Of a stretch of 32,321 nt of DNA, positions 1 through 32,321 are shown piece by piece. How positions within the stretch are numbered: position 1 is the first letter of the stretch; every line of letters starts with the position of its first letter. Under the pieces are notes generated by a model. That model made no database searches, was not told the DNA's origin, and worked only from the letters and a program-made list of their open reading frames with translations. Source of the DNA: a virus; IMG/VR virus record IMGVR_UViG_3300032223_000580, positions 1-32,321 of that record. One strand, given 5' to 3'. The translations under genes and the position numbers were made by a program.

Positions 1-2400
1 AGCCAAAACAACACCAAGTTCTTCTGGGATAACACCAACAACCGTTTGGGCATCAATACTGGTACGCCGCAGACGCAGTTGACGATTGTTTCCAATACTC
101 AGACAACAACGCCCACTGGAACGCTTCCTGCTGGCACTGACATTTATATCGTTGGCGCAAATGCGGCCAACACCCGTATCACGCAGGATGCTTATGGCAC
201 TGGCGCTTATGGCGTATATACAGCCCGTTCTGCGCGTGGTACGGCGGCTTCTCCGACTGCTAGTCAGGCGAACGATGTTCTTGCTCAATTCACTGCGCGT
301 GGCTATGGCACGACAGGTTTTGGCACGGCATCAACTGGTTATCTTGCAATCAGTGCTGCTGAGAACTTTACAGATACGGCGCAGGGAACTTATGCGTCTA
401 TCTATACAACAGCTACAGGCGGAAACTCAGCAACTGAAGCTTTTCGTTTTGGTTCTGCTGGTCAACTTGGCATTGGCGGCGCAACATACGGCACCAGCGG
501 CTACGTCCTGACATCGGGCGGCGCATCTGCCGCGCCAACATGGTCACAGGTCAGCGCCACTTCATTGTCTGGCGTCTTGCCTGTTGCGAACGGCGGAACG
601 AACATTTCGTCATACACTATTGGCGACATCATCTACGCTTCCGGCACAACCACGCTGTCCAAACTGGCTGACATCGCCACTGGCAACGTCCTGCTTTCGG
701 GCGGTGTCGGTGTTGCCCCGTCCTACGGCAAAGTTGGTCTGACCACGCATGTGTCCGGCACCCTTCCGATTGCTAATGGCGGCACGAATCTCACATCGAC
801 GCCGACTGATGGTCAGCTTCTGATCGGCAGTACGTCTGGTGCGGGTTATTCGCTGGCAACTCTGACCGCTGGCACGGCCATCGGCATCACCAACGGTGCT
901 GGTGCGATCACGATCAACAACACTGGTGTGACCAGCTTGACTGCTGGCACGGCCATCAGCGTCTCCGCATCTACTGGCGGCGTGACTGTCACCAACACTG
1001 GTGTCACCAGCATCGTTGCTGGCACAAACATCAGCATTTCTGGTGGCACGGGCGCTGTTACCGTCAACACATCCAGCAGCCCCACATTTAGCGGCGGCAT
1101 CACCGATGGCGGCAACCTGACCTTCACGGGTACAGGGGCGCGTATTCTTGGTGACTTCAGCAACGCAACAGTCACTAACCGTCTTGCTTTCCAAACAAGC
1201 ACGACAAATGGTTCGACTGGTATTTATGCCCTGCCAAACGGCACATCGACTGCGGCTTCGTGGCAAGCAACAAATGCTGTTGATCCGACAAACTGCGCCA
1301 AAGTTCTGATTGCTACCAACGGCAGCACAGATGTGCAGCTTGTTTCTGGCATCAATGGTACAGGAACTTATTTGCCCCTTTCGTTCTTTACGAATGGCTC
1401 TGGTCAGTTTGCGATCAACACTTCTGGTGCCTTTGGCATTGGTTCTGTCGCAGCATCCACTGTCAATTACGGCACATCGGGACAGGCATTCATCTCTGGC
1501 GGCTCTTCCGCACAGCCATCGTGGGGAACTCTTGGTGTTGCGGGGGGCGGCACGGGCCTTACCAGTTATACGATTGGCGATTTGCTCTATGCCTCTGGCA
1601 CGACGACAATTGCCAAACTGGCTGACGTTGCCACTGGCTCCGTCCTTGTTTCGGGTGGCGTTGGTGCTGCTCCGTCTTATTCGGCAACTCCGACAGTTAC
1701 GTCGATCACTGTTCCGACAGTTAAAAGTGCATCCACTCTGACATTCCAGACGAATGGCACGACAACTGCCATGACGATTGATGCGTCTCAAAACGTGGGG
1801 ATCGGCACCGCTTCTCCGGGAACAAAGTTGAATGTCTATACTGCTTCGGCAACCAACACGCTGATCCGCGCCCAAAATACAGCAGGTTATATTGATTTTG
1901 GAGCGTTATCGACTGGTGCTGTTTATGGCGGTTATTCAACTGGCGGCAGTTACACCATAGGGACATCTGATGCCAATCCAATCCTTATGTATACTTCAGG
2001 CGCAGAACGTGCCCGCATCTCCTCTACTGGCGGGTTCTCTGTTGGCACGACATCTGATCCGGGTGCTGGCGCTATCTACGCAACTGGCAACATCACGGCT
2101 TATTTCTCTGATGACCGTCTGAAAGTTCGTAAGGGCAACATTGAAAATGCCCTTGCCAAAGTTGAAGCAATCTCTGGCTTCCACTATGAAGCAAACGAAA
2201 CCGCACAGGCTCTTGGCTACAAGGCCAAGCCAGAAGTCGGCGTGTCGGCGCAGGAAGTGCAAGCTATTTTGCCAGAGGTTGTTGTTCCCGCTCCTGTCGA
2301 TGAGCAGTATCTGACGGTTCACTATGATCGTCTTGTGCCTCTGCTGATCGAAGCCGTGAAGGAACTGTCTGCCCGCGTTAAGGAGTTGGAGGCTAAGTAA
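1..2400 (+). CDS. Tail fibre with C-terminal S74 intramolecular chaperone (5' partial)
   Basis: The reading frame is open from the first base (it begins SQNNTKFFWDNTNNRLGI), so the true start lies left of the window and at least 799 codons are present. The body is a low-complexity, Gly/Thr/Ser-rich beta-type fibre with repeated GGTN and GGTG turns. A module of 135 bases occurs at 592-726 and again at 1546-1680. The C-terminus from about 2101 carries the S74 (endosialidase-type) chaperone signature: FSDDRLK with the cleavage serine, then GVSAQEVQ, LPEVV, YDRLVPLLIEAVKEL and a short terminal coiled coil. Proteins of this type trimerise the fibre and then self-cleave before the serine. It probably mediates host attachment. 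The S74 call is strong; the receptor is unknown. Confidence 0.85.
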   Translation, partial: SQNNTKFFWDNTNNRLGINTGTPQTQLTIVSNTQTTTPTGTLPAGTDIYIVGANAANTRITQDAYGTGAYGVYTARSARGTAASPTASQANDVLAQFTARGYGTTGFGTASTGYLAISAAENFTDTAQGTYASIYTTATGGNSATEAFRFGSAGQLGIGGATYGTSGYVLTSGGASAAPTWSQVSATSLSGVLPVANGGTNISSYTIGDIIYASGTTTLSKLADIATGNVLLSGGVGVAPSYGKVGLTTHVSGTLPIANGGTNLTSTPTDGQLLIGSTSGAGYSLATLTAGTAIGITNGAGAITINNTGVTSLTAGTAISVSASTGGVTVTNTGVTSIVAGTNISISGGTGAVTVNTSSSPTFSGGITDGGNLTFTGTGARILGDFSNATVTNRLAFQTSTTNGSTGIYALPNGTSTAASWQATNAVDPTNCAKVLIATNGSTDVQLVSGINGTGTYLPLSFFTNGSGQFAINTSGAFGIGSVAASTVNYGTSGQAFISGGSSAQPSWGTLGVAGGGTGLTSYTIGDLLYASGTTTIAKLADVATGSVLVSGGVGAAPSYSATPTVTSITVPTVKSASTLTFQTNGTTTAMTIDASQNVGIGTASPGTKLNVYTASATNTLIRAQNTAGYIDFGALSTGAVYGGYSTGGSYTIGTSDANPILMYTSGAERARISSTGGFSVGTTSDPGAGAIYATGNITAYFSDDRLKVRKGNIENALAKVEAISGFHYEANETAQALGYKAKPEVGVSAQEVQAILPEVVVPAPVDEQYLTVHYDRLVPLLIEAVKELSARVKELEAK
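592..1680 (+). repeat. Diverged 135-base direct repeat inside the fibre gene
   Basis: Copies at 592-726 and 1546-1680 encode nearly the same fibre module: GGTN/GGTG, SYTIGD, YASGTTT, KLAD.ATG, SGGVG.APSY. Both copies are 135 bases and in frame, which indicates an internal duplication of a fibre-shaft unit. Confidence 0.7.
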
Positions 2401-4226
2401 TGGCTACTTTCCTCCAATCGTCCGGCGCTATTTCGATCAACGACATCAACACTGTCTTTGGTCGCGGGAACAATTTGAACGCCTATCGCGGGACGACTTA
2501 TTATACGTCCTCTGCTGGGCCGTTCACGTTTTCGTCCGGCGCAATCAGCATGAATGCGTTCTATGGCACTGGGCCAGTGGCGAACATTCAATACATTGTG
2601 GCGACTGGCGGCACTGTCACAACCAGCGGAAACTATAAAATCCATACCTTTACTGGGTCTGGAACTTTCACCGTTACGCAAACAGGCCAGTCTGGCTACA
2701 ACACTCTTAGTTATGTTGTTGTCGGTGGCGGTGGTGGAACCACAAATGCGGCGCTTGGTGACTCTGGCGCTGGCGGCGCTGGCGCTGGCGGCTATCAATC
2801 TGGTTCCGGCGCTGCTTCTGTTACAAGTTATTCCATCACAGTGGGTGGCGGTGGTAGCGGCTCTTACAATACCTGTTCTAGTGGCGGCACAAGTTCCGGT
2901 TTTGGCTTGACGTCTAATGGTGGCGCAAGGGGTTCAGGCGTTGGGAGTGGCGCGGCTGGTGCGTATAATGAAATGGGTATCTCTGGCGCTTCTGGCTCTG
3001 GCGGCTATTGGACTGGTGGTTCTGGTGCTGGAACTGCTGGGCAAGGCAATGCTGGCGGTTCTGGAGGTCAGTCAAAGGGGAATAATTCCGGCGGCGGCGG
3101 CGGTGGTGCCAGCGGAATTGGTAGTAATGGTAATGTTGGTTCTGGCGGAAATGGCGGAAGCGGAACTTATTTTATAGGTACAGCTACATACTATTCTGGC
3201 GGCGGTGGTGGCGGCGGCCTTTATGGAACTACTAGTGTGGGTGGAGCTGGTGGTGGTGGTTCTGGTGCTAATGTTGGTTCTGGTATCCAAGCTGTTGCTG
3301 GTACTGCCAACACTGGCGGTGGTGCTGGCGGCGGCGGCAATTACAACAATACAACATATCAAGGCAAAAACGGCGGCTCTGGCGTAGTTGCCGTACGCTA
3401 CATTTACACTGGGACAGTCAATCCACCTCCCAGCGTTGAATATCTCATCGTCGCTGGTGGCGGCGGCGGCGGTGGCGGTGGTGGTGGTGGTGGTGGCGGC
3501 GGTGGCTTGCTCAATTCCACAACATCTATCACTGCCGGAACCTCTTACACAGTTACTGTTGGCGCTGGTGGTGCATCTCCGGGTCAGGGGTCGATTGGCT
3601 CCGATGGCGGCAGTTCATCATTCGCTGGTGTTACGTCAACAGGCGGGGGTGGCGGCGGTTATATTTCCGTTGGCCGCAACGGCGGTTCTGGTGGTGGCGG
3701 CGGCGGTGGGGGTAATCGCGCAGGCGGCACGGGCGTTTCCGGTCAGGGTTATGCTGGTGCTACCAGCGTTAATAGCGGCGGTAGCTCATGTGGCGCGGGC
3801 GGCGGTGGAGCAGGAAGTGTTGGCTCTCCAAACAATTTGAATAGCGGCACCGTTAACGGTGGTGCGGGTGGCACAGGCGTTACCAGCAGCATCAGCGGCA
3901 CAAGTACTGGGTATGCTGGTGGTGGCGGCGGTGGTGGACGAACTGGCGGCACAGGCGGTGCTGGCACACAAGGCGGTGCAACTGGCGGCAGCGGAACCAC
4001 ATTTAGCACTGGTTCGGCTACCGTAAATACGGGCGGTGGCGGTGGCGGCGGTCCAACTCAAACAAACGTGCGCGATTGGCCGGGATCGGCTGGTGCCTCT
4101 GGTATTGTCATTATCCGCTATGCCAATACATATGATGATCCACTTTCTGTTGCTGGCGGTACGTTCACCAACACTGGCGGTTATAAAATCATCAGCTTCA
4201 CTGGCTCTGGCTCTGTGACTTGGTAA
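2400..4226 (+). CDS. Glycine-rich tail tip / adhesin-like protein
   Basis: The 608-aa protein starts at an ATG whose A is the last base of the fibre stop (TAATG), so it is translationally coupled to the fibre. After a short N-terminal segment come two glycine-rich modules. Each opens with a Y-V/I-V-x-GGGGG strand (SYVVVGGGGG, EYLIVAGGGGG) and closes with VVAVRYIYT or IVIIRYANT, flanked by FTGSGTF-type strands. The last stretch, ending FTGSGSVTW, looks like an abbreviated third module. This architecture is common in phage tip proteins whose polyglycine loops may form a receptor-binding brush, as in the T-even gp38 type. That role is inferred. Codons are strongly biased to GGN. Confidence 0.65.
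   Translation: MATFLQSSGAISINDINTVFGRGNNLNAYRGTTYYTSSAGPFTFSSGAISMNAFYGTGPVANIQYIVATGGTVTTSGNYKIHTFTGSGTFTVTQTGQSGYNTLSYVVVGGGGGTTNAALGDSGAGGAGAGGYQSGSGAASVTSYSITVGGGGSGSYNTCSSGGTSSGFGLTSNGGARGSGVGSGAAGAYNEMGISGASGSGGYWTGGSGAGTAGQGNAGGSGGQSKGNNSGGGGGGASGIGSNGNVGSGGNGGSGTYFIGTATYYSGGGGGGGLYGTTSVGGAGGGGSGANVGSGIQAVAGTANTGGGAGGGGNYNNTTYQGKNGGSGVVAVRYIYTGTVNPPPSVEYLIVAGGGGGGGGGGGGGGGGGLLNSTTSITAGTSYTVTVGAGGASPGQGSIGSDGGSSSFAGVTSTGGGGGGYISVGRNGGSGGGGGGGGNRAGGTGVSGQGYAGATSVNSGGSSCGAGGGGAGSVGSPNNLNSGTVNGGAGGTGVTSSISGTSTGYAGGGGGGGRTGGTGGAGTQGGATGGSGTTFSTGSATVNTGGGGGGGPTQTNVRDWPGSAGASGIVIIRYANTYDDPLSVAGGTFTNTGGYKIISFTGSGSVTW
3456..3506 (+). repeat. (GGN)17 polyglycine run
   Basis: Fifty-one consecutive bases encode 17 glycines with only GGT and GGC codons. 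It is a triplet-type low-complexity tract whose length could vary without changing the frame. Confidence 0.9.
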
Positions 4227-4236
4227 GGAAAAACAA

Positions 4237-4623
4237 ATGGCTCACTTCGCTCAATTAGATGAAAATGATCATGTCATTCAAGTGATCGTTGTGAACAACA
4301 GCGACTGTGGAGATTTGTCGTTTCCTGACAGTGAACTTGTTGGCGTTGTTTTCTGCCAATCTATTTTTGGCACTGATACCAAGTGGGTTCAAACAAGCTA
4401 TAACCACAATTTTCGCCGTCAATATGCTGCTATCGGTGGCTCATACTCTGCTGCCCTTGATGTCTTTATTGATCCGCAACCGTTCCCATCATGGACACTG
4501 AATGAGTTTGATGGCCTGTGGGAAGCCCCTGTTCAAAAGCCAGAAGTTCCTTTGAACCACATTGCTGTGTGGGATGAAGCTAATCTGGAATGGGACATTG
4601 TTCTGGATGTGGCTGCGGTATGA
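4237..4623 (+). CDS. Conserved small phage protein of unknown function
   Basis: The 128-aa protein begins MAHFAQLDENDHVIQVIVVNN and has an AAGGA ribosome-binding site ten bases upstream. The pattern of an N-terminal FAQLDEN..V..VIVV, a central W.QTSYN..FR..YA.IG..Y and a C-terminal PFPSWTLNE....W.AP is one I recognise from many marine and freshwater phages, usually beside tail genes. No catalytic motif is visible. Its place directly after two tail proteins suggests a virion-associated or tail-assembly role, which is inference. Confidence 0.6.
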   Translation: MAHFAQLDENDHVIQVIVVNNSDCGDLSFPDSELVGVVFCQSIFGTDTKWVQTSYNHNFRRQYAAIGGSYSAALDVFIDPQPFPSWTLNEFDGLWEAPVQKPEVPLNHIAVWDEANLEWDIVLDVAAV

Positions 4624-5411
4624 AGACATTTGTCTCACTTTCCGGTGGAATGGACTCCACCTACCTTCTTTGGAAGCTCTTGTCCGAAACAACGGATGAG
4701 ATCACTGCGCTTTATGTTGATCTGAGCGGCGTTGACCAATTGACGCGCCAGAAATACGACATCCGCAGCTTTGCGTTTGAAGAAGATGGTGAAGCAACCC
4801 GTGTCAAAATTGATGCAATCACTGCGTGGCTAAAGGCCAATTTGCGTGACTTCAATCTGATTGTTGAGCCGATCAGCACGAACTACATGGTTCGGGGCGT
4901 TGGCTCTCCCAATAATCCTCCCGCCTACATTACCCGCTATGCCATTCAACACATCAATGACGGGATATATGATCGCCTTTGCATGTCGAATGAATGGGAA
5001 AATGACGGCGCTGCAAATGGTGGAACGGTGACAACCCGCCGCAATGGCGCGTGGGTTGCCCATGAAATCTTTGTCGCAGAAGCACAACGTGGCCGCATCG
5101 ACTTCACGCTTTTGGATACGGATTACAATCAGGCTTATGCGTTGAACGAAATGCCCGCAGAGCTTCGCTCTATTGTTTGGCCACGTCCTGATCTGAGCGT
5201 AAAGTCCAAGAAGCGCATGTACTTCCGAAAGCTGCTTCTGGAAGGAAAAACACCGCAAGAGATTGGTGCGGAAGCAAAAGCCAAATGCACATTGCCAAAT
5301 GGCAAATGGCACAGCATGAAGTTTTGGGTGTCAGGTAAAGAGCCGACAGATGCCACAACATGGGACATGCCGACATGGCCTTCCTCTTACGAAGTGCCGT
5401 CATCTGGCTAG
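4620..5411 (+). CDS. PP-loop ATP pyrophosphatase (QueC-like N-type, divergent)
   Basis: The 263-aa protein starts at the ATG inside ATGA, overlapping the stop of the previous gene, so the two are coupled. Residues 7-12 (SGGMDS) are the PP-loop that binds ATP and adenylates a substrate, as in QueC, GuaA, ThiI and asparagine synthetase. The following YLLWKL and the strand ALYVDL fit the same fold. Only two cysteines are seen in the downstream part, so the four-cysteine zinc site of true QueC is missing. It is therefore a PP-loop enzyme with unknown substrate. The C-terminus (KWHSMKFWVSG) may bind the substrate or a partner. Its stop overlaps the start of the secreted protein gene that follows. 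Confidence 0.6.
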   Translation: MKTFVSLSGGMDSTYLLWKLLSETTDEITALYVDLSGVDQLTRQKYDIRSFAFEEDGEATRVKIDAITAWLKANLRDFNLIVEPISTNYMVRGVGSPNNPPAYITRYAIQHINDGIYDRLCMSNEWENDGAANGGTVTTRRNGAWVAHEIFVAEAQRGRIDFTLLDTDYNQAYALNEMPAELRSIVWPRPDLSVKSKKRMYFRKLLLEGKTPQEIGAEAKAKCTLPNGKWHSMKFWVSGKEPTDATTWDMPTWPSSYEVPSSG

Positions 5412-6331
5412 GCTTAACTGCTGGCGCGGCGGCTGAAGAACTAAAGATCATCGTCCACACGGTCAGCGGTGGGCATATGATCCATGCGCGTGTCTTTGCT
5501 CAACACTTGCAAAAGTATTCGGGCCAGCCCGTCACGATCAAAGCTGTTCCGGGTGCCGCTGGCATCACTGCTGCCAATTACCTTTACAACGTAGCACCAA
5601 AGGACGGCACAGAGATTGGCACCATTGATAGCCGTGTCCCCGTTCAGTTCCTAGCCAAAGGCGAAGGCGTCAAATACGACATCAGCAAGTTTGGCTGGCT
5701 TGGCTCTGCGGTTGATGGGCGGCGTGAGCCATTTGTGTTCTGGGCGAAAGCCGGATCAGACCCGCTGGTGGCTGGCACAGAAGGTGGCTCATCTATAAAC
5801 CACGTCCGGCTTTTGAATAGCGTCCTGCGCTGGGACATGAAAGAAGTGGTTGGCTACACTGACAGCGCACAAGCAAAACTGGCTTTTGAGCGCGGTGAGA
5901 TCAATCTGGTTGCCTACAACCTGACTGGCATCCGCACGACTAGCCCAGCTTGGCTGACTGACACAACGGTCCTGCCATTGATCCAATACGGCAACGGACG
6001 CTACCGCCATAAGAACCTTCCGTTTGTTACAACGGCTATGGAATTGGCAGCGAGTGAGGATGACCGGAAATTGGTTGAGGCATTTGAGCGGCTGCTCATT
6101 TTGGTTCGTCCTTTTGCGGCTCCTCCCGGCGTTCCAGAGCTTCGCCTTGCCTATCTTCGCACCTTGTTTGAGCGAACTGTTACAGACCCAGAATATCAGG
6201 CTGATGCTGTCAAAATAGGGGTCGTTCCGTCCCCGCTCTCTTGGAATGAGACCCAAGAAATAGTAAGATCAATGGCATCGACGGACCCCAAAATTGTCCG
6301 GCGAATTTCTGAGTTCCAAAGGGGAAGCTAA
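5375..6331 (+). CDS. TctC/Bug-like periplasmic solute-binding protein
   Basis: The 318-aa protein starts at the ATG giving MAFLLRSAVIWLGLTAGAAA, a clear Sec signal peptide with an Ala-rich cleavage site before EELKIIVHT. An ATG 15 bases upstream would add MGHAD and fits a signal peptide less well. Family features of the tripartite tricarboxylate receptors are present: SGGHMIHARVFAQHL, the ligand-loop-like VPGAAGITAANYLYNVAPKDGTEIG, FGWLGS, and a C-terminal lobe with FAAPPGVPELRLAYLRTLF and DPEYQ. Such proteins bind small carboxylates in the periplasm and deliver them to TctAB. No TctA or TctB is in the window. It overlaps the PP-loop gene by 37 bases. This is rare cargo for a phage; the ligand cannot be assigned. 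Confidence 0.75.
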   Translation: MAFLLRSAVIWLGLTAGAAAEELKIIVHTVSGGHMIHARVFAQHLQKYSGQPVTIKAVPGAAGITAANYLYNVAPKDGTEIGTIDSRVPVQFLAKGEGVKYDISKFGWLGSAVDGRREPFVFWAKAGSDPLVAGTEGGSSINHVRLLNSVLRWDMKEVVGYTDSAQAKLAFERGEINLVAYNLTGIRTTSPAWLTDTTVLPLIQYGNGRYRHKNLPFVTTAMELAASEDDRKLVEAFERLLILVRPFAAPPGVPELRLAYLRTLFERTVTDPEYQADAVKIGVVPSPLSWNETQEIVRSMASTDPKIVRRISEFQRGS

Positions 6332-6516
6332 TGGAAAATCTGCCAATTACGATCAAGTTGACACTGGCTCAGTGGAATCTGGTTCTGAACGCTTTGGGCC
6401 AGCGCCCATTCGCAGAGGTGAACGAAATCATCACTGCCATTAAGGTGCAGGGCGAACAGATTGTGGCTGAAGCCAAAGACGCTATTGATGGCACGGAACC
6501 TGAAGGCGCTGCATAA
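6331..6516 (+). CDS. Small hypothetical protein
   Basis: The 61-aa product is coupled to the preceding gene by TAATG, with a GGGGA ribosome-binding site. It is acidic and mainly helical by composition (MENLPITIKLTLAQWNLVLNAL at the start, Glu/Ala-rich at the end), with no signal peptide or membrane segment. I do not recognise a domain, although small proteins with this LTLAQWN.VL..L..RP start are frequent in phage tail and lysis regions. It sits just before the membrane proteins of the lysis block. Confidence 0.55.
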   Translation: MENLPITIKLTLAQWNLVLNALGQRPFAEVNEIITAIKVQGEQIVAEAKDAIDGTEPEGAA

Positions 6517-6518
6517 TT

Positions 6519-6740
6519 ATGGACAACCAGCAACTCTTCAATGTGGTCGTTTCTATCGCTGGGTTCCTTGCGGTGTTCGTGTTTAATACCACGACCCGGA
6601 AGCTCCAAAAGATGGAAGACCGCATTGCGGAGTTGCCCAAAGAATACGTTGCCAAAGACGATTACCGATCTGACATCGGTGAGATCAAAGCGATCTTGAA
6701 GCAAATTTTTGAAAAGCTCGACAATAAGGCTGACAAATAA
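6519..6740 (+). CDS. Small single-span membrane protein, holin candidate
   Basis: The 73-aa protein has a hydrophobic stretch at about residues 6-23 (LFNVVVSIAGFLAVFVF) followed by a charged, helical and probably coiled-coil tail with the phage-typical ELPKEYVAKDDYRSDIGEIK. Similar proteins lie in lysis cassettes and are often annotated as holin or holin-associated. Genomic position, two genes before the endolysin, supports this, but a one-span topology does not prove holin activity. Confidence 0.5.
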   Translation: MDNQQLFNVVVSIAGFLAVFVFNTTTRKLQKMEDRIAELPKEYVAKDDYRSDIGEIKAILKQIFEKLDNKADK

Positions 6741-7213
6741 TGGACCCCGCCACCATCTCACTCATCTTTGGTGGCGCTAAAATGGCCTACGAGGCCATCA
6801 AAAGTGGCATCAGTGTTGGCAAGGAACTTCAGGGCATGGCTTCTGATGTTGCCAAACTCTACGGCTCCGTAGCAAAGCTGACACAGCTATCTGCCACACC
6901 TCCCAAGCCAAAGTTGTTCTCTGGCGTCTCTGTTGAAGAGATGGCTATGGACATTGTGGTCAAGAGGAAACAAGCCGAAGCTTGGTATCACGAAGTTAAA
7001 AACGCTTTTGTGGCTGAGTATGGTCTGCGCGGCTGGGAAGAAGTCCAGCGCGAGATTGTTCACATCCAGAAGCAGCAAAAGGCTGCTCAAGCCGCAGCTC
7101 AAAAAGAGCATGAAGAATCTATGCACCAGCTAAAAGTATTGGGGATGGCTGGGTTGGTAGTTTTAGTTTTGGTGGTTGGCATGATCATCACCATAAGCCT
7201 GTCAATCAAGTAG
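6740..7213 (+). CDS. Membrane-anchored helical protein in the lysis block
   Basis: The 157-aa protein starts at a TAATG overlap. It has an Ala/Gly-rich N-terminal helix (MDPATISLIFGGAKMAYEAI), a long charged and probably coiled-coil middle (EEVQREIVHIQKQQKAAQAAAQ), and a strong C-terminal membrane segment at about residues 133-154 (LGMAGLVVLVLVVGMIITIS). It could be an accessory lysis protein or a holin regulator. I know of similar unannotated phage proteins but cannot name a function. Confidence 0.5.
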   Translation: MDPATISLIFGGAKMAYEAIKSGISVGKELQGMASDVAKLYGSVAKLTQLSATPPKPKLFSGVSVEEMAMDIVVKRKQAEAWYHEVKNAFVAEYGLRGWEEVQREIVHIQKQQKAAQAAAQKEHEESMHQLKVLGMAGLVVLVLVVGMIITISLSIK

Positions 7214-7223
7214 GAGAACCCCA

Positions 7224-7955
7224 ATGCACATGTCACAAGGGGGGTTAGACAACCTCCTCAAGAAGTTTGAAGGCTGCAAACTTAAAGCTTATCGCTGCCC
7301 GGCTGGCATTCTGACCATTGGCTATGGCCATACGTCTGCTGCTGGCGCTCCAGAGGTTCACGATGGCATGACCATCACGCAGGACGAAGCCGAGACAATT
7401 CTTAAGAACGATCTGGTCAAATATGAGCGCCCAGTTGCATCATTGGTCAAAGTTGATCTTGAACAGAACCAGTTCGATGTGCTGGTGGACTTTGCTTACA
7501 ATGCTGGTGTGGGAAACCTGAAGACATCTGGCCTTCTCAAGAAGGTTAATGCGGGTGACTTTGATGCCGTACCAGATGAGCTGATGAAGTGGACAAAGGG
7601 CGGTGGAAAAGTGCTGCCGGGTCTGGTTCGCCGCCGTCAGGCCGAAAGCGCATGGTGGAATGCCCATCAGGACCACCCGCATGACCATCAGGACCACCGT
7701 TCTGATCCTGATCCTGTTCCGGCCCCATCTATGGTTGACAGCAAGCAGGGCAACGCGGCTCTTGTCACAGGAGGTCTTGGCACTCTTGGTGCGGCTAAAG
7801 AAGTGGCGGCACAGGCTCAAGACGCTTCAGATACGGTCGATCAGATCATGGGATTGCTGCACAACACCAATTTTTTGATCATGGTCATTATCATCGGACT
7901 TGGTGCAGCTATCTGGTTCTGGCGCAAACAGCATATGGAGGCTCATGGTGTTTAG
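7224..7955 (+). CDS. Endolysin, GH24 lysozyme with C-terminal membrane segment
   Basis: The 243-aa enzyme has an AGGAGA site seven bases before the chosen ATG. The phage lysozyme triad is visible as E16-x8-C25-x5-T31 (FEGCKLKAYRCPAGILTIGYGHT region), in the arrangement of T4/P22-type muramidases with Cys in place of Asp. NQFDVLVDFAYNAGVG and LVRRRQAESAWW complete the GH24 fold by about residue 150. A His/Asp/Pro-rich linker and an Ala-rich segment follow, then a membrane span at about residues 216-233 (NFLIMVIIIGLGAAIWFW) with a basic end. Tail-anchoring is unusual for a holin-released lysozyme. The gene overlaps the spanin gene by 11 bases. Confidence 0.85.
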   Translation: MHMSQGGLDNLLKKFEGCKLKAYRCPAGILTIGYGHTSAAGAPEVHDGMTITQDEAETILKNDLVKYERPVASLVKVDLEQNQFDVLVDFAYNAGVGNLKTSGLLKKVNAGDFDAVPDELMKWTKGGGKVLPGLVRRRQAESAWWNAHQDHPHDHQDHRSDPDPVPAPSMVDSKQGNAALVTGGLGTLGAAKEVAAQAQDASDTVDQIMGLLHNTNFLIMVIIIGLGAAIWFWRKQHMEAHGV

Positions 7956-8178
7956 CCTTCTTTTCACTCCGATTGGCCGTTATGCGGTTATTGCAGTGGC
8001 CGTCCTGATCATTCTGGGCGGCATCTATTTCAAAATCCGGGCGGATGCAGTGGCCGAAATTGAGGCTGCCGCCACTGCCGATGTTCTTCGGAGGACTGAA
8101 AATGCGGTTCGGGCTGGTGATTCTCTCAAGCTTTCTCCTGACAGGCTGCGCGACCCTGACAGCAACGAAAGAGACTAA
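7945..8178 (+). CDS. Rz-like inner-membrane spanin
   Basis: The 77-aa protein starts within the end of the endolysin gene. It has an N-terminal membrane anchor (about residues 9-26, GRYAVIAVAVLIILGGIY), then a charged periplasmic helix (DAVAEIEAAATADVLRRTENAV) and a hydrophilic end rich in Arg and Asp. This is the topology of lambda Rz, which joins an outer-membrane lipoprotein to disrupt the outer membrane at lysis. Identification rests on topology, position after a lysozyme and the overlapping lipoprotein gene, not on sequence similarity. Confidence 0.7.
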   Translation: MVFSLLFTPIGRYAVIAVAVLIILGGIYFKIRADAVAEIEAAATADVLRRTENAVRAGDSLKLSPDRLRDPDSNERD

Positions 8179-8296
8179 CGGCGCTGTTTGTGATGTTTGG
8201 CAGGATATAACTTGGTCTAAGAAGGACACTGACCAAACCATTACCGAGGTAAAGGTCAATAATGCTCGGCGCGAAGGATGGTGCAAAGGGCGTTAA
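8102..8296 (+). CDS. Rz1-like outer-membrane lipoprotein spanin
   Basis: The 64-aa product starts at the ATG giving MRFGLVILSSFLLTGC. That is a lipoprotein signal with lipobox LTGC, the cysteine being residue 16. The start lies within the Rz-like gene in another frame and the two overlap by 77 bases, the classic overlapping Rz/Rz1 arrangement. An upstream in-frame TTG or ATG would spoil the signal peptide. The mature part contains C.VWQDITWSKKDTDQTI..V..NN..R..WC, a pattern seen in small phage lysis lipoproteins. It probably sits in the outer membrane and binds the Rz partner. Confidence 0.7.
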   Translation: MRFGLVILSSFLLTGCATLTATKETNGAVCDVWQDITWSKKDTDQTITEVKVNNARREGWCKGR

Positions 8297-8299
8297 AAA

Positions 8300-8308
8300 T
8301 GCTATAAC
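8300..8308 (+). promoter_or_regulatory. Possible extended -10 promoter before the virion block
   Basis: TGC-TATAAC in the 35-base gap between the spanin and adaptor genes matches an extended -10 element (TGnTATAAT, five of six). No good -35 is seen. It would give a short leader before the GGAG site at 8320-8323 of the adaptor gene. Confidence 0.3.
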
Positions 8309-8331
8309 AAGGGGATAGCGGAGCTTCTGAA

Positions 8332-9081
8332 ATGACCACCGGACTTTCATATAATGGCACGGTATCTGGCACCACAAGCTATGTGGCCCAGATTTCGACG
8401 ATGGCGGTTGTTGAGCCGACTGATCCGGCATTTCAGATTGTTCTTCCCCAGATGATTACCTATGCCGAGAATCGCATGTATCGCGATCTCGACTTCCTGT
8501 TCACATCAGGGTCTACGACTGCTTACAGCCTAAGTGTAGGTAGCCGGGTATTGAATGTTCAGGCTGATACGTTCCCCTATGGAACCCTTGTAGTCCCAGA
8601 ACAAATCAACGTCATCACCCCCGCAGGGACTTCAAACCCAGATAACGGAACTAGAAACCCGCTTCTCCCTACGACAAAGGAGTTTCTAGATCAGGTTTAT
8701 GGCTCATCCTCATATCAGGATATCCCAAAGTATTGGGTGCCGTTCGATGACTACACCTTCTTAGTTGGCCCATATCCTGACGCAAGTTATACGGTTGAGC
8801 TTGTCGGAACATATCGACCTGCCAGTTTGTCAGCTTCAAACCCGACAACGTTCATTAGCCTTAATTTGCCTGACCTCTTTATCATGGCTTCGATGGTCTA
8901 TGTGAGTGCTTACCAGCGCAACTTTGGCCGTCAAAATGATGATCCTCAAATGGCTCAGAGCTATGAAGGCCAGTATCAAACGCTTTTGAAGGGCGCTGCG
9001 GTCGAAGAAGCCAGAAAGAAATTCGAGGCTGCTGGTTGGTCGTCTCAATCTCCATCTACCTTCGCTACTCCGACACGGTGA
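8332..9081 (+). CDS. Head-tail adaptor-like structural protein
   Basis: The 249-aa protein has a GGAG site eight bases before its ATG. Its helical N-terminus (FQIVLPQMITYAENRMYRDLDF), beta-rich middle and C-terminal four-helix pattern (LNLPDLFIMASMVYVSAYQRNFG, DDPQMAQSYEGQYQTLLKGAAVEEARKKF) match the adaptor proteins of podoviruses such as the SU10 type, which sit between portal and nozzle. The next gene is nozzle-like, which supports the call. Assigned from family knowledge and context; a structure search would settle it. Confidence 0.6.
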   Translation: MTTGLSYNGTVSGTTSYVAQISTMAVVEPTDPAFQIVLPQMITYAENRMYRDLDFLFTSGSTTAYSLSVGSRVLNVQADTFPYGTLVVPEQINVITPAGTSNPDNGTRNPLLPTTKEFLDQVYGSSSYQDIPKYWVPFDDYTFLVGPYPDASYTVELVGTYRPASLSASNPTTFISLNLPDLFIMASMVYVSAYQRNFGRQNDDPQMAQSYEGQYQTLLKGAAVEEARKKFEAAGWSSQSPSTFATPTR

Positions 9082-9087
9082 TAGTCG

Positions 9088-11631
9088 ATGCCTCATGCTT
9101 CATTCAAACTTGTTCCGGGCGTTGACCAGAACAAGACACCTGCGCTCAATGAGGCTGCTATCTCCTATAGCCAGCTTGTGCGGTTTATTTCGGATCGCAC
9201 CCTCGGCGGTCTAATCCAGAAACTTGGCGGTTGGACAAAATATTTTGGCAATAGCATTGGATCAAAAGTTCGTTGCCTTTGGGGTTGGGAAGATACAAAC
9301 GCAAATGCCTACCTTGGCGTTGGCGCAGATGGGATTGCTCCAGCAACTGTTTCTGGTGCTTCTGGAACAGGTTCTGTTGTTACACTTACCCTTTCAACTC
9401 CGTTCAAATTTACGGTTGGAAATTCCATAACAGTTAGTGGAATAATTCCGACAGACTATAATGGATCGTATGTTGTAACTGCATCAACTCTCAATAGTGT
9501 TTCGTATGCAGGTACAGCAACCGCTTCATATGTTTCTGGGGGAACTGTAGCTGGCGGTGGCGGCTCTTTGCTGGTCATCAAAAATTCTACAAAAACATCT
9601 CAAGACATCACTCCACAAACAATATTGCGAAACACAAGTGTGAAGTTTCAAACAACACTTGGGAGCAATCAAGTAACCGTTACAGATATTGGTAGTAACA
9701 CTGACAATTATGATTCGGTGTATATCAAAACTCAGGTAGCTGTTGGGGGCATCGTCCTTTCTGGATTGTATCAAATCTACAATCCCGGAGCGAGTGCGGA
9801 TACTTATTCCATCTATGCCACAGACCTTACGGGTAATCCTGATAATGCTTTGTTCTCAACTGTAGCGTCTCCAATTAACGTTACTGGTGCATCTGGCACG
9901 GGAACATATGCGACTATTAACTTTTCAACATCCTATACGTTTCCAGTTGGCAGCATTGTCAATATCACCGGGATCAATCCATCTGGCTACAATGGCAACT
10001 ATGTCGTTTATTCATCGACATCGACCAGTGTCACATTCTTAAGCACGACAACAACGGCATATGTTTCGGGTGGTTCCATCAATAACTATGGTGATGTTCC
10101 GCTTTACACCGCTACTGCTGGTAGTGACTTCGTGAATGTGACTTTGCCAAATCATAACTTGGATATTGGCCTGTCGTTCCCTGTTCTTGTATCGACCACA
10201 ATTGGTGACACAGGGATTACTTTGTTTGGGAATTACATCGTCACTGATGTTGTTTCGAGCAGCGTGTTTACAATTTCAGCTTCAACATCTGCTGCGGCAG
10301 GATCGACTGTTCTGAAAGCTTATGAGAATGGCGGTCAGGTTCAATTTCTGTATTATAACGGTCTTGGTCCTATCCCGCAGGGAACTGGTTACGGCATCAA
10401 TGCCTATGGTGTTGGCGGATACGGCACTGGTACGGCTCCTACAGCCAATACTGGAACTGCTATTAACGCGATTGATTGGACTCTTGATAACTGGGGCGAA
10501 ACGCTGATCGCATGTCCTCTTAATGGACCCATTTATCAATGGAACCCGACAAGCGGTAACGTCATTGCGCTTGTCATTCCAGAAGCGCCGCCGATCAATT
10601 CAGGCATGTTTGTTGCTATGCCGCAGCGGCAAATCATTACATGGGGATCGACATACACTGGCGTTCAAGACCCGATGCAGGTGCGTTGGTGCGATGTCGA
10701 TAATTATAATTCTTGGATTTCGCAAATTGGCAATCAAGCTGGTGGCTATCGTATCCCTAAAGGATCACGCATCGTTCAAGGAATCCAAGCTGGTCAACAA
10801 GGTCTGCTTTGGACTGATCTTGGCCTCTGGGCCATGCAATACGTTGGGTTGCCATATGTTTACCAATTCAACGAACTTGGTACAGGTTGCGGCTTGATTG
10901 GCAGAAAAGCTGCTGGCTCAATGGCTGGCACTGTTTATTGGATGGGACAAAGCCAATTCTATAAACTTTCTGGGAATGGTGTTGAGCCAATTCGCTGCCC
11001 AATCTGGGATGTTATCTTCCAAGACATTGATCCAAATGCGCTTGATCGTATTCGCTTTGGCGCTAATTCGCGATTTGGTGAAATTCGCTGGGACTTCCCA
11101 ACAAAAGCGAATGGTGGCGAAGTTAGTCATTACGTCAAATATAATGTCTGGCTCGACCAATGGGATTTTGGCGCAAATAGTACCGAAAATCCGTATGTTT
11201 CCCGCACGGCATGGACCAATGAATCTGTCCTTGGTCCGCCAATCGGTGCTGGAACAAATAACTATATTTATCAGCACGAAACATCGACTGATGCTGATGG
11301 AACGCCGATGTATTCATCGTTCCAGACAGGTTATTTTGTTCTGAATGATGCAGATGTAAAAACGTTTATTGATCAAGTTTGGCCTGATATGAAATGGGGC
11401 TATTATGATGGCAATCAAACGGCTAACATAAAGCTCACATTCTATACGGCTGACTATCCCGGTCAGACACCGAATGCGTATGGTCCGTATACCTTGACCC
11501 AAGCCACAACTTATGTGACCCCACGTTTTAGGGGTCGTTTGGTTTCCATTAAAATTGAAAGCCAAGATATCGGGTCATTTTGGAGACTTGGTAACATGCG
11601 CTATCGATTCCAAATTGACGGGAAATACTAA
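9088..11631 (+). CDS. Nozzle / DNA-stabilisation-like tail protein with duplicated beta insert
   Basis: This large 847-aa beta-rich protein follows the adaptor gene directly. Residues 1-80 contain the N-terminal start of the fold, ending in a WGWED motif. Two related inserts (9346-9549 and 9877-10080) share the pattern TGASGTG....F.T.Y.F.VG....ITGI.P..YNG.YVV and look like surface decoration domains. The C-terminal 350 residues have Trp/Gly-rich blades (MPQRQIITWGSTYTGVQDP, GLLWTDLGLWAMQYVG, GTVYWMGQSQFYKLSG) and end FWRLGNMRYRFQIDGKY. This resembles the beta-propeller of P22 gp10 and SU10-type nozzle proteins, which close the tail after packaging. Exact orthology is uncertain. Confidence 0.6.
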   Translation: MPHASFKLVPGVDQNKTPALNEAAISYSQLVRFISDRTLGGLIQKLGGWTKYFGNSIGSKVRCLWGWEDTNANAYLGVGADGIAPATVSGASGTGSVVTLTLSTPFKFTVGNSITVSGIIPTDYNGSYVVTASTLNSVSYAGTATASYVSGGTVAGGGGSLLVIKNSTKTSQDITPQTILRNTSVKFQTTLGSNQVTVTDIGSNTDNYDSVYIKTQVAVGGIVLSGLYQIYNPGASADTYSIYATDLTGNPDNALFSTVASPINVTGASGTGTYATINFSTSYTFPVGSIVNITGINPSGYNGNYVVYSSTSTSVTFLSTTTTAYVSGGSINNYGDVPLYTATAGSDFVNVTLPNHNLDIGLSFPVLVSTTIGDTGITLFGNYIVTDVVSSSVFTISASTSAAAGSTVLKAYENGGQVQFLYYNGLGPIPQGTGYGINAYGVGGYGTGTAPTANTGTAINAIDWTLDNWGETLIACPLNGPIYQWNPTSGNVIALVIPEAPPINSGMFVAMPQRQIITWGSTYTGVQDPMQVRWCDVDNYNSWISQIGNQAGGYRIPKGSRIVQGIQAGQQGLLWTDLGLWAMQYVGLPYVYQFNELGTGCGLIGRKAAGSMAGTVYWMGQSQFYKLSGNGVEPIRCPIWDVIFQDIDPNALDRIRFGANSRFGEIRWDFPTKANGGEVSHYVKYNVWLDQWDFGANSTENPYVSRTAWTNESVLGPPIGAGTNNYIYQHETSTDADGTPMYSSFQTGYFVLNDADVKTFIDQVWPDMKWGYYDGNQTANIKLTFYTADYPGQTPNAYGPYTLTQATTYVTPRFRGRLVSIKIESQDIGSFWRLGNMRYRFQIDGKY
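9346..10080 (+). repeat. Two diverged 204-base direct repeats in the nozzle-like gene
   Basis: The copies lie at 9346-9549 and 9877-10080. Both are 204 bases, in frame, and end in a YVSGG turn. They encode a domain of about 68 residues with alternating beta strands, plausibly an Ig-like or similar decoration fold that was duplicated. Confidence 0.75.
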
Positions 11632-11987
11632 TGGCTGCGTCCCTTGATGACATCCTAACCACGCAAAAAAATGGCGTTGTTGCGATTAACAATTTGTCAC
11701 AAGCAAATTTAAAGACTTACGGGACAATAACTTCAGTTACTGTCAACACAACAACATCAATAGCATCGGGAACAGGATATATAGTTAATTTTGCAGTTGT
11801 TGTAGCTGGGACTACTCCCGGTCTTATTTACGACAGCGCATCTGCCTCTACTACACCAGCGAATAAAACTCTTTGTGCGGCACCAAATACTATTGGCGTC
11901 TATCAAACTGGGCAGTTTTTTACATCTGGTCTGGTTATTGTTCCGGGGACGGGACAATCAATCAATATCACCTATTCAATGGGTTAA
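11631..11987 (+). CDS. Small beta-rich virion protein, unknown function
   Basis: The 118-aa protein is coupled to the nozzle-like gene by TAATG. The N-terminus MAASLDDILTTQKNGVVAINNLSQ is helical. The remainder is Thr/Ser/Val-rich beta (GTITSVTVNTTTSIASG, VIVPGTGQSINITYSMG). I recall the SLDDIL..QKNGVVAIN start from unannotated metagenomic phage proteins beside adaptor or nozzle genes. It may be a minor capsid or tail decoration. No enzyme motif is seen. Confidence 0.55.
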   Translation: MAASLDDILTTQKNGVVAINNLSQANLKTYGTITSVTVNTTTSIASGTGYIVNFAVVVAGTTPGLIYDSASASTTPANKTLCAAPNTIGVYQTGQFFTSGLVIVPGTGQSINITYSMG

Positions 11988-11990
11988 GCC

Positions 11991-12581
11991 ATGCCACTCA
12001 AAAAAGGTTCTTCCCAGACAACGGTAGGCTCCAATATCAGTGAGCTTGTTCATTCTGACCGCCCTCAAAAACAAGCGATTGCTATCGCATTGAAGACTGC
12101 AAGAGAAACAAAGGCGTCAGGCGGAGCGCCCTTTTTTGGGTCGCCCTCTGCGGCTCAGGGAGCAAAAGTTCATGTCGGCCCAATCCACAGTCCTGTTGCC
12201 GGGAGGACCGACCACCTTCCTATGCACGTTCCTTCTGGTGCTTACGTTATCCCAGCCGACATCATCTCTGCGATGGGTGAGGGGAACACGATGGCCGGGT
12301 TCCGGGTGGCGAACTCCATCTTTAGCCCAGTACCCGGCTTGAAGGGTATGCCCGGATCAGATGCCCAGCTCGGCCTTCCGGGTAAGGCTGAAGGTGGCTC
12401 TCTTGGTGCGGTTCCTATTGTAGCCGCTGGCGGCGAATATGTTATTCACCCCGATGATGTGACCCGCATCGGGAGTGGTAGTATGGATACGGGCCATCAA
12501 ATCTTGGATGCTTTTGTCAAAAAGATGCGGGCTAAGACCGTAGATACTTTGAAGAAGCTTCCGCCACCAAAAAAGGACTAG
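11991..12581 (+). CDS. Conserved phage structural-region protein
   Basis: The 196-aa protein begins MPLKKGSSQTTVGSNISELV and includes the recurring phage motif RPQKQAIAIALKTAR near residues 26-40. The middle has VPSGAYVIPADIISAMGEGNT and a second similar turn, VAAGGEYVIHPDDVTRIG, so the protein carries two copies of an A/SGxYVIxxDD-type motif. A Lys/Pro-rich tail ends it. I recognise the pattern from other phages, where the function is unassigned. It sits between small virion genes, so a packaged or scaffold role is possible. Confidence 0.55.
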   Translation: MPLKKGSSQTTVGSNISELVHSDRPQKQAIAIALKTARETKASGGAPFFGSPSAAQGAKVHVGPIHSPVAGRTDHLPMHVPSGAYVIPADIISAMGEGNTMAGFRVANSIFSPVPGLKGMPGSDAQLGLPGKAEGGSLGAVPIVAAGGEYVIHPDDVTRIGSGSMDTGHQILDAFVKKMRAKTVDTLKKLPPPKKD

Positions 12582-12588
12582 GGGAAGC

Positions 12589-13074
12589 ATGTCCGAAGAA
12601 ATTGAAATTCGAATTGGTACGCCTGAAGACCTCGACGCAGTGATGGAAATTGCGGTCGATATGTGGGACGAGTTGGGCATTGTTCCGGCCTCTGTCCAAA
12701 AGATTTTGGGAGAGGTTTGGGAAGCCCTCCACCAACAGAATGGTTTGATTGGGATTATTGGGCAGCCAGATGGCCGAATTGAGGGGGGTGTCCTACTCAG
12801 GATCGGTTCTATGTGGTATAGTGATGAGCGGGTTCTGGAAGAGCGTGGTATCTTTATCCATCGCGATTTCAGGTCTTCAAAAGGTGGAAGGGCTAGGCGT
12901 CTTTGCGAGTTCTCAAAAGACACTGCCGATGCTCTAGGTATCCCGCTGGTTATTGGGGTTCTCTCTAATGACCGAACGGAAGCTAAGGCCCGTTTGTATG
13001 AGCGGCAATTTGGGAAACCCAGTGGGGCGTTTTTCCTTTACGGCGGAACAACCGGGTCTATGAGGGATCAATAA
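12589..13074 (+). CDS. GNAT-type N-acetyltransferase-like protein
   Basis: The 161-aa protein has an AGGGGA site before the ATG. The first strand and helix (IEIRIGTPEDLDAVMEIAVDMW), a central strand turn (RIEGGVLLRIG) and the acetyl-CoA loop and helix around residues 95-107 (RSSKGGRARRLCEF) match the GNAT fold. The later GIPLVIGVL strand and the RLYERQFG helix also fit. The acceptor is unknown. It lies between virion genes, so it may modify a host or virion protein, or have been recruited as a structural piece. The fold call is fairly secure; activity is inferred. Confidence 0.6.
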   Translation: MSEEIEIRIGTPEDLDAVMEIAVDMWDELGIVPASVQKILGEVWEALHQQNGLIGIIGQPDGRIEGGVLLRIGSMWYSDERVLEERGIFIHRDFRSSKGGRARRLCEFSKDTADALGIPLVIGVLSNDRTEAKARLYERQFGKPSGAFFLYGGTTGSMRDQ

Positions 13075-13075
13075 T

Positions 13076-16000
13076 ATGTGCGGCGGAACATCAACCACTA
13101 CGCAATCAGTATCCATCCCGCCAGAGGTTCTGGCTCGGTATAATGCTGTCAATGCTCGTGCTGAGAATGTCGCCAACACCCCTTTCCAACCATATACAGG
13201 CCAGTTCGTAGCTGGCCTGACTCCTACTCAACAGGCTGGTATTGCCGGAACTTCGGCAGCTGCCAATGCAGCGCAGCCCTATTATCAGGCAGCAACAGGC
13301 TTGACCCTTTCGGGGGCGCAGGATGTTGGCCCTCTGACACAGGGCCAGATTGCCTATTACCAGAACCCTTTCACGCAGTCCGTTGTTGACCCCACCCTCA
13401 AGGCTCTTCAGCAGCAGCAGGGTCAGGAACGCTCTCAGCTGGCATCGACCGCTATTCGTTCTGGTGCATATGGCGGCGACCGTGCTGGCCTTGAACGCGC
13501 TAATTTGGCTCGTCAGCAGACCCTAGGCACGTCTCAGGCTATCTCGCCTTTGTTTGCCCAAAGTTATCAGTCGGCTGTGAATACCGCACAGGGCCAACAG
13601 GGCGTTGTGGCGCAAGATTTGGCTCGTCGTATGCAAGCCGGACAGGCGGTTGCTGGCCTTGGTACGGGCGCTCAACAGGCAGCTCTTCAAGGTGCGGCAG
13701 CCCAGCTTCAGGCTGGTACAGCAGAGCAGCAGACCCAACAGGCTGACCTTACGGCCCGTTATCAGCAGTTCCTTCAGGAGCGTGGCTATCCGTTCCAAGT
13801 GGCTCAGTTCCTCGCTAATATCGCGATGGGAACGGGCGCTTTGTCTGGTTCTACTACGACCACTCAACAGCCGTCTTCGTTCTTCTCTGACCGTCGTCTC
13901 AAGCACGATGTGAAGCAGATTGGTAAGACCAATGATGGGCTGCCGATCTATAGCTTCAAGTATAACGGCGACGATAAGACCCAGATCGGTCTTATGGCGC
14001 AGGACGTTGAGAAGAAGAAGCCACAAGCAGTTGGCCTCGCGGCTGGCTATAAGACTGTTGATTACGACAAGGCCACAGAAGGCTCTGAGCGTAAGGGCAA
14101 GTGGTCTGGCGGCGGCCTTGATCCGAACTCGATGGGCGGCGCTGTCACCCCTGATATGCAGGGCGAGGCTTTTGCCCGTGGTGGCTACGCTACTGGCGGT
14201 ATTGGCCTTGGCGGCGGTCTGCTCGATAGCACAGATTTAGGTTCTATCCTTGCTATGCAAAAACAGGCTCTTGGCCCATTTGCTCAGGCAGGTCTTTATA
14301 GCGGCTCGGCTCAACAGAACCCAATGGGCGGGAAAAGTATTGTTCCGGCAGCTACGCTTCCAGTTGCAAGAATGATTACGGCTGGTTCAACTCCAAAAGC
14401 CCCACAAAGCGGCCTCAGCAATGTTCTTCAGGGTGCCGACACGGCTGATAAGCTTGGAAAAGCATGGGATGTTGGCGAAAAAGGCATTAATAAGCTTCGC
14501 GATTGGACGAAATCTTCGCCCGGAGATAACCTTACACCTACCCCAGATGATATGAAAAATATTCCGCTCCCTGTTCCTCGTCCTGAAGGAATGGCTCGTG
14601 GCGGTTTTGCTGCTGGTGGCAATGATGATGAAAGCCTACCCGGCGTTGGCAGCGATACAATGCCCGGTGGCGGTGACGACGTTCTTGAAGGTGTGGTTAA
14701 GGCTGGCCAGCAAAAAACTCAAAACCTTCCAAAGCCGGGCGACGCTCCAAAGCCTTCTCAGGGACTTGGCGGCGATCTGAAAGACATCGCGGGTCTTATC
14801 GGTGCAGGTAAAACATTGGCCAGCGCAGGTTCTGCTGCGATGGAATATCTGCCAATGATCCTTGCTCCTCTTGGCCTTAATGCAGGTGGCGTTGCCTCTC
14901 GTAAGGGATATGCGGGTAAGGACGGCGAAAGCGGCGCTGTAATCGATGATTCGGCACCTTCTGGCCCATCTGATGAAGATGTCGATTACCTTGCTCGTAC
15001 CATGCTTCGTGAAGCTGGTGGCGAAGGTGAGCGTGGCATGACGGCTGTTGGCCATGTTGTCCGCAATCGTCTTCAGTCAGGAGATTACGGGGATAATGTT
15101 AAGAGCATCGTCACAGCTCCAAAACAATTTACTCCTTGGAACCCTGATCTGGCAGGGACAAAGGCTGACCCACGCCTGATCGACACAGAAACGCCCGGTT
15201 ATAAGACAGCAGCGGCTCTCGCCCGTGGCGTTCTTAATAATGAACTTGAAGACCCGACGGGTGGCGCAACGCATTTTGCCAATGTCAAAACCGTTTTGGC
15301 AGATCGCGCAAAGCAGGGCCTTGGTCTTCAGGACTGGCTCTCAAATATGTTGAAGTCACCTGACGTTGTTCAGATCGGCGGCCATACATTTGGCAAGGCT
15401 GATGCTAGCCGTGCAATGGCTTATACAGATCAGGGACAGGCACGTTCTGCGGCATCTGATGCGATTGACCGCAGCACAAGTGGGCAGCCATCTGGTGGTG
15501 TTGCTGGACCTGTGTATGCATCTAAGTTAGCCGAATATCTGCCTTCGAGGCCTGTCGTGCGTGATGGAAAACAGGTGGAAGAGGTCGATCTCAAGCGTAC
15601 ATTGATCCCGCTTTTGACGGGTCTCGGCGCTATGGGTGCTTCGCCTAGCCGATACTTTGGTGGAGCATTGCTGCAAGGTCTTGGAGCTGGCGCTCAGTCT
15701 TACGCGAACCTTGAGAAGCAGCAGCAGGACATCGAAGAAAGCAAAGCCCGTGAACAACAGGGTCTTGCATCTGCAGCTGAGATTATTAATCGCGCCCACC
15801 GCGATACTCCTGCTGGGTATACGTTGGTCGGGTTTGATCGTGTCACCAAGATGCCGATCTATGTTCCGATGGATCGCCTTATCCAATATGGTAAGACAAC
15901 GCCTGATGTCGTTACCCGCCGTCCGGGTGATACGACACGCATTGCCCCACCCGCTAAGATTGAAGGCACCCCGCTGGCTCCTCCAGAGGCTCCAAAAGCT

Positions 16001-16906
16001 CCTACGGCTCCAGCCCCTGCTGCTCCCATTGCGACAGATGGCTCTAGTACTCTTGATATTAAGAAGCCAGCACCTGTTATTCAGTCTCCAATTGTTCTTG
16101 GGCCTGAAGATAAACCTTACACATGGGATGTGGCTCTTCCGAAGCAGCTTGAAGACAGCCTGACAGGTGCGTCTGATGAGAATGGCCGCAATCTGTGGAC
16201 GCGTTTGGCGTCTACCCCAGACCAGCGTGAACTTGCTCAAGCACAAACTTTAAAAACTCAGACTGAGACAAACGAAGCCATTAAGGATGCTGCTGCTCGT
16301 ACTGTGAGCCGTAACCAGATCGGTGTTGGTCTTGGCCAAATTCCTGAAACTGGCGCTTTGGCATCAGGCGCGGGCAATGCATTCCGTACAGAGCTGGCCA
16401 ACGTCTACAATACGCTTTTGAATGTCAGCAAGAGTGACAAAGAACGTGTTGATCCAGCGGCTGTTTCGGCCAATGAGATCATCCAAAAAATTAACACTCT
16501 TGGTGCAGTTAAGGCTGAATCTGCTGCGGGTCTTCGCGCTGCATCTATCGCAAATGCTATTAACTCTGCGTCCCCATCTGGAAACCTGACCAAAAACTCT
16601 CAATCTGAAATTCTTGCGGCAATGTATGTCGAGGATCAGAAAGAGAAAGATTTTGCTCGGTTCTATTCGAAATATGTTGCCAAGGGTGGAACGGGATATG
16701 GCGCTCGTGAGCAATTTGATCGCATGACTGCTGGTCAATATGAGCAAGATCGCGCTGCCATGAAAAAGATGATCGGCACTCAGTTCGATAAGGGTGGTCG
16801 TAAGTTCAATCATGTTGAGCTTCTGACCAAGGCCCCAGAACGTGCGCGTGAGATCGATAAGATGTATAATCGTCCGGGTCTTTCTCGTTACGTTATCGGT
16901 GGCTAA
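13076..16906 (+). CDS. Giant virion protein with S74-like segment and SleB-type wall hydrolase
   Basis: The 1276-aa protein starts MCGGTSTTTQ. Residues 1-260 are Ala/Gln-rich helical (phage pattern VLARYNAVNARAENVA..PFQPY...FVAGLTPTQQAG). At 271-335 is an S74-like block: SDRRLKHDVKQIG, then IGLMAQDVE and YKTVDYDKA. Gly-rich linkers follow. At about 633-790 is a SleB-type cell-wall hydrolase: LARTMLREAGGEGERGMTAVGHVVRNRL with the likely catalytic Glu, and GGATHFAN. The C-terminal half has a Pro/Ala-rich linker and helical segments. The likely role is injection with the genome and local opening of peptidoglycan. The combination of S74 and SleB inside a long protein is unusual, and whether S74 self-cleaves here is unknown. 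Confidence 0.7.
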   Translation: MCGGTSTTTQSVSIPPEVLARYNAVNARAENVANTPFQPYTGQFVAGLTPTQQAGIAGTSAAANAAQPYYQAATGLTLSGAQDVGPLTQGQIAYYQNPFTQSVVDPTLKALQQQQGQERSQLASTAIRSGAYGGDRAGLERANLARQQTLGTSQAISPLFAQSYQSAVNTAQGQQGVVAQDLARRMQAGQAVAGLGTGAQQAALQGAAAQLQAGTAEQQTQQADLTARYQQFLQERGYPFQVAQFLANIAMGTGALSGSTTTTQQPSSFFSDRRLKHDVKQIGKTNDGLPIYSFKYNGDDKTQIGLMAQDVEKKKPQAVGLAAGYKTVDYDKATEGSERKGKWSGGGLDPNSMGGAVTPDMQGEAFARGGYATGGIGLGGGLLDSTDLGSILAMQKQALGPFAQAGLYSGSAQQNPMGGKSIVPAATLPVARMITAGSTPKAPQSGLSNVLQGADTADKLGKAWDVGEKGINKLRDWTKSSPGDNLTPTPDDMKNIPLPVPRPEGMARGGFAAGGNDDESLPGVGSDTMPGGGDDVLEGVVKAGQQKTQNLPKPGDAPKPSQGLGGDLKDIAGLIGAGKTLASAGSAAMEYLPMILAPLGLNAGGVASRKGYAGKDGESGAVIDDSAPSGPSDEDVDYLARTMLREAGGEGERGMTAVGHVVRNRLQSGDYGDNVKSIVTAPKQFTPWNPDLAGTKADPRLIDTETPGYKTAAALARGVLNNELEDPTGGATHFANVKTVLADRAKQGLGLQDWLSNMLKSPDVVQIGGHTFGKADASRAMAYTDQGQARSAASDAIDRSTSGQPSGGVAGPVYASKLAEYLPSRPVVRDGKQVEEVDLKRTLIPLLTGLGAMGASPSRYFGGALLQGLGAGAQSYANLEKQQQDIEESKAREQQGLASAAEIINRAHRDTPAGYTLVGFDRVTKMPIYVPMDRLIQYGKTTPDVVTRRPGDTTRIAPPAKIEGTPLAPPEAPKAPTAPAPAAPIATDGSSTLDIKKPAPVIQSPIVLGPEDKPYTWDVALPKQLEDSLTGASDENGRNLWTRLASTPDQRELAQAQTLKTQTETNEAIKDAAARTVSRNQIGVGLGQIPETGALASGAGNAFRTELANVYNTLLNVSKSDKERVDPAAVSANEIIQKINTLGAVKAESAAGLRAASIANAINSASPSGNLTKNSQSEILAAMYVEDQKEKDFARFYSKYVAKGGTGYGAREQFDRMTAGQYEQDRAAMKKMIGTQFDKGGRKFNHVELLTKAPERAREIDKMYNRPGLSRYVIGG

Positions 16907-16908
16907 TC

Positions 16909-19485
16909 ATGGCGGATGATACTTTCTTCAACGATGTTGAGCTTGATCTTCCCCCAATTGGTCAGCCAGCTCCGTCTCCTTATGGCCGCCTGATCCGTCC
17001 GGGTGAAGTTCCAAGAGATGAAGAAATCACGCAGCATATGCGTGAGGTTCCGCTTGAAGATTTGACCCCGGTCAAACCTCCGGCCCCGCCTCGTGAAAAG
17101 ACAGATGTGGAGAAGATTACTCAGTCGGAGCCATATCGTGCTTTGACCCCACGCGCTATGTCTGAGCGTATTGGTGCATCTCCGCTCCCTTCCGAACAGG
17201 AAGATGTAGATACTGTCAATTTGCGTGAAGAGTTGGCTAAACGAGCAGCTCGTGCAAAGATTGAAGAAGCTACTCGCGGCAAAGGCGAAATCTTTCAAAA
17301 GCCAGCAGTGCAGGAAGCTCTTTCCGCAGCCCATGCTTTTGGCAACGTGCCATTTGGTGCTGTTGACTGGGGTACAGCTTGGACAATCAAAAGCCTCGGT
17401 AATGCTGGCGTAAAGGGCTATGAGCGTTTCGCTGATATGCCAATCCGCCAAATTTATAATGAATCTAAAGAGCTTGGTGGCGCTTTTGAAACTGAAAGCC
17501 CAAAGGCTGCTTTAGCTGGCACGGCTGCTGGCATCCCTGCATTTGCCTATATGTCCCCAGCTATTGCTCCTGAAGCCCTTGGAGCAATTACATCTGGTGG
17601 ATTGACCAGTGCTGTTTACTCCGGCATGGGAACGTATCTTGATACGGGCGATATTGGTGATGCCTTTAAGGCTGCTGGCCTTGGTGCCGTCCTCGGTTCT
17701 GCTGCTGGACCGATCCTTGAGAAGGTAACTTCTGGGTTTGATAAGCTTCAGAAGACAGGCCGCTCTCTCGTGACTGAAAATAGCCTTTCTCCAGAGGCTG
17801 TTAAAATTGCTCGTCAGGCTGGCCTGTCCGATGCAGACATCGAAGCTATTACCCCTCATCTGCTGAAGACGACCGTCTCCTATGGGAACACTCCCGCAGC
17901 AGTGAGGGCAGCCCAGTTCGAAGAGTTTGGCCTCCCTAAAACTGAGGGCATGGTCACACAGGACGCTCGGACCCTTGCTCGTGAGCAATCCGGCAAAGCG
18001 GCTCCTGTTTACAGTGAGATCAAGGCCGCCACAGAAGAAGCTGGCGCACCTATGGCCAAGGCTCGTGCGATTGAGGCTGGTGGCCCTCCTATGGAAGGCG
18101 CAAGGGCTGGCGACATTGCAGGTACTGTGAAGTCAGCGGCAGAAGCTGCTCAAGAGGCTGGTGCGGCTGCTAAGACGGCATATGAGGCCCAGTATGAAAA
18201 GGCTGCTGCGACGCCGGGGTCGTTCGATAAGGACGTTCTAGACAATGTTGGTGATAAGCTTCTTGCAAATTGGGCTTCTAAAGAAAACCGAATTGGTTTC
18301 CGTCAGAACAACTTGGCTCAGGAAGCTGCTGACGAGCTGAACACGAAGCTTGGTCAGTATCTCGATGTTCCGGGTGGTCGTGTCCTGTGGCGCAACTTCC
18401 GCGCTGTTGAAGAAGGCCGTAAGGCAATTACGGGCAAGTTCGCGGATGCTGTGACAAACACAGATCGTGCAGCCCTGCGTCAGATGGTCGATGACTACGA
18501 TCAGTATATTGAGGATTCTATCCGAAAGGGTGCATTCTCCGGCGACCCTGCTGTCATTCAGGAATGGCAGAAGGCCCGTAAGATGTTTGGTGATTACCAA
18601 AACAAATACGGGATCAAGAAGACTGGTGAAGACGCTGGCCGGGTTGTTGAAGACATCGTTAGCGGGAAGAAGACACCCGAAGACGTAGCCAATATGATCT
18701 TCAACTATAATTCTTCAGACGCAAATCTTCGTCGCAACGCCGCTAAGGTCTATATGAACCTTGCTCGTACCCTTGGGCCAAATGCGCCTGAGATGGTTGC
18801 GATCAAGCAGTCATATATTGAAAAACTGATGCAACCAGCTTCGCGCCGTGCCGATGGTTCGGTTCGTCCGGCTGACTTCCAGAAGGTCTCGAAGAACATC
18901 AATGACTTCCTCAATGGGAAAGATCGCGCTTTTGCTCGTGCGGCTCTAACCCCTGCTGAGAAAGCAACCCTTAACCGCTACAAGATGGTTATGGATATTG
19001 CTGGCAAGGTTCCTGAGAAGAAGACATCTGAGGCTCTCCTTCGCATGGGTAGCCATGCGGTGAACTTTGGCATGAACGCAGCCACAATTGCGGCGGGGTC
19101 AGCTTTTGGCCTTAACCATCCGGGCCTCAGCACGGCTCTTGGTGTTGGAGCTGCTCTTGCTGCTGAAGTTGCTCCATATGTGAAAAACAAGTTCACAGCG
19201 ATTACGCCCTCGACAGGCATGACTGGTAAATATCCGTCAATCCGCACTGGTATTGGCCTTGGCATCCCGCAAGTTCCAAAGGTCGTTGAGGATGTCGAGA
19301 ACATTGATCGCCAAGGTCGCAAGGCTGGTGGTCGAGTATCGTTCGACGCTCAAGCTGATAAGCTGATCCGAAATGCGGAATTTGCCAAAAAGAACATTGG
19401 CAAACAGACTGAAAACATCCTCAAGGCACCTGACGAGCATGTCGTTCAAGCCTTGAAAGTTGCAAACGAAAATCTTGAGGGCTGA
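16909..19485 (+). CDS. Probable internal virion / ejection protein
   Basis: The 858-aa protein follows the wall-hydrolase protein after two bases. Its N-terminal 130 residues are acidic and proline-rich. A Gly/Ala hydrophobic stretch (about residues 200-270, with AGTAAGIPAFAYMSPAIAPE and AAGLGAVLGSAAG) may cross or insert into a membrane. The middle is helical and charged. Another Ala/Gly-rich helix-like stretch (AATIAAGSAFG, ALGVGAALAAEVA) precedes a basic end. These features and the position fit proteins that leave the capsid with DNA and form a conduit, as T7 gp15 and gp16 do, but no homologous domain is recognised. Moderate confidence in the general role only. Confidence 0.5.
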   Translation: MADDTFFNDVELDLPPIGQPAPSPYGRLIRPGEVPRDEEITQHMREVPLEDLTPVKPPAPPREKTDVEKITQSEPYRALTPRAMSERIGASPLPSEQEDVDTVNLREELAKRAARAKIEEATRGKGEIFQKPAVQEALSAAHAFGNVPFGAVDWGTAWTIKSLGNAGVKGYERFADMPIRQIYNESKELGGAFETESPKAALAGTAAGIPAFAYMSPAIAPEALGAITSGGLTSAVYSGMGTYLDTGDIGDAFKAAGLGAVLGSAAGPILEKVTSGFDKLQKTGRSLVTENSLSPEAVKIARQAGLSDADIEAITPHLLKTTVSYGNTPAAVRAAQFEEFGLPKTEGMVTQDARTLAREQSGKAAPVYSEIKAATEEAGAPMAKARAIEAGGPPMEGARAGDIAGTVKSAAEAAQEAGAAAKTAYEAQYEKAAATPGSFDKDVLDNVGDKLLANWASKENRIGFRQNNLAQEAADELNTKLGQYLDVPGGRVLWRNFRAVEEGRKAITGKFADAVTNTDRAALRQMVDDYDQYIEDSIRKGAFSGDPAVIQEWQKARKMFGDYQNKYGIKKTGEDAGRVVEDIVSGKKTPEDVANMIFNYNSSDANLRRNAAKVYMNLARTLGPNAPEMVAIKQSYIEKLMQPASRRADGSVRPADFQKVSKNINDFLNGKDRAFARAALTPAEKATLNRYKMVMDIAGKVPEKKTSEALLRMGSHAVNFGMNAATIAAGSAFGLNHPGLSTALGVGAALAAEVAPYVKNKFTAITPSTGMTGKYPSIRTGIGLGIPQVPKVVEDVENIDRQGRKAGGRVSFDAQADKLIRNAEFAKKNIGKQTENILKAPDEHVVQALKVANENLEG

Positions 19486-19488
19486 CCG

Positions 19489-20847
19489 ATGGTCGATTAC
19501 ACGCTGACCGCTAATAAAAACCTCGAAAAGCCCAACCACGGCACCTACGTCAACACTTGGGACGGCCCTCTCAATGATGACTTTGGGTGGATCGACCAAG
19601 CTTTCGGCGGTGTGACAAGTCTTAATGCTTCTGGAGCATCTCCGGGAACTCCGGCTACTCGCCCTCTCACTGCGCCAAATGATGGTTCAAGCCCCACTTG
19701 GGGTGACTATCGTTCCCTGATTTTGGAAGTCAGTGGCGCGATGTCGAACGATGTGACGTTCACGGTTCCTTACACCGTTGGTGGTCAGTGGATCGTTTAT
19801 AATTACACCACAGATGCAACAGGTGGCCCTTGGAAGGTTTATATCGGCCTCGTTGGCGGCACGAGCGTTCTTGTCGAGCGTGGAACCCGTGCGCTGGTTT
19901 ACAGCAATAAAACTGGCGGTATTTTTGCGGTCAATAATATTCCTGCCGCTGATAGCGTCAATACAGCAGCAATTCAAAACGGCGCTGTAACGCTTCCTAA
20001 AATTAACTCGTCTGCCAAAGCCACGGCGGCTGAGTTTAATGCTGGCAACCTGACAGCTTCTGTCACTGCTTCTATTATTGCTACCACGATGACCGTTACT
20101 GCGGTTGCATCAGGCTCGTTGGTAGTTGGCATGACCCTTTCCGGCACTGGTGTAACCGCCGGGACAACGATCACCGCGCTTGGCACAGGTACAGGCGGAA
20201 CTGGCACTTACACCGTAAGCGATTCGCAGACAGTTTCTGCGACTACAATTACAGGCAGTACTAGTGATAAACTTTTGCCTGTTTATTCGGCATGGAACTC
20301 TGCTGCGTATGTCGCTCTTACAGATGCGGCTCAAATCACTCCAGATTTTTCACAGGGTTATAATTTCTCCGTTACAATCAATGGCAACCGCCAGTTGATG
20401 AATCCGAATAATCCTAAGATTGGTCAAAGCGGCCTTATCCTCGTGACAGAAGGCGCTCCTGCTACTGCATCTTTTACCGGAACTATTGATAATGGCTCTG
20501 GCAGCTCCGGTACAACTCTGACGGTTTCATCTGTTGCATCCGGCACACTTGCAATTGGAACAGTAATATCTGGGTCTGGCGTAACTTCTGGCACAACTAT
20601 TACAGCGTTCGGAACAGGCAGCGGAACGGTTGGTACTTACACTGTTAGTGCGGTTCAGCTTGTTTCATCAACGGGCATGTCAGGAACAACGGGGCGAACC
20701 CTAACTTATGACACAGCTTATAAGTTTGCAGGTGGTGTTGCCCCTGTTTTTGACACGACATCAGGATATCTGAACATCCTGACATATAGTGTTTATCAGC
20801 TTTCGCCTCTTCGTATTGCAGTGAGTTGCCTTGCTGGGGTGCGCTAA
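19489..20847 (+). CDS. Fibre-like structural protein with beta-repeat shaft
   Basis: The 452-aa protein has a typical phage fibre N-terminus ([20 protein letters not shown] then [21 protein letters not shown]), which probably attaches to the tail. Two related shaft units, encoded at about 20053-20262 and 20467-20688, read V.S.VASG.L..GT..SG.GVT.GTTITA.GTG...GTYTVS. The C-terminus is beta-rich and ends in ...[17 protein letters not shown]. It is likely a second fibre or short spike, joined by TAATG to a glycine-rich tip gene, as in the fibre/tip pair at the left of the window. Receptor specificity is unknown. Confidence 0.6.
20053..20688 (+). repeat. Two beta-repeat units in the second fibre
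   Basis: Units at about 20053-20262 and 20467-20688 encode related strands around the phrase SG.GVT.GTTITA.GTG...GTYTVS. They are diverged in DNA but clear at protein level. Confidence 0.6.
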
Positions 20848-21536
20848 TGCTTCCGGGAACGTTTAATAATCTTCTTCTTGGCGGGGCTGTCGTTCCCGGC
20901 TCTCAGACGTATTCAACCGCTGGAACTTATTCATTTAAAGTTCCTGCATATAATAAAATCACATTCACCCTTTGGGGTGGTGGTGCGGCGGGTGGCTGGG
21001 GATATGGCGCTGGCCAAAATGGCAACAATACGACTGTCAGTTTTTCTGGATCGTCTTTAGTTGCTGGTGGCGGTACAGGTGGTTATTCAGGATACTATCG
21101 GCGCGGCATCGGCGCGGGTGGACCCGGTGGAACTGCAAGCGGCGGCAATGTAACAAATATAAACGGTGGTGATGGCATCGCCGGATATGTTTACACCAAC
21201 TCAACAAGTTCATGGGCCAATGGCGGTGCGTCTCCAAATGGTGGCGCTGGTGGCAATGGTAATACGCAAAGAGCGCCGGGACCATGGAATGGATCACCCG
21301 GATTTGCACCCGGTGGTGGTGGTGGTGGTGGTTATTCGGAAGATACTTCTGGTAGTAGCCACAACTGGCAAGGCGGTGGTGGCGGTGGAGCCGGAGCTTA
21401 TGTTGTTTCAACTTACACGTCAGCAACTGGGCCAACGCAAGGTTCAACTATTTCTATCACGGTTGGTGATGGAGGAGCTGGCGCAGGAAATGGCGCTTCA
21501 GGCGCAGCAGGTCAAATTATTGTTGCTTGGGCTTAA
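20847..21536 (+). CDS. Glycine-rich tail tip protein
   Basis: The 229-aa protein starts at the ATG overlapping the stop of the fibre-like gene (TAATG); an earlier in-frame start inside that gene is less likely. It has an N-terminal attachment segment ([20 protein letters not shown]), one strand YNKITFTLWGGGAAGGWG and a single polyglycine domain ending in STISITVGDGGAGAG and QIIVAWA. It resembles one module of the 608-aa glycine-rich protein at 2400-4226. A role as a receptor-binding tip is likely. The stop codon TAA overlaps the stop of the opposite-strand oxygenase gene in a shared TTAA. Confidence 0.6.
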   Translation: MLPGTFNNLLLGGAVVPGSQTYSTAGTYSFKVPAYNKITFTLWGGGAAGGWGYGAGQNGNNTTVSFSGSSLVAGGGTGGYSGYYRRGIGAGGPGGTASGGNVTNINGGDGIAGYVYTNSTSSWANGGASPNGGAGGNGNTQRAPGPWNGSPGFAPGGGGGGGYSEDTSGSSHNWQGGGGGGAGAYVVSTYTSATGPTQGSTISITVGDGGAGAGNGASGAAGQIIVAWA

Positions 21537-22216
21537 CCAAAGGTTCTCCAATTACGCTTTGGTTGAAGCCCAAGAGCTTTAGATGACTTCTCTTTGTATG
21601 TTATGACAATATCTCCTGCCAAAGAGATGCGATGTGTCTTAACGTCATCCATTGTTTTTATCCCCGGATCACGCATTGTGGTTTTTCCAAGCGTGTCATG
21701 GTTCATGCGAGATGGGAACAAATACATGGTCCCTTCTGAAGCAGGAAATGACCACGCATAAGAGTTGAAGACATTCCATTCAGCCGGATTATTAAATCTG
21801 ACAAAACCCGGAAACGGCTCATATTTATCGTTAGCGGCATAGAACTGAATTGGCTGGGCGCAATCAGTTGGCACGTTGATATAATAGACAAACGACAAGT
21901 GAGCATCGCCATGCCCATGAAACGGTGTCGATCTGTCTTTGATGATGTTGAACCATGACTTGACGATGTTGAAGTCAAAGTTGGACGGGTCCACTTGCAT
22001 CACTTCGCAATATTGCTTTGCTACGCTCGTTGCCATATCGAAGATAGGCGTAAACATGGGATCATGATGCAGCGTGACATGGCCTGTGCTTTCATCTGAA
22101 TAACCATCGCTATCCAAATGGTTCATGAGGGCGTTCATCGCGACCAATTTTGTATGGTCATGATCTGAATTAACTTCTTCTAAAAACAGCGTTGGAAATA
22201 GAGCGTGAATTTGCAT
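21533..22216 (-). CDS. 2-oxoglutarate/Fe(II)-dependent oxygenase-like protein
   Basis: The 227-aa protein fits the family of 2OG-Fe(II) oxygenases seen in phages of aquatic bacteria. An HxD pair is visible in FHGHGDAHLSFVYYINVP; a later histidine in PSRMNHDTLGK, then HRISLAGDIVITY, supply the distal His and the Arg that holds 2-oxoglutarate. It is the last gene of the minus-strand operon, 11 bases after the GcrA-like gene, and converges on the tip protein. The substrate is unknown; hydroxylation of protein or nucleic acid is possible. The fold call is good, activity inferred. Confidence 0.65.
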   Translation of the reverse strand: MQIHALFPTLFLEEVNSDHDHTKLVAMNALMNHLDSDGYSDESTGHVTLHHDPMFTPIFDMATSVAKQYCEVMQVDPSNFDFNIVKSWFNIIKDRSTPFHGHGDAHLSFVYYINVPTDCAQPIQFYAANDKYEPFPGFVRFNNPAEWNVFNSYAWSFPASEGTMYLFPSRMNHDTLGKTTMRDPGIKTMDDVKTHRISLAGDIVITYKEKSSKALGLQPKRNWRTFG

Positions 22217-22227
22217 TTACTTGTCTC

Positions 22228-22731
22228 TTATTTTGCGCGGTGTTTGAATATCAATTTAGGATTGCGTGACTGATGTTCTGAAGGTTTTGACCGAGCAGGA
22301 ATATAGCAAATCTTTGCATGTTCCTCACAGTATGACCGAACCTTCTTCACTTTGTTGCAGAATATAAAGTTGCCAGCGTTCCCATCATTTATGACGTAGC
22401 GGCATGAGTCTGGACGAAGGCCATCAAACATCACTGGCTGCCGTGGTTTTGGAGCAGCTTCAGCCGTATCAAAGGGCAACTTTTCAAGATCAGCTACCTT
22501 AATCTGAACAAGCCGAGCTTTCTTCTTTTCTGCAATATTTTCTTTAATTTTTTGAGCTTTTAAACGATCCCCATACGCGATGAACCCATTTTTACGGAGA
22601 CGGTTGATTTTTCCGATGACAGCGTTTCTGGTCTTGCCAATCTTTGCGCCAATCTCTGATCCGGTAAACCCTTCGGACCACATTTTGACCATGACCTTAT
22701 CAGTCTCGCTGAGGTGTTGGATTTCTTTCAT
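22228..22731 (-). CDS. GcrA-family transcription regulator
   Basis: The 167-aa protein carries both GcrA hallmarks. The N-terminal HTH (residues 16-48, VKMWSEGFTGSEIGAKIG then KTRNAVIGKINRL) is the helix pair that binds DNA. A C-terminal cysteine motif (residues 110-140, CRYVINDGNAGNFIFCNK, then YCEEHAK) matches the segment that binds sigma70. GcrA controls cell-cycle genes of Alphaproteobacteria, often at GANTC sites methylated by CcrM. I chose this start because AAAGGA lies seven bases before it; an ATG 24 bases upstream has no clear site. The gene overlaps the preceding small gene by 32 bases. Family call is strong; phage use is inferred. Confidence 0.85.
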   Translation of the reverse strand: MKEIQHLSETDKVMVKMWSEGFTGSEIGAKIGKTRNAVIGKINRLRKNGFIAYGDRLKAQKIKENIAEKKKARLVQIKVADLEKLPFDTAEAAPKPRQPVMFDGLRPDSCRYVINDGNAGNFIFCNKVKKVRSYCEEHAKICYIPARSKPSEHQSRNPKLIFKHRAK

Positions 22732-22855
22732 ATCTATATCCTTTGATTTTTTCATAAAAATATATCGCTAACTCTATCATTCCGATGATGGCGCAGATGG
22801 TGAAAATGATGGCAGCATAGAATGCCGCCACCATCAGTTCGAGTGAATAGACCAT
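22700..22855 (-). CDS. Small membrane protein
   Basis: A 51-aa reading frame begins four bases after the stop of the DUF6378-like gene and runs into the GcrA-like gene. It has a hydrophobic span of about 22 residues (MVAAFYAAIIFTICAIIGMI) and a basic tail (KIKGYRYERNP). Tight spacing and a clean membrane segment suggest it is real. No family is recognised; a short leader or inner-membrane modulator is possible. Confidence 0.45.
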   Translation of the reverse strand: MVYSLELMVAAFYAAIIFTICAIIGMIELAIYFYEKIKGYRYERNPTPQRD

Positions 22856-22859
22856 CAGA

Positions 22860-23267
22860 TTATGAGCTGATTTCGTCTGGCTTCGGCGTAAACGTAACCG
22901 TCTGGGAAGTTGGAGCTTGGGCTGCATATTCTTGAGCCTTAATGTTCGCAAACTTCTTAGCAATCATAGCTGCTGTATCGTCCTCAACGGCGGTCTCGAT
23001 TGAAGACTGCGCCCCAGCGAACTGAGCAGCAAATGCCAGATAGTTGACGCCATCAACGTATGAATCGCTGTTGATGCGATCTTCTTGTAGACGGCCAAGT
23101 TTGGTCGCCACTTGGATCATCGCAATGTCATACGGCGAAATGTTTTTGTTGAGGATGATCGATGCCAGTTTAGCAATACGATCAAAGCACTCCTCTTCCG
23201 GGCCGTATTGGCGGCCTCGTGCGCTCAACGTGAGGGCGGCTGTTTTCAGGACTTCTGTATGCTTCAT
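22860..23267 (-). CDS. DUF6378-like phage protein
   Basis: The 135-aa protein starts MKHTEVLKTAALTL. AAAGGAT lies eight bases upstream of this ATG, while the ATG six bases earlier is too close to the site. GRQYGPEEECFDRIAKLAS, ISPYDIAMIQVATKLGRLQ and the following SYVDGVNYLAFAAQFA match DUF6378, a helical family common in phages and of unknown biochemical role. The C-terminal 45 residues are acidic, then Pro/Thr-rich, and look disordered. It sits in the recombination and regulation operon. Confidence 0.6.
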   Translation of the reverse strand: MKHTEVLKTAALTLSARGRQYGPEEECFDRIAKLASIILNKNISPYDIAMIQVATKLGRLQEDRINSDSYVDGVNYLAFAAQFAGAQSSIETAVEDDTAAMIAKKFANIKAQEYAAQAPTSQTVTFTPKPDEISS

Positions 23268-23529
23268 CTTCATATCCTTTCAGGTATTCAATAAACTCTT
23301 GCACTTTACCAACATGGGCGGTGTTGATGATTATTTCGCCCCTGTCTTCCCATACAGGCTCAGAAACTGGGCCTAACTTTTTGCGATAGAACTGGCGACC
23401 AAGAATGAAAATCTCATCATTCAGAACCCTCCAAAACTCTTCGCAGCTTTCTGAAGGGTGATCGACAGTTATCTGATGCACAGCGTAACCCTGTCCGCTG
23501 GGCATATTCATCGTGATTAGAAACTTCAC
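23182..23529 (-). CDS. Hypothetical protein with a tail overlapping the next gene
   Basis: The 115-aa protein uses a GTG start overlapping the HNH stop (GTGA), with an AGGAGA site. The N-terminus MKFLITMNMPSGQGYAVHQIT and the EEFWRVLNDEIFILGRQFY and GEIIINTAHVGKVQEF segments resemble small unassigned phage proteins with the MKFL.SMNMPS start. The last 30 residues are Pro/Arg-rich and overlap the following gene by 86 bases in another frame, which suggests that an earlier stop was lost. Function unknown. Confidence 0.5.
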   Translation of the reverse strand: MKFLITMNMPSGQGYAVHQITVDHPSESCEEFWRVLNDEIFILGRQFYRKKLGPVSEPVWEDRGEIIINTAHVGKVQEFIEYLKGYEDEAYRSPENSRPHVERTRPPIRPGRGVL

Positions 23530-23873
23530 GTTTCTCTCCTTACAACCGACCCGTCCATCTTCTTCTTCCATTTAGAATTTCGACCGCCGGGTAAAGGGCT
23601 TCTAGATTGTTTAGCGCCTATATGCCGCTGGCGGATACGTTTGACCTTTGCGATCTGAGGCATATCCACGGTAGCAGTATGAACACGGTGGCACTTCCGA
23701 TGGGCAACCAACCAGTTTGACTCATCATCAGCACCCCCGCACTCAAGAGGAATTTCGTGACTAACATCCCAATCTTCTCCGGGGATGACTTTCAGGCTGC
23801 ATAAGTGGCAAACGCCACCGTGCCGCATAAAAATATCAACCCTCATTTTTGCGGTGATACGTTTGCGTTTCAT
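23526..23873 (-). CDS. HNH endonuclease
   Basis: The 115-aa protein has a basic N-terminus (MKRKRITAKMR) and the zinc-bound HNH layout: C22-x2-C25, WDVSHEIPLECGG with H39, ESNW with N53, and RKCHRVH with C61 and H62. It starts at an ATG inside ATGA, overlapping the stop of the preceding gene. A nuclease of this size may be a free-standing homing-type or a packaging-associated enzyme. Its place in the recombination operon rather than near terminase leaves the exact job open. Confidence 0.75.
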   Translation of the reverse strand: MKRKRITAKMRVDIFMRHGGVCHLCSLKVIPGEDWDVSHEIPLECGGADDESNWLVAHRKCHRVHTATVDMPQIAKVKRIRQRHIGAKQSRSPLPGGRNSKWKKKMDGSVVRRET

Positions 23874-24124
23874 TGAACTTTTTCTGGTTCGTTCCAAACA
23901 CAGACGCCAGTTTTATCGCAATCTAGAACGACGTTTTTCATTGCTACATTGAGCGTGTCAATAACCTTAAGAGTTTCATCAAGGTTTGGACCTGTCGTCA
24001 TCAGCACATCGCAAATTGCAACAATTAGCGCACGAACTATATCAGATGTATTCTCTCCACTAATTACGTCCATGATTTCTTTTTGCAGGTATACAACTGC
24101 GTCAACTTCTTGTTCATCAGCCAT
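23870..24124 (-). CDS. Hypothetical acidic helical protein
   Basis: The 84-aa protein starts MADEQEVDAVVYLQKEIMDV, two bases after the upstream gene ends, with GGGAA nearby. It is acidic and mainly helical, with four Asp/Glu-rich amphipathic segments and two cysteines near the end (DCDKTGVCVW). No membrane segment or known motif is seen. A longer in-frame start would lie inside the neighbouring gene. Function unknown. Confidence 0.5.
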   Translation of the reverse strand: MADEQEVDAVVYLQKEIMDVISGENTSDIVRALIVAICDVLMTTGPNLDETLKVIDTLNVAMKNVVLDCDKTGVCVWNEPEKVQ

Positions 24125-24125
24125 A

Positions 24126-24629
24126 TCAATTCCCAATCTTGTTATGAATAGTTTTACCAAGTTTTTCGCATATTGTCTCAATCGGAGTAAGATCAGATTG
24201 AGGTATCCAACGTGCCTCTGGCCCTCTATGATCCGCAGGTTGGATTGGAAAGGTCACGGCGCGTTTCCCTGAGATACCACCGACAACTGTGTAAAACGGG
24301 CAGTCAGTAATGACAAGGATATATATGTAATCTTCCTTATCAGCTTCCCTGAAAACCAGTTTACCATTTTTGTAGTTTGTAGACCTGATCTGGAATTGGT
24401 CCGACACATCCGCATTTTTAAATGACTTGATGTGGCCGCCCCAATACTCATTCAGCATCTTAGCTACAGCCATTTCGGCCAAAGCGCCGTCGATGTCGAT
24501 ATTCCAATCACGAGCCTTATAGAATGATGGCTTATTGAACCCGCCCCGAATGCTGTCCATGCTACGCATGACGCCAACATTAGCCCCGTAATGGACTTCA
24601 TCAAGAGTGAGTTCAATTTTAACAGACAT
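24126..24629 (-). CDS. Conserved phage protein, possible nuclease-like fold
   Basis: The 167-aa protein starts MSVKIELTLDEVHYGA, overlapping the stop of the upstream gene by one base. Similar phage proteins share an N-terminal DIDGALAEMAVAK helix and a following DVSDQFQIRSTNYKNGKLVFR strand pair, then a W.PQ.dL.P end. An acidic residue on a helix, then DxF..QIRS, is compatible with a PD-(D/E)xK-like nuclease core, but the usual E-x-K is not clear. I recognise the family pattern and not its function. Confidence 0.5.
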   Translation of the reverse strand: MSVKIELTLDEVHYGANVGVMRSMDSIRGGFNKPSFYKARDWNIDIDGALAEMAVAKMLNEYWGGHIKSFKNADVSDQFQIRSTNYKNGKLVFREADKEDYIYILVITDCPFYTVVGGISGKRAVTFPIQPADHRGPEARWIPQSDLTPIETICEKLGKTIHNKIGN

Positions 24630-24946
24630 CAAAGTTTCATTTCTGCTCTGCGGGTAGCCGCATGTGATTGCCATTCGCTAAACTGCATACGGATATATTC
24701 GAGTTGAACTTTCAAAAGCGCAGCTTGTTTGCGCGTATCGACCATTTCAATGATATACCCAGACCAGTCAGCGGATGCCTTGACGTTCATTTCCGCCTTA
24801 GAGACAGGCATGTCGCCAAGATCGGCCATCTTCTTGGAAAGGAAAGCTGATTTGCTCTCCTCCAAAAGATTGGCCGCAGCGTCTGCATCAACCCACTTCT
24901 TGGCGATGATGCGGAACTGCTCTGAGAGTGGCAGGTTGCTATCCAT
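24629..24946 (-). CDS. Conserved helical phage recombination-operon protein
   Basis: The 105-aa protein begins MDSNLPLSEQFRIIAKKWVDADAAANLLEE and continues as long charged helices with KSAFLSKKMADLGDMPVSKAEM and LLKVQLEYIRMQFSEWQS. The WVDADAAA...LGD.PVSKAEM pattern recurs in phages next to exonuclease and SSB-like genes. It is probably a DNA-metabolism accessory protein. No catalytic residues seen. It starts at the last base of the preceding stop. Confidence 0.55.
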   Translation of the reverse strand: MDSNLPLSEQFRIIAKKWVDADAAANLLEESKSAFLSKKMADLGDMPVSKAEMNVKASADWSGYIIEMVDTRKQAALLKVQLEYIRMQFSEWQSHAATRRAEMKL

Positions 24947-25200
24947 CAGAATGGGATCGAATCGTCAATGTCGTTAGAAACATTACGCGGCTCTTCACGG
25001 CGCGGCTCAAGGCTTTGATCTTTACGAGTGAAAGACTGGCTGAACCACTTTTTGCCGTCTTTAGTTTCCTTGACCCAAGCTGACTGCCAATACTCTACGC
25101 CGTCGATCATGACGCTGCCCTTATATGGCGGAGCTTTATCGCTTGTCATCTTGTCGTTCTTGAAGAGCGAACCAGAGTTATTCTTTTGTTCGTAAGCCAT
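24946..25200 (-). CDS. Small ssDNA-binding-like protein with acidic C-terminal tip
   Basis: The 84-aa protein begins MAYEQKNNSGSLFKNDK and has short beta strands (KGSVMIDGVEYWQSAWVKE, GKKWFSQSFTRK) compatible with an OB-like fold, as in the DUF736-type phage proteins. It ends DIDDSIPF, which closely resembles the DDDIPF tip by which bacterial SSB recruits partners. It lies directly after the exonuclease gene (TGATG overlap), fitting a role in coating or handing over single strands. SSB function is inferred from the tail and context. Confidence 0.55.
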   Translation of the reverse strand: MAYEQKNNSGSLFKNDKMTSDKAPPYKGSVMIDGVEYWQSAWVKETKDGKKWFSQSFTRKDQSLEPRREEPRNVSNDIDDSIPF

Positions 25201-25823
25201 CAGATTACATCCTTCCTATACAGTTTTGTGAGTTCGGTTACTTTACGATCAAGCTCAAAAAGAAACTTCTCGATCTCTCTCTCAAGCTCAATAATAACAT
25301 TTTCGTCTCGGTGGACCCTGCAAATGAAGAGCTGCATGTCTTCAGGCATTCTAGGGTCAAAGCTTACAAAGTCACACCATTTGCGGCCCGTACAGGCCAT
25401 TTGCCACATCATTTGTGGAATATACTTGCTCGGTGCAGTTTGCCCCATCAGGCTCTCAATGTGAGTTGCCGTAAATGGACACTTAATCTCGATCAACCCA
25501 TCTTCGCCAATAAAGCCATCAGGGCTGGCACCAGCCATCGAAATGGTAGGATGGGAGACGAACCCCGTTTCGATAACCAAAGCCCCCGTAGCAGCTTCGA
25601 AAGCTTGCCGCGCCATTGGTTCGGTGTTCGTCCCCCATACCATCGCAGCATTCTGGTAAAAGTCCCCCTGTTTACCAGTCAGCCGCTCACACACCAGCTC
25701 GGCCATATAGTTGGCCCGGCTGGTGCTATATCCGCTTTTTGTCTTGGCAATTACATCGGCTACGCGAGACGCAGTCACCTTGCCGAGACGGGCGGAATAC
25801 CATTCTTCAGTGCGTTGTTCCAT
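25200..25823 (-). CDS. YqaJ/lambda-type recombination exonuclease
   Basis: The 207-aa protein begins MEQRTEEWYSARLGKVTASR, the typical start of the YqaJ/lambda-exonuclease fold. E69 (GTNTEP), D102 (SPDG), E112 and K114 (IEIKCP) form the PD-(D/E)xK nuclease site, with Q137/Q141 behind it. The enzyme digests one strand of dsDNA ends to give 3' overhangs for the annealing protein encoded in the same operon. The chosen ATG overlaps the preceding stop (TAATG) with GGAG seven bases upstream; longer starts lie inside the neighbour. Confidence 0.85.
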   Translation of the reverse strand: MEQRTEEWYSARLGKVTASRVADVIAKTKSGYSTSRANYMAELVCERLTGKQGDFYQNAAMVWGTNTEPMARQAFEAATGALVIETGFVSHPTISMAGASPDGFIGEDGLIEIKCPFTATHIESLMGQTAPSKYIPQMMWQMACTGRKWCDFVSFDPRMPEDMQLFICRVHRDENVIIELEREIEKFLFELDRKVTELTKLYRKDVI

Positions 25824-25996
25824 TACCATACTCCAAACCAAATACCTGTCCCGTGAATCCACGCGATAGGAAAGACCAATGCACCTGCGATCAAGAAGCC
25901 CCATGCCGCTGTTTTAAGGCAAACAACGATGTGAGTGATCCATGCTGCAAAAACCCAGATACCCAAAAAGATAGCGCAGCCGCCTTCAGTTTCCAT
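25823..25996 (-). CDS. Small two-span membrane protein
   Basis: The 57-aa protein has two hydrophobic spans (CAIFLGIWVFAAWITHIVVCL, then TAAWGFLIAGALVFPIAWIHG) and ends GIWFGVW. Similar small phage membrane proteins exist between erf and exonuclease genes, with unknown function. The start is uncertain: ATG codons at 26005, 26002 and 25996 are in frame; AGAAGG lies nine bases before the last. It overlaps the end of the erf gene in another frame. Confidence 0.55.
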   Translation of the reverse strand: METEGGCAIFLGIWVFAAWITHIVVCLKTAAWGFLIAGALVFPIAWIHGTGIWFGVW

Positions 25997-26582
25997 GTCC
26001 ATCATCCTTCTTATCAAGAGCCAGCGCCGTAGCCTTAAGCTTCTTCAGTTCATCGGAAGAGAACATTTTGCGATCACCCGCGTTCATGTCGCCCCACCAA
26101 ATACGCAACGCATCAGCGCCTTTTTCAGCAATCTTCATGGCTGCTTTCATACGGGCGCTATCAAGATCGGTGTTGCTGATTGCGGGAGTTGATGAGCCAA
26201 CCGCAGCGTTGCCGTCATCATCTTCAGTGCCGATGCAGAACATGGACATCAAACCGTAGCGGCGACCGTATGTTGTGCCACTGCCGACGCCTTGAGCATC
26301 CCACTTTGTGATCGGAATGAAACAGGAATCACTGATCCATTCACCTGATTTATGAAGGATCATTGTCTCAACATCGATGCCGCCTTCAGCGCGATGAGGA
26401 GTTTGAATAACGCATAGATCGTTATCAGCGAGTGGCTTACGCAAAACAGCGAGAACAGAAGAGAGGTCTGCGTAGCTACTCTTGAAGTGGGGATTCTTGC
26501 TGTCTTTTACAGCGTGTTCAATTTGCGATTGCGCTTTCACAAGAGCGGGTGCGATAGCGGTAATTGTCTCGAACATTTTCAT
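25986..26582 (-). CDS. erf: Erf-family single-strand annealing protein
   Basis: The 198-aa protein shows the ERF family core: NPHFKSSYADL at residues 30-40, LRKPLADNDLCVIQ, and the conserved WDAQGVGSGTTYGRRYGLMS with the DDDG that follows. Members such as P22 Erf bind single strands and anneal homologous DNA, pairing with the exonuclease encoded two genes later. The C-terminal third is acidic, then lysine-rich, as is usual. GGAGAA precedes the ATG. The assignment is strong; recombination activity here is inferred. Confidence 0.85.
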   Translation of the reverse strand: MKMFETITAIAPALVKAQSQIEHAVKDSKNPHFKSSYADLSSVLAVLRKPLADNDLCVIQTPHRAEGGIDVETMILHKSGEWISDSCFIPITKWDAQGVGSGTTYGRRYGLMSMFCIGTEDDDGNAAVGSSTPAISNTDLDSARMKAAMKIAEKGADALRIWWGDMNAGDRKMFSSDELKKLKATALALDKKDDGHGN

Positions 26583-26593
26583 ATCAATTCTCC

Positions 26594-26902
26594 TTAGTAG
26601 CTATTTTCTTCAGCAGCCGTCATCGATGCTTCGTAGATGTAATCCATCAATTTGCTGCTCTCGATCATCTTTGCGACGCTTTCAAGGGTCGCATTGCCGT
26701 TGCACTTGCCATACCACTTGCCGACCAAGCTGCCATTTTCGTCTTCAATGTCGAGTGTCATGGAATCGATATAGCAGTGATCGTTGTAGTGGCAGACTTC
26801 AATCTCCAGTTCGCCAGTCACGATCACGCCGTTGGGCAGTTCATGCTGCTCAAGGAAATATGTGCAGGGAGCAATGGGGGAGCCTTTGGGTGCTTCGAAC
26901 AT
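26594..26902 (-). CDS. Hypothetical protein, first gene of the recombination operon
   Basis: The 102-aa protein starts MFEAPKGSPIAPCTYFLEQH with GGAGAAG six bases before the ATG. It has acidic and beta-prone stretches (GVIVTGELEIEVCHYNDHCYIDSMTLDI) and a short helical end. I do not recognise a family. It is the first gene behind the minus-strand promoter, so it is expressed with erf and the exonuclease. A longer reading frame to 27016 would run through the promoter and is not used. Confidence 0.6.
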   Translation of the reverse strand: MFEAPKGSPIAPCTYFLEQHELPNGVIVTGELEIEVCHYNDHCYIDSMTLDIEDENGSLVGKWYGKCNGNATLESVAKMIESSKLMDYIYEASMTAAEENSY

Positions 26903-26934
26903 TTTATCTTCTCCGTAAATCAATCTATGACCCG

Positions 26935-26962
26935 ACAATAAAGCCGCCAACAGGCTTGTCAA
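26935..26962 (-). promoter_or_regulatory. Promoter of the minus-strand recombination operon
   Basis: The minus strand reads TTGACA (26957-26962), 16 bases, TATTGT (26935-26940): a perfect -35 and a four-of-six -10. The transcription start would be near 26928, leaving a short leader before GGAGAAG and the ATG at 26902. Confidence 0.6.
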
Positions 26963-26963
26963 G
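26955..26963. promoter_or_regulatory. Palindrome CTTGTCAAG in the divergent control region
   Basis: A 4-bp inverted repeat around a central base, lying on the -35 of the operon promoter. On the plus strand the same bases give TTGTCA (26956-26961), which with CATAGT (26979-26984) 17 bases later could be a second promoter. A TGACA half-site lies at 26971-26975. It is a plausible operator for the YdaS-like regulator. Confidence 0.4.
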
Positions 26964-26990
26964 CGGAATTTGACAGGGCATAGTGGGGAT

Positions 26991-27182
26991 ATGAAAAATA
27001 AAACTGACATCCTCATTGAAGTCTTCCGGGCCGCTGGCAGTGCTGCTGCAGTGGCTCGACATATCGGCCTGACACGGGCGGCGGTTTCCCATTGGCAAAT
27101 GGTCCCCGTTAAGTATCTGCGCCAAATTTCAGATTTGACTGGTATATCAAGGGAGCGGCTAAGGCCGGATTTATATGAATAA
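26991..27182 (+). CDS. YdaS-like Cro-type regulator
   Basis: The 63-aa protein starts MKNKTDILIEVFRAAGSAAA. The helix-turn-helix AVARHIGLTRAAVSHWQMVP and the ending ISRERLRPDLYE match the YdaS/Cro-type family of small phage repressors, which bind DNA as dimers. It is transcribed divergently from the recombination operon, as cro is from its rival promoters. GGGG lies only two bases before the ATG, so translation may be leaderless or weak. It overlaps the next gene by eight bases. Confidence 0.75.
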   Translation: MKNKTDILIEVFRAAGSAAAVARHIGLTRAAVSHWQMVPVKYLRQISDLTGISRERLRPDLYE

Positions 27183-27393
27183 GACAGAAACTCGTAGATA
27201 TGTTCGTCTCGTTCCTGAAGCCTTTGCTGTCATGCTTTGGGAAATGGGGCTAGATACCGCAGAGATCGCTTCACGCACTGGGTGCCGCGAATCAGACGTC
27301 TACAACGCCCTCTCCAAACATAGAGAGACAAAACATGATCCGCATCATCCTGCCCTTCCCGCCGTCTGTGAACAGGCTCTGGAGGGCCAGTAA
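27175..27393 (+). CDS. Small HTH-containing hypothetical protein
   Basis: The 72-aa protein starts eight bases before the end of the regulator gene and overlaps the start of the rusA-like gene. Its middle (LDTAEIASRTGCRESDVYNALSKH) looks like a homeodomain-type helix-turn-helix, preceded by VRLVPEAFAVMLWEMG. The last residues are His/Pro-rich. It could be an early transcription or replication regulator. No named family recognised. Confidence 0.5.
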   Translation: MNKTETRRYVRLVPEAFAVMLWEMGLDTAEIASRTGCRESDVYNALSKHRETKHDPHHPALPAVCEQALEGQ

Positions 27394-27697
27394 GACTGGC
27401 AGGGTCTACAAGTCGGACAAATACGCCACTTGGTCTACACACGCCAAATGGTCGGTCAGAGAGCAGGTCCGGTCTAAAAAACTGGAAGGCCCCTTCAAGC
27501 TGACGATCTTGGCCGTAAGGCCCGATAAGCGCCGCCGAGACCTCGATAACCTGTTTAAGGCCACGTTGGACTGCCTTCAGGCCGCAGGGGTTGTTGCTGA
27601 TGACTGTAATGCAGTTTGGTTAGAAGCAAGATGGGTCGATAAAGGCCCCGAATGTGAATTGATTTTGGAGGATATGAGTGATGGGAAAGAGGTCTGA
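27335..27697 (+). CDS. rusA: RusA-family Holliday junction resolvase
   Basis: The 120-aa protein begins MIRIILPFPPSVNRLWR, the RusA start. RRRDLDNLFKATLDCLQ and GVVADD hold the acidic residues D69, D71 and D90 with K75, one position from the D70, D72, D91 and K76 that cut junctions in Escherichia coli RusA. It resolves four-way junctions made by Erf-mediated recombination or replication. It overlaps the previous and following genes. The length matches the family. Confidence 0.85.
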   Translation: MIRIILPFPPSVNRLWRASKTGRVYKSDKYATWSTHAKWSVREQVRSKKLEGPFKLTILAVRPDKRRRDLDNLFKATLDCLQAAGVVADDCNAVWLEARWVDKGPECELILEDMSDGKEV

Positions 27698-28217
27698 TTT
27701 CGAGCGAAATAAGCTGGATTATTATGCCACCCCGCTATCGGCGGTTCAGCCCCTGCTGCCGCACCTGCCGCCCGAAACATGGTATTGCGAACCCTGTGCT
27801 GGTGCTGGCGTCCTGATGGCCCACCTGAAGAACCACGGCCATACCTGCAATTCGGCCTTTGATGTGGACCCGCAGGAGCCTTGGATCAAACAGCACGATG
27901 CCTCTTTCATCAGCGAGGAAGACCTCGGCGGCTCTAAAACCGAAATGATTATCACCAATCCCCCGTGGGATCGGACCCCGCTGCATCAGATCATCGAGCG
28001 ATGTTCCCTGCTTCGGCCAACTTGGCTTCTCTTCGATGCTGACTGGATGCACACCCGCCAGTCGATACCCTATATGAGCATCTGCCGCATGATCGTTTCA
28101 GTTGGCCGGGTGAAGTGGATCGAAGGGTCCGACAGCACAGGCATGGATAACTGCTGCTGGTATCTTTTCGACCAGAAGGCTGCCCCTCATAAGACAGTCT
28201 TTGTGGGTCGTATCTGA
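27681..28217 (+). CDS. Adenine-specific DNA methyltransferase-like protein
   Basis: The 178-aa protein has motif I at residues 37-43 (EPCAGAG), which binds S-adenosylmethionine, and the catalytic motif NPPW at 93-96, which is typical of N6-adenine or N4-cytosine methyltransferases. DYYATP upstream is common in the phage members. It is short and has no obvious target-recognition domain. Its target is unknown. The chosen ATG has GGAGG upstream and overlaps the end of the rusA-like gene. It could protect phage DNA or alter host regulation. Confidence 0.7.
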   Translation: MGKRSDFERNKLDYYATPLSAVQPLLPHLPPETWYCEPCAGAGVLMAHLKNHGHTCNSAFDVDPQEPWIKQHDASFISEEDLGGSKTEMIITNPPWDRTPLHQIIERCSLLRPTWLLFDADWMHTRQSIPYMSICRMIVSVGRVKWIEGSDSTGMDNCCWYLFDQKAAPHKTVFVGRI

Positions 28218-28432
28218 TGGCAAAGGTTCCTCTCAGGCAGCAGGTTGAGGCGGTCCATCGGTCGGTCGTGAACCTGCGCGGGACAATCAACCAGCTTAAA
28301 GAGATGCTCAGGCAGAAACGGGCCGACCCGGCCATGATCTCGATGCGGGAGAATCACCTCACCGAGCTGGAAGCGGCCCTAGAAACGATGGAATGGCTTG
28401 AAAAAAATCGAGATCGCCTGTTGAAAAAATAG
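28217..28432 (+). CDS. Small coiled-coil hypothetical protein
   Basis: The 71-aa protein starts in TGATG, coupled to the methyltransferase-like gene. It is one long charged helix (VVNLRGTINQLKEMLRQK, LTELEAALETMEWLEKN) with a basic end, likely a dimeric coiled coil. No family recognised. It is the last gene before a promoter-containing gap. Confidence 0.55.
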   Translation: MAKVPLRQQVEAVHRSVVNLRGTINQLKEMLRQKRADPAMISMRENHLTELEAALETMEWLEKNRDRLLKK

Positions 28433-28434
28433 CG

Positions 28435-28447
28435 TGACAGCCTGTCA
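28435..28447. promoter_or_regulatory. Inverted repeat TGACAG-C-CTGTCA
   Basis: Perfect six-base arms around a single base, three bases after the coiled-coil gene. Its TGACAG half-site also occurs next to the YdaS-like gene (26971-26976), so it may be an operator of the same regulator. Confidence 0.35.
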
Positions 28448-28498
28448 TGCGCCTTTAAGTTATTGGTGCTGCTTAATAAAATTTATGTAAAATTTCGT

Positions 28499-28526
28499 TT
28501 GACATGACAAATTGGCAGACTATGAT
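28499..28526 (+). promoter_or_regulatory. Strong sigma70-like promoter
   Basis: TTGACA (28499-28504), 16 bases, TATGAT (28521-28526): a perfect -35 and five-of-six -10. It would drive the 28572-29304 genes and perhaps replication. The transcription start is expected at about 28533, at the edge of an inverted repeat. Confidence 0.7.
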
Positions 28527-28533
28527 GTGCATA

Positions 28534-28550
28534 TCAGGTCGATGACCTGA
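28534..28550. promoter_or_regulatory. Inverted repeat TCAGGTC-GAT-GACCTGA
   Basis: Perfect seven-base arms with a three-base loop, just at the expected transcription start of the 28499 promoter. It could be a repressor operator or a 5' hairpin in the mRNA. Confidence 0.5.
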
Positions 28551-28571
28551 CTAATTGACATGGAGATTGAT

Positions 28572-28856
28572 ATGACAAACCTCGCCGCTCTCGCTGACCG
28601 CTACGCTGACATCAAGGCCGAAATCGAAGGCATGGAACGCCTCCTCAAGGAAGTTAAGGACGAGATCAAGGCCGCTGGCCGCGAAGAGATCGTCGGCACC
28701 CGCGCCGTCGTCACCCTCGGCCTCTCGGAGCGCAACTCGCTCGATACCGCTGCGGCCAAGAAGTTCTTGACCGATGACGAGATCAAGTTCTGCACCAAGA
28801 CGACGCTGGTTGAGACCATCCGCGTCAAGTCCATCGTTCCCGCCACTGTCGCTTAA
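28572..28856 (+). CDS. Conserved small phage protein, GC-rich codons
   Basis: The 94-aa protein starts MTNLAALADRYADIKAEI with GGAG upstream; an ATG 12 bases earlier has no such site. An N-terminal charged helix (EGMERLLKEVKDEIKAAG) leads to beta segments (TRAVVTLGLSERNSLDT, TTLVETIRVKSIVPATV). Proteins of this shape are widespread in phages and have no known role. It is the first gene after the strong promoter, so high expression is likely. Codons end mainly in C or G, unlike the structural genes. Confidence 0.6.
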   Translation: MTNLAALADRYADIKAEIEGMERLLKEVKDEIKAAGREEIVGTRAVVTLGLSERNSLDTAAAKKFLTDDEIKFCTKTTLVETIRVKSIVPATVA

Positions 28857-28859
28857 TCA

Positions 28860-28877
28860 GAGGGGCTTCGGCCCCTC
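28860..28877 (+). terminator. GC-rich hairpin GAGGGGC-TTCG-GCCCCTC
   Basis: Seven-base perfect stem capped by a stable TTCG tetraloop, six bases after the stop codon. There is no downstream T-run, so it may be a weak terminator, an mRNA-stabilising hairpin or an attenuator. Confidence 0.5.
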
Positions 28878-28892
28878 CCTCCGGGGGTAATC

Positions 28893-29084
28893 ATGAATAA
28901 GACCCAGTTCAAAACAATTGAGAAAGACGGCATCGTCACGGTAATTCACGGCGGCCAACAGGTTGGCTGGATTCAGCGAAGTGGGGATAGGAGCCTGTAT
29001 CGCGCCTTGACTGCTTCGGGTGTGGTTTATCATTGCAATTCAAAAGACGCCGCCTTTGAGCGGATCATGTCTGAATATCGCTGA
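28893..29084 (+). CDS. Small hypothetical protein
   Basis: The 63-aa protein lies just after a GC-rich hairpin and begins MNKTQFKTIEKDGIVTVIHG. The pattern is beta strands plus a central WIQRSGDRSLYRALTASG and a C-terminal helix with SKDAAFERIMSEY. No family recognised. The next gene starts eight bases later. Confidence 0.5.
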   Translation: MNKTQFKTIEKDGIVTVIHGGQQVGWIQRSGDRSLYRALTASGVVYHCNSKDAAFERIMSEYR

Positions 29085-29091
29085 GGATGTC

Positions 29092-29304
29092 ATGGAAACG
29101 ATTGATAAGAACGCTGAAGGTCAGAAAGCTTTGTCTCTGGCACTATGGGATTTGAACATGCTGAACACCGAAGCAGCCAAATTGCTCGGTGTGACTGAGC
29201 GGACCTTGTATCGGTGGCTTGCAGGGAAATCTCGTGTGCCGAAGTCGGCTTTTACGATCTTGGAGTTGATGCTCGAAAAGAAGCAGTCTACTATAAACGA
29301 ATGA
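29092..29304 (+). CDS. Small HTH DNA-binding protein
   Basis: The 70-aa protein starts METIDKNAEGQKALSLAL with GAGG upstream. Residues 25-50 (NTEAAKLLGVTERTLYRWLAGK) form a clear helix-turn-helix of the Cro/CI or YdaS-like class, with a basic stretch after it. It could be a phage repressor, perhaps acting on the inverted repeats that follow within 120 bases. Its stop overlaps the first repeat. Confidence 0.6.
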   Translation: METIDKNAEGQKALSLALWDLNMLNTEAAKLLGVTERTLYRWLAGKSRVPKSAFTILELMLEKKQSTINE

Positions 29305-29332
29305 CCCCGACTGGCTGGAACCAATCGGGGTC
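29303..29332. terminator. Hairpin GACCCCGA...TCGGGGTC
   Basis: Eight-base perfect arms (29303-29310 and 29325-29332) around a 14-base loop, overlapping the stop of the HTH gene. The following bases are gaaaaac, not T-rich, so a Rho-independent terminator on the plus strand is doubtful. It may be a transcript-end or regulatory structure. Confidence 0.45.
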
Positions 29333-29338
29333 GAAAAA

Positions 29339-29415
29339 CGGAACAGGACAGGTGTTCCGATGAGAACGACGCTATTGTAGCGTTTGTTCAACATCGGATC
29401 AACACACGTTGAACA
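29339..29415. promoter_or_regulatory. Cluster of inverted repeats before the DUF1376 gene
   Basis: Within 77 bases there are three inverted repeats: CGGAACA and TGTTCCG (29339-29345, 29353-29359), ACGCTA-TTG-TAGCGT (29369-29383), and TGTTCAAC with GTTGAACA (29385-29392, 29408-29415). The middle one is followed by TTTGTT and might terminate. The outer ones look like operators. No convincing promoter is seen. Confidence 0.45.
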
Positions 29416-29426
29416 GGCGTTGACCG

Positions 29427-29885
29427 ATGGCTTTACCCTACATCCCCTTTTATTTTGGCGACTATTGGCGCGACACGGCTCACCTCTCGGACTCTGAGCA
29501 TGTCGCCTACCTGCGCTTGATTTCCTATTATTGGTATCAGGGTGGCCTTCCGAAGGACGATAAGCGCCTTGCGGCTATCACGATGCGCCCTCTGGCCGAG
29601 TGGTTAGAAATGAAAGAAACGATCCAAGAGTTTTTTGGAAACGATTGGGTCCATTCTCGAATTGAGCGCGACCTCAAAAAACAAACAGAAGGTTATAGGG
29701 CGAAAGTTGAGGGTGGTAAAAAAGGCGCGAGTAAAAGGTGGGGCAAGGACAATTATAATGAGTTACCTAATGGGTTAGCTAATGGGTATCCTAACGGCTC
29801 TGCCAATCGCACTCCCAATAGCAACCAGAACCATAACCAAAACCATATTTATCCTTTCCCGAACCATGAAGATGAATCTTTCTAG
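29427..29885 (+). CDS. DUF1376 (YdaU-like) replication-region protein
   Basis: The 152-aa protein begins MALPYIPFYFGDYWRDTAHL and continues ...LSDSEHVAYLRLISYYWYQGG, the DUF1376 domain of phage replication-region proteins. The domain ends by about residue 100. The tail is Asn-rich (NELPNGLANGYPNGSANRTP) and shorter than in longer relatives that carry a C-terminal domain. It probably helps initiate replication with the helicase and primase downstream, by analogy and position. Codons are less GC-rich than in the helicase. Confidence 0.65.
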   Translation: MALPYIPFYFGDYWRDTAHLSDSEHVAYLRLISYYWYQGGLPKDDKRLAAITMRPLAEWLEMKETIQEFFGNDWVHSRIERDLKKQTEGYRAKVEGGKKGASKRWGKDNYNELPNGLANGYPNGSANRTPNSNQNHNQNHIYPFPNHEDESF

Positions 29886-29933
29886 TTAGATTGAGTAGAG
29901 CTGCGAACGTAACCAAACTTAACGAGACGATAG

Positions 29934-31427
29934 ATGGAACTCAGAACCTACCAATCGGCTGCAATCGCCAGCCTCCGCGCCTCGCTCCAGTCGGGCAAGA
30001 AGCGTCCTGTGATGCAGCTTCCCACTGGTGCGGGAAAGACGATCATCGCCGCTGCGATCATCAAGATGGCCCGTGAGAAGGGTAAGCGGGTGATCTTCGC
30101 TGTCCCGGCCCTCAGCCTCATCGACCAGACCGTCGAGCGGTTTGTCGAGAACGGCATCTGGGAGATCGCTGTCATGCAAGGCGACCACGAGATGACCGAC
30201 CGCAGCCAGCCTGTGCAGGTCTGCTCGATCCAGACGCTGGCCCGTCGCAAGTTGCCGGACGCTGATCTTGTGATCGTTGACGAATGCCATGTGATGTTCA
30301 AGTTCATGGCGAACTGGATCAAGAACCCCGACTGGGAGAAGGTTCCGTTCGTTGGCCTGACCGCCACGCCGTGGGCCAAGGGCATGGGCAAGATTTGGGA
30401 TGATCTGATTATCGCCACGACTACTGACGAGCTGATCCGGGCTGGCCATCTGTCGGACTTCAAGGTCTTCGCCCCGGCGCATCCTGATCTGTCGAACGTC
30501 AAGACTGTCGCTGGTGACTACAAGCTCGATGAGCTGGCTGAGGCGATGGATCAGGGCGCACTGGTGGCCGATGTCGTCACGACTTGGCTTGAGCAGGGCC
30601 AGCAGCGCCCGACAGTTTGCTTCGCGGTCAATCGCACCCACGCCAAGCATCTCCAGAAGCAGTTCGAAGCTTCTGGTGTCCCAACGGGCTACATGGACGC
30701 CTACACTGACCGCCTCCAGCGCGGCGACATCGTGAAGAAGTTTGAGAACGGCGAGATCAAAGTTCTTTGCAACGTAGGCGTCCTGACGACGGGCTTCGAT
30801 GCTGACGTCCGCTGTATCATCCTCGCCCGACCGACCAAGAGCGAGATGCTGTTCGTTCAGATGATCGGTCGAGGGCTTCGCACGGCGCATGGCAAAGACC
30901 ATTGCCTGATCCTCGATCATAGCGACACGACGATCCGCCTCGGCTTCGTGACCGACATCCATCACGCGCAGCTCGATGACGGCTCGGCCAAGAAGGCCAA
31001 GGCCGAAAAGAAGGAGCGGCTGCCGAAGGAATGCCCCAAGTGCGCGTTCCTCAAGCCCCCGAAAGTTCAGGTCTGCCCGAATTGCGGGTTCAAGGCTGAG
31101 GCTGTTTCGGACATCGAGACGGTGAACGGGGAGCTGTACGAGCTGACCCGCGACAAGCAGGTCAAGCCGAGAGAGTGGACGATTGAGCAGAAGCAGCAGT
31201 TCTATTCCGAGCTGCTCGGCCACGCTCACCTGCGCGGCTACAAGTCTGGCTGGGCCTATCACGCCTACAAGGCCCGGCTCGGCGTTGGCCCGTCGAACGT
31301 GATGGACAAGTACCCGACGGCTCACATCAGCCCCGAGACCCAGAGCTGGATCAAGCACTACAACATCGTGAAGGCTAAGCAGCGCGAGAAGGCAGGAAAG
31401 GCGTTCTCGAAGGTGTCCTATGCGTGA
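29934..31427 (+). CDS. SF2 DNA helicase with zinc finger
   Basis: The 497-aa protein has Walker A LPTGAGKT (29-36), the DECH box (116-119), motif III LTATPW (142-147) and motif VI VQMIGRGLR (308-316), an SF2 helicase arrangement. A four-cysteine zinc site at 367-384 (CPKC...CPNC) follows. Such phage helicases unwind branched DNA or replication forks. It partly overlaps the primase gene downstream and probably works with it. The codons are far more GC-rich than those of the preceding gene. Confidence 0.85.
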   Translation: MELRTYQSAAIASLRASLQSGKKRPVMQLPTGAGKTIIAAAIIKMAREKGKRVIFAVPALSLIDQTVERFVENGIWEIAVMQGDHEMTDRSQPVQVCSIQTLARRKLPDADLVIVDECHVMFKFMANWIKNPDWEKVPFVGLTATPWAKGMGKIWDDLIIATTTDELIRAGHLSDFKVFAPAHPDLSNVKTVAGDYKLDELAEAMDQGALVADVVTTWLEQGQQRPTVCFAVNRTHAKHLQKQFEASGVPTGYMDAYTDRLQRGDIVKKFENGEIKVLCNVGVLTTGFDADVRCIILARPTKSEMLFVQMIGRGLRTAHGKDHCLILDHSDTTIRLGFVTDIHHAQLDDGSAKKAKAEKKERLPKECPKCAFLKPPKVQVCPNCGFKAEAVSDIETVNGELYELTRDKQVKPREWTIEQKQQFYSELLGHAHLRGYKSGWAYHAYKARLGVGPSNVMDKYPTAHISPETQSWIKHYNIVKAKQREKAGKAFSKVSYA

Positions 31428-32321
31428 CACCCCGATCAAGGAACTGGCCCGTGGTCGCTGGCGGTCTCTGCTGCCGATCCTCGGCATCGATAGCTCGTGC
31501 CTCACGGGCAAGCACGTTCCCTGCCCGATGTGCGGCGGAAAGGATCGCTTCAGGTTCACCGATGACGAGGGCCGAGGACGATACATCTGCAACGCCTGTG
31601 GCGCTGGCGACGGGTTTATGTTGGCGGAAAAAGTTACGGGTAAATCTTTCCGTGAGCTTGCTGATCTGGTGCGGCAGAACGTCGGTGCAGCACCGCAGGT
31701 CGAGCGGCCCAAGATTGACGAGGTAGCGCAACAGAACGCTATCAGGTCGCTCTGGGCTTCGTCGTGGCAGCCATCTCAGGTGTCTCCGGTAGGGATATAC
31801 CAGACAATTAGACTTGGCCGTCCTTGGGCTTCTAAATCGATCCGTGAGGCATCTTACGGCGGTCTTCCCGCGATGCTGGCCAAGATCGATGGGGTTGATG
31901 GTAAGGGCGTGAACCTGCACCTGACCCACCTGACTGAGGATGGCCAGAAGGCGGACGTTGAGCCGGGTAAGCGTGTGATGCCGGGTAAGTTGCCGGACGG
32001 TTGCGCGATCAGGTTATGGCCAGCAGCGGAACGGATGGGCGTGGCTGAGGGCATTGAATCCGCCATGTCAGCCGCCATTTTGTTCAAGATGCCAGTCTGG
32101 GCCACGATCAACGGCACCATGATGGCTAAGTGGGTGCCTCCAGAAGAGGCGAAGGAAATTTGGATTTTTGGAGATAATGATGGGAATTACACCGGACAGG
32201 CCAAAGCTTATGCACTTGCTCATCGTCTCTCTGTGCAGTTTGGACGACTGGTTGAGGTCCGTATCCCGGAAGGTGTCGGGGAAGACTGGAACGATGTCCT
32301 GAAAAGTGGAAGGGGGCCATA
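31420..32321 (+). CDS. Phage primase with zinc ribbon and Toprim domain (3' partial)
   Basis: The open frame starts at the ATG eight bases before the helicase stop and runs off the right edge; at least 300 residues are present. The N-terminal zinc ribbon has C35-x2-C38 (CPMCGGKDRFRF) and C57-x2-C60 (CNACGAGDG), as in phage P4-type and T7-type primases. A Toprim domain follows with E210 (AEGIESAM) and D252/D254 (IFGDNDGN), which bind metal for RNA primer synthesis. A helicase domain may lie beyond the window. Direct adjacency to the SF2 helicase supports a replication role. Confidence 0.8.
   Translation, partial: MRDTPIKELARGRWRSLLPILGIDSSCLTGKHVPCPMCGGKDRFRFTDDEGRGRYICNACGAGDGFMLAEKVTGKSFRELADLVRQNVGAAPQVERPKIDEVAQQNAIRSLWASSWQPSQVSPVGIYQTIRLGRPWASKSIREASYGGLPAMLAKIDGVDGKGVNLHLTHLTEDGQKADVEPGKRVMPGKLPDGCAIRLWPAAERMGVAEGIESAMSAAILFKMPVWATINGTMMAKWVPPEEAKEIWIFGDNDGNYTGQAKAYALAHRLSVQFGRLVEVRIPEGVGEDWNDVLKSGRGP

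Follow-up and report, generated by a model that had tools for sequence, protein, structure and literature searches.

A TctC/Bug-like solute-binding protein with an altered ligand loop in a phage-specific clade

The virus record IMGVR_UViG_3300032223_000580 of IMG/VR (32,321 nt; the window hereafter, taken at full length) encodes a TctC/Bug-like solute-binding protein (P0001) that bears an export signal and belongs to a clade of phage proteins with a changed ligand-binding site. We propose that the exported protein would pass a single ligand, common to these phages, to an uptake system of the host and thereby aid the phage; we put the probability of this reading, in which ligand, partner and benefit are all conjectural, at about 0.5. 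A first-pass annotation of the DNA had called the product a secreted TctC/Bug-like protein carried by a phage, and profile, fold, synteny and signal-peptide evidence agree with that call.

Family, fold and export signal

Pfam model PF03401, which the first-pass annotation had suggested as a check, scores the window protein at 18.5 bits (E = 0.0016, residues 38-82 only), below the cut-off of 27 bits; it matches 20 of 39 members of the family alignment at E ≤ 0.01. PHROGs and NCBIfam give no match for the window binding protein. The Pfam check thus fell short, and the family identity that it was meant to establish comes from a family profile and from the fold. The profile, built from the viral family and three bacterial rows, matches TphC across residues 18-313 (E = 9e-12) and also TBP and BugD. 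P0001 alone as a query finds a terephthalate-binding protein and aligns with bacterial proteins over residues 28-313 at no more than 38% identity (E up to 1e-40). One bacterial relative, in L010, is encoded directly 5' of tctA.

An AF2 model computed from a 39-sequence alignment (pLDDT 90, pTM 0.85) replaced a poor first model from six sequences (pLDDT 52). In the PDB, its 17 best hits without exception belong to the tripartite tricarboxylate (TTT) binding proteins, with E values down to 1e-14, and include TphC, TBP, Bug27, MatC, AdpC and BugD, the last of which had been proposed for just this comparison. The predicted structure is clearly a TTT (TctC/Bug)-type two-domain periplasmic-binding fold, despite the sub-threshold Pfam score.

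The N-terminus (MAFLLRSAVIWLGLTAGAAA, followed by EE) has a hydrophobic core and then an AxA site, an export signal recognized by inspection and hydrophobicity; the mature protein would begin with EELKIIV. The leaders of the viral homologues are very divergent in sequence, yet nearly all are still hydrophobic with an AxA-like site, and the retention of these features argues that export is under selection. The reading frame has a second in-frame start, an ATG at 5360. The overlap with the upstream PP-loop gene measures 37 nt, or 52 nt from that ATG.

The setting between tail and lysis genes described earlier is borne out: tail-fibre genes lie upstream, and three small ORFs and then a lysozyme gene follow downstream (Table 1). 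The absence of TctA and TctB also stands for the window record, and it extends to 16 related records for TctA and to nine for TctB. The virion genes of the window specify SU10-type adaptor, stabilization-type and ejection-type proteins; Erf, an exonuclease, RusA and a helicase are encoded as well. The window's structural proteins are similar to proteins of aquatic phages, alphaproteobacterial ones among them, which makes an alphaproteobacterial host plausible. The middle part of the ejection-type protein (13076-16906, 1276 aa) also matches a family of phage endolysins, phrog_15649. Within the structural block lies an acetyltransferase-like gene (12589-13074), found at the same position in MW202675.1 (L046, L047), a phage filed under Myoviridae whose gene content is podovirus-like with a P22-type stabilization protein.

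Table 1. Coordinates of the binding-protein gene, its sequence elements and associated genes in the window
Feature	Position	Strand	Details
Tail-fibre protein with S74 chaperone domain	46..2400	+	
Glycine-rich protein, tail-module neighbour	2400..4226	+	PF21722
phrog_7759 protein, MAHFAxLD family, same module	4237..4623	+	E 2e-38; recurs upstream of PP-loop gene
QueC-like PP-loop ATPase-family gene (SGGMDS)	4590..5411	+	phrog_1550 E 2e-7; weak Pfam QueC/ATP_bind_3
TctC/Bug-like periplasmic solute-binding protein gene (P0001)	5375..6331	+	318 aa; ORF, profile, fold, homologues
Predicted signal peptide	5375..5434	+	residues 1-20, cleavage after AAA (AxA site); from sequence
Ligand ('pincer') loop	5456..5485	+	residues 28-37, HTVSGGHMIH; motif per PMC5812351
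Conserved block VPGAAGITAANYLYNVAPKDG	5546..5608	+	residues 58-78; inside Pfam TctC local match
Viral-clade signature D114-G-R116...W123	5714..5743	+	near inter-domain hinge (position inferred from TphC alignment)
Phage lysozyme (endolysin)	7224..7955	+	PF00959 E 3e-48
2OG-Fe(II) oxygenase	21533..22216	-	phrog_81, PF13759, cluster c10

Phage origin, selection and accessory status

The search of related phages for conserved synteny, another check proposed at the outset, was positive. Independent IMG/VR contigs (L002, L003, L004, L005) carry relatives with 94, 91, 79 and 73% identity in an unchanged gene order. In all, about 40 viral contigs carry relatives and represent podovirus-like and T4-like phages. 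The T4-like contigs, assigned from the terminase and the gp13-gp18 order and checked against Sinorhizobium phage phiM12, include ones of 107, 155 and 168 kb. The PP-loop gene (L088) and the binding-protein gene (L006) lie at opposite ends of the 58-kb podovirus-like contig IMGVR_UViG_3300032245_000439, which probably represents a near-complete, circularly permuted genome. A tblastn search of the cultured phages in INPHARED, with two members of the family as queries, gave no match to the binding protein, and the PP-loop gene had none in the same collection.

A tree that included 20 bacterial relatives puts 42 of the 44 viral proteins in a single clade (SH-aLRT 99), although bacterial sampling was limited to about 800 genomes and a single pattern scan across 84,980 species and bacteria may have a nearer relative. 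With long branches removed, the 41 viral rows that remain all fall on one side of a branch (support 98). The two viral proteins outside the clade (L025, L045) may be separate acquisitions.

Host DNA joined to the phage by an assembly error, or a host gene captured recently, would offer another account of the locus. The weak Pfam match points that way and nothing else does, whereas the order shared by the independent contigs, the phage-only clade with its support of 98-99, the ceiling of 38% on identity to any bacterial gene found and a GC content similar to that of the neighbouring genes all speak against it, and we give it next to no chance. Contamination and chimeric assembly in particular are ruled out by the syntenic contigs together with the phage-only clade. 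The binding-protein gene is genuine phage DNA.

The protein is under strong purifying selection: dN/dS of its mature part lies between 0.05 and 0.10 for the window lineage and between 0.04 and 0.11 for T4-like pairs. In the leader region dS is low, at least partly because the leader overlaps the PP-loop gene. L070, at 64% by PP-loop the closest PP-loop relative without the binding-protein gene, has the module otherwise in place; the corresponding slot of the related complete phage MW202675.1 lacks the gene; and the gene occurs in none of 38 contigs that encode a relative of the window lysozyme and extend 3 kb or more upstream of it, 11 of which also carry the adaptor and stabilization genes. 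A slot that is filled or empty among related phages marks the gene as optional cargo. It lies inside phage genomes, is dispensable to the lineage and evolves under purifying selection, as expected of an auxiliary metabolic gene, which would also alter host metabolism during infection.

The altered binding site

In TTT binding proteins, a PFxAGGxxD loop after β1 and a second loop hold two water molecules that bind the proximal carboxylate of the ligand (PMC5812351, PMC8556258). The first-pass annotation had taken VPGAAGITAANYLYNVAPKDG for the ligand loop; this stretch is in fact a conserved block after β2, present in viral and bacterial relatives alike, and the true loop comprises residues 28-37. 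There the window protein retains only GG, and P, F and D of the motif are gone. The signature Asp is present in 20 of 20 bacterial relatives vs one of 42 viral-clade proteins, and the second-loop glycine in 16 of 20 vs none of 42. L044, the only viral protein with the Asp, branches off first within the viral clade, a position that suggests loss of the residue after entry into phages.

Other positions are nearly fixed in the viruses: D114 (40/42), R116 (37/42), W123 (37/42) and Q204 (42/42). The first three show no conservation among the 20 bacterial relatives. In an alignment to TphC, on which the pocket mapping is based, E136 (31/42, otherwise mostly D or Q) corresponds to pocket residue Q150, and N142 (30/42) to pocket residue S156.

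Loss of the carboxylate-coordinating signature leaves the ligand class, and even binding itself, uncertain, and it weakens the case that the phage protein binds carboxylates in the usual mode. From the conservation patterns we infer a binding function that persisted in the phage proteins with changed chemistry, and the viral clade probably shares one ligand. The new residues are so strongly conserved that work on a single purified member could identify the ligand of the whole family.

Linked genes, possible roles and known counterparts

The PP-loop gene stands beside the binding-protein gene in three phage types: podovirus-like, T4-like and L042/L043-type. The binding-protein gene follows it directly in window-type phages, in L016/L017/L032 and in L042/L043, and the two are adjacent or very close in T4-like L023, L024, L031, L083, L090, L092, L100 and L102. 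The two genes have correlated pairwise distances (Mantel r 0.84), as shared phage ancestry would also produce, and 25 of 44 PP-loop loci show no binding-protein gene, several of them cut by contig ends and with L088 counted as linked via L006. At 15 T4-like loci a 2OG-Fe(II) oxygenase gene lies directly 3' of the binding-protein gene, with an overlap or a 1-nt gap and mostly with a 4-nt overlap, and the window oxygenase falls in the same cluster, c10, as these operonic enzymes. In T4-like phages the binding-protein gene sits in an island upstream of the neck gene gp13; in the cultured Pelagibacter phage Mosig, genes for a 2OG oxygenase and the bilin pathway occupy that location. The near-complete 58-kb record, which has no PF13759 match, rules out a universal oxygenase link. 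Linkage to both partner genes may reflect a shared cargo island alone.

Several loci are unusual in arrangement. Many phages have a member of the QueC-like PP-loop family in a tail-fibre module, frequently with no binding-protein gene alongside (alignment A4); distant members retain a QueC-like Cys cluster, which the window copy has lost. L092 has five PP-loop paralogues around a single TctC-like gene (4707-10400). In L016 (936-4335), L017 and L032, three tandem collar-domain tail-protein paralogues are followed by two genes, one for a glycosyltransferase, and then by the PP-loop and TctC-like genes. L031, L100 and L102 have a PP-loop gene and two 2OG-oxygenase genes between two TctC-like paralogues, the second of which is very divergent.

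The binding protein is probably cargo that alters uptake or sensing in the infected cell. In the reading that we prefer, the host Sec pathway would export it during infection, and the soluble periplasmic protein would capture one small ligand, probably common to these phages. The ligand would be handed to an inner-membrane uptake system of the host, for which the host's own TctAB is the simplest candidate. The phage would gain from greater uptake of a nutrient that limits its production, as proposed for cyanophage PstS, which is not known to come with phage-encoded PstABC.

The linked genes invite a different account, in which an imported substrate or co-substrate, for example a keto or dicarboxylic acid, would serve the phage PP-loop protein and 2OG-Fe(II) oxygenases. 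It would explain the recurrent PP-loop neighbour, the correlated distances, the oxygenase 3' of the gene and the window enzyme of the same cluster; the many phages with the PP-loop gene and no binding protein, the oxygenase-free 58-kb relative and the confounding effect of ancestry on the correlation make it unlikely in our judgement. A little less likely still is its fuller form, a phage-evolved TTT branch with one non-classical ligand that, with the PP-loop and oxygenase proteins, would constitute a phage-run periplasmic route of salvage or modification. The protein might instead use the fold as a scaffold and block entry of a second phage or a periplasmic system of the host, a role that has nothing to do with uptake. 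Accessory genes that are small and lie next to tail and lysis genes often encode such exclusion or decoy factors, the present gene travels with tail-fibre modules, and its classical ligand loop is degenerate. However, exclusion factors are typically small and fast-evolving, at odds with the dN/dS observed here, and the constraint on pocket-aligned residues across very different phages fits a shared ligand better than strain-specific exclusion; we consider this role rather improbable. More doubtful again is a ligand sensor, in which the solute-bound protein would signal through a periplasmic sensor domain of the host and retune host transcription. TctC signalling has a precedent in Bordetella, where BctC works with the BctE kinase, and TTT binding proteins often occur as orphans (PMC5812351), but no regulator is seen adjoining the gene, and its presence in several phage types would require a partner that many hosts share.

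A distinct and old family, confined to phages and represented in podovirus-like and T4-like ones, would mark manipulation of periplasmic solute capture as a recurrent strategy of infection. A search of open-access literature gave no account of this phage-specific clade with an altered ligand loop and only passing mentions of viral tricarboxylate-transport genes. These concern tricarboxylate transport genes that lie near norB/nirK in a viral genomic island (PMC8115048) and a tctA-like match in SUP05 viral contigs (PMC4164917); the passages concerned describe no binding-protein family. Under the names PBP2_Bug_TTT and Bordetella uptake protein, databases list proteins of uncultured Caudovirales (A0A6J5T247 and others) that have the same fold, but at only 14-16% identity. 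Such names, together with the mentions of viral tricarboxylate transport, indicate that the kind is already known.

The phage proteins share fold, length, signal peptide and full-length profile homology with TctC/Bug proteins (TphC, TBP, BugD, BugE, Bug27, MatC, AdpC), as well as the PGAAG and NY..DG blocks. They differ in that PFxAGGxxD is cut to GG, which is itself often lost, in the replaced second-loop glycine, in the new D114, R116, W123 and E136, and in being phage-encoded with no TctA or TctB found. Like the orphan Bug proteins of Bordetella and Rhodoplanes, they have no membrane partner encoded alongside, but those orphans are chromosomal expansions, whereas the phage genes are mostly single and form a separate clade. 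To our knowledge, the main known case of a phage-carried binding protein is cyanophage PstS. That periplasmic phosphate-binding protein is treated as an auxiliary metabolic gene (PMC6359870). The window protein resembles it as a periplasmic binding protein carried by a phage without a transporter of its own, and differs from it in binding-protein family and, presumably, in ligand.
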